The notes under the pieces were generated by a model. The model saw only the letters and a list, made by a program, of their open reading frames with translations, made no database searches and was not told the DNA's origin. A DNA stretch of 64,000 nucleotides from NCBI GenBank assembly GCA_021776655.1, contig JAJFFK010000009.1, positions 1 to 64,000 on the forward strand. Reading direction: 5' to 3'. The DNA comes from Henriciella sp. (GTDB taxonomy: Bacteria; Pseudomonadota; Alphaproteobacteria; Caulobacterales; Hyphomonadaceae). Position numbers and translations under genes: made by a program. This document shows, one piece after another, positions 1 to 64,000 of the stretch (the first letter of the stretch is position 1; each line of letters opens with the position of its first letter).

Positions 1-77
1 TGGGTCTGCGAAAGACCACTGCTCAACGCTAGCCGAACGGCCTCGCGCTTGAAATCTTCACCATGTCGTTGTCCCAT
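1..77 (-). mobile_element. IS3-family transposase OrfA, 5' end only
   Basis: The minus strand from 77 reads a start codon after a GGAG-type ribosome site and then MGQRHGEDFKREAVRLALSS, the typical opening of the helix-turn-helix OrfA protein of IS3-family insertion sequences. Only about 25 codons are visible before the window ends, so the element itself lies to the left. The imperfect palindrome around 99-112 may belong to the IS end, but no second inverted repeat can be seen to confirm it. Whether the element is intact cannot be judged. Confidence 0.75.
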
Positions 78-158
78 AGTCCGTTCTCCTCAATAATAGA
101 TAATCGTCTATCAAGGAAGGAATCAAACCGAGACAGGTCCATGATTGCCTAATTTATT

Positions 159-575
159 TCAGCCACGTCCATGCGAACTCCCTTTTCCAGAATTACTTCC
201 CGATCTATCATGATCGCTTTCTCGATCCCGATCATAGTCATGGTTCCGGTCTCGATCATGGTCCCGGTCTCGATCATGGTCCCGGCCTCGGCCTCGGCCT
301 CGATCTCGATCTCGATCATGACCACTATCATCATGCCCGTGATGACCACCATCACGCCGATTATCATCGGAATGATGCCGATCAGAGCCTGATTGGTCAT
401 CATCAATTGATCCATCACCACGCCGTTTCAGGCCGTCTGCTCCGATATCATCCGATTGCTGTATGTATCTGGTTGCACTGTCATCTCCGTCACCTGTTTG
501 CGCCATCGCAACTTGCATAGAAGCAAGAACCGAAGACGCGCCAATCAAAAGACCTATCTTAATTACACTTGTCAT
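159..575 (-). CDS. Secreted Arg/Asp/His-repeat low-complexity protein
   Basis: The protein has 138 residues when started at the ATG at 575, which has GGAG six bases upstream; upstream in-frame starts lack a ribosome site. Residues 1-24 look like a Sec signal peptide ending in AMA before QTGD. The mature part is very hydrophilic, with a middle rich in His, Asp and Gly, then a run of alternating Asp-Arg, Gly-Arg, His-Asp and Arg-Asp dipeptides, and a Ser/Gly/His tail. No family is recognised. The dipeptides are encoded by a hexamer/18-mer tandem repeat (221-320) that leaves all frames open, so length variation by slippage is expected. A charged, disordered periplasmic or surface protein, perhaps metal-binding through His and Asp, is a guess. 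Confidence 0.6.
   Translation of the reverse strand: MTSVIKIGLLIGASSVLASMQVAMAQTGDGDDSATRYIQQSDDIGADGLKRRGDGSIDDDQSGSDRHHSDDNRRDGGHHGHDDSGHDRDRDRGRGRGRDHDRDRDHDRDRNHDYDRDRESDHDRSGSNSGKGSSHGRG
221..320. repeat. Hexamer/18-bp tandem repeat inside the Arg/Asp protein gene
   Basis: Two perfect 18-bp copies (248-265 and 266-283, GGTCTCGATCATGGTCCC) are followed by three GGCCTC hexamers (284-301) and GATCTC-type hexamers. The period is a multiple of three, so copy-number change would alter protein length without a frameshift. Confidence 0.8.
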
Positions 576-723
576 AACTGACTCCGTTTTTAGGGGTGCT
601 GCTATGATAACGGCCATCCCAGTCATTTTCTTCCCGGCATAGTTGGTTTTCCAAGAAATAAAGCAATCTCGTTCCTCAGGTCCGTTTCGATGCAGCAAGC
701 ACTTTCATCTTCAATGGGGCGCA

Positions 724-778
724 CTGAATAACCCCTTGGCTCCCCTGTTCAGGGGGGGCTGGCGTTTTCTTTATTCAG
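724..778. other. Nested inverted repeat upstream of pit
   Basis: Outer arms CTGAATAA (724-731) and TTATTCAG (771-778) are exact reverse complements and enclose an inner GC-rich hairpin (about 739-759, GCTCCCCT paired with AGGGGGGGC), followed by a T-rich stretch. It lies between two divergent genes, so it is not an ordinary 3' terminator. It could be a leader attenuator for pit or a protein-binding palindrome. Nothing else recognisable is seen between 575 and 860. Confidence 0.45.
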
Positions 779-859
779 CCTCTCTGGAATAAGTGCGGAC
801 CAGGCCCGTTGTCTCCCTAACAACAAAACATCACAGATGCGCGGGAGCCAGTAGATCAG

Positions 860-2323
860 ATGACAGATACATCCAGTTCAGCCAGTCAGTCAGTACCTAT
901 TTCAGGATCTAGTATTGATCGTAACTACTTGCGATCTCCACCTTTGAGAGGTGGCATGCAAATGCTTATGTCGCTGCTATTCATTGTTGGTTCTGGAGTG
1001 ACGGCTTATTTCTATTTTGGGTCGAGTGAAGCGGCATTCATGGTGGTTCTGGCGGCGACGGCAGGCGGCTATATGGCGCTCAATATTGGTGCCAATGATG
1101 TCGCGAATAATGTCTCTCCTGCCTATGGCTCCGGTGCCATAACACTTGTTGGGGCGATTATCATTGCCGTGATATTTGAGGCTGCTGGTGCTTTGCTAGC
1201 TGGCGGTAATGTTGTTTCGACAATCTCCAAGGGCATCATCGATTCATCGCAAATGTCTGAGCCACGTATCTTCATGATAGCCATGATATCAGCTTTGCTG
1301 GCTGGCGCGATCTGGTTGAACCTGGCGACGTGGATCGGGGCGCCTGTATCGACCACACATTCGATTGTAGGTGCTGTGTTGGGTGCAGGCATTGCTGCTG
1401 CAGGTATGGATGTTGTGCATTGGGATGTTATGGGGAAGATTGCAGCGAGTTGGGTCATCTCACCTGCGATCGGAGGTGCGATTGCAGCATTGTTCCTGCA
1501 TCTCATCGAGAGAGCCATTTTTCGCAAATCAGATATGCTTGCTGCCAGTCGCCGTTGGGTTCCGGTACTGCTTGGTATCATGGCGGGTGCATTCACCATC
1601 TATCTGGTGATTAAGGGCTTGAAAAAAATAATCCATCTCGATGTTGTTACGATATATTTGTTGGGTTTGGCGGCATTCATATTTGTCAGCCTGGTCACGA
1701 GACCAATCATCAAACGCGCATCTCGGTCACTTGAGAACCATCGCCGTGGTGTAAATCAACTGTTCACGATCCCATTGATATTTTCGACCGCACTCCTTTC
1801 ATTCGCGCACGGAGCGAATGATGTGGCCAATGCTATTGGCCCTTTATCAGCCGTGGCAAGTGTTGCCGGCACCGGCGCGATCACTGCCAAGGCCAGTATT
1901 CCACTATGGATCATGGCTATAGGCGCTGCCGGAATTGCGATTGGCTTGACATTTTACGGCACGAAATTAATCCGCAAAGTTGGTACTAAGCTGACAGCTC
2001 TTGATCAATCTCGTGCTTATTGTATCTGCCTGTCGGCTGCCATCACGGTCATCACTGCGACAATGCTTGGTCTGCCGGTTAGTTCAACTCATATTGCGAT
2101 TGGTGCAATATTCGGCATTGGCTTCTATCGGGAGGCCGTTGTGAACAAGAAGCTCCAGAACTCATGTGGCGTTTCTGATGTGAACTCTTCGAATAGAAAA
2201 GCCAGAAAGTTAGTGCGCCGCAAGGAGCTGTTAGTCATCGCCAGCGCCTGGGTGATCACGGTGCCTTCAGCGGCGATAATTTCTGCGATCATGTTCAAGA
2301 TCATTAATCAGGTGATGTCATGA
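860..2323 (+). CDS. pit: PiT-family inorganic phosphate transporter
   Basis: This 487-residue membrane protein has the two signature repeats of PiT carriers, GANDVANN near residue 78 and GANDVANAIGP near residue 320, each followed by hydrophobic helices. The conserved PVSSTH-type segments (PVSTTHSIVGA and PVSSTHIAIGA) are also present. PiT carriers import phosphate with protons or sodium across the inner membrane. The N-terminal 30 residues are polar and Ser-rich. The gene overlaps ppk1 by four bases (ATGA), so uptake and polyphosphate synthesis are probably translationally coupled. No clear Pho box was found upstream. Confidence 0.95.
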   Translation: MTDTSSSASQSVPISGSSIDRNYLRSPPLRGGMQMLMSLLFIVGSGVTAYFYFGSSEAAFMVVLAATAGGYMALNIGANDVANNVSPAYGSGAITLVGAIIIAVIFEAAGALLAGGNVVSTISKGIIDSSQMSEPRIFMIAMISALLAGAIWLNLATWIGAPVSTTHSIVGAVLGAGIAAAGMDVVHWDVMGKIAASWVISPAIGGAIAALFLHLIERAIFRKSDMLAASRRWVPVLLGIMAGAFTIYLVIKGLKKIIHLDVVTIYLLGLAAFIFVSLVTRPIIKRASRSLENHRRGVNQLFTIPLIFSTALLSFAHGANDVANAIGPLSAVASVAGTGAITAKASIPLWIMAIGAAGIAIGLTFYGTKLIRKVGTKLTALDQSRAYCICLSAAITVITATMLGLPVSSTHIAIGAIFGIGFYREAVVNKKLQNSCGVSDVNSSNRKARKLVRRKELLVIASAWVITVPSAAIISAIMFKIINQVMS

Positions 2324-5241
2324 GCGGCACGAACAAACCACCTTTGGGCGCTGCCGAGTCGATTGAAATGCCCCCGGTCGCAGAGGTTGGTCGTGTTTCA
2401 ATGCCGCAAGATGATCTTTGCAGCCCAGAACTCTATCTGAATCGTGAGCTGAGTTGGCTGAAGTTTAACTTGCGTGTTTTGAGCGAAGCGAATGACGCAC
2501 GTGTGCCGCTTTTGGAACGCGTTAAATTCCTGGCTATTGTCAGCTCAAATATTGATGAATTCTGCATGAAGCGGATTGGAGGATTGCGCCTCCAGATAGA
2601 TGCCGGAATGAAGGGCCTGACTGTCGACGGCCGGGATCCGGTCACGCAAGTTTCGCTATGTTCTGAAGAAATTGCCCGTCTGGTTGAAGCCAAAAACGAG
2701 ACATATGGAAGAATTGTGGTGGAGCTGAAAAAGCAGGGAATTGTCGTTTACAAATACGCTGATCTGGACAAATCGGTTCAGTCGACAATTCGCAAGGCGT
2801 TTGAGGCAAATGTTCTGCCTGTGATTTCTCCCCTCGCGATAGATGCGTCTCATCCATTCCCTTTCATATCCAATCTTTCTCTGAACGTCTTCGTAACGCT
2901 CAAACGAAAAGGAAGTGAAGTCATCAGTGTCCGTATCAAGGTGCCTCTTGGTGACGATATTTCCAGATATACCAGACTTCCAAAAGGGGCTGCGGGTGTG
3001 GAATATGGATTTGTTAGCCTTGAAGATATCCTGATAAATAATCTGGATCTGCTATTTCCAGATTTAGAGGTCCTGTCAGCTGATGTTTTCCGAATAACTC
3101 GAAATGCCAATACTGTTTCGGATTATAGTGATGCGGGTGATTTGGTAGAAAAGGTTGAAGTCTATCTCAGGGATCGCAAGTTCGCACCAGTTGTCCGGAT
3201 GCAGGTCAACCCGAGCATGATGGATGTGCAACGCGCTTCACTGACCAGTCATCTCGGAATCGATATTGAGCATAGTATCATTACAGTGAGCCCTGTCATC
3301 GGTATGGCCGATCTCATGGAGCTTGCTGCTTTGGATATTCCTGCTCTGCGCAGGTCTGATCATCATTGTGTGGAAATTGGCGCTTTGCAGGGTAAAGGCA
3401 GCATCTTCGATCAGATCGATCTGAACCATTCCGTCCTGGTAGAGCACCCTTACGAATCTTTTCGATCATCTGTTGAGCGCTTCGTCAAAGAGTCGAGTGA
3501 AGACCCGAAAGTCAGCGCGATCAAGATGACGCTTTATCGAACATCCACGGACACTCGGATTATAGATTATCTCATAAATGCTGCAGAAGCTGGCAAACAG
3601 GTCTCAGTCATCGTGGAGTTAACCGCCAGCTTCTGTGAACAGGCCAATATTGAATGGTCAAATCGGCTGGAGCAGGCAGGCATACATGTCAGTTACGGAA
3701 TTGAGGACCTCAAGACTCATTGCAAGATCATCCTTGTTGTCAGAAAGGAAGGCGAGAATATCCGCCGATATGCTCATATAGGTACAGGCAATTATCATGC
3801 TCAGAATGCGCGGATGTACTCAGATTTGAGTATTTTGACATCTGATCAGAAGCTTGCGACCGATCTGGGTGAGCTTTTCAATTATCTGACGACAGGCGCG
3901 GCGCCATTCAGACCGTACAAGAAGCTTTTAACGGCACCGCAGCACATCAAGAAAGCCCTGCTTTCGAAGATAGCGCGCGAGGCTAAACTGGCGAAAAAAG
4001 GTAAAAAGGGGCTCATTCGATTCAAGACAAATGCATTGGAAGATCCGGATATTGTTGCGGGGCTTTATGCAGCCTCACAGGCGGGTGTTAAGGTTGAGTT
4101 GATTGTACGTGACATATGTCGGCTTCGTCCTGGTTTGACCGGGGTTTCAGAAAAAATATCGGTTGTCAGCATTGTTGGTCAATTTCTGGAACATGGCCGT
4201 ATATATCATTTCCAGAATGGCGGTAAGGACGAGTATTTTATTGGCTCAGCTGATCTTATGTCGCGTAATCTTGAACGCCGCGTGGAAATCTTGATACCGG
4301 TTACTGACAAGGCCGCAAAAAAGCGCCTGGGATCAATTTTGAAGAACCAGATTTCAGATATGCGTAGTGCCTGGAGTATGAGAAGTTCTGGGGAATATAT
4401 CCAACTCAAACCTGTAAATGGCGATCCTGCTGCAGGATCACAGCAACTGGCCATGGCCGCTGCGATCAAGCGCAGTCGACCAAAAACAAGAGAGTCAATT
4501 CTTACACTGATCAGGAGGCAGGGAATGTCAAAAAGCAAACCAGACAAAAAGTCTGAAGGGGAGGCAAACCAGGCCAAATCACTCAAGCTTGTTAAGGCGG
4601 CAAAGATGAAGGGCGGTGAAAAAAAGGGGCAATCCGAAGAGACAGATAAGGACAAGGCAGCCGAACACCCAACGCGGAAGATTGGCAGTGCGCGAGGTGT
4701 GGAATCTATGTTCCGCAATTCCTATCGGGCTCAACTTTCGATGATTGCACTGGCCGCCACGAAGGCCAATATCATGATTTCTCTGAACGGACTTCTCGTC
4801 TCGATGCTTCTATTATCAGGTGCGTATATACTTTCAGCTGAACCATTATTTCTTGTGCCGATTTCAATTCTTCTCCTGACCTGTACCGTTGCGATAACCT
4901 TTGCCGTCCTGGCGGCGCGCCCTGATATCGACAAGCGGGATTTGAGCTTTGAGGATTTTGCATCAAGTAAAGCAGATATGCTGATATTCGAGCAATTCTC
5001 TAAATTATCGTCCGAAGAATTCACAACTGCGATGTGGGAAATGCTGGATGATAATGAACGGATTTACCGCAGCATGATTACGCACATCTATGATCTGGGC
5101 TGTATCGCTGACAAGAAATTTGCCCGGCTACACATATCGTATAATTCATTCATGGTGGGATTGATCATCAGCGTACTATCCCTTCTTGCTGTTCTGGGGG
5201 CTCATCTCTATCCAGAACTATCAGCCATACAGGCGACATAA
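2320..5241 (+). CDS. ppk1: Polyphosphate kinase 1 with C-terminal Pycsar-TM-like membrane domain
   Basis: Residues about 30-715 are a complete PPK1: the N domain begins YLNRELSWLKFNLRVL, the head follows, and two phospholipase-D-like catalytic lobes carry His486 (AHIGTGNYH, the autophosphorylated histidine by analogy with E. coli) and His625 (LEHGRIYHF). PPK1 polymerises the terminal phosphate of ATP into polyphosphate. At 973 residues it is about 270 longer than usual. Residues about 720-790 form a Lys/Glu-rich linker, and residues 797-973 resemble the DUF5706/Pycsar TM effector family: a RNSYRAQLSMIALAATKANI entry, two adjacent membrane helices, an AVLAARP motif, a YRSMITHIYDLG motif, ISYNSFMVG and a last membrane helix. 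The reading frame is continuous. The extra domain may anchor PPK1 to the membrane or make it respond to a nucleotide signal. Confidence 0.9.
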   Translation: MSGTNKPPLGAAESIEMPPVAEVGRVSMPQDDLCSPELYLNRELSWLKFNLRVLSEANDARVPLLERVKFLAIVSSNIDEFCMKRIGGLRLQIDAGMKGLTVDGRDPVTQVSLCSEEIARLVEAKNETYGRIVVELKKQGIVVYKYADLDKSVQSTIRKAFEANVLPVISPLAIDASHPFPFISNLSLNVFVTLKRKGSEVISVRIKVPLGDDISRYTRLPKGAAGVEYGFVSLEDILINNLDLLFPDLEVLSADVFRITRNANTVSDYSDAGDLVEKVEVYLRDRKFAPVVRMQVNPSMMDVQRASLTSHLGIDIEHSIITVSPVIGMADLMELAALDIPALRRSDHHCVEIGALQGKGSIFDQIDLNHSVLVEHPYESFRSSVERFVKESSEDPKVSAIKMTLYRTSTDTRIIDYLINAAEAGKQVSVIVELTASFCEQANIEWSNRLEQAGIHVSYGIEDLKTHCKIILVVRKEGENIRRYAHIGTGNYHAQNARMYSDLSILTSDQKLATDLGELFNYLTTGAAPFRPYKKLLTAPQHIKKALLSKIAREAKLAKKGKKGLIRFKTNALEDPDIVAGLYAASQAGVKVELIVRDICRLRPGLTGVSEKISVVSIVGQFLEHGRIYHFQNGGKDEYFIGSADLMSRNLERRVEILIPVTDKAAKKRLGSILKNQISDMRSAWSMRSSGEYIQLKPVNGDPAAGSQQLAMAAAIKRSRPKTRESILTLIRRQGMSKSKPDKKSEGEANQAKSLKLVKAAKMKGGEKKGQSEETDKDKAAEHPTRKIGSARGVESMFRNSYRAQLSMIALAATKANIMISLNGLLVSMLLLSGAYILSAEPLFLVPISILLLTCTVAITFAVLAARPDIDKRDLSFEDFASSKADMLIFEQFSKLSSEEFTTAMWEMLDDNERIYRSMITHIYDLGCIADKKFARLHISYNSFMVGLIISVLSLLAVLGAHLYPELSAIQAT

Positions 5242-5253
5242 GGTCAAAAATTT

Positions 5254-6282
5254 ATGTTCAGGATACTCAGTCTGCATACATTGGGCTTCAGTGCCCTTGC
5301 GTTGAGTGGTTTGCAGGGCTGCCACGCGGCTGAAAATCAGCATCTTCGCCCGCCCGGGATTGTTGAACAATTTGACGGAGTCTACGAGCCATCTGGTGTC
5401 GTGACGCTTCCTGACGGTGACTTATTAGTGATTGAAGACGAAGCTAACCAACCCATCAGCATCATAACCATTAATCCAGATAGCAGTTTGAGCGTGAGGA
5501 GGGGCGACCTGCCACTCAAGCTTGGTGATATCTTTGATGACAATGCGCTTGGAAGACTTGAAGATCTGGAAGGGATTGCGCGAGATGACGATGGTCATCT
5601 CTATGCCGTCACGTCCCATTCCAAGACATCACGTCATCACCTTCCAGGCTCACGCAAGAAGCTTATCCGATTCAGATTGGATGACATTTCAGTGACCGAA
5701 ACCATCGTACTTGATGATTTCAAGCGTGCGGTAGTGGCACAGTATGAGAGTGTTAAAGACGCCATATCAGGCCGGAAGTCTGATCTGAATATTGAGAGTC
5801 TCAGTTATCACCGGCAGAACAACCAGTTGATGATTGGACTACGCACACCCGTCATTGATGAGCGCGCAGTCGTGATTACCATGGAAAATCCTGACCTTGC
5901 CTTTGGTTCGGGAGAGGAAATATTACTTTCTGACAAGCTTGTTTTTCTTGACCTCGATCATGGCGGTATAAGAGCTATGGCTTATGATGATGTTCTGGGG
6001 GGGTATCTCATTCTCTCTCGCCGTGAGGACAAGAAAGACAAATCATTCAAGCTCTGGCTATGGAGCGGTGAAGCTGATGATGACCCTCAGCGAATACGGC
6101 TTCGGATTGAATTCGACCTGGATAATGCTGAAGGTATCTCACCCATCCGGACTGATTTCATGCAAGGCCTGATGATTGTTTTTGATGATGGTGCGCGTAG
6201 CAGGGGACGTGGCGGTCATTATGTATTGCTCCCTTATGACCAGCTCGAAATAGATGGTCGCCCTGTTCTGGAAACACCTTGA
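5254..6282 (+). CDS. DUF3616-like lipoprotein, probable beta-propeller
   Basis: The 342-residue protein starts with a lipoprotein signal (lipobox LQGC at about residues 20-23) and then shows a repeated sheet pattern: GVVTLPDGDLLVIEDEANQP, LEDLEGIARDDDGHLYAVTS, LNIESLSYHRQNNQLMIGLR and NAEGISPI. This DLEGI/NIESL pattern is that of the DUF3616 and phytase-like/SdiA-regulated propeller group, whose function is unsettled. It lies 12 bases after ppk1 and before a phosphate-porin family gene, so a role with phosphate esters or polyphosphate outside the cytoplasm is plausible but only inferred from position. Confidence 0.7.
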   Translation: MFRILSLHTLGFSALALSGLQGCHAAENQHLRPPGIVEQFDGVYEPSGVVTLPDGDLLVIEDEANQPISIITINPDSSLSVRRGDLPLKLGDIFDDNALGRLEDLEGIARDDDGHLYAVTSHSKTSRHHLPGSRKKLIRFRLDDISVTETIVLDDFKRAVVAQYESVKDAISGRKSDLNIESLSYHRQNNQLMIGLRTPVIDERAVVITMENPDLAFGSGEEILLSDKLVFLDLDHGGIRAMAYDDVLGGYLILSRREDKKDKSFKLWLWSGEADDDPQRIRLRIEFDLDNAEGISPIRTDFMQGLMIVFDDGARSRGRGGHYVLLPYDQLEIDGRPVLETP

Positions 6283-6454
6283 TGAGCATCTTGCTCGTTA
6301 TTTGAGCGCTTGGATCACGTACAGGTCAGCTTTTATTCCTTCAGTTGGAATTACCTGGGAATAGTTCTTTTCTTCAAGCCGTTGTTCTCATGACGGTCTG
6401 TGCTGGCACACAGTCGCAACCAAAACCAATGAGTCTCGTACAGGGGAATAACAA

Positions 6455-7702
6455 ATGAAAAAATCACCAGCGCTCAACCAGAATAAACCAGTTGTGATTT
6501 TTGTTGCATTGTCAGCATTCGCGCTAATCCAATCACCACTCGTTTATGCTCAGGAAAACCAGGAGGCAAGTTCAACCTCCAAGACTTCTAGCCTCCTGGA
6601 CTTTCTGGATATAGGTTTTTCCGGACGCCTCCAGCTCGACTATACTGACAGTCACGCTGATAATGCTGATGTCAATTTCAATGATTTTGAAGTCCGCCGC
6701 GCTTATCTGGGTGTGGATGGCAGATTTAGTAAGCGCGTGAGTTGGGGCGTTACCGGACGGATCGATGACACTGGAGATGTCAGTCTTGTCGATGCAGTTA
6801 TTGAGTGGGATCCCAAAGGGAGCGATTTCAGCTTCACCGCGGGACACTTCAAAACGCCCATGTCTCTGGACGAGTCGACGTCATCCAGATTTAGCTCAAC
6901 GTTGGAGCGTGCGGCGTTCACGGATACGGTTGAGATAGACAGAAGGCTGGGGCTTGGTCTTTCTCATAGCGGGGACCATCACACATTCTCAGCCGGTGTT
7001 TTTGGTGGATCTCTGGAACGCCAGCCCTTTGCCGGTGGATTGGTTGTTTCTGGCAGGGCGACATACTCACCGGTGAGCAATAAGGAAAATACAGTTCACT
7101 TTGGTGCTTCTGCGCGATACCGAACCAATAACAAGGATGATGGATTACTGCGCTACCGTCAGCGGCCCTATGCTCATATCACGGACCGGATTATCAGCAC
7201 CGGCCGGATCGCTGATTCAGACATTTTCCTGGGTGGTGAGGCGGCCTTCATACACAAGAATTTATGGGCTGCTGGTGAGTATACGGTCACAATGTCAGAT
7301 TGCCCTGCATGCCTCTCCGATCCAAGTTTTTCGGGTTACTATATTGAGGCCGGTGCCTTCTTGGGTGGCCGCCGAGTGTATAAAGGCGGCAAGTTCAATC
7401 GACCTAAAGTCAGGAAGCCGATCACTGAGGGCGGCTTTGGCGCCGTATCAGTTGTGGCGAGATATGATGGGGTTGACCTGGTGAGCAAAGACACAAATGG
7501 CGGCGATCTTGAGACGATCACTCTAGGTGTAGACTGGTGGCCAACCGATCACACGCGGGCAAGCCTCAACTGGTTCCAATCTGATGCCACACTTGGCAAT
7601 CGAGGGTCCGGCTTAGGTGTAGATTTCATTGCTTTGCAGACGGCCGGCATTTCGGATGAGAAGGTTGATGGCTTCATGGTAAGAGTGCAATTCGACTTTT
7701 AA
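6455..7702 (+). CDS. Phosphate-selective porin O/P family outer membrane protein
   Basis: This 415-residue protein has a signal peptide (residues 1-32, cleaved after VYA or VYAQ) and then GFSGRLQLDYTDSHADNADV with a VRRAYLGVDGRFSKRVSWG segment typical of the OprO/OprP porin family (Porin_O_P). It ends in the aromatic VRVQFDF expected for an outer membrane barrel. Alternating hydrophobic strands run throughout. Family members form anion-selective channels for phosphate or polyphosphate. With pit and ppk1 upstream it completes a plausible phosphate acquisition and storage set. A ribosome site (AGGGGAAT) precedes the ATG. Whether it shares the upstream operon is uncertain because 172 bases separate it from the DUF3616 gene. 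Confidence 0.85.
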   Translation: MKKSPALNQNKPVVIFVALSAFALIQSPLVYAQENQEASSTSKTSSLLDFLDIGFSGRLQLDYTDSHADNADVNFNDFEVRRAYLGVDGRFSKRVSWGVTGRIDDTGDVSLVDAVIEWDPKGSDFSFTAGHFKTPMSLDESTSSRFSSTLERAAFTDTVEIDRRLGLGLSHSGDHHTFSAGVFGGSLERQPFAGGLVVSGRATYSPVSNKENTVHFGASARYRTNNKDDGLLRYRQRPYAHITDRIISTGRIADSDIFLGGEAAFIHKNLWAAGEYTVTMSDCPACLSDPSFSGYYIEAGAFLGGRRVYKGGKFNRPKVRKPITEGGFGAVSVVARYDGVDLVSKDTNGGDLETITLGVDWWPTDHTRASLNWFQSDATLGNRGSGLGVDFIALQTAGISDEKVDGFMVRVQFDF

Positions 7703-7715
7703 GGGCACATGGATT

Positions 7716-7757
7716 GATCCAGCCCCCAATGAACGGCTCGGATCACGGGGCTGGGTC
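7716..7757. terminator. Bidirectional terminator-like hairpin
   Basis: GATCCAGCCCC (7716-7726) pairs with GGGGCTGGGTC (7747-7757) over 11 positions, allowing one G-T pair, with a 20-base loop. It sits between the 3' ends of the convergent porin and DUF998 genes. Confidence 0.6.
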
Positions 7758-7763
7758 ACCAGA

Positions 7764-8375
7764 TTAATCTGCTTTCGAAAAAAGCAATGTACGATTGGAT
7801 GCAACGATCAGCCAGGCAAAAAAGGAATAATCGGCTAGACGTTGCCACAATCCTTTCATTTCATTGGCTTGAGGGATCAGCATCAGTACAAACCCAGTGA
7901 GCATGCATATGGCGGCGATCAATGTTATCGCCGAGAGGCCTTTGGAATTTACCGATCTTAATCCCAGGAACATCAAAAGCAGACCTGTTATTCCACCGGC
8001 ATATTCAATGATGCCAGTCAGGAAATGTACAATCTGCTTCGCGCCCGTGCTAGGTGCACAGCCAAGCTCACAAGGAAAGAAGAAGGCACCGAAATAGCCA
8101 ACAGCAACTCCAAGAATACTGATAGCACCAAGTGTTATCAGCAGGGAGCCAGGCAGCGTCCTGCGCAGATAGATTACCAACAATGATACAGTGATCCCAA
8201 CCGGCAAAAATCCATAGCTGTTTACGATAAGGGCGTAGCGGGCTTTGTGGGCTCCTAATTCGCTTAAATAATTATTGGCAAAATTGTAATCATCACGCAT
8301 TAGCCCGATTATTTCGGGCAGGATTATGCCCGATACGAGCAGGATCAGGCCTGTTATTGCTGAAAAGTATTTCAT
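7764..8375 (-). CDS. DUF998 family integral membrane protein
   Basis: Started at 8375 (MKYFSAITG, preceded by GAGG), the protein has 203 residues and six likely membrane helices. The sequence NYLSELGAHKAR after the first helix and the small-residue-rich helices match the DUF998 family of predicted integral membrane proteins, for which no function is established. The gene is alone on the minus strand between the porin and a MarR regulator, 119 bases downstream of the regulator; it could be read with it. The longer start at 8399 lacks a ribosome site. Confidence 0.7.
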   Translation of the reverse strand: MKYFSAITGLILLVSGIILPEIIGLMRDDYNFANNYLSELGAHKARYALIVNSYGFLPVGITVSLLVIYLRRTLPGSLLITLGAISILGVAVGYFGAFFFPCELGCAPSTGAKQIVHFLTGIIEYAGGITGLLLMFLGLRSVNSKGLSAITLIAAICMLTGFVLMLIPQANEMKGLWQRLADYSFFAWLIVASNRTLLFSKAD

Positions 8376-8494
8376 GGAAACCTCGCACTGGATTGGCACA
8401 TATGCACGATCAAAAATTACGTTGCGGACACAAGTGTATCAAGGGTGTTGTTCTGCTTTATCCGCCAGAACTCAAGATAAATCATCCGGGCTGA

Positions 8495-9052
8495 TTAGGC
8501 CGCTTCTTGCTCAATGCAAATTTTATTACTGTCACTTTGGGTAAGTGACAATTTCAGCAGTGCACATCTGTGGGGATTGCCATCTGATACATCATGCTCA
8601 AAATATCGACAGGTCTGACAGACGCCGAATGCGCGCCCACCACGACGTTTCAGGAGCGATTGCAGGATCGCATTGAGTTGCGTGCTCAAGATTTCCCGTT
8701 CGGTACGGCCAAGAACTTCTGATCCCTGGTCCACGCGTGCCACGGGATCGTTTTTCAAACAGGCTTTGCCTTTGGCGGTGAGGTCCAGAGTAAGATTCCG
8801 ACGATCCTTTTTGCTCGTGATCTTTCGGATCAGTCCTTTCTGCGCCAACACACTCAAGGTCTGGGATACAGTGCCTTTGGTCATACCGAGATAGGCGGTT
8901 ACGGCTGTCGGGTTGCGCGAAAAGCGATTCGCACGCGCCAGGAAACGCAGGGCTTCCCATTGGGTCGGCTTCAGTCCGGCCGTATGAGTTTCATTCTGCA
9001 TAATTCGGCCGAGCCGCTCAATCAGAATGCCAATATTTTTTGTCGGTTTCAT
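8495..9052 (-). CDS. MarR family regulator with Cys-rich C-terminal tail
   Basis: Residues about 1-145 form a MarR-type winged helix (QWEALRFLARANRFSRNPTA, then GMTKGTVSQTLSVLAQKGLI as recognition helix and KKDRRNLTLDLTAKG as wing). The tail, about residues 142-185, carries CQTC, then a Cys and a further Cys near the end, in the arrangement CxxC-x18-C. Ordinary MarR proteins lack this, and a metal or redox site is suggested. The gene is divergent from a secreted protein and sodC, with a palindrome between them, so it may control an oxidative or metal stress response. Confidence 0.8.
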   Translation of the reverse strand: MKPTKNIGILIERLGRIMQNETHTAGLKPTQWEALRFLARANRFSRNPTAVTAYLGMTKGTVSQTLSVLAQKGLIRKITSKKDRRNLTLDLTAKGKACLKNDPVARVDQGSEVLGRTEREILSTQLNAILQSLLKRRGGRAFGVCQTCRYFEHDVSDGNPHRCALLKLSLTQSDSNKICIEQEAA

Positions 9053-9076
9053 CGGTTTATAGTAGCGACTAAAAAC

Positions 9077-9092
9077 TTTACTTGCAAGTTAA
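9077..9092. promoter_or_regulatory. Candidate MarR operator
   Basis: TTTACTTGCAAGTTAA contains a perfect 10-bp palindrome ACTTGCAAGT with near-symmetric flanks, resembling MarR/SlyA-type sites. It lies midway between the divergent starts at 9052 and 9146. It is nested within a wider 9-bp inverted repeat, GTAGCGACT (9062-9070) with AGTCGCTAC (9123-9131). Confidence 0.5.
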
Positions 9093-9145
9093 TTGAACTT
9101 GGCATAAAGATATATTGTTTCGAGTCGCTACCAAAGGATATGTTC

Positions 9146-9862
9146 ATGAGACGACTAGCTTTTACCGCACTGCTAATGGCTGCCACAACACAGACAGCCT
9201 ATGCTCACGAAATCACGAGCGAGGTGGATGCTGACCAAACACCAGCATTTGACATAACACTTGCCAGCGCAACGACCGATGGACGCCTGACGACATTCAT
9301 CATGGAGGTTGCGGGCGTTGCGGGTAGTGTCAAACCAGTGCCAATTGGGCAGCTGACTGGTGCCAAAGTTGAGGCTTATGTTTGGCCGACAAGTCTGGAT
9401 CCTTCGCAGGTTGGGTTTGGCGCTGGCACGGGAATACTTGCTCTTGCCATAACCGCCCATCCGGATTTCGATGACACGCCTCTTTTCGATGAGGATCAGG
9501 ACGGTGATCCAGCCAATGATGGCAAGGACTGGCACTCTCATTGGGTCGTCCTAAATGAGGATGAAGCCTGTAGTGGCGGCCTCAAAGTACGGGATGTTTC
9601 ACCGGGCGTGGATTTACTGCCTGAGACAGCTCCCATGCTGCCAATTGCCCTGGATAGCCCCGGCATGAGCCCACTGCTCAATGGCCGCATTGCTAAAATT
9701 ACCGTGCCACTCAGCGAGAGTGAAGATATTTCCTTTGATGCGGTCACAGCCGAGCTTCAGGTCAATGAAAATGGTGAAGCACCACTGCTTTGTGTCACAG
9801 GGATTCATGACGTCGCCTCTGGTGATCTCTCTCTTCCGGGCCGGGTGGTGCTTGAGAAATGA
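9146..9862 (+). CDS. Secreted protein of unknown function, paired with sodC
   Basis: The chosen start at 9146 has AAGGA seven bases upstream; the reading frame is open further 5' but without a ribosome site. The 238-residue product has a signal peptide (residues 1-20, ending AYA before HEITSEVD). The mature protein is acidic, with a Asp-rich loop DEDQDGDPANDGKDWHSHWV that could bind calcium or another metal, and two cysteines that might form a disulfide. I do not recognise the family. It overlaps sodC by four bases, so the two are co-translated and probably act in the periplasm together. Confidence 0.7.
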   Translation: MRRLAFTALLMAATTQTAYAHEITSEVDADQTPAFDITLASATTDGRLTTFIMEVAGVAGSVKPVPIGQLTGAKVEAYVWPTSLDPSQVGFGAGTGILALAITAHPDFDDTPLFDEDQDGDPANDGKDWHSHWVVLNEDEACSGGLKVRDVSPGVDLLPETAPMLPIALDSPGMSPLLNGRIAKITVPLSESEDISFDAVTAELQVNENGEAPLLCVTGIHDVASGDLSLPGRVVLEK

Positions 9863-10443
9863 TGCATTACCCTATTGCCTCAACCCTCGTTGTCTCATTG
9901 CTCCTGTTGGGAGCCTGTAGCCCAACGACATCAATTGACGCCGATCGTGTCAGCCCTGCAGCTGATGCGATGGCGCCTCTTAGCGGGGATGATTATGGCG
10001 ACAGAATACGCGCCAGATTAGTTGGTGAAGCCGGAAATCGGATTGGCGATGTCATCATCTTCCAGGGGATTGACAGTGTCGTCATTGAACTCAGTGCGAG
10101 AGACTTGTCACCGGGAGATCACGGTATGCATCTTCACTCAGTTGGTGACTGTTCTGACACGGCTTCGTTTCAATTAGCGAGTGGACATATTGCAGGAGTT
10201 GACGGTCCTCATGGTGCGTTGCATCCGGGCGGCTCGCATGATGGTGACTTGCCCAATCTTCACGTCAATAGCGATGGCACTGCACGCGTCGATATATTAA
10301 CACAGAGAGTTACTGTTGCAGACTTGGCAGACCGTGACGGTGCGGCTTTGATCATTCACGCCTTACCAGATGATTACCAGACACAACCTGGTGGCGAGAC
10401 GGGTAAACGTATTGCTTGCGCCGCCTTTAAATTCCGGAATTGA
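9859..10443 (+). CDS. sodC: Cu/Zn superoxide dismutase, lipoprotein
   Basis: The 194-residue product has a lipobox (LLLLGAC, Cys 20) and the SodC fold: GDHGMHLHSVGDC with the copper His pair, DGPHGALHPGGSHDGDLPNL with metal-binding His and Asp residues, and a C-terminal IIHALPDDY followed by GGETGKRIACA with the conserved Arg and the second disulfide Cys. It converts superoxide to hydrogen peroxide and oxygen outside the cytoplasm. Two starts (9859 and 9862) are possible and both overlap the upstream gene. The divergent MarR gene suggests stress-controlled expression. Confidence 0.93.
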   Translation: MMHYPIASTLVVSLLLLGACSPTTSIDADRVSPAADAMAPLSGDDYGDRIRARLVGEAGNRIGDVIIFQGIDSVVIELSARDLSPGDHGMHLHSVGDCSDTASFQLASGHIAGVDGPHGALHPGGSHDGDLPNLHVNSDGTARVDILTQRVTVADLADRDGAALIIHALPDDYQTQPGGETGKRIACAAFKFRN

Positions 10444-10681
10444 TCTTCGTAGTTTTGTACCAATCAGATTGCACAGTTATGTGCTCAGGACCTGCTGGCG
10501 CTTTGCTGGTCGTCGGATATTCTGACTGCAGCTGTCCGGCAACCGCACATGATCTACAGCGATTGATATTGGGTTTTGCCGAGTCGATGCGCGGAGCGCG
10601 TATGGCTGGCCCGTACCAGACAGGTTAATGGAATGCCCAACCATCAGGTGACAGGGCTCAGGTTCTATCGATTCTAAGTCG

Positions 10682-10728
10682 TTGACCTTGGCCAGTTTGA
10701 TGCAGTAGGAACTAACTGAACAGTTAGT
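10682..10728 (+). promoter_or_regulatory. Promoter and BetI-like operator of the DMGDH-sox operon
   Basis: The 18-mer ACTAACTGAACAGTTAGT (10711-10728) has perfect 8-bp arms around AA. A TTGACC -35-like hexamer lies at 10682-10687, with a weak TAGGAA at 10706-10711 against the operator, so a bound repressor would cover the promoter. The same palindrome type occurs before fdsG, the TonB receptor and the ATP-grasp gene. The 10443-10682 stretch before it shows no convincing gene. Confidence 0.7.
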
Positions 10729-10742
10729 AGTTGGGCGTTGGT

Positions 10743-13190
10743 ATGGCTGAACTGAAATCTACCGCGAAAGTCGTCGTCATCGGTGGCGGTGTTGTTGGTG
10801 TGTCAACACTATATCATCTGACAAAAAAGGGTTGGTCAGATGTCGTGCTGATTGAGCGCAAGGAGTTGACATCTGGCTCGACATGGCACGCGGCCGGCCT
10901 GCTGCCCTTGTTCAATATGAGCTATTCGGTTGGTCAATTACATAAATACTCAGTCGAGCTCTACAAGCGTCTTGAGGCGGAAACGGGTCAGGATGTTGGT
11001 ATTCGCGCCGTTTCGAATATTCGTCTGGCGACCAATCAAGACCGAATGGATGAATATTACCAATATGCGGGTGTCGCCCAGACAATTGGCGTTAAAGTCA
11101 ACTTCCTAACACCTGACGAAGTGATCGATCTCTGGCCGTTCGCCAAGAAAGACGGTCTTGTCGGAGCGATGGTTCATCCCGATGATGGCTATGTCCAACC
11201 AGCCGACCTGACGCAGGCCTTTGCCATTGGCGCTCGTTCTGGCGGGGCAACCATACACCGGCAGACAACTGTGACCGCTATAGAGTGCTTGCCTGACGGT
11301 CAGTGGCAAGTAACCACTGACAGGGGCGAGATTGTCTGCGAGCATGTGGTCTCGGCAACAGGCAATTTTGCCCGGCGGACGGGTGCCATGATTGGGCTTG
11401 ATATTCCGGTAATACCTGTCGAACATCAGTTCATCGTTACCGAGCCACACAAGGATATTCAGGCGCGGCGCAAGCAGGGCTTGCCAGAGCTCGGCGTCCT
11501 GCGCGAATCCGACGGTTCCTGGTATATGCGCGAAGAAGCTGGTGGCCTGCTGCTCGGGCCATATGAAAAAGATGCCCCGGCCTGTTATGTCGACGGGCCT
11601 GATCCAAACAGTGAGTATGAGCTATTTCAAGGTGACCTTGATCGCCTCATGCCACATGTCGAGAGCGCCATCGCCCGCGTGCCAATCTTCGCAGAACTCG
11701 GTATCAAGAAAATCTACAATGGCGCGATAGCCTATGCGCCGGATGGCAATCCGATTGTTGGCCCGGCCTGGGACAAGAAGAATTTCTGGCTCAATGAAGG
11801 TCACAGTTTTGGTATCACGGCTGCCGGAGGTGCTGGCTGGCAACTGGCAGAATGGATCGTCGAGGGCGAGCCTACGGTTGATATGCTTGGCGTTGATCCG
11901 CGCCGGTTTGGGTCATACGCGACGAAATCCTATCTGATTGAGAAGAATGAAGAAGCCTATGCTGATGTCTTCGCGATCCATTACCCGGATGAGGAACGGG
12001 TTGCTGCCCGGCCATTGCGCACCTCGCCATGCTATGACCGGATGAAAGCCAAAGGGGCAGTGTTCGGACAGCTCTTTGGTTGGGAGCGCCCGAACTGGTT
12101 CGCGCCTGAAGGTGTCGAGCAGACAGATGATTGGTCTTTCCGCCGCTCAAGCTATTTCGAACATGTTGGCAATGAGTGCAAAAACGTAGCAGAGAATGTT
12201 GGCCTGCTGGATATGACGGCTTTTGCCAAGTGCCGCATTCAAGGGCCGGGTGCGCTGAAATTCCTCAACTGGGTTTTAGCCAACAAGATGCCGGTGACAC
12301 CTGGCCGTATCGGCCTTTGCCACGGGCTGACAACCAAGGGCGGTGTCCATTCCGAATTCACGGTGCAGCGAGAAAGCAAGGAATGTTTCTATCTTGTATC
12401 AGCCGGCGCTTATCACCGGCTCGATCATGACTGGTTGAAAAAGCATATGCCAGAAGATGGGTCGGTGCAGTTTACGGACCTGACCAATTCCATGGGTGTT
12501 CTGGTGGTTGCCGGGCCGAAGTCACGCGACCTATTGCAGCCGATTTGCGGCGCTGATCTCAGCACGGATGCCTTCCCATGGCTGACGGGTCAGGAAACCT
12601 ATATCGGCCAAGCTCCGGTTAAGCTGATACGCGTGAACTTTGTCGGTGAGCTTGGTTGGGAAATTCATCACCCGATCGAATACCAGAACCACATATTCGA
12701 TACTTTGTTCAAACATGGCGAGGCGTATGGACTGAAACCTTTCGGCATTCGTGCCATGAATTCGCTGCGGCTGGAAAAATCTTACCGCCTTGTCGGCACG
12801 GAAATGTCAATTGAATATTCCGCCTATGAGAGTGATCTCGGACGCTTCGTCAATCTCAAGAAGAAGAACGGCTTTCTCGGCAAGGACGCATTGCTGGCCT
12901 GGCAGGAACGCGGTTTCGAGAACGCCTTCGTGACGCTCGAAGTGTTTGGTGTAGATGACGCGGACGTATTGGGGAATAACCCGATCTATGATGGTGAAAC
13001 GATCGTCGGCCGGGCGACAGGCGGCGGTTATGGCTGGCGCATCAACAAGTCTCTGGCGCTGGCAATGGTGCATCCATCAAAGGCCGAGCCGGGGTTGCAA
13101 TTACAAATCGATATCCTCGGCAATCGCTATGATTGCGTCGTGCTCGAAGAAAGCCCATACGATCCAGCCAATGACAAGCTGAGATCTTAG
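10743..13190 (+). CDS. dmgdh: Dimethylglycine dehydrogenase (FAD plus GcvT domains)
   Basis: The 815-residue protein begins with a DAO-type FAD domain (VVVIGGGVVGVSTLYHL at residues 10-26) and ELTSGSTWHAAG, where His49 matches the histidine that carries covalent FAD in mammalian DMGDH. A linker domain and a C-terminal GcvT-type folate domain (about 410-815, with FGIRAMNSLRLEKSYR) follow. Such enzymes oxidise dimethylglycine to sarcosine and pass the methyl group to THF as methylene-THF. A sarcosine dehydrogenase role is the main alternative, but sarcosine oxidase genes follow directly. The ATG at 10743 is preferred over the TTG at 10731; neither has a strong ribosome site. It leads a probable operon with sox and the BCCT gene. 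Confidence 0.88.
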   Translation: MAELKSTAKVVVIGGGVVGVSTLYHLTKKGWSDVVLIERKELTSGSTWHAAGLLPLFNMSYSVGQLHKYSVELYKRLEAETGQDVGIRAVSNIRLATNQDRMDEYYQYAGVAQTIGVKVNFLTPDEVIDLWPFAKKDGLVGAMVHPDDGYVQPADLTQAFAIGARSGGATIHRQTTVTAIECLPDGQWQVTTDRGEIVCEHVVSATGNFARRTGAMIGLDIPVIPVEHQFIVTEPHKDIQARRKQGLPELGVLRESDGSWYMREEAGGLLLGPYEKDAPACYVDGPDPNSEYELFQGDLDRLMPHVESAIARVPIFAELGIKKIYNGAIAYAPDGNPIVGPAWDKKNFWLNEGHSFGITAAGGAGWQLAEWIVEGEPTVDMLGVDPRRFGSYATKSYLIEKNEEAYADVFAIHYPDEERVAARPLRTSPCYDRMKAKGAVFGQLFGWERPNWFAPEGVEQTDDWSFRRSSYFEHVGNECKNVAENVGLLDMTAFAKCRIQGPGALKFLNWVLANKMPVTPGRIGLCHGLTTKGGVHSEFTVQRESKECFYLVSAGAYHRLDHDWLKKHMPEDGSVQFTDLTNSMGVLVVAGPKSRDLLQPICGADLSTDAFPWLTGQETYIGQAPVKLIRVNFVGELGWEIHHPIEYQNHIFDTLFKHGEAYGLKPFGIRAMNSLRLEKSYRLVGTEMSIEYSAYESDLGRFVNLKKKNGFLGKDALLAWQERGFENAFVTLEVFGVDDADVLGNNPIYDGETIVGRATGGGYGWRINKSLALAMVHPSKAEPGLQLQIDILGNRYDCVVLEESPYDPANDKLRS

Positions 13191-13193
13191 ATC

Positions 13194-14444
13194 ATGAAGT
13201 TCTCGGCCCGCTCTCTTTTTGCCAATGCCCTCACAGGTCACAAGAACTGGCCGGAGCAATTTCCTGACAAGGAACCAGAAAAGCAATATGATGTGATCAT
13301 TGTCGGTGCAGGAGGGCATGGCCTTGGCGCGGCTTATTACCTGGCAAAGAAATACGGCATCAGAAATGTCGCTGTCATCGAGAAGGGCTGGCTTGGCGGC
13401 GGTAATACCGGACGCAACACGACAGTCATCCGCTCCAATTACCTCTATGATGAGAGTGCTGCGATCTATGATCATTCCGTTGATCTGTGGGATGGTCTGT
13501 CACAGGAACTCAATTACAATACCATGTTCTCGAAGCGCGGCGTGCTAATGCTCGCGCATAATATCCATGACGTGCAGAGCTTCCAGCGCCATATCCACGC
13601 CAATCGGCTCAATGGCGTCGACAATCAATGGTTGAGCCGGGAGGACTGTAAAGCCTTCCTGCCCATTCTGGATATTTCGGAGAGGCCTCATTACCCGGTT
13701 CTTGGCGGCGCATTGCAAATGCGGGCAGGTACAGCCCGGCATGACAGTGTCGCCTGGGGCTATGCGCGGGCCGCCTCGCAGATTGGTGTCGACATCATCC
13801 AAAATTGTGCAGTCACGGGCATTCGACGCAGCAAGGATGGGGCGGTTACGGGTGTCGAAACTGAAAAGGGTTTCATCAAGGCGAACAAGATCGCTGTTTC
13901 GGCAGCGGGGCACTCAGCAGTCGTCATGGCAATGGCAGGCTTGCGGTTCCCGCTCGAGTCTTATCCCCTGCAGGCGCTTGTCTCTGAACCCGTAAAGCCA
14001 GTCATGCCATGTGTTGTGATGTCAAATGCTGTCCATGCCTATATCAGCCAGTCCGACAAGGGCGAGTTGGTGATCGGCGCAGGCACAGATCAGTATACGT
14101 CCTATTCTCAGCGAGGGGCGCTGCACATACTGGAGCACACTCTGATGTCGATTTGCGAACTCTTTCCGATATTCAAGCGTATGCGAATGCTGCGCTCCTG
14201 GGCCGGCATTGTCGATGTGACGCCGGACCGCTCACCTATACTGGGCAAGACGCCGATCGAGGGGCTCTACGTCAATTGTGGTTGGGGGACGGGTGGCTTC
14301 AAGGCCACACCGGGCGCTGCAGACCTCCTCGCCTATACAATCGCCCATGACGAACCCCACAAGATCAACGCGCCGTTCAATCTCGATCGCTTCACGGGTG
14401 GCCGGTTGATCGATGAGGCCGCTGCAGCAGCCGTGGCGCACTAG
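13194..14444 (+). CDS. soxB: Sarcosine oxidase beta subunit
   Basis: At 416 residues it has the expected length and a Rossmann FAD motif ([18 protein letters not shown], residues 33-50). [16 protein letters not shown] places His183 at the position of the histidine that holds covalent FMN in heterotetrameric sarcosine oxidase. The beta subunit oxidises sarcosine to glycine, with the one-carbon unit delivered to THF at the alpha subunit and electrons to oxygen. It starts three bases after the DMGDH stop and is followed by soxD, soxA and soxG in the usual order. Confidence 0.95.
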
Positions 14445-14456
14445 GAGGCGGACGCG

Positions 14457-14765
14457 ATGTTCCTGATCCACTGCCCATATTGCGACGAGGATCGTCCCGA
14501 GATCGAGTTCTCCTATGCCGGCGAAGCCCACATTGCCCGGCCGCAAAATGCCGACGCTATAAGTGATGCCGAATGGTCGGAATACTTATTCATTCGCGAG
14601 AACAAGCGCGGTATACATTGTGAGCGCTGGTGGCACACAAATGGCTGCAACCGGTTTTTCAATGCGGTGCGCAACACAGTCACCGACAAGTTCATTATGA
14701 CATATGAGATGGGGGAGCCCCGCCCGACGCCCGAAGAAATAGAGGCGGCGCGTGATGACGACTGA
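14457..14765 (+). CDS. soxD: Sarcosine oxidase delta subunit
   Basis: The 102-residue protein has the zinc site of SoxD: Cys6 and Cys9 (HCPYCDEDRPEIEF) with His60 and Cys64 (HCERWWHTNGCNRFF). It is the small zinc-binding subunit of the heterotetramer. A clear GGAGG precedes the ATG. It overlaps soxA by 11 bases. Confidence 0.95.
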   Translation: MFLIHCPYCDEDRPEIEFSYAGEAHIARPQNADAISDAEWSEYLFIRENKRGIHCERWWHTNGCNRFFNAVRNTVTDKFIMTYEMGEPRPTPEEIEAARDDD

Positions 14766-17718
14766 TCAACCCAATCCTTACAGGCTATCTGATAGCGGGA
14801 CGCGACAGATCAGCTTCACCTTTGATGGCAAGACCTATCAAGGCCGGGAAGGTGATACGCTGGCCTCGGCATTGCTCGCCAATGGCGTCCACCTGATGGG
14901 CCGCTCGTTCAAATATCATCGCCCGCGCGGGGTGCTTGGTTCTGGCTCGGAGGAGCCCAATGCACTTGTAAGTTTTGATCGGGGCGCTGGCCGTGTCACG
15001 CCAAATGTTCGGGCGACAACACTTGAATTATATGATGGCCTTGTCGCCAACAGTCAGAACCGCTGGCCCAGCCTGAAGCGTGATGTTGGCGCATTCAACA
15101 ACACGTTTTCGATGTTCTTCCCGGCCGGTTTCTACAACAAGACATTCATGTGGCCCAGGAGTTTCTGGGACAAGGTCTATGAGCCCTTCATAAGGAGCAT
15201 GGCGGGCTTGGGTCTTGCGCCAACAAAGCCTGACCCGGATGTCTATGCGAGCACTTATGGGCACTGCGATACATTGATTGTTGGTGCCGGCCCGGCTGGA
15301 CTGGCTGCAGCCCTTGCAGCCTCGAAGACTGATAATCGCGTTATTCTGGTTGATGAAAATCCGGCGCTGGGAGGCAGCCTTCTCTCATCCGAAAAAGCCA
15401 GCATAGATGGAGCAAGCATCACAGACTGGCTGGCCCAGACAGAGCAAGCTCTGAGGCAGGCTAAAAACGTAACAATCCTGACGCGCACGACCGCTATTGG
15501 GTATTACCACGACAATTTCATTGCCCTAGCTGAGCGACTGACAGACCACCTTGCCGATGCAGAGATTGGACAATCACGTGAGCGTTTGCACCGCATTCGC
15601 TCCGATAAAGTCATTCTGGCGCAAGGCGCGATAGAGCGGCCATTGGTGTTTCATGGCAATGACCTACCGGGCATTATGCTGGCGTCAGCAGCGCAGACTT
15701 TTCTCAATCGTTATGGCACAGCTGTCGGCTATGAGGTGGCCGTCTTTACAAGCCATGACAGCGCCTATGGCGCGGCGTTCGACCTGCATGATGCTGGAGT
15801 TCATGTGCCGGTTATCATTGAGGCGCGTACTGATATTGATGCTGACTTGCGAGATAGCGCTGCAGCGCGCGGGATCGAGATTGTTTTGGCCGCCGCAGTT
15901 TCCAATTGTTTCGGTAAATGGCGCATCAACGCCTTGGAACTCTACACCCCGATCAATGGCAAGACGCGCAGGATCAAATGTGACGCGCTGCTCATGTGCG
16001 GTGGTTGGACACCCAGTCTGCATCTCTGGTCGCACTCGAAAAGCAGCATCAAATGGGATGACAAAATAGATGCATTCGTGCCGGGCAAGGCGAATGAAAA
16101 TGCCAGTTGCGTCGGTGCTTGCAATGGAGATTTTGGCTTACAAACAGCGTTGGAAGCAGGTGGCAGGGTGGCTGGAGGTGAAGCGACCTATACTGTATCG
16201 GAAGTCCCATTTGGGCGCGGTGAAACATTTCGGTCACTGCCAAACTACAAGGACGTATCAAAGCAGAAAGCCTTCGTGGATTTCCAAAACGATGCCACCG
16301 AAAAAGACATCTCGCTCGCAGTACGCGAGGGCTTTTCATCCATCGAACACGTCAAGCGATACACTACGATTGGCATGGCGACAGATCAGGGCAAGACATC
16401 CAATCTCAATGCCATGCAGATCGCATCCGTTGCGGTTAAAAAATCTGTTCAAGAGGTCGGCCTGACGACGTTCCGACCGCCTTATACACCAACAACATTC
16501 GGAGCCCTCGCCGGGTATCGCAGCGGTGACTTGTTCGAGGTTGAGCGCAAAACATCGATTGATAGCTGGGCGGCCGAGAATGATGCCGTGTTCGAGCCTG
16601 TGAGTATCTGGCGCCGTGCACGGTATTTTCCAAATGGTAGCGAAGATATGCATGCGGCGGTTGCGCGCGAATGCAAGGCAACGAGAACGAGCCTTGGTAT
16701 CTTTGACGCGAGCACGCTCGGCAAGATCGAAATTGTTGGGCCGGACGCCGCAAAGTTCATGAATTTGATGTATACAAACCCATGGGCCAAGCTCGCTGTT
16801 GGGCGCTGCCGTTACGGCCTGATGCTGCGCGAAGATGGCTATATATACGATGATGGTGTTGTTGGCCGCATGGCTGAAGACAGGTTTCATGTCACGACGA
16901 CGACAGGCGGTGCGCCCCGTGTTTTCAGGCATATGGAAGACTATTTGCAAAGCGAGTTTCCTGAGCTCGACGTCTGGCTCACATCAACAACCGAGCAATG
17001 GGCGGTCATCGCGCTGAATGGCCCAAATGCACGCAAGCTGATTGCGCCTTTTATCGACGGTATTGATCTTTCGCCTGACGCCTTTCCGCACATGGCCGTG
17101 CGTGAGGGGAAGATCTTCGGTATCGAGACACGTCTCTTCCGGGTTAGTTTTTCTGGCGAGCTTGGCTTCGAGGTCAATGTCCCAGCGCATTATGGCCGCG
17201 CTGTTTGGGAGGCACTTTTTGAGGCGGGCGCTGAATATGGAATAGTGCCATATGGTACCGAAGCCATGCATGTGCTCAGGGCTGAGAAGGGCTTTATCAT
17301 CGTTGGCCAGGATACGGACGGCACGGTGACACCTCAGGATGCGGGCATGTCCTGGGCCGTCTCAAAAAAGAAGAAGGACTTTGTCGGCAAGCGCTCTTTG
17401 ATGAGATCAGATATAGTCGCAAATGGTCGCAGACAACTTGTCGGACTATTGACTGTTGACCCCAATGTCGTGCTTGAAGAGGGTGCCCAGATTGTTGCGG
17501 ACCCCGACCAACCTATCCCGATGGATATGATCGGCCATGTGACCTCGTCCTATTGGAGTGAGACGCTGGGCCGCTCTATCGCGATGGCAGTAGTAAAGGG
17601 TGGGTTTGATCTCGAGGGCAAGACTATATTCGTGCCGATGCCGGGAACAACCCATTCCGCGAAAGTCTGTAATCCTGTCTTTTACGATCCTGATGGGGAG
17701 CGGCTCAATGTTGGTTGA
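14755..17718 (+). CDS. soxA: Sarcosine oxidase alpha subunit
   Basis: The 987-residue protein contains the N-terminal ferredoxin-like SoxA domain (ISFTFDGKTYQGREGDTLAS), a central NAD-binding domain (CDTLIVGAGPAGLAAALAAS near residue 170) and C-terminal GcvT-like folate domains (YGTEAMHVLRAEKGF near 840). It accepts the imine intermediate and forms methylene-THF. The ATG at 14755 is preferred over the adjacent GTG at 14752 because of spacing to GAGG. The order soxBDAG is standard. The end overlaps soxG by 11 bases. Confidence 0.95.
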   Translation: MTTDQPNPYRLSDSGTRQISFTFDGKTYQGREGDTLASALLANGVHLMGRSFKYHRPRGVLGSGSEEPNALVSFDRGAGRVTPNVRATTLELYDGLVANSQNRWPSLKRDVGAFNNTFSMFFPAGFYNKTFMWPRSFWDKVYEPFIRSMAGLGLAPTKPDPDVYASTYGHCDTLIVGAGPAGLAAALAASKTDNRVILVDENPALGGSLLSSEKASIDGASITDWLAQTEQALRQAKNVTILTRTTAIGYYHDNFIALAERLTDHLADAEIGQSRERLHRIRSDKVILAQGAIERPLVFHGNDLPGIMLASAAQTFLNRYGTAVGYEVAVFTSHDSAYGAAFDLHDAGVHVPVIIEARTDIDADLRDSAAARGIEIVLAAAVSNCFGKWRINALELYTPINGKTRRIKCDALLMCGGWTPSLHLWSHSKSSIKWDDKIDAFVPGKANENASCVGACNGDFGLQTALEAGGRVAGGEATYTVSEVPFGRGETFRSLPNYKDVSKQKAFVDFQNDATEKDISLAVREGFSSIEHVKRYTTIGMATDQGKTSNLNAMQIASVAVKKSVQEVGLTTFRPPYTPTTFGALAGYRSGDLFEVERKTSIDSWAAENDAVFEPVSIWRRARYFPNGSEDMHAAVARECKATRTSLGIFDASTLGKIEIVGPDAAKFMNLMYTNPWAKLAVGRCRYGLMLREDGYIYDDGVVGRMAEDRFHVTTTTGGAPRVFRHMEDYLQSEFPELDVWLTSTTEQWAVIALNGPNARKLIAPFIDGIDLSPDAFPHMAVREGKIFGIETRLFRVSFSGELGFEVNVPAHYGRAVWEALFEAGAEYGIVPYGTEAMHVLRAEKGFIIVGQDTDGTVTPQDAGMSWAVSKKKKDFVGKRSLMRSDIVANGRRQLVGLLTVDPNVVLEEGAQIVADPDQPIPMDMIGHVTSSYWSETLGRSIAMAVVKGGFDLEGKTIFVPMPGTTHSAKVCNPVFYDPDGERLNVG

Positions 17719-18262
17719 TCAGGGACTGGAAATTGGTGACACCTTGTCAGACGGCTGTTTGACTGTCCTACTTGTTAGTGAAAGGACGCGGTATTCCTTG
17801 CGAATCAAGGCCGAAGACCTGACGGCCTTTAACCTGGAAAGTGGCCTTGGATTGCCAGAACGAATTGGGCAATCATCACTTACGGAAGCTAGGATGCAGC
17901 TTTGTCTTGGCCCGGACGAATGGCTGATCGTGACACAGCCAGATCTGGATAAAGGCCTGGGCGCGCAACTGAAGCGACTATCGGACTCATTCATATTCAG
18001 CTTCACCGACATATCTCACCGTAATATTGCCCTGACAGTGCAAGGCTCAGAGGCTGTTGCGGCGATCAATATTGGCTGCCCGCTGGATCTGTCACCGGAA
18101 CATTTTCCGGTGGGCAAGGTTACACGAACTGTTTTTGAGAATGCCCCTATTATGCTACTTCGAACTGGTGAGGATGTGTTTCATCTCGAATGTTGGCGAT
18201 CTTACGGCCCGTATGTTACTGGTTTATTTGCCAGATATGCGAAAGACATAGAGATGAGCTGA
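17708..18262 (+). CDS. soxG: Sarcosine oxidase gamma subunit
   Basis: The 184-residue product is low in recognisable motifs, as expected of SoxG, but has LGPDEWLIV, FTDISHRNIALTVQG and DLSPEHFPVGKVTRTVF, which fit the family. Its position after soxA settles the call. The ATG at 17708 overlaps the soxA end; a longer in-frame start lies inside soxA and is unlikely. Confidence 0.9.
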   Translation: MLVDQGLEIGDTLSDGCLTVLLVSERTRYSLRIKAEDLTAFNLESGLGLPERIGQSSLTEARMQLCLGPDEWLIVTQPDLDKGLGAQLKRLSDSFIFSFTDISHRNIALTVQGSEAVAAINIGCPLDLSPEHFPVGKVTRTVFENAPIMLLRTGEDVFHLECWRSYGPYVTGLFARYAKDIEMS

Positions 18263-18311
18263 ATTGGCTAATCGCAAATTGGAATTAGCGCCAACTGGAG
18301 AAGATCAGGTT

Positions 18312-19955
18312 ATGACGAAAGAATTCCATCAAACTGAGTTGGCGATAAAAACCGCTACGACAGGTTTCTATTCCGGCTTTAACAGGATTGTTGCGATAGG
18401 TTCGAAGATACTCATTGGTGCACTTATTCTCTGGGCAGCATTTTTCCCAGAGCATGCCATGGCGATGTTGAATGGGTTAAGAGGACTTGTCAGCGCGCAT
18501 TTCAGCTACTGGTATATGTACACAATGGTCCTGTTCAGTGTCACTTGCATGGGGCTGGCATTATGGCCGACGACAGGAAAATTGCGGCTTGGCAAAGCAG
18601 ATGAGCGGCCTGAGTTTTCACGGTTTTCGTGGATTTCGATGTTATTTGGCGCTGGTATCGGCATCGGTATGCTGACCTATTCGACGGCTGAGCCCCTCTT
18701 TCATTTTGCCAATAACCCGGATGTTATCCGTGGCAGTGTTGATGCTCTGAGTGCTGAGACTGTACGTTCTGCCTATAAATGGTCCTTCATGCATTGGGGG
18801 CTTTGGGCATGGGGCGTATATGCACTTACCGGTCTGGCTTTAGGTTATTTCAGTTATTCGCGTGGATTGCCGCTGACGATAAGATCCGCTCTTGTGCCAT
18901 TGTTCGGGAAAAGACTGTCCGGGCCATTTGGGCATCTGATCGACATCGTTGCCGTTGTCGCAACTCTGCTTGGTGTTGCGGTAACAATCGGCTTTGGCAT
19001 TTCCCAGTTTTCGTCAGGTGTTCACAGTATTTTCCAGGCTGGCTGGATCATCAACGCGGACGGTTCGCCTACCACAAGTGCAATGATATTGTTTCTGGTA
19101 ATCATTATGGGCGCGTCTACGCTTTCTGCACTCTCAGGGGTCGGTCGGGGGATCAAGTGGCTATCCAATTTGAATATGGGTCTGACAATATTCTTGCTAG
19201 CATTCTTCATGATTTTTGGTGCATCAGCTTTCGCATTTAAAGCCTTCTTTTTTGGCATCTGGGATTATCTCATTGGTTTACCGATAATGGCGACTAGGGT
19301 CTGGTCGGATACCGGTACAGAGACAGGGAAAGCGCTATCAAGCTGGCAAGCCGACTGGACTATCTTCTACTGGGCCTGGTGGATTGCTTTTGCGCCATTT
19401 GTCGGTTTGTTTTTCGCCAGAGTTTCACGGGGACGCTCGATACGTGAATATATATTCGGGACAATGGTCATCCCATCCGTCATGGGCTTTGTCTGGTTCG
19501 CTGCAATAGGTGGGACCGCGCTGAACCTTGAGCTGACCGGGGTTGCACAGAATGCAATCCTTGATGCTGATCTCTCATCACAATTGTACGCAACCTTGAA
19601 TGTTATGCTAAGTTCGGGGCTTGCAACAGCGATGTCGGTGGTCATCGTTATATTGCTTCTGACTTATCTTGTGACATCAGCGGACTCAGCCATTCTGGTC
19701 ATCAATACGATCGCGTCAGCCGGAAAAACGACAGAGAATGCGTCAAAGCATATACTTGTCTGGGGCGGCGTGCTGACGACCATGATAGCCGTTCTGTTAC
19801 TGGCCGGAGGGCTCGATGCCGTCAAAGCCGCCATGATAATCGGCGCACTGCCATTCTCACTCGTCATCGTCCTGATGTGTATATCTCTGATCAAGACATT
19901 GCTGTGGGATGAAAGGGGGCAGAGCAAGAAAGTGGTAGTTGATCAGTTGCGATAG
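18312..19955 (+). CDS. BCCT family betaine/choline/carnitine transporter
   Basis: About 547 residues with 12 predicted helices. The hallmark segments are present: GAGIGIGMLTYSTAEPLFHF, equivalent to the BetP glycine-rich helix, and KWSFMHWGLWAWGVYALTGL with its aromatic substrate box. BCCT carriers move quaternary amines with sodium or protons. Placed directly after soxG, it most likely brings in glycine betaine for the demethylation pathway. An upstream in-frame TTG at 18264 would add 16 residues, but the ATG at 18312 follows a GGAGAAGATCAGG stretch. Its 3' end overlaps the convergent TPR-sulfotransferase gene by 13 bases. Confidence 0.9.
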   Translation: MTKEFHQTELAIKTATTGFYSGFNRIVAIGSKILIGALILWAAFFPEHAMAMLNGLRGLVSAHFSYWYMYTMVLFSVTCMGLALWPTTGKLRLGKADERPEFSRFSWISMLFGAGIGIGMLTYSTAEPLFHFANNPDVIRGSVDALSAETVRSAYKWSFMHWGLWAWGVYALTGLALGYFSYSRGLPLTIRSALVPLFGKRLSGPFGHLIDIVAVVATLLGVAVTIGFGISQFSSGVHSIFQAGWIINADGSPTTSAMILFLVIIMGASTLSALSGVGRGIKWLSNLNMGLTIFLLAFFMIFGASAFAFKAFFFGIWDYLIGLPIMATRVWSDTGTETGKALSSWQADWTIFYWAWWIAFAPFVGLFFARVSRGRSIREYIFGTMVIPSVMGFVWFAAIGGTALNLELTGVAQNAILDADLSSQLYATLNVMLSSGLATAMSVVIVILLLTYLVTSADSAILVINTIASAGKTTENASKHILVWGGVLTTMIAVLLLAGGLDAVKAAMIIGALPFSLVIVLMCISLIKTLLWDERGQSKKVVVDQLR

Positions 19956-21940
19956 GTCGTCAGGCAATCGCCTAGTGCTTCTTTCAACTCAGAGAGGTAT
20001 GATTCGAATGGCTTCCACTGGTCCATACCCTTTTTGCTAATCGGCTGCCTGACTTGTTCTGAACTGGCGGTACGCACCGCGCGGCTCGTCTTGTGAAAGT
20101 CGATGCAGTCCTGCTCGAAAGGGAGGTCGCAATAGTTGAGTATACGACGAACCTGAGTTTCGAGATCGTCGAGGACATCTTCATGCTGAACCCGCAATAC
20201 ACGTCCGGGCAAAACTCTATCCCAATGATCCATTAACGCCACATAAGCGCGATAGTAGCGGCCCATATCTTCAAGACTGTAAGTGAATTCCTGTCCCTCT
20301 GCGAAGAGTTGTTTGAACCCTGACCAACAGCAATCCATTGGCTCTCGTCGTGCATCAATGATTTTGGCGTTCGGCAGGATCATATGAATGAGGCCTATGT
20401 GGCGAAAATTATTAGGCATCTTGTCAGTAAAGAATGGCGCATCCTGTCTATGGATCCGGGTTGATTTGATGTAGTCATTGCCAAATGCCGATAGTTTTTC
20501 AGCCGGTATATCGTGCAATATGCGTGGGTAGTAGGTTGGGTCAGTTATCTGCTTGCGGCCACGTAAGCGGTGGACGAGTGAGAGGATGTTAGGCAGTTCA
20601 AGCGTCCCATCGACCTGACTGTGTGAGGCAAGTATCTGTTCGATTAGGGTCGAGCCGGCGCGCGGGAGACCGAGTATGAATATGGGATCGGGAGCAGAAC
20701 AACCCATATGAGACTTAATCTTGAAAAGCTCTTCCGTGCAGACGCTAATTTGCGTCAAGAGCTCTTCCTCCATTTGTTCTGAAGTGTAGCGGGTCTGTAT
20801 GCGTTTCAATTCATTGCCGCGCGCATAGAAGTGGTAGGACTGTTGATAGTCACCGCGATCCTCATAGGCCTTGCCTAGTGCAAAACAGATGTGCACACGG
20901 CTCATATAGCTGAGATCACTGCCAAGTTCCTGCGCTTGCATTGCGGCCAGTTCCTGATCTGTAAAATGATGGGTTTTCAAGTTGGCGAGGGCATAATAGG
21001 CGTCGCCAAGATCGGGTTGCCGGGTGAATGCAGCGCGGTAGGAGGCAATTGCTTCCTCCGTTTTGCCATAGGTCTTGAGCGCATGCCCTCGTGAGGTAAG
21101 TGTCGCCGGGTCATCAGGCAATTTGGCAAGCACTTTGTCAAACATCGCAATCGCAGTGTCATACTCACCGGCTTGCATGCTCTCAATTGCAAAATGTGAT
21201 TGAAAGATTGGGCTGGTAGGGTCCTTTTCCAAAAGATTACGAGCTTGCTCGAGAGCCGCAACAAACTTCTGGCGTTTACGAAGCACCTGGATATGGTCGA
21301 GACGCAGTTGGATATTCTCAGGGTCAAGTTCGATCGCGGTCTCGAGCAGGAAATCAGCATCCTCGTTCGCACCCAGCCTGCTACCGATATCTGCGAGAAG
21401 TCGCATGCCTTCAATATTCCTGGGATGTTTTTGCATAAAGGCGCGGCAGTGTTGCTCAGCCTTCAGGATTTTGCCCTCGTGTATAAAGTTGGTGATGGCA
21501 AGGAGCTGGTGAGGCATAGTGTTGAGCCGGTTTGTTTGGGCGCGGGCTTCTTCGGCCTGATCTTTGCGACCGGTTTCCGAGCAGAGGTCGGCCTGTGCCT
21601 GCCAACTTGCCGTTAGTGCAGGGTTGTACTGGCAGGCCCGTTGATAGGCATTCAAGGCCTTGTCTCGATTTCCAATTTTCCGCCATAGATGTCCTTCTTC
21701 CTGGAACGCGCGTCCAAAATCTGGAGCTATGGCTTTTAGTTTTTCGATTTTAGAAAGAGCTGCCTGATGCCTGCCGAGATAACGATCGCAGACTGCGGCC
21801 ATGTAATACGCGTCCTGAAGCGCTGGTTCAGTCTCAAGAATTCCAACCAGGAGATCTGCGGCCTCATCGAATGAGCCTGCTTTCATGGCCTTTTGCGCAT
21901 TTGCAAGCACTTGGTCATGGGGATCGGAAGATAGCGCCAT
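19943..21940 (-). CDS. TPR-repeat sulfotransferase
   Basis: Started at 21940 (MALSSDPHDQVLANAQKAM, with GGAG eight bases upstream), the protein has 665 residues. The first about 380 are tetratricopeptide repeats, and the rest is a sulfotransferase fold with the PAPS-binding loop PIFILGLPRAGSTLIEQILA and a downstream KIIDARREPMDCCWSGFKQ segment holding the 3'-phosphate-binding Arg/Ser region. The acceptor is unknown. Such fusions often sit beside TonB receptors in alphaproteobacteria, as here. An earlier in-frame ATG at 21961 lies against a terminator hairpin and lacks a ribosome site. Confidence 0.85.
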   Translation of the reverse strand: MALSSDPHDQVLANAQKAMKAGSFDEAADLLVGILETEPALQDAYYMAAVCDRYLGRHQAALSKIEKLKAIAPDFGRAFQEEGHLWRKIGNRDKALNAYQRACQYNPALTASWQAQADLCSETGRKDQAEEARAQTNRLNTMPHQLLAITNFIHEGKILKAEQHCRAFMQKHPRNIEGMRLLADIGSRLGANEDADFLLETAIELDPENIQLRLDHIQVLRKRQKFVAALEQARNLLEKDPTSPIFQSHFAIESMQAGEYDTAIAMFDKVLAKLPDDPATLTSRGHALKTYGKTEEAIASYRAAFTRQPDLGDAYYALANLKTHHFTDQELAAMQAQELGSDLSYMSRVHICFALGKAYEDRGDYQQSYHFYARGNELKRIQTRYTSEQMEEELLTQISVCTEELFKIKSHMGCSAPDPIFILGLPRAGSTLIEQILASHSQVDGTLELPNILSLVHRLRGRKQITDPTYYPRILHDIPAEKLSAFGNDYIKSTRIHRQDAPFFTDKMPNNFRHIGLIHMILPNAKIIDARREPMDCCWSGFKQLFAEGQEFTYSLEDMGRYYRAYVALMDHWDRVLPGRVLRVQHEDVLDDLETQVRRILNYCDLPFEQDCIDFHKTSRAVRTASSEQVRQPISKKGMDQWKPFESYLSELKEALGDCLTTYRN

Positions 21941-21968
21941 TTGATTTGGCTCCATACTCATAATGAAA

Positions 21969-21995
21969 CGGCACCCTATCAAAGACAGGGTGCCG
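21969..21995 (-). terminator. Terminator hairpin after the TonB receptor gene
   Basis: CGGCACCCT (21969-21977) pairs perfectly with AGGGTGCCG (21987-21995) around a 9-base loop, followed on the minus strand by TTTCATTATG. It ends the receptor transcript and lies only about 30 bases before the chosen sulfotransferase start, so the next gene either needs read-through or a very short leader. Confidence 0.7.
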
Positions 21996-22031
21996 CTAAC
22001 TTGTCTATCAATTGTATTTTGTCAAAGCGCC

Positions 22032-24590
22032 CTAATTCTGGATGCGGACTCGAAAACCAATTGTTCTTGGCCGTATCGGCGTGACACGTTCACGATCAAA
22101 GACAAAATTATTGCTCAGCTCTGCATATTCGTTGGTCAGATTGTCGACGAAAAGTTCAGCCGTCCAATTCTCAGTCGTGACACCAGCTGTTGCACCAAGC
22201 GTGACCCAGCTATCAACTTTTGTCTTGTTGATCTCGATGATATCACTGAAAGAGCTATCGGATAATATGAGCTGTGGCATCACGTGCGCCGTATAGTCTG
22301 AATTGACATCCCACTCGTAGCGCGCGCGGATATTGCCTTGCCAAGTTGGAGCAAAGGCCAGATCTGAGCCTTTCAGGACATCATTCGTCGGTGTCAGAAC
22401 CTTAGTGATTTCCGTATCCAGGTAAGAGTAGGCACCTGAGATGGTCAAACCATCAATTGATGCCGGAGCCCAGGTGAGCTCACCTTCGACGCCTTTGATT
22501 TCGGCATTAGCTGCATTATCTGAAAAGAACAGGTTTGTGATGCTCGGATCAAAGATGGTCGTTTGCAGGTTTGTAATATCAACAAAGAACGCACTGCCAT
22601 TAAACCGAAGCGAATTGTCGAACAATTCAGTTTTCCAACCCAACTCGTAATTCTGTACTTCGTCAGTATCGATCGCAAATGGTACTGTGAAACCGTTCGG
22701 TCCAGCCGCACCACCCGGGCGATTCAAGAGCCCCGGTCGGAAGCCTTCTGAGAAGGTTGCATACAGAAGGATGTCATCCGTAGGTGTCCATTGACCGGTC
22801 GCCTTGAAGATCACGCCATCAGTTGCTGCCTTGTCAGGTGCGCCAACTGTATTGCCGGGAGCGAACTGGGTAGAAATATTTGTACCGAAGGCCTGTGCAT
22901 CTGTGGAGGCACCAAGGTTGAAGAATGATGAATTGGCGCTGCCTTCGAGATCGACTTCGATGTCATAATAACGCGCACCAAGGGTAATAGAGAATTGATC
23001 CGTCAGATCGAAAGATGCCTCGCCGAAAAGTCCAACCTGCTTATCCGTCCGCTTGACATCATTTCGGAAAATAACGCCTTCCGGGAATGGCCCAGCATCA
23101 CTGAAGAACCCAGCGCCCGCGTTTCCAACCAAACCAGTAGCATCCGTATTGGTCAGAGGAAAGTTCGGGCCAAAGCCAATCACGCCATTGAAGCCAACGA
23201 CAGATTCCGATCCTGGATAGGTAAAGTCGTTACGTTCCTTTAGCTTTAGGTCGCTGTAAAACCCACCTGCCGTTACGCGAAACCGATTGTCAGCTGGAGT
23301 GCTGAATCGTAATTCGTGTGACTGGATCTCAGTATCAGTCTGGGATTTTACAAACAGGTTTGGAGCCTGGCAGGTGCCTGAAGGTCCACCAGCGCCGGGA
23401 TAGCTGACCGAACCATCACAAATGTAGTACGGCAAGTACTGACCGACAAAGAGATAGTCGGAATAATCGACTCTCTGATCTGTATTGCGCTCTGTGTATG
23501 CGCCCGTGTACAGCACTTCAAGAAAGCCAAGTCGCCCTTCGATGGTCCAGGCCGTATTGTGATAGGAGTCTTCAATTTCGTCAGCCTCGAAGCGCTCTAT
23601 CTCATATTTGCCCAGTTCGGGGTCGGCGAAAAATACGCCGTCAGTGTCAAGGTTTTGTTGCGAGTGTGAGACATTCAGACGCCACTCATCATTGAATTCA
23701 TAGAGTCCGCTCAGGCGAAAGCCTGCATATTGTGTATCGTTGAAATTTTTCTCGACGATACCGGAATTATTGGCCGAGATGAAATTCACATTGGACAGAT
23801 CGGCGGTTGACTGGAAACCCGCGCGCACGGCAGATACAGGGACTCCGTTTGAGCGAACTGCACCTTCGGGCCGAAAGCGGCCAGATTCAGATGCATCGCG
23901 GATACCGCCAACATTGTCTATATAGCCGCCCTGATTGTCGACATAAACAACCCCTCGAATTGCGAATTTATCCGTCACTGGCACATTCAGCATGAGTTCA
24001 ACATTGTTGCTCATCTCACCACCCTTGGTGAAGGATGTGCCAAATTTGCCAGCTGCCTCAACTGAATCCAGTTGAGGTTTGTTGGTAATCAGTCGGACTG
24101 TACCTGCCTGTGAACTGGCACCGAACAGTGTGCCTTGCGGGCCAGAAAGAACTTCTATTCTTTCAAGGTCAGCAGCGTAAACGTCGAGATTTCGACCTGG
24201 TTGGGAGACGGGTTGCTCATCAAGGTAGAGCGCCACGTTCGGAGCCAGGCCAGCAACACCAGCTGTTGTCAGGTTCGGTGTCGTAGACGCAAGGCCTCGA
24301 ATATAAATCGTACCCTGTCCAGGTCCGCTACCACCAGCTGTAATGCCAGGCAATTGCAGCAAGTAATCGGAAAAGACCTCGACGCCTAACTCATCCAGCT
24401 CTTGGCCGTTAAGTGCCTGAACTGTGACCGGGATATCCTGGGCGTTTTCTGCCCTCTTGGTCGCTGTTACAGTAACTGTACCAAGGCGGCGGTCATCTGG
24501 CTCCTCGCTGTCTGTTGACTGCGCATAGGCGCTGGTGCCAAAGGCTGCGATAAAAGTAAGCACTGAAACGCTGGTTAATAGCTTATTCAC
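22032..24590 (-). CDS. TonB-dependent outer membrane receptor
   Basis: An 852-residue receptor with a signal peptide (residues 1-23, SAYA before QST), a TonB-box-like LGTVTVTATKRAENAQDIPV, a plug domain (QELDELGVEVFSDYLLQLPG, then GTIYIRGLAS) and a 22-strand barrel with the late motif NYELGWKTELFDNSLRFNGS and a final RTIGFRVRIQN. The substrate cannot be read from sequence; these iron-siderophore-type receptors also carry other ligands. A copy of the operator found at the DMGDH and fds promoters lies just upstream (24626-24643), which ties it to betaine metabolism. Uptake of a corrinoid needed by the methyltransferases is one possibility, a quaternary amine conjugate another. Confidence 0.9.
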   Translation of the reverse strand: MNKLLTSVSVLTFIAAFGTSAYAQSTDSEEPDDRRLGTVTVTATKRAENAQDIPVTVQALNGQELDELGVEVFSDYLLQLPGITAGGSGPGQGTIYIRGLASTTPNLTTAGVAGLAPNVALYLDEQPVSQPGRNLDVYAADLERIEVLSGPQGTLFGASSQAGTVRLITNKPQLDSVEAAGKFGTSFTKGGEMSNNVELMLNVPVTDKFAIRGVVYVDNQGGYIDNVGGIRDASESGRFRPEGAVRSNGVPVSAVRAGFQSTADLSNVNFISANNSGIVEKNFNDTQYAGFRLSGLYEFNDEWRLNVSHSQQNLDTDGVFFADPELGKYEIERFEADEIEDSYHNTAWTIEGRLGFLEVLYTGAYTERNTDQRVDYSDYLFVGQYLPYYICDGSVSYPGAGGPSGTCQAPNLFVKSQTDTEIQSHELRFSTPADNRFRVTAGGFYSDLKLKERNDFTYPGSESVVGFNGVIGFGPNFPLTNTDATGLVGNAGAGFFSDAGPFPEGVIFRNDVKRTDKQVGLFGEASFDLTDQFSITLGARYYDIEVDLEGSANSSFFNLGASTDAQAFGTNISTQFAPGNTVGAPDKAATDGVIFKATGQWTPTDDILLYATFSEGFRPGLLNRPGGAAGPNGFTVPFAIDTDEVQNYELGWKTELFDNSLRFNGSAFFVDITNLQTTIFDPSITNLFFSDNAANAEIKGVEGELTWAPASIDGLTISGAYSYLDTEITKVLTPTNDVLKGSDLAFAPTWQGNIRARYEWDVNSDYTAHVMPQLILSDSSFSDIIEINKTKVDSWVTLGATAGVTTENWTAELFVDNLTNEYAELSNNFVFDRERVTPIRPRTIGFRVRIQN

Positions 24591-24625
24591 TGTGTGTTCC
24601 TCCCGGTTGAGTCGCAGCGATCACT

Positions 24626-24674
24626 GCTGACTAAATAGTCAGTAATTTGTAAAAAAATGCTCTCAAAGAGTCAA
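24626..24674 (-). promoter_or_regulatory. Promoter and BetI-like operator of the TonB receptor gene
   Basis: CTGACTAAATAGTCAG (24627-24642) has perfect 7-bp arms around AA and aligns with the 18-mers at 10711, 30433 and 44741. Reading the minus strand, TTGACT (24674-24669) and TACAAA (24651-24646) are spaced by 17 bases, placing the operator at the expected transcription start. Confidence 0.6.
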
Positions 24675-24796
24675 TGAATCCGCTTGGAATATGAAAATGC
24701 ACCAAGAATGTGTGGTTCAATAGTCACAATCAGTCAGCACGATTGCAGGTTCGGAGGGGAAGGTCTGCCCGATACGAATGCCCTGTCGGGAAACTT

Positions 24797-24817
24797 GCAA
24801 GCCAGTCTTCGGCTTGC
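24797..24817 (-). terminator. Terminator-like hairpin after fdhD
   Basis: GCAAGCC (24797-24803) pairs with GGCTTGC (24811-24817) eight bases beyond the fdhD stop, followed on the minus strand by AAGTTTCCC. It would end the fds operon. Confidence 0.5.
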
Positions 24818-24825
24818 CGTGGCAA

Positions 24826-25632
24826 TCATCCCATACGCTTCACACCGCCAGTTTTGTCACGGGCATAGATGGTGATGTTGGCTTGTCTGGCCTTGTTCAG
24901 GGCCAGATTTGTAGGCGCCGACAAACAGAGAATTGCTAAGATACCGCGCCGTGCGGCCTTGTCGATTATTTCATACGAACACCGCGAGGACATCAGCAAA
25001 AACCCATCCGTACTCTTGATCTCTGCAAGCGCCATGGCCCCGATCAGCTTGTCGAGCGCATTGTGACGGCCAACATCCTCACGCACGAGATTGATCGTAC
25101 CGTCCGGATGCACCCAGGCAGCACCATGGACACTTTTGGTGCGTTGATTGATTGGCTGGAGACTAGCGAAATCTCGCATGGCCTGCTCAAGCGCGGCCTT
25201 CGAGATTTTTACTGGAACCTCAATGACTGGCGCCAGAGGTGCGAGAATGCTGTCAGCATTTTCCAACCCGCAAAGTCCGCACCCGGCGGTGCCGACAAGA
25301 TTACGTCGACGGGCCTGGACATCGAAACGGGCCAGCCGATCCGCGTCGATCTTGAAAAAAAGCTCTATACCATTTTCCGAATGATTGATTTCGAGATGCT
25401 CAATCTCGGCCGATGCGTTAATGACGCGCTCAGTCAGTGAAAACCCAAGCGCAAAATCCATCATGTCTGCGGGCGTAGCCAGCATGACAGCATAATTGCG
25501 CCGATTATAGACAAACGCGACTGGTGTTTCCTCCGGGACATGCCAGCGGCCATGATGCGGGGTGTCCAGAGAATCGACTTCGATGGTCTCAGAGGCAGGC
25601 GGTGGCTTGCCGATGATATCGACTGGGAACAT
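24826..25632 (-). CDS. fdhD: Formate dehydrogenase accessory sulfurtransferase FdhD (FdsC)
   Basis: The 268-residue protein has the FdhD signature GTAGCGLCG with Cys118 and Cys121, the pair that carries persulfide from the cysteine desulfurase to the molybdenum cofactor. Conserved segments REDVGRHNALDKLIG and SSRCSYEIIDKAARRGI are also present. The start at 25632 shares a base with the fdsA stop (TAATG), so the gene is coupled to fdsA. The open frame runs further upstream inside fdsA but is not needed. Confidence 0.95.
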   Translation of the reverse strand: MFPVDIIGKPPPASETIEVDSLDTPHHGRWHVPEETPVAFVYNRRNYAVMLATPADMMDFALGFSLTERVINASAEIEHLEINHSENGIELFFKIDADRLARFDVQARRRNLVGTAGCGLCGLENADSILAPLAPVIEVPVKISKAALEQAMRDFASLQPINQRTKSVHGAAWVHPDGTINLVREDVGRHNALDKLIGAMALAEIKSTDGFLLMSSRCSYEIIDKAARRGILAILCLSAPTNLALNKARQANITIYARDKTGGVKRMG

Positions 25633-28436
25633 TATTCTGCAGGACTGGCGATGACTTGCCGTGATTTCGAGCGTGCAGATACGTGTTCTTGTTGCCAGTC
25701 CGACTTGTGATTGGATGGTGTGACACGAACGGCCGTGACCTTGTATTCTGGGCATTCTGTTGCCCAATCGGAATTCTCGGTTGTCAGGATGTTGGCGCCG
25801 CTCTCGGGATGGTGGAAAGTTGTATAAACAACGCCCGGCGTCATGCGTTCCGAGATAGTCGCCCGCAATGCCGTCTCGCCCTTGCGGCTGACAATCGCAA
25901 CCCAAGAGCCGTCCTGAATGCCATGCGTATCTGCGTCTGATGGATGAATTTCCAGGAAGTCTTCGTCGGCCCATTGATTGTTATTCGTACGGCGTGTCTG
26001 GGCGCCAACATTATACTGGCTCAAGATACGCCCGGTTGTCAGGATCAGCGGGAAGCGGCGATTGGTCTTCTCGTCTGTCGGCACATATTCGGTGATGACA
26101 AATTTGCCTTTGCCGCCAACGAATTCATCCATGTGCATGATTTCAGTCCCGTCCGGGTGAGCATCATTGAAAGGCCATTGGACAGAGCCGCGGCGGTCAA
26201 GTTCGGCAAAGCTGACATTCTCGAACACGGGCGTCAGCGCGGCAATTTCATCCCAGATTTCGGAGGCGCTTTCATGGCCCATATCATAGCCCATGGCCTT
26301 GCCGAGATCCTGCGTGACCTGCCATTCCTGTTTGCCGGTTGGCGATTTCATCACGCGTCTTACCCGGTTGATGCGGCGCTCGGCATTGATGAATGTGCCA
26401 TCCTTTTCAAGGAAGGACGTGCCGGGCAGGAAGACATGGGCAAAGCGCGCCGTTTCGGTCAGGAAGAGGTCCTGGACGATGAGGATATCGAGATTGCGCA
26501 AGGCCGCCTCGACATGATGGATATTGGGATCGGACTGAGCCACGTCTTCGCCCTGAATATACATGCCTTTATAATTCCCAGCCACGGCTTCATTGAACAT
26601 GTTGGGAATTTTGAAACCCGGAACCGGGTCAAGCGTCCGGCCCCATTTTGCCTCGAACATGCCTCTGACATCATCGTCAGCAACTGAGCGATATCCCGAA
26701 AGCTGATGCGGAAATGAACCCATATCACAAGAGCCCTGCACATTGTTCTGACCACGCAGCGGGTTAACCCCGACGCCTGACCGGCCAATATTGCCAGTGA
26801 TCATCGCAAGATTGGCAAGCCCCATGACCATGGTTGAACCTTGCGAGTGTTCGGTGACACCAAGACCATAATAGATCGCAGCGCTATCAGCTTCGGCGTA
26901 GAGACGGGCTGCGGCGATAATATCCTCGGCACTGACGCCGGTAATGGCAGCCATGGCATCAGGCGAGTTGATCGGATCACGGATGAAGTCGAGCCAGTCC
27001 GACAGCAGTTCCGTATCGCAGCGTGTGCGGATGAATTCCTCATCACCCAATCCTTCCATGACGACGACATGCGCCATGGCATTAATCAGCGCGACATTCG
27101 TTCCGGGTTTCAGGGGAAGGTGATAATCGGCCTCAACATGCGGCGATCTGACAAGATCGATGGCGCGCGGGTCGGCGATGATCAGGTTCGCGCCCTCACG
27201 CAAGCGCCGTTTCATCTGTGAGGCAAACACGGGATGCGCATCAGTCGGATTGGCACCAATGACCAATATAGTGTCGGCCTGCATGACGGAGTCGAAATTC
27301 TGCGTCCCGGCGCTCTCGCCAAATGTCTGCATCAGGCCATAGCCGGTGGGCGAGTGACAGACGCGGGCACAGGTATCGACATTATTATTGCCAAAGCCAG
27401 CCCGGATGAGCTTCATCACGGCCCAGACTTCTTCATTCGTACAGCGCGACGAGGTAATGCCGCCGATAGATTTCACACCATGTTTTGCTTGTGTGTCCTG
27501 CAGCCGTTTGGCGGCATAGTTGAACGCTTCATCCCAGCTAACCTCGCGCCAGGGGTCATCCATCGTCTCACGGATCATTGGCTTGGTGATGCGATCTTCA
27601 TGGGTAGCGTACGTGTAGGCAAACCGGCCTTTGACGCAGGAATGGCCATGATTGGCTTTGCCGTCTTTCCACGGCACCATGCGGACAAGTTCATCATCCC
27701 TGATCTCGGCCTTAAACGAGCAGCCAACGCCGCAATAGGCGCAAGTCGTAAGGACGGTGCGGTCCGGCTCGCCCTTGTCCAGAACGGTCTTTTCAACCAG
27801 GGCATCCGTTGGGCAGGCCTGAACGCAGGCGCCGCAGGAGACGCACTCGCTGTCAAAGAATCCTTCCGCCATTCCGGCCACGACTTTGGATTCCGATCCG
27901 CGTCCTTCAATAGTCAGTGCGAAAGTTCCCTGCACTTCATCGCAGGCCCGCACGCAGCGCGAGCAGACGATGCAGGCGGAAGGGTCGAAGGTGAAATAGG
28001 GATTGCTTTCATCTTTATCGTCAGCGTGCGTACAGGTCTCGAACCGGGTCTCGTCAAGGCCGATCTCCTGGGCCATTGCAACAAGCGCTGGATCGCCTTG
28101 TGTGTCCGAGAGGTAGAGTTCCATCACGCCGCGGCGCAATTTGTCGAGTTGGTCAGTCTTTGTGCTGACAATCATGCCGTCTTCAATTGGCGTTGTGCAG
28201 GAGGCTGGTGTGCCTCTGCGGCCTTCAACTTCAATCAGGCACAAGCGGCATGAGCCGAAGGCTTCCAATGTGTCAGTCGCACAGAGTTTTGGTATTTGAA
28301 TTCCTGCCATCTCGGCAGCGTTCATGACAGACGAGCCTTCAGCTGCCGTGATCATCCTGCCATCGACTTCCAGGGTGATCACCTTTGTGGATGTTCGAAC
28401 GGGTGTGCCGAAATCTTTTTCAATCAGTATTGTCAT
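25632..28436 (-). CDS. fdsA: NAD-dependent formate dehydrogenase alpha subunit (Mo/Fe-S)
   Basis: The 934-residue subunit shows a [2Fe-2S] domain (Cys52, 63, 66, 80), a ferredoxin-type pair of [4Fe-4S] sites (CIVCSRCVRAC at 155-165, CVSCGACVQAC at 198-208), the molybdopterin-domain cluster (Cys232, 235, 239, 267), and VDTCARVCHSPTGYG where Cys360 is the molybdenum ligand. This is the cysteine form, not selenocysteine. It oxidises formate to CO2 and feeds electrons to FdsB for NAD. In this setting formate comes from formyl-THF released by the one-carbon pathway. Order on the minus strand is fdsG, fdsB, fdsA, fdhD. Confidence 0.96.
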   Translation of the reverse strand: MTILIEKDFGTPVRTSTKVITLEVDGRMITAAEGSSVMNAAEMAGIQIPKLCATDTLEAFGSCRLCLIEVEGRRGTPASCTTPIEDGMIVSTKTDQLDKLRRGVMELYLSDTQGDPALVAMAQEIGLDETRFETCTHADDKDESNPYFTFDPSACIVCSRCVRACDEVQGTFALTIEGRGSESKVVAGMAEGFFDSECVSCGACVQACPTDALVEKTVLDKGEPDRTVLTTCAYCGVGCSFKAEIRDDELVRMVPWKDGKANHGHSCVKGRFAYTYATHEDRITKPMIRETMDDPWREVSWDEAFNYAAKRLQDTQAKHGVKSIGGITSSRCTNEEVWAVMKLIRAGFGNNNVDTCARVCHSPTGYGLMQTFGESAGTQNFDSVMQADTILVIGANPTDAHPVFASQMKRRLREGANLIIADPRAIDLVRSPHVEADYHLPLKPGTNVALINAMAHVVVMEGLGDEEFIRTRCDTELLSDWLDFIRDPINSPDAMAAITGVSAEDIIAAARLYAEADSAAIYYGLGVTEHSQGSTMVMGLANLAMITGNIGRSGVGVNPLRGQNNVQGSCDMGSFPHQLSGYRSVADDDVRGMFEAKWGRTLDPVPGFKIPNMFNEAVAGNYKGMYIQGEDVAQSDPNIHHVEAALRNLDILIVQDLFLTETARFAHVFLPGTSFLEKDGTFINAERRINRVRRVMKSPTGKQEWQVTQDLGKAMGYDMGHESASEIWDEIAALTPVFENVSFAELDRRGSVQWPFNDAHPDGTEIMHMDEFVGGKGKFVITEYVPTDEKTNRRFPLILTTGRILSQYNVGAQTRRTNNNQWADEDFLEIHPSDADTHGIQDGSWVAIVSRKGETALRATISERMTPGVVYTTFHHPESGANILTTENSDWATECPEYKVTAVRVTPSNHKSDWQQEHVSARSKSRQVIASPAE

Positions 28437-28439
28437 GAT

Positions 28440-29981
28440 CTATCCCTCGAAGTCCTCTCGGAAATGGCGAATTGCACTTCGCACCGGCATGGGTGTCAGG
28501 CCGCCCATAGCGCATAATGAACCCTTTTCCATAAGCTCACAAATGTCATCGAGGATTATGAGATTATCATCGATATTTTCCCCGGCGATTATCTTGTCGA
28601 GTATCTCCTTGCCGCGCTGTGAACCAATCCGGCAGGGCGTGCATTTCCCGCAAGATTCAATCTCGCAGAATTTCATGGCAAAGCGGGCTTGCGCTGCCAT
28701 GTTGACGTCCTTGGAAAAGATGACGAGCCCACCGTGGCCGAGCATGGCGTCAGCCTCTGACATTTTCTCGTAATCCATCTCCATGTCGAACTCACTTGCT
28801 GGAACATAGGCACCGAGTGGGCCGCCAGCCTGCACGGTACGTATGGCTTTGCCGGAGTGGGTACCGCCACCGAAACCCTCAACCAGTTCGCGCATGGTCA
28901 CGCCGAACGCTTTCTCGACGAGGCCACCACAGGCAATATCGCCGCCAAGCTGGAAGGCTTGTGTGCCTAATGAACGCCCTTGGCCATAATTCTTGTAGAA
29001 ACCTGCGCCTTTGCTCATGATGATCGGCACGCTGGCGAGGGTGAGGACATTGTTGATAATGGTCGGCTGGCCGAACAGGCCCTCTATTGCCGGGATTGGC
29101 GGCTTGACCTTGATCTGCCCGCGTTTGCCTTCAAGGCTTTCCAGCATCGAGGTTTCCTCGCCGCAAATATAGGCACCGGCACCCTTGCGGACATGAATGT
29201 CAAAAGCCTGCCCGGAGCCATCAATATCAGGCCCAAGCAGCCCAGTCTCCTGCCAGATATCAATCGCGCGGCGCATCGTAGCAATGGCAAGTGGGTATTC
29301 AGAGCGGATATAGATGTAGCCGACCGTTGCCCCCACTGCGAGACCAGCAATGACCATCCCTTCGAGCAGGCAGAACGGGTCGCCCTCCATCAAGATACGA
29401 TCGGCAAATGTCCCGCTGTCGCCTTCGTCGGCATTGGCGCAGATATATTTTTGGTCGGCCTCCTGGGCGAGTGCGGTCTGCCACTTTATTCCGGTCGGAA
29501 AGCCAGCGCCGCCGCGACCGCGCAGACCGGATTCGGTGACGGTTTCAACGATGGCCTGAGGTGTCGATGCCAGCGCTTTTCGCAGTCCGGCAAGTCCGCC
29601 ATGCGCCTCGTAATCTGTGAGGCTGAGCGGATCAGTGAGCCCGCAACGGGCGAATGTCAGTCGCTCTTGGCGTGCGAAATAAGGGATGTCCTCGGTGGGG
29701 CCATGGGCCAGGGTATGGGCTCTGCCATCAAGGAAACCAGCTTCGAACAGATCCTCCACATCGTCAGGCGTGACCGGACCATAGGCCATCCGGCCCTTCG
29801 GCGTTTCAACTTCGATCAATGGCTCGAGCCACAACATGCCGCGCGTACCATTGCGGATAATCGTTACGTCAGTGTCCCCGCACCCTGCAATCCGTTCAAT
29901 CTCGTGCGCCACTTCATCAGCGCCAACCGAGCCGGCAGCAGCATCGCAAGGGACATATATCTTAACCGGGCGAGTGGTCAT
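28440..29981 (-). CDS. fdsB: NAD-dependent formate dehydrogenase beta subunit
   Basis: A 513-residue NuoF-like protein: an N-terminal thioredoxin-like domain, the FMN/NAD site (GLRGRGGAGFPTGIKWQTA near 152-170, ICANADEGDSGTFADRILME near 181), and a C-terminal [4Fe-4S] motif CGKCTPCRIGSQRG near residues 445-458. It passes electrons from FdsA and FdsG to NAD. It overlaps fdsG by four bases. Confidence 0.96.
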   Translation of the reverse strand: MTTRPVKIYVPCDAAAGSVGADEVAHEIERIAGCGDTDVTIIRNGTRGMLWLEPLIEVETPKGRMAYGPVTPDDVEDLFEAGFLDGRAHTLAHGPTEDIPYFARQERLTFARCGLTDPLSLTDYEAHGGLAGLRKALASTPQAIVETVTESGLRGRGGAGFPTGIKWQTALAQEADQKYICANADEGDSGTFADRILMEGDPFCLLEGMVIAGLAVGATVGYIYIRSEYPLAIATMRRAIDIWQETGLLGPDIDGSGQAFDIHVRKGAGAYICGEETSMLESLEGKRGQIKVKPPIPAIEGLFGQPTIINNVLTLASVPIIMSKGAGFYKNYGQGRSLGTQAFQLGGDIACGGLVEKAFGVTMRELVEGFGGGTHSGKAIRTVQAGGPLGAYVPASEFDMEMDYEKMSEADAMLGHGGLVIFSKDVNMAAQARFAMKFCEIESCGKCTPCRIGSQRGKEILDKIIAGENIDDNLIILDDICELMEKGSLCAMGGLTPMPVRSAIRHFREDFEG

Positions 29982-30421
29982 GTCTCGCCCCTTTGTTTGA
30001 GCAACTGATTGAACCGCTCGGCATCAACCCGGCCATACAGCTTGCCATCCATCATCACAGCCGGGCCAAGGGCGCAATTGCCGAGACAATATGCAGCAGT
30101 GATCTTGGTGTCGCATGTTTTGGCTGCGTGTGTTGCAAGACACTCTGCGCCAACGGCTTGGCAAGCCTCAGCCCTGCAGATCCTGATATCAGGCCCATCC
30201 AAGGGTACTAGCCGGAAGTCATGATAGAACGTGACAACACCATGAATGTCAGCGCGTGAAATATTTAGAGCATCGGCAATTTCAACCAGTGCCTCTTTGG
30301 CGAGGAAGCCAGCTTCATCTTGCACATCATGCAGGATTTCAATCAAGGCGTCTGGCCGGTTATCATAACCTGCACAGATCTGCCGTATACGGCTGTGGCT
30401 TGATTGTAAGACTGTGACCAT
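29978..30421 (-). CDS. fdsG: NAD-dependent formate dehydrogenase gamma subunit
   Basis: The 147-residue NuoE-like protein has a [2Fe-2S] site made of CRAEACQAVG and the later CLGNCALGPA, and the GVVTFYHDFRL segment of the family. It is first in the operon and lies 12 bases from a BetI-like operator, so formate oxidation appears to be switched with betaine demethylation. Confidence 0.95.
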   Translation of the reverse strand: MVTVLQSSHSRIRQICAGYDNRPDALIEILHDVQDEAGFLAKEALVEIADALNISRADIHGVVTFYHDFRLVPLDGPDIRICRAEACQAVGAECLATHAAKTCDTKITAAYCLGNCALGPAVMMDGKLYGRVDAERFNQLLKQRGET

Positions 30422-30432
30422 CTTCGGCCCCT

Positions 30433-30478
30433 ACTGACTGTTCAGTTAGTGACTATTTATCCTCGCTTTTACTGTCAA
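30433..30478 (-). promoter_or_regulatory. Promoter and BetI-like operator of the fds operon
   Basis: The 18-mer ACTGACTGTTCAGTTAGT (30433-30450) is a near-perfect palindrome with one mismatch between arms. On the minus strand TTGACA (30478-30473) and TAGTCA (30455-30450) are spaced by 17 bases, so the operator overlaps the -10 region. The distance from -35 to operator (22 bases) matches that at the DMGDH promoter (23 bases). Confidence 0.7.
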
Positions 30479-30516
30479 CCAAAAACGCGGACAGCTCAGT
30501 CTATCATATGTGTACG

Positions 30517-31155
30517 CTACAGCGGTGTTGTGTGGTTCATGAACGAGTGTCCATTGCCATTCGCTTCTGCTTTAAGCCTCGACAGGACACTTTCAAAGAT
30601 TTCAATATGTTCTTCCGGGAAAGCATTCTTGGTAATCTGCTTTTCAACCCACAAGCCGACGACCAAGGCTCGCAGCTCGATAGCACCTTGTCGTGCCTTG
30701 TCCCTTGGCAGCCCCAGAGTGCGTAAATCATAGGTGAAGTTTGAAATCATTCGCGCACCAAATATATGCATCAATCTGGCCGTACGTGGATCATTTGCCG
30801 CATGAGACCAGAGCTGAGGCCAGATATTTGCTGCCTCTTCAGAAAGATGTGTCGCACTGAAATGTGCATTGCAGGCACCCCATATGCGCTTGATTGGGTC
30901 AGCTTCGCCTTTGCGCGCTTCCAGCATGTCGAGGCGAATACTCTTGATTACAAAGACAAATGAATTGTAGACCAAATTGTCTTTCGTATCGAAGAAATAG
31001 TGGATTGCAGCGGTCGAAACCTGAGCACGTTCGCTGATTGATTTGGTTGTAAGATTGGAAATGCCATCTGTGGCCATGGCAGACAATGCGCTGTTGATGA
31101 TCGACTGGGACGTGTCGCTGGCGATGCGCTTCTTCTTGATTGTTTTCTGTTCCAA
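30517..31155 (-). CDS. BetI-like TetR family repressor
   Basis: The 212-residue regulator has an N-terminal TetR helix-turn-helix (TKSISERAQVSTAAIHYFFD, residues 38-57) and a C-terminal domain whose spacing and motifs (RQGAIELRALVVGLWVEKQI) resemble BetI. It begins with TTG, preceded by GAGG; no ATG occurs for 27 codons. BetI represses choline/betaine genes and is released by ligand. Here the gene lies immediately upstream of the fds operon, and it is the obvious candidate to bind the four palindromes at 10711, 24627, 30433 and 44741. Its ligand might be betaine or dimethylglycine. It is divergent from an MFS gene. Confidence 0.85.
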   Translation of the reverse strand: MEQKTIKKKRIASDTSQSIINSALSAMATDGISNLTTKSISERAQVSTAAIHYFFDTKDNLVYNSFVFVIKSIRLDMLEARKGEADPIKRIWGACNAHFSATHLSEEAANIWPQLWSHAANDPRTARLMHIFGARMISNFTYDLRTLGLPRDKARQGAIELRALVVGLWVEKQITKNAFPEEHIEIFESVLSRLKAEANGNGHSFMNHTTPL

Positions 31156-31382
31156 GGCTCAACCTCGTTCAATTGGCAGGGATAATATTGCCCCGAGCTT
31201 GTTAGGTACTCTGTCTGCGGCTGGCAACCTAGCCAGTCGTCATAGAAGGCGCGAAATATAGCATGGGTTCAAGCATGAATCGGGCCATTCAAATAAATCT
31301 TGCGCGATTTCCACATTACAAATATGAGGATTCTTGCCCGGCCCGTACCCGGAGCAGTTCTTAATGCATATTGGTTATCATC

Positions 31383-32624
31383 ATGCGGGCTATACTGAGC
31401 TCTATTGGTACTTTACTGCTCTCGGCGGCAATCTTGCTGGCGGGTGGTGGGCTGCTTGGGACATTGATCGCGGTTCGTTCGCAGTTAGAAGGGTTCCCTC
31501 TTTTTGCAATCGGGATGATGACCTCCGCGTATTTTGCAGGCTTTGTCGCGGGCTGTCTTGGCACGCCATATCTGGTAAAACGCGTCGGTCATATCCGCGT
31601 CTTTGCAGCCCTGTCTTCGCTAATTGCGGCTGCCGTTCTCACGCATGCATTGATCATAAATGTACCGGTCTGGATTGTCCTGCGCGTGGTTACCGGTTTC
31701 AGCTTTGCCGGTCTCTACATGTTGATCGAGAGTTGGATAAATGAGCGGTCCGATAACAAGAACCGTGGGCAGGTTCTGTCCATTTACAGAATGGTCGATC
31801 TTGCCGCCGTCACGGCCGGTCAATTTCTGCTGACGCTGGCTGACCCGAAAGAATTCATTCTCTTCTCGCTGGTGGCGATCCTGATCTGTCTGTCAATTCC
31901 TCCCGTTTCCATGACCAAGGCTGAAGCGCCAAACCCCGTTGCCAGCACATCCCTGAATTTGGGGAAGCTGATCCGGGCTGCGCCACTTGGTGTTGTTGGG
32001 GCGTTTGGCGTCGGGCTGGCCAATGGCGCGTTCTGGGGCATCGCCCCTGTCTTTGTCCAACAGCTTGGCCACTCGATCTCTACTGTACCAATGTTCATGA
32101 GTGTGGTGATTGTTGGTGGCGCTATGTTCCAATGGCCCGTGGGGGCACTGTCCGACAAGTTTGGTCGCAGGATACTGTTGATTGTCTGTGCGATTGGCGG
32201 CGCGGCAGGCGGCGTATTCTTATGCCTGCTTGCGGGGAGCTCGCTGGCTTATCTCCTGGTCGGAGGGGCTTTATACGGTACTTTTGGTTTCCAGCTGTTC
32301 AGCCTCAGCGCGGCGCATGCCAATGACTACGCTGAGCCTGACGAATTTGTTGCGATCAGCGGCGGCTTGTTATTGCTGTATGGGGTTGGCTCGGTTATGG
32401 GGCCGTTGCTAGCGCCAGTCCTGATGTTGGTCACCGCGCCGCAATACCTCTTTGCTTTCACTGCCGGTGTTCATATTTTTCTGGCTATTTATGGCATCTA
32501 TCGAACAACGCAGCGCGATGCGGCCGAGGATACGGGCAGTTATGTCGCTGTGCCACGCACAACTCCGGCCGTCTTCAGGTTCGATCCACGTAATCTGCGC
32601 AAACGGAAGGTACGGAAAACCTAG
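31383..32624 (+). CDS. Major facilitator superfamily transporter
   Basis: About 413 residues with 12 predicted helices in two halves. FAGLYMLIESWINERSDNKNRGQVLS near residue 110 and PVGALSDKFGRRILLI near residue 255 carry the MFS loop signatures and fit the YcaD-like subgroup. The substrate is unknown. It sits divergent from the BetI-like gene and next to glxA, so an amine or osmolyte role is possible, but no operator of the BetI type is seen before it. The ATG at 31383 is chosen over TTG at 31371; neither has a clear ribosome site. Its stop codon lies inside a repeat element. Confidence 0.8.
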   Translation: MRAILSSIGTLLLSAAILLAGGGLLGTLIAVRSQLEGFPLFAIGMMTSAYFAGFVAGCLGTPYLVKRVGHIRVFAALSSLIAAAVLTHALIINVPVWIVLRVVTGFSFAGLYMLIESWINERSDNKNRGQVLSIYRMVDLAAVTAGQFLLTLADPKEFILFSLVAILICLSIPPVSMTKAEAPNPVASTSLNLGKLIRAAPLGVVGAFGVGLANGAFWGIAPVFVQQLGHSISTVPMFMSVVIVGGAMFQWPVGALSDKFGRRILLIVCAIGGAAGGVFLCLLAGSSLAYLLVGGALYGTFGFQLFSLSAAHANDYAEPDEFVAISGGLLLLYGVGSVMGPLLAPVLMLVTAPQYLFAFTAGVHIFLAIYGIYRTTQRDAAEDTGSYVAVPRTTPAVFRFDPRNLRKRKVRKT

Positions 32625-32888
32625 GGTCAAGACCTGTTAATTTGGTGCTTTCTACGATGCGAATTCTTTTCGATGACCGCGTCAAAGACTTTTGAAAGCC
32701 GAATGGCTTCCGGCAAGCCTTTTCCTTGTCATCGAAAAGAAGGCGTGTCGCCCGCAGGGTGGTCTCACTTTCCGCGCTGGACGGCGTCGAAAACGCTTGA
32801 AAATGCTCGCATTTCCTGTGCGTTCCCTCCTTGCCAGCACGGAAATTGAAACCATAGAAAACACCAAATTAATAGGGCCTGACCCTAG
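32621..32888. repeat. MITE-like 268-bp element with 27-bp terminal inverted repeats
   Basis: The left end at 32621-32647 and the reverse complement of the right end at 32862-32888 agree at 24 of 27 positions: both begin CTAGGGTCA and end TTAATTTGGTG. An internal 12-bp perfect inverted repeat, CTTTTCGATGAC (32666-32677) with GTCATCGAAAAG (32728-32739), folds within it. No convincing gene is inside. The left end supplies the stop codon of the MFS gene. A non-autonomous transposable element or a dispersed structured repeat would fit. Ends with related sequence flank the hydrolase gene at 47186-47200 and 48215-48228. Confidence 0.7.
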
Positions 32889-32907
32889 GCTCAGGACCTG
32901 AGCCTAG
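32885..32907. terminator. Palindrome at the 3' end of the glxA-type gene
   Basis: CTAGGCTCAGG and CCTGAGCCTAG form perfect 11-bp arms around one central base. The palindrome contains the TAG stop of the regulator gene on the minus strand and shares CTAG with the adjacent repeat element. It may act as a terminator or as part of the mobile element target. Confidence 0.5.
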
Positions 32908-33860
32908 CGATCAGCGCTGGGGCTGTGTCCAAATTGCCGGGTATAGACACGGGAAAAATGGGATGGTGAGGTAAACCCGGTGGTTACAGCAATTTGCAGC
33001 AGTGTCAGATTGGTTTGCTTGATCAGATGGTTGGCTCGCTGCAAGCGTAATTCCATATAATATCGCGCCGGTGTCGTGTTCAGATGCCGTTTGAACAGGC
33101 GCTCCATTTGTCTGAGTGACAGCCCAACTGTCCCGGCTAATGAATGCATCGGAATGAGCGTTTCGGTGTGAGCTTCCATGTAACCTATCGCGGCCAGAAG
33201 CTTGGCATGCGTAATATCGGTGCGACGCGCCATGGAAGGTTGGTGTATTCGCTTTTGTTCGCGGTCAAACCCATGCAGCATCTGGTCAGAAACCTTGTCA
33301 GCGAGTTCCTTACCATGATCGAGTGTAATTGAGTGGACCATCATATCAAGCGGCGCCGTACCGCCCGAGCAAGTGTAACGATTACGATCAATCTCAAATA
33401 CAGTTGCCGTAATGTCGAGCTCGGGAAAGTTCTCGACAAATCCTTCCATATATTCCCAGTGGATCGTGCAGCGATAGCCATCAAGCAATCCAGCTTCGGC
33501 GAGCGCTATTGAGCCAGTGCATACACTTCCCAGGGCGAGCCCGCGCCGGGCCAGGACACGCAAATGCCCGGCCGTTTTCGAGTCAAGATACTTTAACGGA
33601 CGCAAGCCCGCACAGACAAACAATACGTCCACATCCAATTCACCACTCAAGGCAGTGTCTGGCGTGATTGCTACACCATTGCTTGCTGTCACGGTACTGC
33701 CATCTGAACTATATGTGCTCCAGGAATATAGCTCCCGACCAGCCATTCGGTTTGCGGCGCGCAAGGGCTCAATCGATGCGGTGAAAGCCATCATGGAGAA
33801 ATTCGGTATCAGCAGGAAACCGATGGATTGCAGCGTGTGTTCGGGTGACTTTCCAAACAT
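32904..33860 (-). CDS. GlxA-type AraC family regulator (GbdR-like)
   Basis: The 318-residue protein has a DJ-1/PfpI-like N-terminal domain (about 12-180, including VDVLFVCAGLRPL and LALGSVCTGSIALAEAGLL) and two C-terminal AraC helix-turn-helix motifs (SLAGTVGLSLRQMERLFKRH, then LLQIAVTTGFTSPSHFSRVY). This architecture is shared with GbdR and CdhR, activators responding to betaine/dimethylglycine and carnitine in Pseudomonas. Next to the corrinoid betaine operon, an activator of that operon is likely. It follows the DUF1289 gene with no gap. Confidence 0.85.
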   Translation of the reverse strand: MFGKSPEHTLQSIGFLLIPNFSMMAFTASIEPLRAANRMAGRELYSWSTYSSDGSTVTASNGVAITPDTALSGELDVDVLFVCAGLRPLKYLDSKTAGHLRVLARRGLALGSVCTGSIALAEAGLLDGYRCTIHWEYMEGFVENFPELDITATVFEIDRNRYTCSGGTAPLDMMVHSITLDHGKELADKVSDQMLHGFDREQKRIHQPSMARRTDITHAKLLAAIGYMEAHTETLIPMHSLAGTVGLSLRQMERLFKRHLNTTPARYYMELRLQRANHLIKQTNLTLLQIAVTTGFTSPSHFSRVYTRQFGHSPSADR

Positions 33861-34118
33861 TTATGAATTAGCTGATCTTTTGCCGCGCTTGGTGATCCTG
33901 CGCAGTTTGCGACGTTCGGCTAATTTAATGTCCAATGGTGGCATTCGGGCCGGTAGTTCTGAAAGTATTCTGTCACGATCCGTTTTTGATCGTAATGGCC
34001 AATTGGCGATCTCTTCGGGCGTGCGGCCACAACCAAGGCACATATTGCTGCCCTTATCGATATAACAAACCAACTGACACGGGCTGTCTACAGATTCTGG
34101 AATGTCATCAGTGTTCAT
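33861..34118 (-). CDS. DUF1289 small Cys-motif protein
   Basis: From the ATG at 34118 the protein has 85 residues with the DUF1289 signature SPCQLVCYIDKGSNMCLGCGRTPEEIANW, four cysteines likely binding a metal or Fe-S centre. The frame is open to 34241, but the family is normally 60-90 residues. Function unknown. Its stop abuts the start of the GlxA-type regulator, so the two form an operon divergent from fhs. The 34118-34295 gap holds the promoters; no palindrome of the ACTGAACAGT type is visible there. Confidence 0.75.
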   Translation of the reverse strand: MNTDDIPESVDSPCQLVCYIDKGSNMCLGCGRTPEEIANWPLRSKTDRDRILSELPARMPPLDIKLAERRKLRRITKRGKRSANS

Positions 34119-34294
34119 AAAGCGGCTCGTGTCTTGCCTAGCATCAAATCCAGACTCTAACGCTATCTCGATATTATTTACATTATATGCCGAAAATAGA
34201 CTTTCGATGTCGTTTTTGGAACAATGAATTTCGATTTTCAAATATAATTTGCGCTCACATATGTTGCAGAGGACGGTTCGCGCCGTATGTTTTC

Positions 34295-35995
34295 ATGGCT
34301 TTAGATAACTTAGATACACTGGGCATGCCGGACATCGAGATTGCCCGCGCGGCCAAAATGCAGCGTTTATTGCCGCTGGCAGAAGAGAAGCTCGGTATTC
34401 CGAGCGATGCCCTGGTGCCGTATGGCCATTTCAAAGCCAAGCTGACTTTCGACTATATAAACAGCATTCAATCAAACACTGACGGCAAGCTGGTTCTTGT
34501 CACTGCTGTTACACCCACGCCGGCAGGTGAGGGAAAGACCACCACGAGTGTTGGCCTCAATGATGGCCTCAACAAGATTGGCGTTAAATCGATGGTTTGC
34601 CTGCGTGAACCGTCGCTCGGCCCATGTTTCGGTATGAAGGGTGGAGCGGCAGGAGGCGGGCGGGCCCAAGTCCTGCCGATGGAAGATATCAATCTTCATT
34701 TCAATGGCGATTTCCATGCCATCACGTCTGCGCACAGTCTGATCTCTGCCATGATCGACAATCACCTTCAGTGGGGCAATGAGCTTGATATCGATCCGCG
34801 CCGGATTACCTGGCGCCGGGTTGTCGACATGAATGACCGCGCGTTACGGAATATCACCATTGGTCTTGGCGGAGCGACACAAGGCGTCCCGCGTGAGGAT
34901 GGCTTTGATATCACGGTTGCTTCGGAACTGATGGCGATCTTCTGCCTCGCAACCGATCTCAAAGATCTGCAAGCGCGCGTTGGCAATATTATTATTGGCA
35001 AGACGTACGCACGCAAACCCGTCACAGTCCGGGATATAGGCGCTGATGGCGCGGTAACGGTTTTGTTGAAAGATGCGATTCAGCCGAACCTGGTGCAATC
35101 GATCGAGCATAATCTGGCCTTCATCCATGGTGGGCCTTTCGCGAATATTGCGCATGGCTGCAATAGTGTTGTTGCAACAAAGACCGCTTTGAAGCTGGCC
35201 GATGTTGTTGTGACTGAGGCCGGGTTTGGCGCTGATCTCGGGGCCGAGAAGTTCCTCGACATCAAATGTCGTCAATCCGGCCTGCGACCGGATGCGCTTG
35301 TGCTCGTGTGCACCATTCGCGCCATGAAGATGCAAGGCGGGGTCGCCAAGGCTGATCTTCGGGCTGAGAATGTCGAGGCGGTGACAGAGGGATGTATCAA
35401 TCTGCGCCGCCATATTCAGAATATGCGCGAGTTTGGCCTTGAGCCTATCGTTGCCGTCAATCATTTCATCCATGACACGGACGCCGAGATTGAGATTGTT
35501 CGCGAAGTCTGCGCTGATGAGGGCATCGTCATGGCCGTTGCGAGGCACTGGGCCGAAGGCGGCGCTGGAGCGGTCGAGCTTGCTGAAGCTGTGAAGGCGC
35601 AATTGGACGCGGGCAGTGCCGAGATCAAACTGATCTATCCTGATGATGCGTCCTTAGAGCAGAAGATCGAAGCTGTCGCGACCAAGATCTACGGCGCTGA
35701 AAGCATTGTATTGTCGGCAGAGGCGGCACGTTCTCTGCGCGAGATCGAGAAAATAGGCTTTGGCCATTTGCCTGTATGTATCGCCAAAACCCAGAATAGC
35801 TTCTCGACCGATCCGAAAAAACTTGGCGCACCCAGCGGCCATGTCGTTGAGGTTCGCGAGGCAACGCTTTGCGCCGGAGCTGGTTTCGTCGTCGCAATTT
35901 GTGGTGCGATCATGCGGATGCCCGGCTTGCCGCGCCACCCCGCAGCGCTCGATATCGAGCTGGATGAAGATGGCCTGATTGTCGGCCTGGCTTAA
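34295..35995 (+). CDS. fhs: Formate-tetrahydrofolate ligase
   Basis: The 566-residue protein from the ATG at 34295 has the Fhs P-loop [16 protein letters not shown] and [18 protein letters not shown], followed by the usual [15 protein letters not shown]. The enzyme interconverts formate, ATP and THF with 10-formyl-THF. As first gene of the corrinoid operon in an organism that also has formate dehydrogenase here, it probably runs in reverse, conserving ATP while releasing formate from methyl groups. An earlier in-frame start would overlap the promoter region and lacks a ribosome site. Confidence 0.95.
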
Positions 35996-36006
35996 GGAGT
36001 AGACAG

Positions 36007-36696
36007 ATGAGTGATTCCGAAGACGACATCATCCTGAAGGACTTGAACGATGCCGACCTTGTCGCACAAATGCATGACGATCTCTACGATGGCATGGCTG
36101 ATGAGGTGAAGGAGGGTACGCAAATCCTGCTCGGCCGGGGCTGGGATGCCAATAACGTACTTGCCGAGGCGCTGGTCGAGGGTATGCGTATTGTCGGCAT
36201 AGATTTTCGCGATGGCATCCTGTTTGTGCCAGAGGTGCTCCAATGTGCCGGCGCAATGAAAGGCGGGATGGAATTGCTCCGCCCGATCCTGGCTGAAAGT
36301 GAGAATGCCGCCAGCACCGGCAAATACGTTATCGGTACAGTGAAGGGCGATATCCATGATATCGGCAAAAATCTCGTTGGCATGATGCTGGAAGGCGCGG
36401 GCTTTGAAGTCATCGATTTGGGCATCAACAATCCGGTTGAGAACTATCTTGAAGCGATCGACAAACACCAGCCGAGTATTCTCGGCATGTCGGCGCTGCT
36501 GACGACAACTATGCCATATATGGGCGTGGTCATTGAGGAACTGGACAAGCGCGGCATTCTGAAAGAGCTGCCTGTGATGGTTGGCGGCGCGCCGCTCAAT
36601 CAGGAATTTGCCGACGCGATCAACGCCCACACCTATGGCCGTGACGCCGCAATGAGCGCCGAGCTAGCCAAGACAATTGTCGGCAAGAACCGGTAG
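36007..36696 (+). CDS. Corrinoid protein of a methyltransferase system (MtgC/MttC-like)
   Basis: The 229-residue protein has the helical cap (residues 1-100, EGTQILLGRGWDANNVLAEA and GIDFRDGILFVPEVL) and the B12-binding Rossmann domain with GDIHDIGKNL, where His117 is the cobalt ligand of the DxHxxG motif, then SALLTTTM and VGGAPLN. It would carry the methyl group between the MttB-type methyltransferase and the pterin methyltransferase. A strong AAGGAG precedes the ATG, 11 bases after fhs. Confidence 0.95.
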   Translation: MSDSEDDIILKDLNDADLVAQMHDDLYDGMADEVKEGTQILLGRGWDANNVLAEALVEGMRIVGIDFRDGILFVPEVLQCAGAMKGGMELLRPILAESENAASTGKYVIGTVKGDIHDIGKNLVGMMLEGAGFEVIDLGINNPVENYLEAIDKHQPSILGMSALLTTTMPYMGVVIEELDKRGILKELPVMVGGAPLNQEFADAINAHTYGRDAAMSAELAKTIVGKNR

Positions 36697-36704
36697 GCAA
36701 GATC

Positions 36705-37331
36705 ATGCACAGCTCAACGCAGAAAACGCTCATCATCGCCTGCGGGGCTCTGGCCAAAGAAATTCTGGCTGTGAAAGAGGCAATGGCTTTGACGGATGGG
36801 GTCTTTGATCTGAAATGTCTTCCGGCTGGCTATCACAATTATCCAAACAAAATCGTTCCCGGTCTTGAGAAAATCATAAACGAGAATGGCGATAATTATG
36901 ACCGTATTCTCATCGGTTACGGGGATTGCGGGACGGGCGGCGGGTTGGATCGGATGATGGAGAAATATCCCAAGACAGAGCGCCTGCCGGGCGCGCATTG
37001 CTACGCCTTTTATGCGGGGCTTCCCGAATTCGACGCGATGATGGAAGAAGAACTCGGGAGTTTTTTCCTGACCGATTATCTGGTGCGACATTTCGAAACG
37101 CTCATCGTCAAAGGCTTCGGTATTGACCGCTATCCCAATCTGAAAGCGATTTATTTCGAGCATTACAAACGGCTTGTTTATATTTCACAAGCGCCCAGTG
37201 ATGAGCTCATCGCAGAAGCGAGAAAAGCGGCTGATTTTCTTGGATTGGCATTTGAACATCGACCTGTGGGGTATGGCGAACTGGCGTCCTACATTGCCCA
37301 GCTTGCACCAAAAGAGACTGCGGATGTATAG
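36705..37331 (+). CDS. DUF1638 protein of corrinoid methyltransferase clusters
   Basis: The 208-residue protein matches DUF1638: IIACGALAKEILAVKEAM, LPAGYHNYPNKI, GYGDCGTGGGLD and GAHCYAFYAGL. The conserved Cys and His residues suggest a metal or corrinoid-related site. DUF1638 genes recur beside MttB-type methyltransferases, and no biochemical function is established to my knowledge. Its place between the corrinoid protein and MetV supports an accessory role in methyl transfer, for example cofactor loading. Confidence 0.8.
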   Translation: MHSSTQKTLIIACGALAKEILAVKEAMALTDGVFDLKCLPAGYHNYPNKIVPGLEKIINENGDNYDRILIGYGDCGTGGGLDRMMEKYPKTERLPGAHCYAFYAGLPEFDAMMEEELGSFFLTDYLVRHFETLIVKGFGIDRYPNLKAIYFEHYKRLVYISQAPSDELIAEARKAADFLGLAFEHRPVGYGELASYIAQLAPKETADV

Positions 37332-37821
37332 CGTTCGCCAATGGTCCGTGAAGCGGTCGAGATTTCTCGAAGGCGTCTACAATTTTACGAACCCCGGCAT
37401 CCTTTTTTGCTTGAGAGGCATCACCAGACTGTTTGGTAAATCTCTGGACCGTCCGATTACGGCGCTTGAAGCTGGGCTCAAGGGCTTCCTGTTCGATTGC
37501 CAGATGTGCGGTGACTGCGTCTTGTCAAAAACGGGTATGAGTTGCCCGATGAATTGTCCCAAGACAATTCGCAACGGACCGTGCGGAGGCGTTCGTGAAA
37601 ACGGTATGTGCGAGGTGAAACCTGAAATGCGTTGCGTTTGGGTTGCGGCATGGGATGGTGCATCGCGAATGAAAGACGGCGAGGTAATCAGGGAGGCCCA
37701 ATTTGCTCTGGATTATCGACAAAAGGGTAAATCAAGCTGGTTGAGACTGGCCCGCGAAACGGGTGATGTCGAGAAAACTGATGCGCCAGAAACAGAGCTT
37801 TCTGAGCGAGGTCCAGCATGA
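37324..37821 (+). CDS. metV: MetV-type methylene-THF reductase partner (Cys-rich MTHFR C-terminal domain)
   Basis: The 165-residue protein from the ATG at 37324 (overlapping DUF1638) has eight clustered cysteines at 59, 62, 65, 74, 78, 87, 96 and 104 (DCQMCGDCVLSKTGMSCPMN and NGPCGGVRENGMCEV). This is the MTHFR_C domain (PF12225) found as MetV in acetogens, where it binds iron-sulfur clusters and pairs with MetF. Here it overlaps metF by four bases. The pair would oxidise methyl-THF to methylene-THF. A longer start within DUF1638 is unlikely. Confidence 0.85.
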   Translation: MYSVRQWSVKRSRFLEGVYNFTNPGILFCLRGITRLFGKSLDRPITALEAGLKGFLFDCQMCGDCVLSKTGMSCPMNCPKTIRNGPCGGVRENGMCEVKPEMRCVWVAAWDGASRMKDGEVIREAQFALDYRQKGKSSWLRLARETGDVEKTDAPETELSERGPA

Positions 37822-38891
37822 ATATCATGAGTCCGGACATTGAAATTGTTGGCACTAATCCCGGTGATCCGCTCCCTCAACTTGAGGGCCATGTTTCTTA
37901 TGGCCGGTTCGAGCGCGTGTTGCGAGCCGGACATTTTGCAATCACGTCTGAGATTGCGCCACCGGATTCAGCCGATCCAGACGAAATCATGCGCCGCGCC
38001 AATGTGTTCGACGGCAGTGTTGATGCAGTTAATGCCACGGACGGTTCTGGTGCTAATTGTCATCTCTCCAGCATGGGCATGTGTGCGGTCATGACAAGAA
38101 ACGGCCTGTCACCGATTATCCAGATATCGTGCCGTGATCGCAACCGGATCGCCATTCAAGGCGATATCTTGGGCGCGGCGGCGATGGGCGTGTGCAATGT
38201 CCTGTGCCTGAGCGGAGACGATGTCAGTGTCGGCGATCACCCCGAAGCCAAACCCGTTTTTGATCTCGATAGCGTGTCCTTGATCAGAACCATCAAAATG
38301 ATGCGTGACGAAAGACACTTTCTGAGCGGACGGAAACTGGCTAGCGGCCCGAACCTGTTCATCGGATCATCAATAAACCCGTTCGCGCCGCCAATTGAAA
38401 ACAGGGTGGATCAGCTTGCGAAAAAGATAAATGCCGGAGCTGAGTTCATACAAAGCCAGTATTGCTTCGATATAGCGATGTTGAATGATTTCATGGCGCA
38501 GGCCGTTGATGCGGGACTTGCCGAGCGTGCTTTTATCCTGATCGGCACCGGCACGCTGGCCTCCGCGGGAACTGCTAGATGGTTACGCAGCAACATCCCC
38601 GGTGTGCATATTCCCGACGCAATCATTGAGCGGCTGGACCAGGCAGAAGATCCCAGGGCCGAGGGCCGGAAAATCTGTGTGGAACTAATGCAGCAGATCA
38701 AGGAAGTTGCTGGTGTCAGCGGCATCCACCTGATGGCGTACCGGCAAGAAAAATTTGTGAACGCAATTGTTCAGCAATCCGGCGTGCTGGGGGACCGTAA
38801 ACCCTGGAGTGCTGATGATTACGACTTTCATCGTAGAAAACTGGATTCAGAAAAATCCGCGCAAACAACAGCGGCAAGGACAGATTTATGA
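37818..38891 (+). CDS. metF: Methylenetetrahydrofolate reductase-like protein
   Basis: The 357-residue barrel has FAITSEIAPPDSADPDEIMR at the N-terminal strand, NVLCLSGDDVSVGDHPEAKP for flavin/folate binding and AGAEFIQSQYCFDIAMLNDF, all typical of MetF. It is longer than biosynthetic MetF and is coupled to metV by ATGA, so a catabolic role taking methyl-THF to methylene-THF is inferred. The electron acceptor may be reached through MetV. It overlaps the next gene by four bases. Confidence 0.9.
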   Translation: MNIMSPDIEIVGTNPGDPLPQLEGHVSYGRFERVLRAGHFAITSEIAPPDSADPDEIMRRANVFDGSVDAVNATDGSGANCHLSSMGMCAVMTRNGLSPIIQISCRDRNRIAIQGDILGAAAMGVCNVLCLSGDDVSVGDHPEAKPVFDLDSVSLIRTIKMMRDERHFLSGRKLASGPNLFIGSSINPFAPPIENRVDQLAKKINAGAEFIQSQYCFDIAMLNDFMAQAVDAGLAERAFILIGTGTLASAGTARWLRSNIPGVHIPDAIIERLDQAEDPRAEGRKICVELMQQIKEVAGVSGIHLMAYRQEKFVNAIVQQSGVLGDRKPWSADDYDFHRRKLDSEKSAQTTAARTDL

Positions 38892-39793
38892 CAAAAACCA
38901 TTATTGGTTCAGCGACCAAAGAGCTGGCAATAGGATTTGACCGACCTTTTGTGATGATTGGTGAGCGGATCAATCCGACCGGCCGCAAGATGTTCTCGGC
39001 CGAACTCAGGGACCGCAACTATTGGCGTGTGAAGAAAGAAGCACTGGCTCAGGTTGAGGCAGGCGCGCAGATGCTGGACGTGAATGTCGGCGTGCCTCTG
39101 GCTGATGAGCCGGGGATCATGGCCGAAGTTGTGCCACTGATTCAGAGCATCACTGATGTGCCGCTCTGCATTGATAGTTCGATTATCGAGGCGCTTGAAG
39201 CAGGGCTGTCAGTCTATAAGGGCCGCGCACTTGTCAACTCCACCACGGCCGAAGAAGAAGTCATGGATCGAGTGCTGCCACTGGTCAAAAAATATGATGC
39301 GGCGGTTGTTGCTATTTCGAATGATGAGACAGGGATATCGCAGGATCCGGATGTTAGATTTGAAGTCGCCAAACGTATTGTCGAGCGCGCCCATGATTAC
39401 GGCATAAAGTCTGAGGACATTCTTGTCGATCCGCTCGTCATGCCGATTGGTGCGATCAATAGTGCTGGCAAGGATGTTTTCCACCTGATTGGGCGTTTGC
39501 GCAATGAACTTAAAGTCAATACGACTTGCGGCGCGTCGAATGTCGCATTTGGGTTGCCCAACCGCCATGCAGTTAACAATGCTTTCCTGCCAATGCTGGC
39601 TGGCGCAGGGATGACTTCGGCGATTGTAAACCCGTTGCATGACGGGCTTGTGCAGGCCGTTAGAGCTGGCGATGTCCTGAATGGTCTTGACCCTGCTTGC
39701 GCCAATTGGATCAAAGCTTACCGGCCACCACCAGCTGAAGGCGAAGAAGGTACCAGGGGTAGAGGAGGGCGCCGTGGCCGACGAGGAGGTTAA
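38888..39793 (+). CDS. Methylcorrinoid:THF methyltransferase (MtgA/AcsE-like)
   Basis: The 301-residue protein is a pterin-binding TIM barrel: FVMIGERINPTGRKMFSAEL, GAQMLDVNVGVPLADEP, PLCIDSSIIEALEAGL, LVNSTTAEEE and VNTTCGASNVAFGLPNRHAV. It is like the methyl-THF:corrinoid methyltransferases AcsE and MtgA. In a betaine-consuming direction it would move methyl from the corrinoid protein to THF. The C-terminal about 20 residues are Gly/Arg/Glu-rich (GRGGRRGRRGG end), outside the barrel; basic tails recur in two other proteins of the operon. Confidence 0.92.
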   Translation: MTKTIIGSATKELAIGFDRPFVMIGERINPTGRKMFSAELRDRNYWRVKKEALAQVEAGAQMLDVNVGVPLADEPGIMAEVVPLIQSITDVPLCIDSSIIEALEAGLSVYKGRALVNSTTAEEEVMDRVLPLVKKYDAAVVAISNDETGISQDPDVRFEVAKRIVERAHDYGIKSEDILVDPLVMPIGAINSAGKDVFHLIGRLRNELKVNTTCGASNVAFGLPNRHAVNNAFLPMLAGAGMTSAIVNPLHDGLVQAVRAGDVLNGLDPACANWIKAYRPPPAEGEEGTRGRGGRRGRRGG

Positions 39794-40196
39794 AACCTAT
39801 ACCGGCCATTGTTTATGCCGAGAGGTCAATTTCATTGCCAGGGGCTTGAGCGATATCTGGTATTGTCACTGCACTCAGTGTCAGCACATGACGGGCCATT
39901 GTGTCGCGGCGGCAGGTGCCCGGCGCGCTGACTTTTCTTATGAGGGGAATGTGCGCTGGTCGCCAGTTTCAGCTGGCACAAGATCTGGGCATTGTGCCAG
40001 CTGCTCAAGCTATTTGTTCTGGGATCAAATTGACCGTGCAACGATTAGTATACTGGCTGGTAATCTAGACGATACAGCAGGCCTCGTACTTAAAGGCCAT
40101 ATTTTTGTTGCCGAGAAGAAAGACTATTTCGAGATTAGTGATGGCCTGCCTCAATATGAGAAATGGCCGCCCGAAGGGACACGGCAAGAGGGTTGA
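39774..40196 (+). CDS. GFA-family (Mss4-like) zinc protein
   Basis: From a GTG at 39774, preceded by a strong GGAGG, the protein has 140 residues and overlaps the methyltransferase gene by 20 bases. Cysteines in GHCLCREVNF, CHCTQCQHMTGHC and GHCASCSSYLFW form the zinc sites of the GFA fold. The family is named for a glutathione-formaldehyde activity that is disputed. In a pathway that can release formaldehyde, a formaldehyde-related role is attractive but unproved. Confidence 0.8.
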   Translation: MADEEVKTYTGHCLCREVNFIARGLSDIWYCHCTQCQHMTGHCVAAAGARRADFSYEGNVRWSPVSAGTRSGHCASCSSYLFWDQIDRATISILAGNLDDTAGLVLKGHIFVAEKKDYFEISDGLPQYEKWPPEGTRQEG

Positions 40197-40209
40197 CTGA
40201 AAGCATATT

Positions 40210-42150
40210 GTGACAAGCCATACGATCATCTTCACGCCATCCGGTGTACGCGCAATCGCCGAAAACAGCGAGAATGTGTTTGAGGTGGCACTGCGCGCGG
40301 GTGTCGATATCAGTTCGATCTGCGGCGGCAAAGGCTTGTGCAAACGCTGCCAGATCGAAGTCGAGCCGGGCACACACGCCAAGTTCAATATTGAGGTCAA
40401 GGCTAGCAGTCTCTCGAAACTCACGCCGACTGAGAAAAAGGCTCGCCATGATGGGGAACTGGCTGAAAACCGTCGGCTGTCCTGCCGCGCCAAAGTTCTT
40501 GGCGATCTGGTCGTTGAAATCCCTGCCGATGCGCGCGAGCATGAAAGCAGTATCAAGAAGACGAGCACTGAAATCGACACTGAACTGAACCCGGGGGTCA
40601 AGCTCTACATGGTCAAGCTTGATGTCCCGACCTTTGCGGACAATCCAAGTGATGGCGGCGCACTGACGGAGGCATTGCAGGCATTTGGCGTCACGGCAAA
40701 GCCTAATTTGAAAGCTTTGGTGAAAATCCAGAATATTCTGAAAGCAAATGACCGCACGGCGATTGCAGTGGTTCGCGATGCCACCGAAATCATTGATGTC
40801 TGGCCGCCCAACCCATTCAATCTCTATGGTGCGGCAATTGACATCGGCTCAACCTCGGTTGCGATTTATGTCTTTGATCTGACAGATGGCGGGCTGGTCT
40901 ATGAGCAGGCCGCCATGAACCCGCAGATACGCTATGGCGAAGACCTGATGAGCCGTGTCTCCTATGTCATGCTCAACAAGGAGGGTGACAAAAAGCTCAC
41001 TGCGGAAATCCGCAAACAGATCAAAACTATGTTGGCTGATGCAAATGAGGCGTTGGGTCTTGAGCCGAACCAGTTGCTTGAAGTGACACTGGTTGGCAAT
41101 CCGATAATGCATCATCTGTTCATTGGTGCTGACCCAACTGAGCTGGGGCAGGCACCTTTCACTCTGACGACGAAAGACTGGCTCGATATTCCGGCCCACC
41201 TGCTTGACCTTGGTCTCTCCGATGTCGCGCGTATATCGCTTTTGCCGCTGATTGGCGGGCATGTTGGTGCCGATACAACGGGCGCGTACCTGACGCAGTA
41301 TGATACCATGCAGGGGCGTTCGGTCCTGCTTGTCGATATCGGCACCAATGCCGAGATTGTACTCAGCCATAATGACCGGGTTGCAGCGTGTTCCTCACCA
41401 ACAGGGCCAGCGTTCGAGGGCGCTGAAATCAGTTCTGGTGTGCGGGCAAGCCACGGCGCGATCGAACGTGTACGGATTGACCCAGAGACGAAAGAGCCGC
41501 GTTTTAAAATCATCGGTCATGATGACTGGCTCAGCGATACAGCTGCTGATATTTCTGAGCATATGATCACCGGGATTTGCGGCTCGGGAATATTCGAAGT
41601 CATGGTTGAGCTTGCCAGTGCGGGACTTGTCGATGCCAGTGGTCTCTTCATTCCAGATGCCGCGCCGCATCGCTTTGAGGTTGATGGCAAGGGTTGGAAA
41701 TATGTCCTCCTGCGCCGCGAGACGAAAACGATCTATATCAAGCAGACGGACGTTCGCGCCGTGCAGCTTGCCAAGGCTGCGCTGAGTGCGGGCGTCAGTT
41801 TGTTGAAGGAATATCTCGATTGTGATGCCTTGGAGGAGGTCTTGCTCGCAGGCGCATTCGGCACGCATCTCGACAGTAAATATGTCGCCGGTATTGGCAT
41901 TGTCGCTGGCGCACCGGCCGAGATTATCTCCTCGATCGGCAATGCGGCGGGAATGGGCGCGGCGATGGCTTTGCTCAATGTCGATGAAAAGGCGAGGATC
42001 ATTGAAGCTGTGAAGTCGATCGAGAAACTGGAAACGGCAGTTGAACCAAAGTTTCAGGATTATTTCGTCGCAGCGATGACATTCCCGACCGCACCGGAAG
42101 TATCGACACAATCGAAAAGAGGGCGCCGGCGTAAACGGCGCGAAACTTAA
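40210..42150 (+). CDS. RACo-type reductive activator of corrinoid protein (ASKHA, DUF4445)
   Basis: The 646-residue protein starts with a [2Fe-2S] ferredoxin domain (Cys38, 44, 47 in SICGGKGLCKRC and Cys92), then an RACo linker and an ASKHA ATPase domain (GAAIDIGSTSVAIYVFDL near 208 and VLLVDIGTNAEIVLSH near 375; GICGSGIFEVMVELA and VLLAGAFGTHLD later). Such proteins use ATP to reduce accidentally oxidised Co(II) corrinoid to Co(I). That is important in an aerobic host. GTG start at 40210. The C-terminus SKRGRRRKRRET is strongly basic. Confidence 0.92.
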   Translation: MTSHTIIFTPSGVRAIAENSENVFEVALRAGVDISSICGGKGLCKRCQIEVEPGTHAKFNIEVKASSLSKLTPTEKKARHDGELAENRRLSCRAKVLGDLVVEIPADAREHESSIKKTSTEIDTELNPGVKLYMVKLDVPTFADNPSDGGALTEALQAFGVTAKPNLKALVKIQNILKANDRTAIAVVRDATEIIDVWPPNPFNLYGAAIDIGSTSVAIYVFDLTDGGLVYEQAAMNPQIRYGEDLMSRVSYVMLNKEGDKKLTAEIRKQIKTMLADANEALGLEPNQLLEVTLVGNPIMHHLFIGADPTELGQAPFTLTTKDWLDIPAHLLDLGLSDVARISLLPLIGGHVGADTTGAYLTQYDTMQGRSVLLVDIGTNAEIVLSHNDRVAACSSPTGPAFEGAEISSGVRASHGAIERVRIDPETKEPRFKIIGHDDWLSDTAADISEHMITGICGSGIFEVMVELASAGLVDASGLFIPDAAPHRFEVDGKGWKYVLLRRETKTIYIKQTDVRAVQLAKAALSAGVSLLKEYLDCDALEEVLLAGAFGTHLDSKYVAGIGIVAGAPAEIISSIGNAAGMGAAMALLNVDEKARIIEAVKSIEKLETAVEPKFQDYFVAAMTFPTAPEVSTQSKRGRRRKRRET

Positions 42151-42163
42151 TAAGGAAAAAGCA

Positions 42164-43699
42164 ATGGCACGACGTACAAGAGGAGGTGGCCGGGCCGGCA
42201 GGCAGGCTGCAGCTGAAGCAGATACACCAACACGAGCGCCCTATATCAAGCGCAAGATTCCAGTCTATTCCGTGCTTGGAGATACGGATCTGGCGCAGCT
42301 TGAGCAGAACGCAGACACGATCCTTGAAGAGATCGGCATCGACATAAAGGAAGATCAGGAAAGTATCGATCTGTTTGTCGCGGCAGGTGCCTCTGCTGAT
42401 GGTGAGCGTGTACGTTTTCCGCGCGGTATGTGCCGCGAGATTATCCAGAAATCTGCGCCGGCCATTTTCACGCAACATGCCAGGAACCCGGAGAACAATG
42501 TCGTCATTGGTGGTGACAATCTGGTCCTAGTTCCGGCCTATGGCTCGCCCTTTGTCTACTCGCGAGAAGGTGGCCGACGCTACGCGACGATTGAGGATTT
42601 CCGTAATTTTGTGAAGCTCGCCTATGCCTCGCCGCACTTGCACCATTCAGGTGGCACGGTCTGTGAGCCTGTCGACCTGCCCGTCAACAAACGCCATTTC
42701 GACATGGTCTATTCGCATATCAAATATTCCGACCGGGCGTTCATGGGCTCGGTGACGGCACCGGAGCGCGCACTCGATACGGTCGATATGGCCAAAATTG
42801 TTTTCGGTGATGACTTTGTTGAAGAAAACTGCGTTCTGGTCAGCCTGATCAATGCCAACTCGCCGATGACCTTCGATAGCGTGATGTTGGGGGCACTGAA
42901 GACTTATGCCCGGCACAATCAAGCCGTCATGGTCAGCCCGTTCATTGTTGCTGGCGCGATGTCGCCGGTGACCGCCGCTGCAGTTGCCGCGCAAAGCCTG
43001 GCCGAAGGCATGGTCGGCATGGCACTGGCGCAATTGATACGTCCCGGCGCACCTGTGATCTATGGCAACTTTGTCAGCTCGATGTCGATGCAGTCTGGCG
43101 CGCCGACATTTGGTACGCCTGAAGCGTCCCTTATCATCAATATAGGCGCTGCACTGGCCCGGCGCCTTGGCGTGCCATTCCGTAGCGCTGGTGGGTTCAA
43201 TTCTTCGAAATTACCGGATGCTCAGGCAGCGTATGAAGCGGCAAATACTCTACAACACGGCCTGTTGGCTGGCGTCAATTTCATGCTCCACACAGCAGGT
43301 TGGCTCGAGGGCGGTCTCGCCATGGGGTATGAGAAATTTGTCATGGACACCGATCAGGCAGGTATGCTGGCCATCTATGCTCAGGGCGTCGATATGAGCG
43401 AAAATGGGCAGGCTCTGACGGCGATGGCAGAAGTCGGCCCTGGCAAACATTTCCTTGGCTGCGAACATACTCAGAAGAATTTCAAGTCGGCATTTTTTCC
43501 ATCAAACATTGCCGATAATAACAGTTATGAACAATGGATCGAGGATGGCTCGCTCGATGCTGAAGCCCGGGCCGAGAAAATCTATAAGGAGATGCTGGCG
43601 AGCTACACGCCGCCGGAACTGGACCCGGGCATTGATGCACGCCTGATCAAATTTATGGATGACAAGAAGGCCAGTTTTGCTGACAGTAATATCAGCTGA
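42164..43699 (+). CDS. MttB/MtgB-like quaternary amine methyltransferase, non-pyrrolysine
   Basis: The 511-residue protein belongs to the trimethylamine methyltransferase superfamily: ADTILEEIGIDIKEDQES, the segment PHLHHSGGTVCEPVDLPVNK, and GAPVIYGNFVSSMSMQSGAP. The frame has no internal TAG, so it is the pyrrolysine-free kind whose studied member MtgB of Desulfitobacterium demethylates glycine betaine. With DMGDH, sarcosine oxidase and a BCCT carrier nearby, glycine betaine to dimethylglycine is the most likely reaction; carnitine or proline betaine are alternatives. The N-terminus MARRTRGGGRAGRQ is Arg/Gly-rich. AAGGAAA precedes the start. Confidence 0.9.
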   Translation: MARRTRGGGRAGRQAAAEADTPTRAPYIKRKIPVYSVLGDTDLAQLEQNADTILEEIGIDIKEDQESIDLFVAAGASADGERVRFPRGMCREIIQKSAPAIFTQHARNPENNVVIGGDNLVLVPAYGSPFVYSREGGRRYATIEDFRNFVKLAYASPHLHHSGGTVCEPVDLPVNKRHFDMVYSHIKYSDRAFMGSVTAPERALDTVDMAKIVFGDDFVEENCVLVSLINANSPMTFDSVMLGALKTYARHNQAVMVSPFIVAGAMSPVTAAAVAAQSLAEGMVGMALAQLIRPGAPVIYGNFVSSMSMQSGAPTFGTPEASLIINIGAALARRLGVPFRSAGGFNSSKLPDAQAAYEAANTLQHGLLAGVNFMLHTAGWLEGGLAMGYEKFVMDTDQAGMLAIYAQGVDMSENGQALTAMAEVGPGKHFLGCEHTQKNFKSAFFPSNIADNNSYEQWIEDGSLDAEARAEKIYKEMLASYTPPELDPGIDARLIKFMDDKKASFADSNIS

Positions 43700-44731
43700 T
43701 CAGTCCGCTTCGAGCAAATCAAGTATGGTGTCGTATATAGCAAGAACCTTGCGTCTCTCCTTGGGGCCTAGTGCCGCATAATTCTTCATGCCGGGCGCCG
43801 AGTTTAGCTCGAGGATCGTATATTCTGGATGCGCCAAGCCAGGATCGTCGCAAAGAACATCGACGCCCGCGAAACGAAGACCGATCGAGTTTGCTGCGGT
43901 GATACAAATCGTCTTGAAACCCTCGCTGAGGTCTTCCAGCGCCTCGACAACATCGCCACCCGTTGACAGATTTGCGTTGGGCAGGAGGTGGACGCAGTCT
44001 CCGTCTCTGATGATGTTGCCAAGCGTGCGTCCCTGTGATGCAAGATGGCTGGCAATGCGAGCATCTGATATGCGAAGTCCGCTTGCTCGCCCCTGATCCT
44101 TGAGAGCCTCAATTCTGGTTTTGAGCAAATCCTGGATTGTATCTGTGCCATTGCCAGTCACTCTAAAGGGGATACGCTCATAGGCAGAGACGACCGCGCC
44201 ATTCAAAACCAGAACCCGAAAATCTCGCCCGATAATCGACGGCTGCAGCAATAGTTTAGTGTGCCGCCTGAAGAGATGTGTGAGCGTAAGGCGCAAGTCT
44301 TCTGAGGTCTTGATCCTGTAAATGTCCCGACCACTGGCACCATGATTTGGCTTGATGAAAAGCGGATAGAGGGCTTCATCTGCAAAGCGAGTAATTGTGG
44401 CCGCGTCAGGGAAGTTAGCCGCCATCTCGGGATGTTTTGCCTTGATCTCGCGCCGGTAAGCAGGGGAGTACAGGAGAAGGCCTTTTGGAGCTTGCAGTCC
44501 GCTACGATTCAGAAAGAGAGCAGTATAGTCCTTGTCGCTGGCAATCTTGGCTGCGCTCTCAGAGTTGATCTCAAGACTTGAGCCCGTGAAGAAACTCTTC
44601 TTGCCTGACCCGAATTCAATATATCCGACATAGCCAAATTTCGGTTCACAGAAAAATTTTGCACCGCGCCTCGCGCTGAGTTCCTCAAGGAGGTCTGACA
44701 AGAATGATGTGGGAGGTGGGGTCAACATCAT
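43700..44731 (-). CDS. ATP-grasp ligase of unknown substrate
   Basis: The 343-residue protein has an ATP-grasp fold: NRSGLQAPKGLLLYSP, LFIKPNHGASGRDIYRIKT (nucleotide-binding loop), LQPSIIGRDFRVLVLNG, and a metal-binding end in TILELNSAPGMKNYAALG. It resembles the carboxylate-amine ligases of the RimK/cyanophycin synthetase group, but has no visible partner domain. A copy of the BetI-like operator lies just upstream and AGGAG precedes the start, so it is predicted to be co-regulated with betaine degradation. Its stop abuts the stop of the convergent MttB-like gene. The amino acid or peptide it makes is unknown. Confidence 0.8.
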   Translation of the reverse strand: MMLTPPPTSFLSDLLEELSARRGAKFFCEPKFGYVGYIEFGSGKKSFFTGSSLEINSESAAKIASDKDYTALFLNRSGLQAPKGLLLYSPAYRREIKAKHPEMAANFPDAATITRFADEALYPLFIKPNHGASGRDIYRIKTSEDLRLTLTHLFRRHTKLLLQPSIIGRDFRVLVLNGAVVSAYERIPFRVTGNGTDTIQDLLKTRIEALKDQGRASGLRISDARIASHLASQGRTLGNIIRDGDCVHLLPNANLSTGGDVVEALEDLSEGFKTICITAANSIGLRFAGVDVLCDDPGLAHPEYTILELNSAPGMKNYAALGPKERRKVLAIYDTILDLLEAD

Positions 44732-44740
44732 AAATATGCT

Positions 44741-44792
44741 CCTGACTGAACAGTAAGTGCTTACACTATCTGGTGTAGATATAACAAATCAA
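44741..44792 (-). promoter_or_regulatory. Promoter and BetI-like operator of the ATP-grasp gene
   Basis: CTGACTGAACAGTAAG (44742-44757) is a palindrome with one arm mismatch and the same ACTGAACAGT core as the DMGDH operator. On the minus strand TTGATT (44792-44787) lies 28 bases upstream of the 18-mer with a weak TAGTGT between. It is only about 10 bases from the ATG at 44731. Confidence 0.6.
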
Positions 44793-44877
44793 CGAGATAC
44801 TTTGCGTAATCCCGGGATGGGAGAAGAAAGGTGTTTTCATCGGACTATGCCCAGGCCCGGCCACTGCTGCGCGGCGC

Positions 44878-46491
44878 TTAGTATTGCGGGTCGTACATCA
44901 TCTTGGAAATATACGCTGTGAGATCATTGGGCCGCTCGGCACGCGCCAAGCCGAGATCATAGGCGGCGCTAGCGACGTCGCTTGCAATCGCCAGCGAGAC
45001 GGTCCGAATGCTGGTCAGGTGTGGATACAATGCCCCTTCGGCAAGGTCAGCATCGCTGACTAACGCCGCCAGACATTTCGCGGCGACCAGAAACAGGGCA
45101 TCAGGTAGGGCGGTAATATCAGCAGCCATGGCACCAAGCCCAATTCCAGGGAACACGTAGGCGTTGTTGCCCTGTCCAGGGCGTCGGACCGAACCATCCT
45201 CCAGAACCATCGGCTTGAACGGGCTGCCAGACGAGAAGATCGCACGGCCATCAGACCAGCTATAAGCCTCCTCGGCGGTGCATTCGGCCCGCGATGTCGG
45301 GTTGGAGAGGGCAAACACAACCGGCTTGTCATTGATCTCTGCTATCTTTGCGATCACCGCCTGATTGAAAGTTCCAGGCGCACCGGTTGCTCCGATCAGA
45401 ATATCCGGCTTTATCGTGTCCAATGCGGTCATGAATCCCATTGCCGGATGATCGTGCGCATAAGGCAGATTATGCGGTGCCAGATCATCACGACCAGCAA
45501 CGACCAGGCCCTCGACATCGACAAACCACAGCCGCTCACGGGCCTGCGCCTTGCTAAACCCTTCTGCCTCGAAAGCGCGGGCCATCAGATCGCCAATGCC
45601 AGTAGCGGCTGAGCCTGCCCCGAGGAACATGACTTTCAGGTTTTTGAAAGCTTTGCCCGTTGCGCGGGTTGATGCCATGACACCGGCGAGCGCAACCGCG
45701 GCTGTGCCCTGAATGTCATCATTGAAACACAGACAATCGTCGCGATAACGCGCCAGAAGACCGTATGCATTCGGCGTCAGAAAATCTTCAAACTGAATCA
45801 AGACGTGGGGAAACTTATCGCGCGCAGCAACCATGAACTCATCTACCAGATCCAGATAGGCGTCACCGGTCAGCCGATCATGTGGATAGCCCAGATAGAG
45901 CGGATCCTCGCGCAGATCCTTATTGTTAGTGCCGACATCCAGCATCACTGGCATACATTGGCTGGGGTGAATGCCCGCGCACGCGATGTACAGCGACAGC
46001 TTGCCGATTGAAATGCCCATTCCGTTTGCCCCAAGATCGCCAAGCCCCAGGATGCGATGACCATCAGTGACAACGATGACCCTGACATTCTCTTTCGGCC
46101 AGTGATCCAGCATCGATCGAATCTGACCTCTGTCGTCAGGCGTTATGTAGAAACCACGCGGACGCCGGAAAATGTGCGCAAATTCCCGACACGCCTGGCC
46201 GACAGTCGGGGTGTAGATGAGCGGCATAGTCTCATCGATATTGTCAATCAGCGTGCGGTAGAACAATGTTTCGTTTCGGTCCTGTAGCGCGGTCAGAAAG
46301 ATGTAGCGTTCAATATCATTATTCTTGCGGCGCATGTTTTCCAGCACACGGGCTGTCTGACCGTGCAGGCTGGTGACGGCATGTGGGAGCAGACCTCGCA
46401 AGTTCAGGTCTGCGCGCTCTTGCAGCGAAAATGCAGTTGATTTGGTCTGAGCCGGGTCACGAAGGATCGCACTTCCGTTTTTCTTTTGCAT
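44878..46491 (-). CDS. NAD-type malic enzyme
   Basis: The 537-residue protein has the malic enzyme signature PLIYTPTVGQACREFAHIFR, the catalytic region VVTDGHRILGLGDLGANGMG, the metal ligands in FEDFLTPNAYGLLARY and CLCFNDDIQGTAAVALAG, and a Rossmann loop VMFLGAGSAATGIGDLMA. It decarboxylates malate to pyruvate. Length and the N-terminal layout match the E. coli SfcA (MaeA) type rather than MaeB. AAAGGA lies eight bases before the ATG. It is a single gene; the preceding 200 bases have no clear regulatory feature. Confidence 0.93.
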   Translation of the reverse strand: MQKKNGSAILRDPAQTKSTAFSLQERADLNLRGLLPHAVTSLHGQTARVLENMRRKNNDIERYIFLTALQDRNETLFYRTLIDNIDETMPLIYTPTVGQACREFAHIFRRPRGFYITPDDRGQIRSMLDHWPKENVRVIVVTDGHRILGLGDLGANGMGISIGKLSLYIACAGIHPSQCMPVMLDVGTNNKDLREDPLYLGYPHDRLTGDAYLDLVDEFMVAARDKFPHVLIQFEDFLTPNAYGLLARYRDDCLCFNDDIQGTAAVALAGVMASTRATGKAFKNLKVMFLGAGSAATGIGDLMARAFEAEGFSKAQARERLWFVDVEGLVVAGRDDLAPHNLPYAHDHPAMGFMTALDTIKPDILIGATGAPGTFNQAVIAKIAEINDKPVVFALSNPTSRAECTAEEAYSWSDGRAIFSSGSPFKPMVLEDGSVRRPGQGNNAYVFPGIGLGAMAADITALPDALFLVAAKCLAALVSDADLAEGALYPHLTSIRTVSLAIASDVASAAYDLGLARAERPNDLTAYISKMMYDPQY

Positions 46492-46693
46492 GAAAGCGGT
46501 CCTTTGCGATTGTGCGTTGGTGTATTAGTCAGTGGGGTGTAGCACCCAATCAACTCGCGCGACAAACCTGCGAGAAATGCCAATATGACCTTGGCTCTCG
46601 ATCCTCAATAGAAAATCACGCATTGTTGTATCGTAAGTGAAAAACGGGCCGGATATAGAGCTGACATACAGGGTTTCTAAAGAGGAAATATTT

Positions 46694-47161
46694 ATGCGCC
46701 TTCGAACCGCTCTTGCATCAATCGCGCTCGTCACTAGCGCCATCGCCATTGTCGCCCCGGCGGCCTTTGCTGAAGCTCCTATTTATACGGCCAAGCGCTC
46801 GAATGTCGCTGTGCAGGGCTATGACCCGGTCGCCTATTTTACGATTGGATCACCGACCAAGGGGTCTGAGGAGTACTCGACAAATTACATGGGCGCTGAA
46901 TTCAGGTTCGCCAGCCAGGCTAATCTGACCACGTTTTTGGCTGATCCAGAGAGATATGCACCGCAATATGGCGGCTATTGCGCCTGGGCAATCGGTGCAA
47001 AAGCTGATTACGCCAAGGGTAGTGCCAAATATTGGAATATTGTCGACGGAAAACTGTATCTTAATTACAATAAGTCGATCCAGAAAAAGTGGAACAAGGA
47101 CATTCAGGGCTTCATTGAAATGGGCGATGTGAACTGGGATCAGCTTCAGCCTGACAGTTGA
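46694..47161 (+). CDS. Secreted YHS-domain protein
   Basis: From the ATG at 46694 (AGAGGAAATATTT before it) the 155-residue protein has a signal peptide (residues 1-25, AFA before EAPIYT) and a YHS-like domain: VAVQGYDPVAYFTIGSPTKG, EFRFASQANLTTFLADPERY and PQYGGYCAWAIGAKADY, ending in NIVDGKLYLNYNKSIQKKW. YHS domains are metal-associated. The GYDPVAYF type is common as a periplasmic protein of unknown role. The gene stands alone. Confidence 0.88.
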   Translation: MRLRTALASIALVTSAIAIVAPAAFAEAPIYTAKRSNVAVQGYDPVAYFTIGSPTKGSEEYSTNYMGAEFRFASQANLTTFLADPERYAPQYGGYCAWAIGAKADYAKGSAKYWNIVDGKLYLNYNKSIQKKWNKDIQGFIEMGDVNWDQLQPDS

Positions 47162-47260
47162 GGTCGCCGTCGCGAAAGGCCAATTGGGTTCAGGCCCTAG
47201 TGTTTCTATCGCCACCCGCATAGGTTCCGCACGGAACCGATATGGATGGAGACGAACGAG

Positions 47261-48169
47261 ATGCCAATAGTAAGCGTGAACGGGATTGAGATTGCTTATG
47301 AGAGCCACGGTGACGATGGTGCGCCCGCTATATTGCTGATCATGGGATTGGGCGGTCAGCTCACCATGTGGCCTGACGATCTGATCAACAGCTTGGTCAG
47401 CGCCGGACGCCGGGTCATTACGTTTGACAATCGCGACATCGGCCTGTCGGCCAAGTTTGCCGATGCTCCAACCCCAAACCCGATTGCACAAATGCTGCTT
47501 GGCCGTTTCGGTATTAAATTAAAGACGCCCTACACGCTGACAGATATGGCCGACGATGCGGCTGGATTGCTGGAGGTTTTGGGTATTGAGCGGGCTGATA
47601 TTGTTGGCATTTCGATGGGTGGGATGATTGGCCAATTTCTGAGCGCCAAATACCCACAAAAAGTTGCCAGTCTGACCGCGATAATGACAACGACAGGCAA
47701 TCCAAAACTACCACACCCTGGCCGCGATGTGATGAAAGCGATGCTACGGCGAGGGCCGGCCGCGACTGAGCGCGAAGAGATCATCGCCCAATCGGTTGCG
47801 ACGTTCGCCTTGATCGGTACGCCAGGTGAAGATCACAACACGAATGGTATGCGCGACCGGATTGCCGCCAGCGTTGACCGTAACCACGCGCCAGCCGGGT
47901 TACGGGTTCAAACCGCAGCCATCTTGGGGAGTGGGGACTTTCGCAACATCACGCGCCAAATCACGGTGCCGACCCTGGTTATTCACGGCTCTGCCGATCC
48001 GCTTGTGTCGATTGAAGGCGGCAAGGATGTCGCCAAGATCGTTCCAGGCGCTCGTTTTGAGATCATCGATGGCATGGGCCACGATATACCACCGCGCTTC
48101 CTGCCGCGCGTGATTGCATTGATACACGATCATCTCGGCAGCGCCCGCGTTGCAGCATCGGCGCAATAG
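47261..48169 (+). CDS. Alpha/beta hydrolase
   Basis: The 302-residue protein has LLIMGLGGQLTMW (oxyanion region), VGISMGGMIGQFLSAKYP with the nucleophile Ser in GISMG, a later Asp in IHGSADPLVSIEGG and the catalytic His in DGMGHDIPPRF, so the triad is complete. It looks like an esterase or lactonase of the broad PF00561 group; the substrate is not evident. GGAG nine bases upstream supports the ATG at 47261 over one at 47246. Short inverted-repeat motifs like the ends of the 32621 element lie on both sides of the gene. Confidence 0.85.
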   Translation: MPIVSVNGIEIAYESHGDDGAPAILLIMGLGGQLTMWPDDLINSLVSAGRRVITFDNRDIGLSAKFADAPTPNPIAQMLLGRFGIKLKTPYTLTDMADDAAGLLEVLGIERADIVGISMGGMIGQFLSAKYPQKVASLTAIMTTTGNPKLPHPGRDVMKAMLRRGPAATEREEIIAQSVATFALIGTPGEDHNTNGMRDRIAASVDRNHAPAGLRVQTAAILGSGDFRNITRQITVPTLVIHGSADPLVSIEGGKDVAKIVPGARFEIIDGMGHDIPPRFLPRVIALIHDHLGSARVAASAQ

Positions 48170-48238
48170 GGCGTCTGGTTGCCGAAAGGCAATTGCGTCG
48201 ATACCAGATTATCCGGGCCTGACCCTAAGGAGAATATG

Positions 48239-49447
48239 ATGCGAGACGTCGTGATTTGCGAACCGAGACGAACGGCAATTGGGGCGTTTGGTGGCGGGTT
48301 GAAGACTATCCCTGTACATGATCTGGCGACGGCTGTTGTGAAAGATATTCTGCACAGAACTGGGCTGGATGGCGGCCTGGTTGAGGACGTTATTCTAGCC
48401 AATTGCTATCCAACGATGGATGCTCCGGCGATTGGCCGCGTCGTGGCGCTGGATGCCGGATTGCCAATTAGCGCGGGTGGTTTGCAAATTGACCGGCGCT
48501 GTGGCTCTGGGCTGCAGGCGGTAATCTACGGCGTCATGCAAGTGGCGACAGGTGGGAGTGATCTGGTGATTGCGGGCGGCGCAGAATCGATGAGCCGCGC
48601 CCCGTTCTATACAACTGACAGCCGCTGGGGTGTGCGGACACCGGGGATTATGTTGGAAGATGGTTTGACCAAGGGGCGGCTAACCGCAGGCGGCAAGCAT
48701 TACCCGGTTGCCGGGGGCATGATTGAAACAGCGGAAAACCTGCGCCGCGACTATGATATTTCGCGTGATGCACAAGATGCGTTGGCGGTTAGGTCACAAG
48801 AACGGGCGAGCGCAGCGATTGAACGTGGGGATTTTGCCAAGGAGATTGTTCCGGTGACGGTGCCTGGCCGCAAGCAGGATACGATTATTGACAAGGATGG
48901 TCATGTCAGACCGGGCACGACACTCGAGGCTTTGGCCAAGCTGAACCCGATCCGGCGTCAACAGGATCCCGATGCAACGGTCACGGCGGGGAATGCGTCG
49001 GGCCAGAATGATGGCGCTGCAGCCTGTATTGTAACGACGCGCGAGCTTGCTGATGCTCAGGGCCTGAAACCGATGGCGCGGATGGTGTCCTGGTCTCTGG
49101 CAGGGGTTGGTCCAGACATTATGGGGATCGGCCCGGTTGCGGCCTCTCAAAAAGCACTCGACCGGGCCGGCCTGTCGCTCGCTGAAATGGATTTGATCGA
49201 ACTGAACGAAGCGTTTGCGGCGCAAGTTCTGGCGTGTACCAAAGCGATGGAGCTTGGCGACGATGATCATGCGCGCATTAACGTCAACGGTTCAGGCATT
49301 TCACTTGGCCATCCGGTTGGGGCGACCGGAATGCGCATTCTGACCAATTTGCTGATGGAAATGGATCGCCGCGACGCGAGATATGGTCTTGAGACCATGT
49401 GTATCGGTGGCGGGCAGGGGCTCGCTGCGATATTCGAGCGAGTATAA
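48239..49447 (+). CDS. Acetyl-CoA acetyltransferase (thiolase)
   Basis: The 402-residue protein has the thiolase nucleophile region QIDRRCGSGLQAV, NVNGSGISLGHPVGATGMR with the active-site His, and the second catalytic Cys in ETMCIGGGQGLAAIF. It condenses or cleaves acyl-CoA with CoA; whether it is biosynthetic (PhaA-like) or degradative cannot be told. AGGAG lies six bases before the ATG at 48239. The gene follows the hydrolase after 69 bases, which include a GAAA-loop hairpin (about 48176-48193). Confidence 0.92.
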   Translation: MRDVVICEPRRTAIGAFGGGLKTIPVHDLATAVVKDILHRTGLDGGLVEDVILANCYPTMDAPAIGRVVALDAGLPISAGGLQIDRRCGSGLQAVIYGVMQVATGGSDLVIAGGAESMSRAPFYTTDSRWGVRTPGIMLEDGLTKGRLTAGGKHYPVAGGMIETAENLRRDYDISRDAQDALAVRSQERASAAIERGDFAKEIVPVTVPGRKQDTIIDKDGHVRPGTTLEALAKLNPIRRQQDPDATVTAGNASGQNDGAAACIVTTRELADAQGLKPMARMVSWSLAGVGPDIMGIGPVAASQKALDRAGLSLAEMDLIELNEAFAAQVLACTKAMELGDDDHARINVNGSGISLGHPVGATGMRILTNLLMEMDRRDARYGLETMCIGGGQGLAAIFERV

Positions 49448-49561
49448 ATTTCTACGGCGAACCGCACGGGTTGGGTTAATAGTGGAGCTGAATTTGGCTC
49501 TTCATCTCAATTTGCCCTTATAATAACCCGGCTAATTCGGTCCTGATAAGGACGAATTCGT

Positions 49562-50767
49562 ATGAGCAGTAGGCTTGATCAATTTCGGGATTATTTTCCC
49601 ACCACTCGAATCGTTGTCGATGACGGAACTCGAATTTTGTCGCGTAGTGACATTCATCGACGCCGCTTGGTCATGCTGGCGGCCTTTGGCGCGGTGCTGA
49701 TGTTTGGCTTCACCCTAACCCAAATCGTGTTGCTTCGATTTGATACCGCCGCCGTTGCGCGTATGGCGGCAGGTGGGTTTGCGACAGGTCTCTGCCTATA
49801 TGGTGTTTGGCTGGGCTTGTGGGGCGAGCATTACGAGAACAAGCTACGCTTTTTGCTGGTGATATTCTCAGCGCTTGCGTGGCTTGAAGTCGTTTTGAGC
49901 GGCGGCATAAGCGGATATAATGCCGCCATCCTGCCAATTTTTCCTGTGGTCGCAGCTTTGCTTTTGAAGACCCGTGATGCGGTGCTGTTTACCGGCATGC
50001 ATCTCGTCGTGATCATCGTGATCGCAGGGCTTGGCATTGAAATTTTCCCCGTCCTGAATTTTGCACCGAAGACAGGTCTGGTCTTGTCGGTCATGATGAT
50101 CATGGTCGGCGTCACTGTCAGCGCCAGTAGCGCGCTCTATATGGCGCACCAGAACGAGAAAGTTGAAGGGCAGTTGCGCGAGCTTCTGATCCATCAGGCC
50201 TATCTTGCAGTTCATGATTATCTCAGCGGGCTTGGCAATCGTGTGCAGTTGCAACAGCGGTTCGCCGATGGCAGCGAGGATGATGAATTTGATATATTGC
50301 TCATCGACCTGGACGGGTTCAAGTCAATCAATGACACGTTTGGGCATGAAGCCGGTGATTATTTGATCAAGTCCGTATCGGAGCGCTTGCGCGAAGTCAC
50401 CGATGATGCGGATATGCTGGTCCGTCTGGGTGGTGATGAGTTCGTGATTCTATTGGAGAATGTCGATGGACCTCCACCGGAAGTGCGGCGATTTGGCCAA
50501 CATGTCATCGAGGTGCTGAGTCGGCCTTATGCCTGGAATGGCGATATCCTGAGAATTTCCGCGTCGATTGGCCATGCTCGCTACCCCTTGCACCATGAAA
50601 CACGCAGCAAGGTGTTGGGGTTGGCAGATCAGTCGCTCTATCTTGCCAAGAATGCTGGCAAGGGAATTTGTGTGACACATGGTGAGCCACCGCGACCCAA
50701 GCCGAAGCGCAAGACACCACGTTTCATTCTAAAGCCGGAACCGCATACGCGATTTGTCGAATCGTAA
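49562..50767 (+). CDS. Membrane-bound GGDEF diguanylate cyclase
   Basis: Residues about 40-205 contain six predicted membrane helices; residues about 220-380 are a GGDEF domain with DILLIDLDGFKSINDTFGHE, RLGGDEFVILLEN and RISASIGHARYPLH. The catalytic GGDEF motif is intact, so cyclic di-GMP synthesis is expected. The inhibitory I-site position reads DDAD instead of RxxD, so product feedback is likely lost. AAGGA precedes the ATG by nine bases. The C-terminal tail is basic and Pro-rich. Confidence 0.9.
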   Translation: MSSRLDQFRDYFPTTRIVVDDGTRILSRSDIHRRRLVMLAAFGAVLMFGFTLTQIVLLRFDTAAVARMAAGGFATGLCLYGVWLGLWGEHYENKLRFLLVIFSALAWLEVVLSGGISGYNAAILPIFPVVAALLLKTRDAVLFTGMHLVVIIVIAGLGIEIFPVLNFAPKTGLVLSVMMIMVGVTVSASSALYMAHQNEKVEGQLRELLIHQAYLAVHDYLSGLGNRVQLQQRFADGSEDDEFDILLIDLDGFKSINDTFGHEAGDYLIKSVSERLREVTDDADMLVRLGGDEFVILLENVDGPPPEVRRFGQHVIEVLSRPYAWNGDILRISASIGHARYPLHHETRSKVLGLADQSLYLAKNAGKGICVTHGEPPRPKPKRKTPRFILKPEPHTRFVES

Positions 50768-50788
50768 ACTCTGTTGGCCGCAACGCGG

Positions 50789-51592
50789 TTAAGGTTGACC
50801 GGCGCGCTCAAGCCGGGCATCGACCTCTCGGATCGCCTTCTCAAGGCGGTCTTCGGCTGTTTCGAGGTTCTTTTTTGGCTCCTGATAGAAGGCCGTCAGT
50901 TTGAGTACCTGCAACATGATAGTGTTGAGAATACGAGCCGGAAGCTTCATCGGTCGGTCGAAATCGAATAATAGAATCACGCGTTCTTCATCGGTCTCAT
51001 TCCAGACTTCATGCTCGAATGTGTCGTCGAAGACGAACACCTTTCCTGGCGCCCATGACACAATCTCTTCGTGGATACGAATGCGGCACTTTTCGGACTC
51101 GCGGGGCACGATCAGACCAACATGGCAGCGCAATACGCCCTTGGTGACCCCCTTATGCGCGGGGATATGATAGCCGGGTGCCAATATGGAGAACATTGCC
51201 GACTGAAGGTTTGGAACCTGCTCCAGCAGGGTCGCGGTTTGCGGGGTTAACTGTGTGTTCTTCATCAGCCGCTTACCGAAGCCGAACAGAATAAATGTTT
51301 TCCAATTCTGCCCTTTGGCGAGCCTGTATTGATCTGGAGAGATTTCCTGAAACCCTGGAATGGCGTCGCGGTACTTCAATACCTCTTGTGCTTCTTGCTC
51401 AATGACGGACCAATGGTGTTCAAATGCCTCAAGAAAATCGAAATGCGTGTTGGAAATCACAGGTGTGTCAGGCACGCGCGATTGACGCCCCTGAAACCCG
51501 GCAACCCAACGCATCAGTTTCTTGCCGTTTCTTTTGACAAAGGCGCGGCGCGGGGTGGTCAGTGTCTTGGGCTTTTGAATCGTATCCGCCAT
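50789..51592 (-). CDS. Aspartyl/asparaginyl beta-hydroxylase family protein (LpxO-like)
   Basis: The 267-residue protein has the Fe(II)/2-oxoglutarate core of the family: HIPAHKGVTKGVLRCHVGL, ESEKCRIRIHEEIVSWAPGK and FVFDDTFEHEVWNETDEERV, with the iron His and the 2-oxoglutarate Arg in place. In bacteria this family includes LpxO, which hydroxylates lipid A acyl chains, and peptide hydroxylases. It follows the CFA-synthase-like gene after five bases, which favours a lipid substrate. Confidence 0.82.
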   Translation of the reverse strand: MADTIQKPKTLTTPRRAFVKRNGKKLMRWVAGFQGRQSRVPDTPVISNTHFDFLEAFEHHWSVIEQEAQEVLKYRDAIPGFQEISPDQYRLAKGQNWKTFILFGFGKRLMKNTQLTPQTATLLEQVPNLQSAMFSILAPGYHIPAHKGVTKGVLRCHVGLIVPRESEKCRIRIHEEIVSWAPGKVFVFDDTFEHEVWNETDEERVILLFDFDRPMKLPARILNTIMLQVLKLTAFYQEPKKNLETAEDRLEKAIREVDARLERAGQP

Positions 51593-51597
51593 CAGTT

Positions 51598-52812
51598 TTA
51601 CGTGTTCGTCAGTCTGCGTTCAGTCTCGATCATATAATCTCGGCTGATTGGCAGGACGTCGACCTCTTTCGTCAGCTGTATCTGGAAGTTCATGTGATTG
51701 CCATGGCGGAAAGTGAACTCGCTGACAATTAGGTAAAACTCCCACATGCGACAAAATCGCTCATCAAACATGTCCACGGCTTTGGCGCGATTGGCTTGAA
51801 ACCGCTTGTCCCACTCAAGCAATGTGTGGGCATAGTGCAGACGCAATATTTCAATGTCAGTGACCCAAAGGCCAGCTTTTTCGATTTCAGCAAACGTCTC
51901 TGACAGGGCAGGGGAGTAACCGCCAGGGAAAATATATTTCCGGATCCAGGCACCGGTCGTTCCCGGACCACCTTTGCGCCCAATTGAGTGGACCAAAGCG
52001 GTGCCGCTTTGATTTAGACGTTCACGGATGGCCGAGAAGTATTCGTGATAATGAGTGATGCCAACATGCTCGAACATGCCGACCGATACGATCGCATCGA
52101 AGGTTTCGGTGACATCGCGATAATCTTGCAGGCGCAGGTCAACTTTATCGTCTAGTCCCTGTTCGGCAACACGTTGGTGGCCGAGTTCAAGCTGCTCCTT
52201 TGACAAGGTCACGCCGACCACGTGGCAGTCATAGGTCTTGGCAAGATAAATGGCCATTCCACCCCAGCCACAGCCAATATCAAGCACCCGCATGCCGGGT
52301 TTGAGGTTCAGTTTTGCTCCAATATGGGCTTTTTTGAGCGCCTGAGCTTGTTCCAGCGTTATCTCTGTGGATGGCCAATAAGCACAAGAATACTGCATGT
52401 CATCGTCAAGGAATAAGCGATAAAAATCATTCGACAAATCATAGTGATGCTCAACATTTTTACGTGAGGCACTGGCCCGGTTTCGTTGGTGCCACTTGCG
52501 AATACGCTTCAACCAGCTTTTCAAAAGTTTTTGAACGGGGTGGCCACGCAATCCGGTTCGGTTGTGCGCAAATATCTCGAGTAAATCCCGAATACCGCCA
52601 TCTTCGAAGATCAGCGTACCGTCCATATAAGCTTCACCAGCTTTCAGTTCCGGGTTGAGGAACAGTTGATGATAGAGCTTTTTGTCAGTCAGGCGAACCG
52701 TGGCCGAAGGGACACCGCCAGGTCCGTGCGTGTGGCGATTACCGCCCGCGTCGATAATTGTCAGTGACCCGATCTTGACGAATCTCGACATCATACTGTT
52801 TAGCAGTTTCAT
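51598..52812 (-). CDS. Cyclopropane-fatty-acyl-phospholipid synthase family enzyme
   Basis: The 404-residue SAM-dependent enzyme shows NVEHHYDLSNDFYRLFLDDD and MQYSCAYW, then the SAM loop VLDIGCGWGGMAIYLA and GVTLSKEQLELGHQR, as in Cfa synthases, and an IFPGGYSPALSE segment. It may cyclopropanate or methylate unsaturated acyl chains of membrane lipids. It is the first gene of a two-gene unit with the LpxO-like protein and is divergent from the sphingolipid operon. Confidence 0.88.
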   Translation of the reverse strand: MKLLNSMMSRFVKIGSLTIIDAGGNRHTHGPGGVPSATVRLTDKKLYHQLFLNPELKAGEAYMDGTLIFEDGGIRDLLEIFAHNRTGLRGHPVQKLLKSWLKRIRKWHQRNRASASRKNVEHHYDLSNDFYRLFLDDDMQYSCAYWPSTEITLEQAQALKKAHIGAKLNLKPGMRVLDIGCGWGGMAIYLAKTYDCHVVGVTLSKEQLELGHQRVAEQGLDDKVDLRLQDYRDVTETFDAIVSVGMFEHVGITHYHEYFSAIRERLNQSGTALVHSIGRKGGPGTTGAWIRKYIFPGGYSPALSETFAEIEKAGLWVTDIEILRLHYAHTLLEWDKRFQANRAKAVDMFDERFCRMWEFYLIVSEFTFRHGNHMNFQIQLTKEVDVLPISRDYMIETERRLTNT

Positions 52813-52958
52813 CCATCAGCCTTTGTTTTATGGCATGCCAGCGTGGCCGATTATGCCTACTAATCCAAATGTTTAATTATTGCAGTGAATGTGACGAATT
52901 GTAATCGTTTTGTGTTATGGCGGCGATCACAATGGAGTAATCTTGTGACGAGCCGACT

Positions 52959-52989
52959 TGTGAAACGCTCACAAAAGTGTGAAATTCAC
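52959..52989. promoter_or_regulatory. Tandem palindromes upstream of the sphingolipid operon
   Basis: TGTGAAACGCTCACA (52959-52973) has perfect TGTGA/TCACA arms, like a CRP/FNR-type site with a five-base spacer, and GTGAAATTCAC (52979-52989) is a second palindrome. Both lie 69 or more bases before the acyl-AMP ligase start. No regulator gene for them is visible in the window. Confidence 0.4.
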
Positions 52990-53057
52990 GCGAAACGGCA
53001 AGCGCAGGCGATTCAGGGTGCCCCGCGTGTCCGATATAGTGGAATGAGTTGAGCAAT

Positions 53058-54797
53058 ATGATGACTGCCACGCCAAGCACGAGTACGATCAAGTATGTTC
53101 GGGGTGCATTCCAAACGCTAACCGGCGCTCTCGACTATGCTGCCCAAGGCGTGACAGGGCTGAATTTTTACTCAACCAAGGGTGAGCTGGAATTCGTTCT
53201 TGGGTATCGAGAGTTACGTGAACGGGCTATGAATATGGCCGCGCGCCTGGTTGCTGTAACGCCTGCAGGGTGCCGCGTGGGTTTGATTGCCGACACCAGC
53301 GTAGACTTCTCAGTGATGTTCTATGCGTGCCAGTATGCTGGCGTGTTACCGGTTCCCATTTCCATGCCAACTGCGTTAGGTGGACGAAACCTGTACGAAG
53401 ATCAAATTGCACAGATTTCCCAGACAGCAAACTTGCACAGCATGATGGCGCCAGACAATATTCTAAGCGTTATCGAGGAAGCGCTGGCCGGGTCGAGCGT
53501 TGAGGTTGGATCCCTAACCGGGACACATTTGCCAGATGGAACAGCTGCCCTGCGGCCATTTGGCGGCGATGACATGTGCTACATTCAGTTTTCTTCAGGC
53601 AGTACGAGTACGCCGAAAGGTATCCTTGGTAGTCAGACGAGTGTGACGACGAATTGCCGGGCGATCCAAGCTGGCCTTGATGCGTGCGAGGGCGACAGGA
53701 TTGCATCCTGGCTACCGATGTATCACGATATGGGATTGATTGGTCAGTTCATCGCGCCGATGCTGGCGCAATTATCCGCCGACTATATTTCCCCGCTTTC
53801 TTTTGCCCGCCGACCAGCAACATGGCTGAAATTGATCAGCGAAAACAGGGCGACTCATTCTTACAGTCCGAGCTTTGGTTACGAAATTTCAGCCAAGCGG
53901 TGGCGTGGTGGCGATCTGGACTTGTCGAGTTGGCGTGTCGCAGGAATTGGCGGTGACATGGTCAGGCCTGAAGCGCTTGAGCTGTTTGCATCTACATTTG
54001 CCGATTCAGGGTTTTCACCGCAAGCATTTGTCCCAAGTTATGGTCTTGCCGAGGCGACTGTCGCGGTTTCCTTTGCGCCTCTGAATGAAGGCGTCAAGAC
54101 CGACACAATCAACGCCCATATCATGCGCGAAATTCGGTATGCGACGCCGGCATCCGAGATCACAAAAGACGCAGAAAAGCGCGATTTTGTGGCTTGCGGT
54201 CGCGCCGCTCCTGAGCACGAGATCAAGATCTGTGATGATGCTGGAAAACGGCTAGGCGATCGTAGCGTTGGTCGAATCATGTTCCGTGGCGAAAGTGTTT
54301 CTCCAGGTATATTGGATGATGAAAAAGGGCTGATTCCGCTGGCTGATGAGGACGGCTGGCTGGACACTGGCGATCTTGGATATTGGTTGGGTGGTCAAGT
54401 CGTTCTAACCGGGCGGCACAAGGATCTGATCCTGTGGAACGGCAAGAATATCTGGCCGCAGGATATCGAATGGGCCGCGCAAAAAGCGGGTGGGCGTCAT
54501 ATCAGTCAGGCCGCAGCTTTTGAGCTTACCGATAGCGACCGTGCCGACGGCATCTATCTATTGGCTGAGTGCAAGTCTCATAATGATGAAATTCGCCAGA
54601 CGCTGGTTGCTGATATCACCTCAAATGTTCGCCAAATTGTTGGCGCGCCGGTTTCAGTGATCTTGGTACCAAGCCGTAGTTTGATCGTGACCTCATCTGG
54701 CAAGCTCAGCCGGCAACGCACACGCCGGAAATTCCTTGCCGGATCGTTTGACGTTTCTGCTGGTGTGCAGCAGGAAGCCCTCGCTTCAACTATATGA
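53058..54797 (+). CDS. Fatty acyl-AMP ligase / acyl-ACP synthetase
   Basis: The 579-residue adenylate-forming enzyme has the ATP motif YIQFSSGSTSTPKGI, then SWLPMYHDMGLIGQF typical of FAAL proteins, FVPSYGLAEATVAVSF, and a C-terminal DTGDLGYWLGGQVVLTGRHK. It would activate a fatty acid and load it on the ACP encoded two genes on, giving the acyl donor for long-chain base formation, as proposed for the Caulobacter ceramide locus. It overlaps the next gene by four bases (ATGA). In-frame TTG at 53049 is an alternative start. Confidence 0.9.
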   Translation: MMTATPSTSTIKYVRGAFQTLTGALDYAAQGVTGLNFYSTKGELEFVLGYRELRERAMNMAARLVAVTPAGCRVGLIADTSVDFSVMFYACQYAGVLPVPISMPTALGGRNLYEDQIAQISQTANLHSMMAPDNILSVIEEALAGSSVEVGSLTGTHLPDGTAALRPFGGDDMCYIQFSSGSTSTPKGILGSQTSVTTNCRAIQAGLDACEGDRIASWLPMYHDMGLIGQFIAPMLAQLSADYISPLSFARRPATWLKLISENRATHSYSPSFGYEISAKRWRGGDLDLSSWRVAGIGGDMVRPEALELFASTFADSGFSPQAFVPSYGLAEATVAVSFAPLNEGVKTDTINAHIMREIRYATPASEITKDAEKRDFVACGRAAPEHEIKICDDAGKRLGDRSVGRIMFRGESVSPGILDDEKGLIPLADEDGWLDTGDLGYWLGGQVVLTGRHKDLILWNGKNIWPQDIEWAAQKAGGRHISQAAAFELTDSDRADGIYLLAECKSHNDEIRQTLVADITSNVRQIVGAPVSVILVPSRSLIVTSSGKLSRQRTRRKFLAGSFDVSAGVQQEALASTI

Positions 54798-55783
54798 ATG
54801 TTCCAATGAAGGCAGAAATGGCCGGTTCTGAATTGGTCGCAATTACGGGTGCCACGGGCTTTGTCGGCGCGGCGGTGCTGAGGTCTTTGAACTGTTCAGG
54901 GGTTCAGACCAGATGTTTACGGCGACCGCGCAAACTGCGAACTGACCCTGGACATGCTCTCAACGCGTGGGTCGATGGCGATCTGCAGAATATTCAGGCG
55001 ATAGAAGACTTAGTCGACGGGGCCACGACAATTATTCACATCGCTGGGGCGACAACTGCGCCGACGCGTAGTGACTTCCTGGAAATCAATATGATTGGCG
55101 CTTTTACGCTGGCGGCTTTGTCACGGCAGGCGGGGGTGAAACGATTTGTCCTTATTTCATCGCAGACCGCCCGCGCGCCGGACATATCTGCATATGCCGC
55201 CTCCAAACGGGGTGGGGAGGCGGCCGTGCATTTGTTCGACAAGGATATGCAGGTGACAATTATTCGCCCACCTGCCGTTATTGGTCCCGGTGACCCGATG
55301 CTCGCGCCGGTCTTCAAATGGATGCAGCGTGGTTGGCTACCGGCGCCAGCGGAAACGGCTGGAACGACGCGCGAGTTTGCCGCCATCGCTGTGGATGATC
55401 TGGTTCGCGTCATCACCAAAGTCGCCACTCGTTCAGGTTCTGAGCCTCGCTTGATCGAGCCGTGTAGTATCACATCAGCAAATTGGGTAATGGTGGCGGA
55501 TGCGGCGTCTGAAATCACGCAGCGCCGCATTCGATTGTTGCGTATCCCGACCTTCGCCATGCGCTCTGTCGGTCGGATCGCTGACCTGTTGCAGGGCGTC
55601 TTTCGTATCGCGCTGCCAATTACCTCAGGAAAGGTCCGCGAACTGCTCACACTTGATTGGTCACTCGTATCCTTGGTGGACAAGCCGACCGCGTTGTCAC
55701 ATATGATCGGAGCGTCACTAGACCCAGAGCATAACCTGTCCTTGAAAGCTGCCGAGCCAGACCAGAAAAATGAACGTAGATAG
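54794..55783 (+). CDS. cerR: NAD(P)-dependent extended SDR, ceramide reductase-like
   Basis: The 329-residue protein has the nucleotide motif VAITGATGFVGAAVLRSL and the catalytic YAASK (ISAYAASKRGGEAAVH) of extended short-chain dehydrogenases. Located between the acyl ligase, ACP and serine palmitoyltransferase, it matches the reductase CerR of Caulobacter, thought to reduce the 3-keto group after N-acylation. It overlaps the ACP gene by 14 bases. Confidence 0.82.
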   Translation: MNVPMKAEMAGSELVAITGATGFVGAAVLRSLNCSGVQTRCLRRPRKLRTDPGHALNAWVDGDLQNIQAIEDLVDGATTIIHIAGATTAPTRSDFLEINMIGAFTLAALSRQAGVKRFVLISSQTARAPDISAYAASKRGGEAAVHLFDKDMQVTIIRPPAVIGPGDPMLAPVFKWMQRGWLPAPAETAGTTREFAAIAVDDLVRVITKVATRSGSEPRLIEPCSITSANWVMVADAASEITQRRIRLLRIPTFAMRSVGRIADLLQGVFRIALPITSGKVRELLTLDWSLVSLVDKPTALSHMIGASLDPEHNLSLKAAEPDQKNERR

Positions 55784-56018
55784 TACAGTATTTCAGAGCA
55801 TTAGGACCATTCTTTCCGGTTATGTCGATGGTGCCCACGAGATTGCGCCGCATACGCGGATTATTGCTGATCTCGAGATTGATTCGGTCAACGTCTTTGA
55901 CCTGATCATGGAAATTGAGGATGCTAATGATGTCAGTATCTCAATGGAGACGATCTCCACCATTCATACGGTCGGTGAACTGACTGACGTTGTAGAAAGC
56001 TTGATCCGTGCTAAATAA
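55770..56018 (+). CDS. Acyl carrier protein
   Basis: An 82-residue acidic protein with the phosphopantetheine site LEIDSVNVFDLIMEIED (Ser39). It is the dedicated ACP for the adjacent serine palmitoyltransferase, as in Caulobacter and Sphingomonas-type systems. The start lies inside the end of the reductase gene and the stop inside the possible GTG start of spt, so the cluster is tightly coupled. Confidence 0.92.
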   Translation: MNVDSTVFQSIRTILSGYVDGAHEIAPHTRIIADLEIDSVNVFDLIMEIEDANDVSISMETISTIHTVGELTDVVESLIRAK

Positions 56019-56031
56019 GACCCCGCCAAAT

Positions 56032-57201
56032 ATGTCACTTTTCGATAAGTTTGAACGCCTTCGCGAGCGTAATGAATATGCCAAAACTTTTGGTCGCAGC
56101 CCGATCGGGATGCCGTTTGAGGAGATGCTGTCACCAACCCGTGCGCGGGTTGGCAATCGTGAAATCATTCTAATCGGCACCAACAACTATCTTGGCCTGA
56201 CCTTTGACCACTCAGTGCTGAGGGCAATGACGGATGCGGTTGAACGCTACGGCTCGGGCACCACGGGTAGTCGGCAAGCGAACGGAACTTACACCGCTCA
56301 TACAGATCTCGAAGATCAGTTGAAAGCACACTTTGGCGCAGCAAGTGCGATTGTCTTCACCACCGGGTATCAGACCAATCTTGGTACAATCAGCACGCTG
56401 GCGGGACAGGGCGACCACCTACTCATCGATTCCGATAGCCATGCCTGTATCTATGATGCCTGCCGACTGAGTGATGCGGCGACGCATCGTTTCAAACACA
56501 ATGACCCGGAAAACCTTCAGCGCCGTTTGCAGCGATTGCCGGATACAGGCGCAAGGCTGGTTGTGGTTGAGGGCATGTATTCAATGTTCGGCGATGTCGC
56601 GCCGCTGGCTGAGTTCGTTGATGTCGCGCACGCCAATGGCGCGATGATATTTGTTGATGAGGCCCATTCTGTCGGCTGCTATGGGCCAATGGGCCGAGGG
56701 ATTGCGGAGGAACAAGGTGTTCTCGAGCAAGTAGATTTCCTGTCCGGGACATTCTCAAAGAGCTTCGCGTCGGTCGGCGGGTTCTGTATCTCAAAGCACG
56801 CCGAATTCGAGTCTGTGCGCCTGGCTAGCCGGGCTTATTTGTTTACGGCATCTGGAACGCCTGCGAATATCGCCGCAGCGGGTGCAGCGCTGACTGAAAT
56901 GCGTCTTCGTCCTGAGCTGCGTCAGCAATTATGGGATCGGTCGCGTCAATTGCATGCGGGGCTCGCCAAACTGGGCTTTGACCTGGTGGCCCCGGCGGGG
57001 CCGGTGATTGCCGTTCGTCGACCGGACGAAGTGACGGCTATTCGCGAATGGAATCATCTGTTTGCCGATAATGTCTACGTGAACCTGGCTGTACCTCCAG
57101 CGACGCCGGGGGGCACTAGTCTGTTACGCCTTAGTGTCAGCGCGGCGCATTCAAGCGAAGAAATTGATGCCGTGTTAGCCGCTTTCGAGCGCCTGCTTTA
57201 G
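56032..57201 (+). CDS. spt: Serine palmitoyltransferase
   Basis: The 389-residue PLP enzyme is close to Sphingomonas SPT by eye: GSGTTGSRQANGTYTAH, FTTGYQTNLGTISTLAGQGD, DSDSHACIYDACRLSD, FVDEAHSVGCYGPMGRG and SGTFSKSFASVGGF with the PLP Lys243 (numbered from 56032). It condenses serine with an acyl thioester to give 3-ketosphinganine-type base. A GTG at 56008 overlapping the ACP stop is an alternative start adding eight residues. It is the last gene of the plus-strand operon. Confidence 0.93.
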   Translation: MSLFDKFERLRERNEYAKTFGRSPIGMPFEEMLSPTRARVGNREIILIGTNNYLGLTFDHSVLRAMTDAVERYGSGTTGSRQANGTYTAHTDLEDQLKAHFGAASAIVFTTGYQTNLGTISTLAGQGDHLLIDSDSHACIYDACRLSDAATHRFKHNDPENLQRRLQRLPDTGARLVVVEGMYSMFGDVAPLAEFVDVAHANGAMIFVDEAHSVGCYGPMGRGIAEEQGVLEQVDFLSGTFSKSFASVGGFCISKHAEFESVRLASRAYLFTASGTPANIAAAGAALTEMRLRPELRQQLWDRSRQLHAGLAKLGFDLVAPAGPVIAVRRPDEVTAIREWNHLFADNVYVNLAVPPATPGGTSLLRLSVSAAHSSEEIDAVLAAFERLL

Positions 57202-57215
57202 AGTATTGTTTTTGC

Positions 57216-57262
57216 GCGCTTTTCCGGGCGGCGAACCACACACACTTCGCCTGAAAAAGCGC
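57216..57262. terminator. Bidirectional terminator hairpin after spt
   Basis: GCGCTTTTCCGGGCG (57216-57230) pairs with CGCCTGAAAAAGCGC (57248-57262) with about two mismatches around a 17-base loop, between the convergent spt and nucleotidyltransferase genes. Confidence 0.65.
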
Positions 57263-58197
57263 TAGCGAAACGCGCCTTTACGGAAAAAACGCCAAGCCAG
57301 GATCGGTGAGAAGAGCAAGGGATGTTTGCGTTCACGCTCACTCAGGCTGATTTCAACACCGCTATGAGATTTGATCTTTTCAAGAATATAATTGAGGCCG
57401 TCATCGAACGTGAAGAAGGCTTTGAGTACACGAAACGCGCCCATCGGTTTGCCAACAATACGCCGGGCAAACCAACGCAAGCGGCAGGCGTTGCGGTGAA
57501 GGAAGCCAGCATCTTGATGACTAATCGTGCCGTCTTCTTGATATCCAAAGAGGGCTTTTGACAGAGCGGCGTAGCGATCCTGATTCCGATCAACAATGAT
57601 TCTGGATCGACCATCAGAATCCTCGGGCCGCAGTTCAGTGCGATAGCTCTCCCGAAGCCCACGCACCCAAATATCGGTTGGCTGCAGTGTCCCGTGGATC
57701 AATGGTGCAGTCTCCATCAAAAAGTGCCGCGTCGCGTGTGCCAGTGTTGTTATCAAGGTTTTATGCAGATCCTTATCCTCACAGACCAGCACGGTCGGTT
57801 GGGAAAATCTGGCCCAGAGCATTGATTCCAATGCCGCGCCGCGTGCTCGCCGATTGAATGCCTTGAGGCTGACAATCGAGTATTTGCTCCGCAAGCGCTC
57901 TCCGCCGGGGCCGTCGGCTTCGCAATAATGGACCCCTGGCGGCGCCAGGAATGCGCCCAGGCGCTTCAAACCGTTGCCATAGATGCTTTTATAACTGTCG
58001 ACGAGGACATAAAAATCGAGCATTTTCCCGGCAGTCTCACCGGCGCGCAGACTGGAGCCGTAGAACAGTAATGCCTTGACCTTGTCGCCGTGCTGATGGC
58101 CGATCACATCGGCGAGTGCTTGCGCGCGGGTGCCTAGCGGGCCTTGTTCTGTCTCCAGAATTTGCCGCACAGCCTCCAGATTTTCGGTCGTATTCAT
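57262..58197 (-). CDS. Tam41-like nucleotidyltransferase, probable sphingolipid head-group enzyme
   Basis: The 311-residue protein shows FYGSSLRAGETAGKMLDFYV (the GS and the Asp motif of nucleotidyltransferases), then LAPPGVHYCEADG, KYSIVSLKAFNRRARGA and a Trp-x-Arg-x-x-Gln-Pro-like ARFSQPTVLV. This layout recalls Tam41, which makes CDP-diacylglycerol from phosphatidic acid and CTP. By position it corresponds to the gene next to spt in the Caulobacter locus (CpgA, needed for ceramide phosphoglycerate, as I recall). It might make a nucleotide-activated ceramide. It overlaps the kinase gene by four bases. Confidence 0.65.
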   Translation of the reverse strand: MNTTENLEAVRQILETEQGPLGTRAQALADVIGHQHGDKVKALLFYGSSLRAGETAGKMLDFYVLVDSYKSIYGNGLKRLGAFLAPPGVHYCEADGPGGERLRSKYSIVSLKAFNRRARGAALESMLWARFSQPTVLVCEDKDLHKTLITTLAHATRHFLMETAPLIHGTLQPTDIWVRGLRESYRTELRPEDSDGRSRIIVDRNQDRYAALSKALFGYQEDGTISHQDAGFLHRNACRLRWFARRIVGKPMGAFRVLKAFFTFDDGLNYILEKIKSHSGVEISLSERERKHPLLFSPILAWRFFRKGAFR

Positions 58198-59159
58198 CGC
58201 AGAAATCTCAAGCTGGGTGACGGTTTGACATGATAGATAAAGTCATCCGGCCTGGGTAAAACCTCACCATCAACAATCACCGGATCTTCTGATCGAAATG
58301 AGATTTCTGCAAGCCCTGTGCTGGTCAATCCGTGCTTGGCCAATTGCGTTCCGGTTGCGCCAAAGAGAAGCTTTAGAACACCGCGCCGCAGGTTCGTGAT
58401 CGGCCATTGTCCGTAAGTGAAGCCAATCGGATGATCACCCCGATTCCAGAACGGGTTCAGGCGCAAGCTTAGCCGTGGCAGGGTGGTCATTATCGAGAAT
58501 GCGTGTTCGCGAGCGGGTTGATCCGCCGGTCCCGTAACCTCTTCAAATACTGAGCTGCGGATAACCGGTTCGCCGTCATGATCCATAGCCTTTTCAGGCC
58601 ATAGGCCGATCTGGGCAATCGCGGTGGCAACAGCCAGAGAGCCGCGTCGCCCCTCGCCATGCAGGTTTTGCTGAGTGTACAGCATGGCGCGAGCGAGAGA
58701 GCCTGTCGATAGAAGGAAGCCGACAACCGGTATTTCCAGTGATGCTGCGCTAACACTTAGGGCTTGATGTTGATCATAACGCAATCCTGATTGCCCTGAG
58801 ATGACTTGTGACAGACGCTTGGCCACATCATCATGCTTGGCGCGTTGAAGGCCGAGTATGCGGTAGGCGAGATTTGTGCTGCCACCGGGCAGGACGGCAA
58901 ATGACGCGGCCTCGGAAAATGCATCCCGCGCGGCCAGATAAGCTGACATTACCCCCTCAAGCGTGCCGTCGCCGCCTTCAACAAAGAATGTCGTGACGCC
59001 TGACTGACCTAACTCTCGAATCTTGTCTGGAAGCCTGGTGAAATCCTCAACCGACAAAAATCTGGCTTGCGGAAAATCTTTGGCAATGTCGTGCAAAATG
59101 GAGCCGTTGGTTGCGACGGCGTGGCTGCGTGGATTGGTAATCAATACAGGCAAATGCAT
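58194..59159 (-). CDS. Diacylglycerol-kinase-family lipid kinase, probable ceramide kinase
   Basis: The 321-residue protein from the ATG at 59159 has the DAGK catalytic motif FFVEGGDGTLEGVMSAYLA and FAVLPGGSTNLAYRILG, then a C-terminal LAEISFRSEDPVIVDGEVL. It phosphorylates a lipid hydroxyl. In the Caulobacter locus the equivalent kinase (CpgB) acts on ceramide, and the same is predicted here. It is coupled to the permease gene upstream (TGATG) and to the nucleotidyltransferase downstream (ATGA), so the four minus-strand genes form one operon. Confidence 0.85.
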   Translation of the reverse strand: MHLPVLITNPRSHAVATNGSILHDIAKDFPQARFLSVEDFTRLPDKIRELGQSGVTTFFVEGGDGTLEGVMSAYLAARDAFSEAASFAVLPGGSTNLAYRILGLQRAKHDDVAKRLSQVISGQSGLRYDQHQALSVSAASLEIPVVGFLLSTGSLARAMLYTQQNLHGEGRRGSLAVATAIAQIGLWPEKAMDHDGEPVIRSSVFEEVTGPADQPAREHAFSIMTTLPRLSLRLNPFWNRGDHPIGFTYGQWPITNLRRGVLKLLFGATGTQLAKHGLTSTGLAEISFRSEDPVIVDGEVLPRPDDFIYHVKPSPSLRFLR

Positions 59160-60214
59160 CACCTGGTGCGCTCTGATTCGAGCAGCATATAGATGCCAAG
59201 GCTTAGCAGGATGAGGAGTGGAAATCCGATGGCGCTCAACACAGTCACTCCGCCACCTTCGGCCAGGGTTTTCAACACGCCATCAAAAATGAAGAACGAG
59301 AACCCAATCACCAGCCCCCTGATCAGCCGCCTGTCGCCTGTTTGGCGTCGCCCGAACTGTTGCATTAGAGGCGCCGCAATCAACAAAAAGCTAAATGCCA
59401 CCAGAGGCATCGTGATACGATTTAGAGCCCAAACGATATAGGCCGATGCTGGGCGCGATCCCGAACGGGTTAACCGCGACAATTCAAACTGATCCTTGAC
59501 CGACAGATTGCGCGGCGAGGTTCCCAATTTTTGCAGGGTTTCAGGGCTCTGTTGGGTTATCCATGTCGTCGTCACGGGTGGGGTGGAGCCCGATACGGCC
59601 AGCGTTTCCACGCCTTCCAAGACCCAAATAGGGGATATATATCGGGCCGATGCTGCACGTGTGACTGAAGAAATCGTTCTGCGATCCGCGCGGTGATAAA
59701 TGGCCAGGTCGAAAATCCGCGCGCCTCGGACAGAGCCGATTTCGATAAAAGCATTGTCTTCTGCGATCCAGAGAGAGTCTGCGACGACGATATCAGCGTC
59801 GCTTAGCGCGCCAACCCCGAGCCAGTCATCCAGAGCTCTGGCCGATGGAGGGGCGGTTTGATCTAGCACAATAGCAGAAATAATCGTCAGCAATACAACC
59901 GTTGAACCCAATGCTCGCACCTGCATCAGAGGGGAAACGCCGGCGGCAACAAAGCTCACCAATTCCTGGCGGCGGATCAGTGACAGGAAGGTGAGCAGCA
60001 AGCTGACCAGAAGGGCGAACATGAAAATCCGGTCGTATAGAGCTGGCAGCCGCAAATAGGCGTACTTCAAGACCCCGCCCAAACCTGACCCATCTGGCAA
60101 TACATCCGCATTTCCAAGCGAATCAACGACACTCAGCAAAGCCAGCAACGCAAAAGTTGTAGCGATCCAGCGGCCCAGGAACAGTTTGACAAAATAACGT
60201 TTGATTGTCGTCAT
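59159..60214 (-). CDS. LptG/YjgQ-like permease in the sphingolipid locus
   Basis: The 351-residue protein from the ATG at 60214 (ATGA overlap with the preceding gene) has the LptF/LptG architecture: one or two N-terminal helices (FVKLFLGRWIATTFALLALL), a helix pair near 80-125 with IRRQELVSFVAAGVSPL (the coupling helix segment), a soluble periplasmic jellyroll region of about 120 residues and three C-terminal helices (RITMPLVAFSFLLIAAPLM). LptFG move lipopolysaccharide. A second such pair in a sphingolipid operon suggests export of the sphingolipid. Confidence 0.85.
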   Translation of the reverse strand: MTTIKRYFVKLFLGRWIATTFALLALLSVVDSLGNADVLPDGSGLGGVLKYAYLRLPALYDRIFMFALLVSLLLTFLSLIRRQELVSFVAAGVSPLMQVRALGSTVVLLTIISAIVLDQTAPPSARALDDWLGVGALSDADIVVADSLWIAEDNAFIEIGSVRGARIFDLAIYHRADRRTISSVTRAASARYISPIWVLEGVETLAVSGSTPPVTTTWITQQSPETLQKLGTSPRNLSVKDQFELSRLTRSGSRPASAYIVWALNRITMPLVAFSFLLIAAPLMQQFGRRQTGDRRLIRGLVIGFSFFIFDGVLKTLAEGGGVTVLSAIGFPLLILLSLGIYMLLESERTR

Positions 60215-61392
60215 GTCTCGGGTCCGTTCGTGGCCAGGATATTCAATCTGGATAGCCAGTTTGGAAGCCGTAAGGACGGTAGAGAAGATAAAGGTGGCGG
60301 AGCAGTGGTAAAGGCAGAGCGGGCAAAAAGTATTCCGGTAATCAGGATGATAACCGCCATTACTCCCCAACTTCCGGCCCAGGTTGGGATCGATCCACCC
60401 ATGGCAAGCGACTTGCCGAACTCAAGCGACTTTTGGATCGTCAGGAGCAGCACGATTCCAATAACGATTGTATTTGAGGGCGGAACACGGCCATAGCTCA
60501 ACCCGAGTGGGATCGCCAGAAATGGCAACACGATCATCAGTAAAATTCGGGCAAGCTGGTCATGGACAGACGCTTTCGCGCTGATCTTGTCATCATGGCG
60601 AGTGTCATCCTGTTGAGCCGAATGCCATAATTCTCGCAGAGTCAGCTCTCGTTCGTCTCTGCCGCGGCTGCGGAAATTCGATGTGTTGGTGGGCACAAGC
60701 CAGAGTAACGAATCAAACTCGATCTTGTTGGCCAGTTTGAAATTCTCACCGATCGATGCCCCCATGCCTGCATCGAGTTGAATTTGGACAACTCTGCCGC
60801 CTTGGCGACGTAGTTTTCCAGACTCCGAAACGATCACGCGTTGGCTGCCATTCGGGCGGTCTTCCAGGATGAATGAGTCCTGTAGCATGCCATCATCGCG
60901 ATCAACTTGCTGGGTCCAGACGGTCCAGCCATCAAGCGTCACAAACTTGCTTTCCTGGAAGACTGTTTCGATACTCGAATTCGAGATTGAGTTGACGATC
61001 TGGCGGTATTCATAACGTGACAGCGGTTGCAGGTAGCCAGTGACCAACAAAGACAGGCCGGAAAAGACGAGGCCAAGCAGGATGAACGGACGGGAGATGA
61101 AAAGCAGCGAGCGACCGAAACTCCAGGTTGAGACCAGTTCGCCGCTCTGACTGATCCGGTTGACAGTAATCAGGATGGACAGAAACAAGGATGCTGGCAG
61201 GGCAATTCCGAGATAGTGTGGGACCAGATTCACCAACATGCCGAAAGCTTCTGAGAACTTCCCAGGCGATTGCGACAACAGATCTGCGATCCGTAGCAGT
61301 CGCTCCAATAGAAGGATACTGACGGTCAGGATGATCAGTCCAAACGTGACGGTCAGACACTGGCCCAGGAGATACCGCTGTATTCGCTGCAT
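60211..61392 (-). CDS. LptF/YjgP-like permease in the sphingolipid locus
   Basis: From the ATG at 61392 (MQRIQRYLLGQCLTVTFGLI, GAGG eight bases upstream) the 393-residue protein shows the same fold: VNRISQSGELVSTWSFGRSL as coupling segment, a soluble region about 130-250 and C-terminal helices with DQLARILLMIVLPFLAIPLG. It leads the minus-strand operon and pairs with the LptG-like product. No LptB-type ATPase is encoded nearby, so the pair would use the housekeeping LptB or one elsewhere. Confidence 0.85.
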   Translation of the reverse strand: MQRIQRYLLGQCLTVTFGLIILTVSILLLERLLRIADLLSQSPGKFSEAFGMLVNLVPHYLGIALPASLFLSILITVNRISQSGELVSTWSFGRSLLFISRPFILLGLVFSGLSLLVTGYLQPLSRYEYRQIVNSISNSSIETVFQESKFVTLDGWTVWTQQVDRDDGMLQDSFILEDRPNGSQRVIVSESGKLRRQGGRVVQIQLDAGMGASIGENFKLANKIEFDSLLWLVPTNTSNFRSRGRDERELTLRELWHSAQQDDTRHDDKISAKASVHDQLARILLMIVLPFLAIPLGLSYGRVPPSNTIVIGIVLLLTIQKSLEFGKSLAMGGSIPTWAGSWGVMAVIILITGILFARSAFTTAPPPLSSLPSLRLPNWLSRLNILATNGPET

Positions 61393-61533
61393 TCCTATTG
61401 CCTCAATCTGCATTGCGTCTGAGCAATCCCTGCATATATAACGCGTTCGTGTTCAGGTGATTGCAGTGTTTCTTATAATTGTCATCTTAATGCCGCTTTT
61501 TTTGCCTGAAACATAGGCACAAAGGATGTTGAT

Positions 61534-62013
61534 ATGATATTTCGTGTTTGTGCACTCGCATTACTAATGACAGCACCGCTGACTGCGGCGGCTGAGCCTC
61601 TGGATATTCGTGACTATGAAGCCGCTGCCGAATGCGTTGCAGAAACCGGTCAACTCGAAGTCACAATTGAGGGTGTAACGCCTGTCGGCATTCTGGCGGT
61701 TGAACTATACCGCCCGTCGAAGCGGCACTTTCTGAAAAAAGCATCGAGAGTTCACCGCATCCGCATTGCCGCAGGTGACGGTCCCCAGTCGGTTTGTTTT
61801 AATGTGCCCGAGCCAGGCCGCTACGCTGTGGCGACGTATCATGACAAGGATGCAGATCGGGATCTGGATCAAAAATGGAATGGAATGCCGAAAGAACCCT
61901 TCGGCCTGTCGACCAATGCCAAGCTGAAATTTGGGTTCCCGAAATTTAAGGATGCGGATTTCGAAATTCCTGCAGAAGGTACTGCGATCACGATTGTACT
62001 TGTCCGCAAATAA
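61534..62013 (+). CDS. DUF2141 secreted protein
   Basis: The 159-residue protein has a signal peptide (residues 1-20, AAA before EPLDI) and the DUF2141 pattern PGRYAVATYHDKDADRDLDQ followed by WNGMPKEPFGLSTNAKLKFG and PKFKDADFEIP. The acidic DKDADRDLD loop may bind calcium. Function unknown. AAAGGA precedes the ATG. It lies in the promoter-facing position between the LptF-like gene and the ceramide synthase-like gene, 41 bases before the latter, so a periplasmic part in lipid handling is possible. Confidence 0.8.
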   Translation: MIFRVCALALLMTAPLTAAAEPLDIRDYEAAAECVAETGQLEVTIEGVTPVGILAVELYRPSKRHFLKKASRVHRIRIAAGDGPQSVCFNVPEPGRYAVATYHDKDADRDLDQKWNGMPKEPFGLSTNAKLKFGFPKFKDADFEIPAEGTAITIVLVRK

Positions 62014-62053
62014 AAGCATTGTGCCGCCTTCGGGTTGAGAAGAAGCGGTATCA

Positions 62054-63199
62054 ATGACAATCGAGGTCAAATTGGTGGAAACGAAGGAAGACCGCAAGGC
62101 CTTCATCAATCTACCTTATCGGGCCTATGCAGGACAGCCCGCTTGGCGCGCGCCGCTCTTGTTTGAGCGCAATGAGCATTTCGATATAAACAAGAACATT
62201 GGTTTGCAATCGATTGATCTTGCCCTGTTTTTGGCTAGCCGCGACGGCAATCCGGTTGGCCGAATTGCGGCCTTCGTGAACCACCGCCATTTGGATCGCC
62301 ACAAGGACGGAACGGGCCATTTTGGGTTCTTTGATACACTTGAGGCTGATGATGCAGAAACGGCCGCCGGATTGTTTCGCGGCGCCGAGGCGTGGCTAAA
62401 ACAAAAAGGCATGACGCGGATCGGGGGTCCGTACAATTTTTCAGTCAATGATGAGTGCGGATTGTTGGTCGACGGGTTCGACACCCCGCCCGCTGTCATG
62501 ATGCCATATGGCCGCCCGGATTATCCTGAACTGCTGGAGCAGAATGGCTACGCCAAAGCGATGGATATGTTCGCATTGCGCCATCAGATGGGTGATGCAT
62601 TTTCGCCCCCCTCATTTGTTGCGCGTTTGAAAAAACGATTTGACGCCAATCCATCCTATAGCGTGCGGCCGCTGAATCGATCGACATTCTCCGAAGACAT
62701 TGGCCTGATCATGGACATCTACAATGATGCCTGGTCAGAGAATTGGGGATATATTCCTATTACGCAGGAAGAGTCTGATTATCTGGCTGGAACCTTGAAG
62801 CCATTGCTGCGTTCAGATGCTGTGTGGATCTCGTTCATTGATGGTGAGCCCGCCTCGTTCACGCTGATGTTGCCCAATATCAATGAGGCGGCGCGAGACC
62901 TGAACGGTCGATTGCTACCGTTCGGTTGGGCCAAGTTGCTTTACCGACTGAAATTAGCCCCTCTTTGCACGGCGCGAATTCCACTCGCCGGTACAATGCG
63001 AAAATTCCACAAGTCGCGCAAAGGGATGACGGCGACGGTAGGGTCATGGGATGCTTGCTTGCGCGCGCAGCACGCGCGCGGCGTTCGCGAGGTCGAATTC
63101 TCCTGGGTTTTGGAGACGAATGAAGATCTGCTGGGCCTGGCTGATATTTACCAGTGCGAGCGCTATAAAACCTATCGTATATACGATAAGGCGCTTTAA
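62054..63199 (+). CDS. bcerS: GNAT-type bacterial ceramide synthase-like N-acyltransferase
   Basis: The 381-residue protein has an N-terminal GNAT-like part (FINLPYRAYAGQPAWRAPLL, SRDGNPVGRIAAFVNHRHLD, GHFGFFDTLEADDAETAAGL) and GGPYNFSVNDECGLLVDGFD, features of the family often mislabelled dATP pyrophosphohydrolase. The Caulobacter member is the bacterial ceramide synthase, which N-acylates the long-chain base. The neighbouring spt, acp and reductase genes support this. It is followed after 13 bases by a MobA-like gene. Confidence 0.8.
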   Translation: MTIEVKLVETKEDRKAFINLPYRAYAGQPAWRAPLLFERNEHFDINKNIGLQSIDLALFLASRDGNPVGRIAAFVNHRHLDRHKDGTGHFGFFDTLEADDAETAAGLFRGAEAWLKQKGMTRIGGPYNFSVNDECGLLVDGFDTPPAVMMPYGRPDYPELLEQNGYAKAMDMFALRHQMGDAFSPPSFVARLKKRFDANPSYSVRPLNRSTFSEDIGLIMDIYNDAWSENWGYIPITQEESDYLAGTLKPLLRSDAVWISFIDGEPASFTLMLPNINEAARDLNGRLLPFGWAKLLYRLKLAPLCTARIPLAGTMRKFHKSRKGMTATVGSWDACLRAQHARGVREVEFSWVLETNEDLLGLADIYQCERYKTYRIYDKAL

Positions 63200-63212
63200 G
63201 CTTTTAGCTGAG

Positions 63213-63995
63213 ATGACACACCCTATGGTCTCAAGTTTGATATTGGCTGGCGTCCGCGCGAGCGGCGATCCTCTGGCGCTGGCGCGTGGCGTGCCATCCA
63301 AGGCTAGCATTATGATTCTTGGGCGGTCGATGCTTGGCAGAGTGTTCGATGCGGTTAGCGATAGTGTGCTTGCCGGGCCGGTCGCGGTGAGCGGACTTGT
63401 GGGTGCTGATGGCTTGGCAGAGGCAGAGGCCTGGCCAGCGTTTCAACGCTTTGAAGGCGCGCCAGGGCCAGCCAGTTCTGTTCTGGCTGCGGTCACATCA
63501 GGACGACTTGAGCTGCCATTACTTATCACGACATGTGATCATGCTTTGCTGCGCCCAGAAATCATCGACGCCTTCATATCGCAGTCAATGAATGAGCGTG
63601 CTGACCTGACGGTTGCGCTGGCAGCGCGTGAAACCATTGAGGCCAAATATCCGAATGTTGCCCGCACCTATTTGAAACTTGGCCGGGGCGCTTATTCGAG
63701 CTGTAATCTGTTTCTGTTGAAGAATAAGCGGGCAATTGAGGCGATTCGGTTCTGGCAACGCGCGGAGGTTGATCGCAAACAGCCGTGGCGGATTGCGTGG
63801 CGGTTTGGGATTTGGTCTGCCCTGCAGATTTTGGTTGGGCGTGCCGGTTTGGACAAGACATTTGAGATCGCCTCGCAGCGCCTTGGTGTGACGGCGCGGC
63901 CGATCTTGCTGCCCTATGCTGATGCAGCGGTCGATGTCGACAAGCCATCCGATCTCGAGCTGGTGCAGGCTGTCTTGGCGGGAGAAGGCATATGA
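63213..63995 (+). CDS. MobA-like nucleotidyltransferase
   Basis: The 260-residue protein starts with SSLILAGVRASGDPLALARG, a loosened version of the NTP-transferase glycine/Arg loop, followed by KASIMILGRSMLGRVFDAV, the PLLITTCDHALLRPEIIDAF metal-binding Asp motif, and YADAAVDVDKPSDLELV at the end. This is the MobA-like fold of cytidylyl/guanylyl transferases. Linked to the ceramide synthase-like gene, it may activate a sugar or alcohol for a sphingolipid head group. The next gene overlaps its end by four bases. Confidence 0.75.
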   Translation: MTHPMVSSLILAGVRASGDPLALARGVPSKASIMILGRSMLGRVFDAVSDSVLAGPVAVSGLVGADGLAEAEAWPAFQRFEGAPGPASSVLAAVTSGRLELPLLITTCDHALLRPEIIDAFISQSMNERADLTVALAARETIEAKYPNVARTYLKLGRGAYSSCNLFLLKNKRAIEAIRFWQRAEVDRKQPWRIAWRFGIWSALQILVGRAGLDKTFEIASQRLGVTARPILLPYADAAVDVDKPSDLELVQAVLAGEGI

Positions 63996-64000
63996 CGACC
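63992..64000 (+). CDS. Start of a further coding region, cut by the window end
   Basis: ATGACGACC begins in an ATGA overlap with the MobA-like stop. Only three codons are visible, so identity is unknown; the tight coupling suggests the sphingolipid operon continues. Confidence 0.4.

Follow-up and report, generated by a model that had tools for sequence, protein, structure and literature searches.

Arginine-rich tails on the MtgC-facing enzymes of a probable aerobic MtgBCD-type glycine betaine demethylase operon

The window analysed here, a 64,000-nucleotide stretch of a Henriciella contig, contains what we read, with a probability of about 0.8, as an aerobic MtgBCD-type glycine betaine demethylase operon, which combines demethylation with reactivation and C1-oxidation genes and in which client enzymes would dock through their tails on the corrinoid protein MtgC. 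The gene content and the tail pattern are directly observed; that glycine betaine is the substrate in this organism, that flux runs in the proposed direction and that the tails have a docking role are all likely, as we infer. This type of B12-dependent betaine operon is already known, and it is the arginine-tail pattern that appears to be new.

Nine genes form a single run on the plus strand at 34295-43699, in the order fhs, mtgC, the DUF1638 gene, metV, metF, mtgD, a GFA-family gene, ramA and mtgB. The run shows no internal stops in the window sequence, and its genes either lie 8 to 13 bases apart or overlap by 4 to 20. One plus-strand run of nine genes had already been described in the first-pass annotation, the order, strand and families of which were borne out by domain matches and coordinates. 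The eight-gene order from mtgC to mtgB was found again in 17 of 80 MtgB loci (the best 80 of 283; 29 of the 80 are shorter than 15 kb), and 14 further loci of this set show the mtgC-to-ramA order without the GFA gene. Judging from this recurrence among MtgB loci, the nine-gene run is not a chance arrangement.

The run opens with fhs (34295-35995), encoding a formate-THF ligase (PF01268, 865.9 bits; NF010030, 892.5 bits, above the cut-off of 652); we took 34295 as its start, with another in-frame ATG at 34187. It is followed by mtgC (36007-36696), coding for a stand-alone corrinoid protein, the hub of the system, with PF02607 and PF02310 matches and GDIHDIG present. The best NCBIfam match of MtgC is the glycine betaine corrinoid protein MtgC at 201 bits, below the cut-off of 370, which fits the statement in the sections used here of PMC12478193 that aerobic MtgC is distinct. 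The DUF1638 protein (36705-37331; PF07796, 100.9 bits) has an AlphaFold model with a pLDDT of 89.6; it gave no PDB sequence match, and a Foldseek search of the model against the PDB returned nothing at E<=0.001. The gene for MetV, the small partner subunit of MetF (37324-37821; PF12225, 90.6 bits), most likely starts at 37324 according to its relatives, giving an overlap with the DUF1638 gene and a product of 165 aa for which a PDB sequence search found no match. Downstream lie a metF paralog predicted to act in methyl-THF oxidation (37818-38891; PF02219, 107.4 bits), mtgD for the corrinoid:THF methyltransferase (38888-39793; PF00809; NF005719, 355 bits, above the cut-off of 259) and the GFA-family gene (39774-40196; PF04828, 49 bits), the most likely start of which is a GTG at 39774 that overlaps mtgD; a GFA gene was found in 33 of the best 80 MtgB loci. 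The ramA product (40210-42150; PF14574, PF17651, PF17650 and Fer2), an ATP-dependent corrinoid reductive activator, aligns along the RACo-type 3zyy. It shares the ferredoxin, linker, middle and ASKHA C-terminal domains of the RACo/AcsV and RamA activators, but remains below the NCBIfam cut-offs for AcsV (330 versus 800) and RamA (71 versus 500) and has an extra Arg-rich C-terminus.

The last gene, mtgB (42164-43699), encodes a predicted glycine betaine:corrinoid methyltransferase of the non-pyrrolysine MttB family (PF06253, 714 bits). The closest solved MtgB is 4yyc, presumably of Sinorhizobium origin, with 673.6 bits, and over nearly the full core the protein reaches 455 bits to 9yce, which we take to be the glycine betaine methyltransferase of Desulfitobacterium hafniense. 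Assignment as the pyrrolysine trimethylamine methyltransferase MttB was rejected, with TIGR02369 at 248.6 bits below the cut-off of 525 and no amber codon; the 511 codons contain no internal stop, so there is no in-frame pyrrolysine TAG. No relatives of 9yce turned up when viral contigs were searched.

In the route that we propose, MtgB would take a methyl group off glycine betaine and load it onto the Co(I) of MtgC, from where MtgD would pass it to THF, and RamA together with the DUF1638 protein would provide ATP-driven rescue of oxidised Co(II). The dedicated MetV-MetF pair would then oxidise methyl-THF, and Fhs would release formate with ATP, to be used by the nearby formate dehydrogenase for NADH. 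Dimethylglycine would proceed via a dimethylglycine dehydrogenase (DMGDH)-type enzyme and then sarcosine oxidase. Methionine would be made separately by canonical MetH, unlike in Ruegeria. The tails would hold or steer MtgB, MtgD and RamA (and MtgE where present) to the acidic N-terminus of MtgC, so that a partner reaches the exposed Co(I) before oxygen does. The core of this scheme, betaine demethylation to THF and on to formate with ATP, was put forward in the first-pass annotation and stands as the best reading, with glycine betaine as the likely substrate; the FolD-type step from methylene-THF to formyl-THF, for which no gene was found within the operon, would fall outside it.

That formate is released with a gain of ATP is plausible, given fhs in the operon and the genes of an NAD-linked formate dehydrogenase operon (FdhD, FdsA, FdsB and FdsG types) at 24829-30421 on the minus strand (TIGR01591, 883.6 bits, above the cut-off of 666; PF02634, PF01512, PF01257). 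Two regulators are encoded on the same strand, one GbdR-like with DJ-1/PfpI and AraC parts (32904-33860; 346.9 bits to the GbdR model, below the cut-off of 480) and the other a BetI-like TetR protein (30517-31155; TIGR03384, 117 bits, below the cut-off of 201). On the plus strand, a DMGDH-type enzyme and sarcosine oxidase soxBDAG (10731-18262; PF01266 with PF01571, PF04267, PF17806, PF04268) precede a BCCT betaine/choline/carnitine transporter (18264-19955; PF02028, 491 bits), the best NCBIfam model of which is the glycine betaine BCCT at 418 bits, below the cut-off of 650. Sarcosine oxidase had initially been placed in the next operon; it actually lies at 10731-19955 together with the transporter, some 14 kb upstream of fhs, with the formate dehydrogenase operon, the regulators and other genes in between.

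As the first-pass annotation had suspected, the module is not new: the same kind of system is known (PMC12478193, PMC5764234), and its aerobic version has already been studied by mutants (PMC12478193). According to the sections of these papers used here, knockouts of mtgC and mtgD in Ruegeria pomeroyi abolish growth on glycine betaine (Mausz et al. 2025, PMC12478193), while MtgC and MtgD are also needed, with MtgE, for methionine synthesis in this aerobe (PMC12478193), a role missing from the first-pass annotation. RamA-like and DUF1638 proteins have been tied to the same system (Price et al. 2018, PMC5764234), and the DUF1638 family is needed for the split methionine synthase in Phaeobacter (PMC5764234). 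On these accounts, the window has MtgB, MtgC, MtgD, a second MetF, a RamA-like activator and DUF1638 in common with the MtgBCD(E) systems of R. pomeroyi and Phaeobacter inhibens, along with an aerobic host and the DMG and sarcosine steps. Unlike there, the window genes sit in one operon and are joined by fhs, metV and the GFA gene, and the genome has a canonical MetH with no MtgE found, probably leaving demethylation only.

A glycine betaine methyltransferase of the MtgB/MtgC/MtgA type is described for D. hafniense (PMC12478193), whose MtgB belongs to the same family and has the same chemistry as that of the window. D. hafniense is an anaerobe, however, and its 9yce lacks the Arg/Gly-rich N-terminal extension of the window MtgB. 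The plasmid cluster of Sinorhizobium sp. C101 (L202) shares MtgB, MtgC, DUF1638, MetV, MetF, MtgD and RamA with the window, all within 17 kb, its RamA reading as two ORFs. It has Arg-rich ends on MtgB, RamA and an MtgE-like protein, plus an Arg/Gly stretch near the end of MtgD; unlike in the window, an MtgE-like gene is present and mtgB lies on the strand opposite to the remaining genes.

Since Ruegeria and Phaeobacter depend on MtgC and MtgD for methionine, and the MtgC, MtgD, RamA-like and DUF1638 set matches the one in the relevant sections of PMC5764234 and PMC12478193, the operon could be mainly a split methionine synthase with betaine use secondary. We consider this very improbable and reject making methionine as the main function: the canonical MetH of the genome comes in two pieces and includes an activation domain of its own (a PF02965 and a PF02574 protein, encoded on C2 at a distance of about 3 kb), and neither of the two PF02574 matches in the genome is an MtgE ortholog, one being the canonical MetH half and the other, at 53 bits to PRK07534 against a cut-off of 338, being neither MtgE nor BHMT. 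With MetH present and no MtgE ortholog found, the methionine role of MtgC and MtgD appears to be missing in this genome, as far as its sequence tells. MetE is absent from the genome. Of the two MetF proteins, the one encoded outside the operon is canonical and scores higher; its gene lies at C2:191826, beside metH and about 1 kb upstream of it. The additional metF of the operon, like its mtgB, fhs and metV, suits oxidation. Absence of MetH and MetE is typical of the split methionine synthase but not strict, since 28 of 239 metH genomes also hold mtgBCD (PMC12478193, in the sections used). A substrate other than glycine betaine, such as proline betaine, carnitine, butyrobetaine or other methylated compounds, seems unlikely to us, even if MttB paralogs vary in substrate in Eubacterium (PMC12478193, same sections). 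Against it stand the single MttB-family gene of the genome, the DMGDH-type, sarcosine oxidase, BCCT, GbdR-like and BetI-like genes within 34 kb, and the match of MtgB to the glycine betaine methyltransferase 9yce. Two other betaine routes were ruled out for this genome: a Rieske-type GbcAB monooxygenase, with zero matches to PF00848, the Rieske enzyme family that GbcA presumably carries, and a BHMT route, the L003 protein not being a BHMT.

Within the operon, the tails are found on exactly those products that would act on the MtgC cobalamin: an Arg/Gly-rich C-terminal tag on MtgD (39749-39790) and an Arg-rich one on RamA (42112-42147), both evident from the sequence, and an Arg/Gly-rich N-terminal tag on MtgB (42164-42208), supported by counts in relatives, all on the plus strand; the C-termini of the other operon products have none. 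For the relatives, a C-terminal tail was scored at >=5 Arg in the last 15 residues and the N-terminal one of MtgB at >=5 Arg within the 30 residues preceding the core, after dropping 3 of 99 MtgD and 2 of 96 RamA matches that stop >45 residues short of the query's end and the one of 117 MtgB matches without its N-terminal part. The MtgB extension proved Arg-rich in 116/116, and C-terminal tails occur in 87/96 MtgD and 85/94 RamA proteins, same-genus sequences in these counts not being independent; 12 of 15 MtgE proteins likewise have an Arg-rich extension. C-terminal tails are missing from MtgC (0/115), DUF1638 (0/122), MetV (0/60), Fhs (0/25) and DMGDH (0/25) and occur in a single MetF (1/69); none was seen on 44 homocysteine methyltransferases of non-MtgE type, the searches for homocysteine methyltransferases having used the MetH-half query and the L003 methyltransferase. 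As background, 11/590 and 36/819 other ORFs reach the same C-terminal threshold, many of the 36 appearing, by eye only, to be in the wrong frame. The extensions are also missing from solved structures: residue 3 of 9yce aligns to residue 32 of the window MtgB, and the alignment with the AcsE PDB entries (262 aa) stops at residue 279 of the 301 of MtgD.

Compared with the C-terminal measure, the N-terminal one is less clean, given positives in SoxA (7/14), SoxB (4/18), DMGDH (3/29) and MetF (5/66), next to control values of 0/113 for MtgC, 0/121 for DUF1638, 1/95 for MtgD, 1/91 for RamA and 1/25 for Fhs. MetV, which does not face MtgC, also has a basic N-terminus, 15 of 61 having >=5 Arg among the 30 residues that follow the likely start. 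Neither the C-terminal pattern nor the MtgE test depends on this measure. Exceptions comprise the MtgE proteins of L251 and L254, from small genomes, with 0 and 2 Arg (although the MtgD proteins of these genomes do have tails), the untailed RamA of L153 and L290, and the RamA of L032 with only scattered basic residues. Among modules of three genomes that lack the MtgC motif and have another corrinoid protein, the RamA of L301 and L303 are clearly untailed, but distant, and the MtgD-like proteins of L172 and L301 keep 4 Arg in the last 15. An origin as by-product of gene overlap was rejected, as tails remain where the GFA gene does not follow mtgD, and so was one of high GC, as they are present in this window of 52.65% GC. 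Among the literature matches listed, nothing relevant was found linking arginine-rich ends to MttB, to methionine synthase or to corrinoid proteins, and the main text of PMC12478193 does not mention Arg-rich tails; those on enzymes acting on the cobalamin of MtgC appear not to have been described before.

A candidate tag-binding site, judging from charge and conservation, is the acidic N-terminal segment of MtgC with its DDLYDG motif (36007-36114, plus strand). Its 36 aa have a net charge of -11 in the window, and the median over the N-terminal ~36 aa of 113 sequences is -13; D25, L26, Y27 and G29 are each conserved in >=95% of these, and position 24 is acidic in nearly all. Acidity of MtgC as a whole was rejected as a special feature, since its core, at -7.9 per 100 aa, falls within the range of four solved corrinoid proteins (-5.0 to -9.3). 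Most likely, and with the exceptions given above, the tails would be docking tags for MtgC as an acidic hub. Arg/Gly-rich ends bind polyanions in many proteins, and basic ends also occur here on a few non-client proteins, so we give a real, if minority, chance to the tails instead binding RNA, the nucleoid or membrane lipids, or serving a general pathway condensate. What favors docking is that C-terminal tails sit on MtgC-facing enzymes, with MetV, MetF, Fhs, DMGDH and the non-MtgE homocysteine methyltransferases at the low or zero counts above. Alternatively, DUF1638 might read the tails as an adaptor that links clients to MtgC. DUF1638 is found near the module, in a second locus set that was itself drawn by DUF1638 presence (79 stretches from 77 genomes, none of them the genome studied here), but it also occurs in the L172 module, whose RamA lacks the Arg block, and is just mildly acidic (median net charge -6), making such an adaptor quite improbable.

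Docking of tailed clients on MtgC would bear on two questions: how Co(I) chemistry can run where oxygen is present, and how a single corrinoid protein serves several MttB paralogs, an activator and two acceptors. In the sections used of PMC12478193, mtgC expression in the ocean is often higher than that of previously known betaine pathways, which makes this chemistry relevant to the turnover of methyl groups and nitrogen, and up to seven MttB paralogs are reported per genome. The tail pattern suggests a simple answer to both the shared-hub and the oxygen question. We tentatively propose, at slightly less than even odds, that aerobic proteobacteria use a tag code in which Arg/Gly-rich terminal tags on MtgB and its paralogs, MtgD, MtgE and RamA are recognised by the acidic N-terminus of MtgC, making substrates pluggable and keeping Co(I) paired in oxygen. 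If so, a new substrate would be added via another tagged MttB paralog, and Co(I) would stay paired with a client despite oxygen. The genome studied here offers a clean case of demethylation without a methionine role, with one MttB, a separate MetH and no betaine-type Rieske enzyme found. The tail might further serve as a sequence marker for additional MtgC clients, including MttB paralogs whose substrates await assignment. In plasmid stretches of 9-20 kb holding MttB-family proteins, an mtgC match is absent from eight of nine, and all nine of these proteins (9 of 40 listed matches; 195 records overall) start Arg-rich.

The nine genes fhs, mtgC, DUF1638, metV, metF, mtgD, a GFA-family gene, ramA and mtgB run along the plus strand at 34295-43699, as listed in the first-pass annotation; neighbors are separated by 8 to 13 bases or overlap by 4 to 20, and profile searches gave strong family matches for their products. 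Judging by relatives and overlaps, we moved the starts of metV and the GFA-family gene to 37324 and 39774, respectively. The sarcosine oxidase genes, previously taken to form the next operon, do not adjoin this one: soxBDAG lies farther upstream with a DMGDH-type enzyme and a BCCT transporter (10731-19955), and an NAD-type formate dehydrogenase operon (24829-30421) is nearer. GbdR-like and BetI-like regulators are also encoded near the operon, both scoring under their NCBIfam cut-offs.

Why corrinoid chemistry normally studied in anaerobes should be encoded by an oxygen user had been raised as a puzzle, and this is partly answered in print. According to Mausz et al. (2025, PMC12478193), the aerobe Ruegeria pomeroyi has MtgBCD, its mtgC and mtgD mutants show no glycine betaine use and require methionine, several marine groups carry colocated mtg gene sets, and mtgBCD also occurs in 28 of 239 metH-bearing genomes. 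In Phaeobacter, the split methionine synthase is reported to require RamA-like and DUF1638 proteins (Price et al. 2018, PMC5764234), and Bmt, a homolog of the homocysteine methyltransferase MtgE, also methylates homocysteine directly from betaine in vitro (2025, PMC12366255). The operon described here is an unremarkable, well conserved example of this recently described MtgBCD system, and its genome is one of those retaining MetH. Its MetV-MetF pair (37324-38891) is of a type known from acetogens, found here in an oxygen-using bacterium.

Profile searches of the whole assembly found a single PF06253 protein, the family of MtgB, and neither a PF00848 protein nor MetE (PF01717). Another contig, C2, encodes a canonical two-piece methionine synthase (PF02574 plus PF02965), and since another MetF sits beside it, about 1 kb upstream, the metF of the operon is a second copy. 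For the second PF02574 protein of the genome, the betaine-homocysteine methyltransferase model gives 53 bits, versus a cut-off of 338 and the 600 bits reached by MtgE of another genome; MtgE and BHMT therefore appear to be absent.

For comparison of loci we used the best 80 of 283 MtgB relatives. Seventeen of these 80 loci, in alphaproteobacteria and Arenicella-type gammaproteobacteria, share the order mtgC-DUF1638-metV-metF-mtgD-GFA-ramA-mtgB (ramA is split in L009), and 14 further loci keep the order up to ramA without GFA. DUF1638, a marker of the module, is carried by 78 of the 387 alphaproteobacterial genomes sampled, our own counted, and by none of the other listed genomes of the same family (0/2) or order (0/3), so the module is patchy. 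That these listed genomes lack the marker suggests that the module was gained by transfer or repeatedly lost. The GFA-family protein (39774-40196, between mtgD and ramA) is encoded in 33 of the best 80 loci and perhaps handles formaldehyde; in some other genomes, GFA genes neighbor either mtgB together with fhs, or the DMGDH and sox genes. DUF1638 (36705-37331) has a confidently predicted fold (pLDDT 89.6) with no PDB match at E<=0.001, and its C13, C38, H44, C75, H98 and C99, invariant or nearly so, have the appearance of a metal or cofactor site.

Reading the protein ends across loci revealed Arg/Gly-rich stretches at the start of MtgB and at the ends of MtgD and RamA. Scored as at least five Arg in the last 15 residues, such C-terminal tails were present in 49 of 51 MtgD and 42 of 50 RamA proteins from the first 80 loci, and in none of the MtgC (43), DUF1638 (44), MetV (38), MetF (40), GFA (33) or Fhs (18) proteins; other ORFs passed in 11 of 590 cases. 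A second set of 79 stretches from 77 other genomes, chosen by having DUF1638, gave 37/44 for MtgD and 44/46 for RamA, alongside 0/72 for MtgC, 0/79 for DUF1638, 0/23 for MetV, 1/29 for MetF and 36/819 for other ORFs. With both sets pooled and filtered by alignment, tails were found on 87/96 MtgD and 85/94 RamA proteins, compared to 0/115 MtgC, 0/122 DUF1638, 0/60 MetV, 1/69 MetF, 0/35 GFA, 0/25 Fhs and 0/25 DMGDH proteins.

The pattern itself is strong. Among the seven MtgD proteins with fewer than four Arg, six continue beyond an Arg/Gly stretch into a further tail, and the seventh runs off its contig. The six RamA proteins with fewer than four Arg include three that keep a basic block (L027, L063 and L077), one with scattered basic residues (L032), one with none (L153), and L172, which belongs to a second corrinoid module of genome G242. 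As far as searches of literature listings that take in few subscription papers, and a term search of PMC12478193, show, the pattern may be undescribed.

We infer that the tails act, with exceptions, as a docking code for MtgC. If they mark the enzymes acting on the MtgC cobalamin, MtgE is expected to be tailed and the remaining homocysteine methyltransferases untailed. The first agreement with this prediction came from the second set, where all ten homocysteine methyltransferases sharing a stretch with mtgC carried the C-terminal tail. We then widened the test to PF02574 proteins of 76 genomes. Counting those with the stop seen, at least five Arg were present in 12 of 15 MtgE-type proteins (at least four in 13/15) and in 0 of 44 other homocysteine methyltransferases; four of these 15 were also among the earlier ten, one being the query. 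Eight genomes were picked for an untailed MtgE, or for MtgD and RamA located elsewhere. Here, MtgD was tailed in 8/8 at four or more Arg and 6/8 at five or more, and RamA in 7/8 at five or more. Exceptions are the MtgE proteins of L251 and L254 and the RamA proteins of L153 and L290.

Solved relatives outside the system lack the extensions. Residue 3 of the MtgB-family enzyme 9yce aligns to residue 32 of our MtgB, and the AcsE entries (262 aa) end near residue 279 of our MtgD; 3zyy, a RACo-type relative of RamA, has room for just 11 residues past the RamA match. Genome G242 contains, besides its tailed MtgC module, another DUF1638 module that has URO-D methyltransferases, one of them fused to a corrinoid domain; there, RamA lacks the Arg block and MtgD ends soon past the core, yet with four Arg in its last 15 residues. 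In G107 and G164, the RamA proteins of modules built on a different corrinoid protein are distant and untailed, while G164 also has an MtgC module with tails. Control modules of these kinds are few, and their distant proteins differ beyond the tail. The second module of the alphaproteobacterium G242 (L203 7558-14474, with L172) combines URO-D methyltransferases and its own corrinoid protein with RamA, DUF1638, MetV, MetF and MtgD.

At the N terminus, at least five Arg within the 30 residues before the core were found in all 116 MtgB proteins (least 5, median 7). The criterion discriminates less well than its C-terminal counterpart, since MetF (5/66), DMGDH (3/29), SoxB (4/18) and SoxA (7/14) also reach it, as does MetV (39/47 from a too-early start, 15/61 from the likely one), whose Arg residues belong to a conserved, basic but not Gly-rich segment. 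Counts were low in MtgC (0/113), DUF1638 (0/121), GlxA-type regulators (0/54), MtgD (1/95), RamA (1/91), Fhs (1/25) and GFA (1/36). MtgB is thus distinctive in showing no exception. Among the matches listed, nine of nine MttB-family proteins on plasmid stretches (Phaeobacter, Ruegeria, Leisingera, Cereibacter, another Rhodobacteraceae strain, Mesorhizobium, two Sinorhizobium and Azoarcus) also begin Arg-rich, least clearly in the most distant one (25.7% identity); eight of the nine fetched stretches had no mtgC match.

A candidate reader of the tails is the acidic N-terminal segment of MtgC. Allowing for length, MtgC exceeds all other proteins of the module in acidity (median net charge -23, n=114); its core resembles other corrinoid proteins in acidity, and it is the N-terminal ~36 residues that stand out (median net -13). 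The motif [DE]DLY[DN]G occurs in 110 of 115 MtgC-type matches, the remainder being one cut sequence, two with DDLYEG and two corrinoid proteins of another type. A DDLY[DEN]G-type motif is present in MtgC of the tailed G164 module (L292) and absent from the corrinoid proteins of loci L301 and L303. In the predicted MtgC model (mean pLDDT 83.2), residues 1-6 have low confidence and residues 15-27 form a helix.

Elsewhere in the window, DUF1289 proteins encoded upstream of the operon (33861-34241) are often Arg-rich at their end across loci, with at least five Arg in 4/5 of the first locus set and 1/3 of the second. Finally, 2320-5241 encodes an odd fusion, a polyphosphate kinase that carries a PycTM (Pycsar effector) domain (PF18967, 5.7e-23) at its C terminus.
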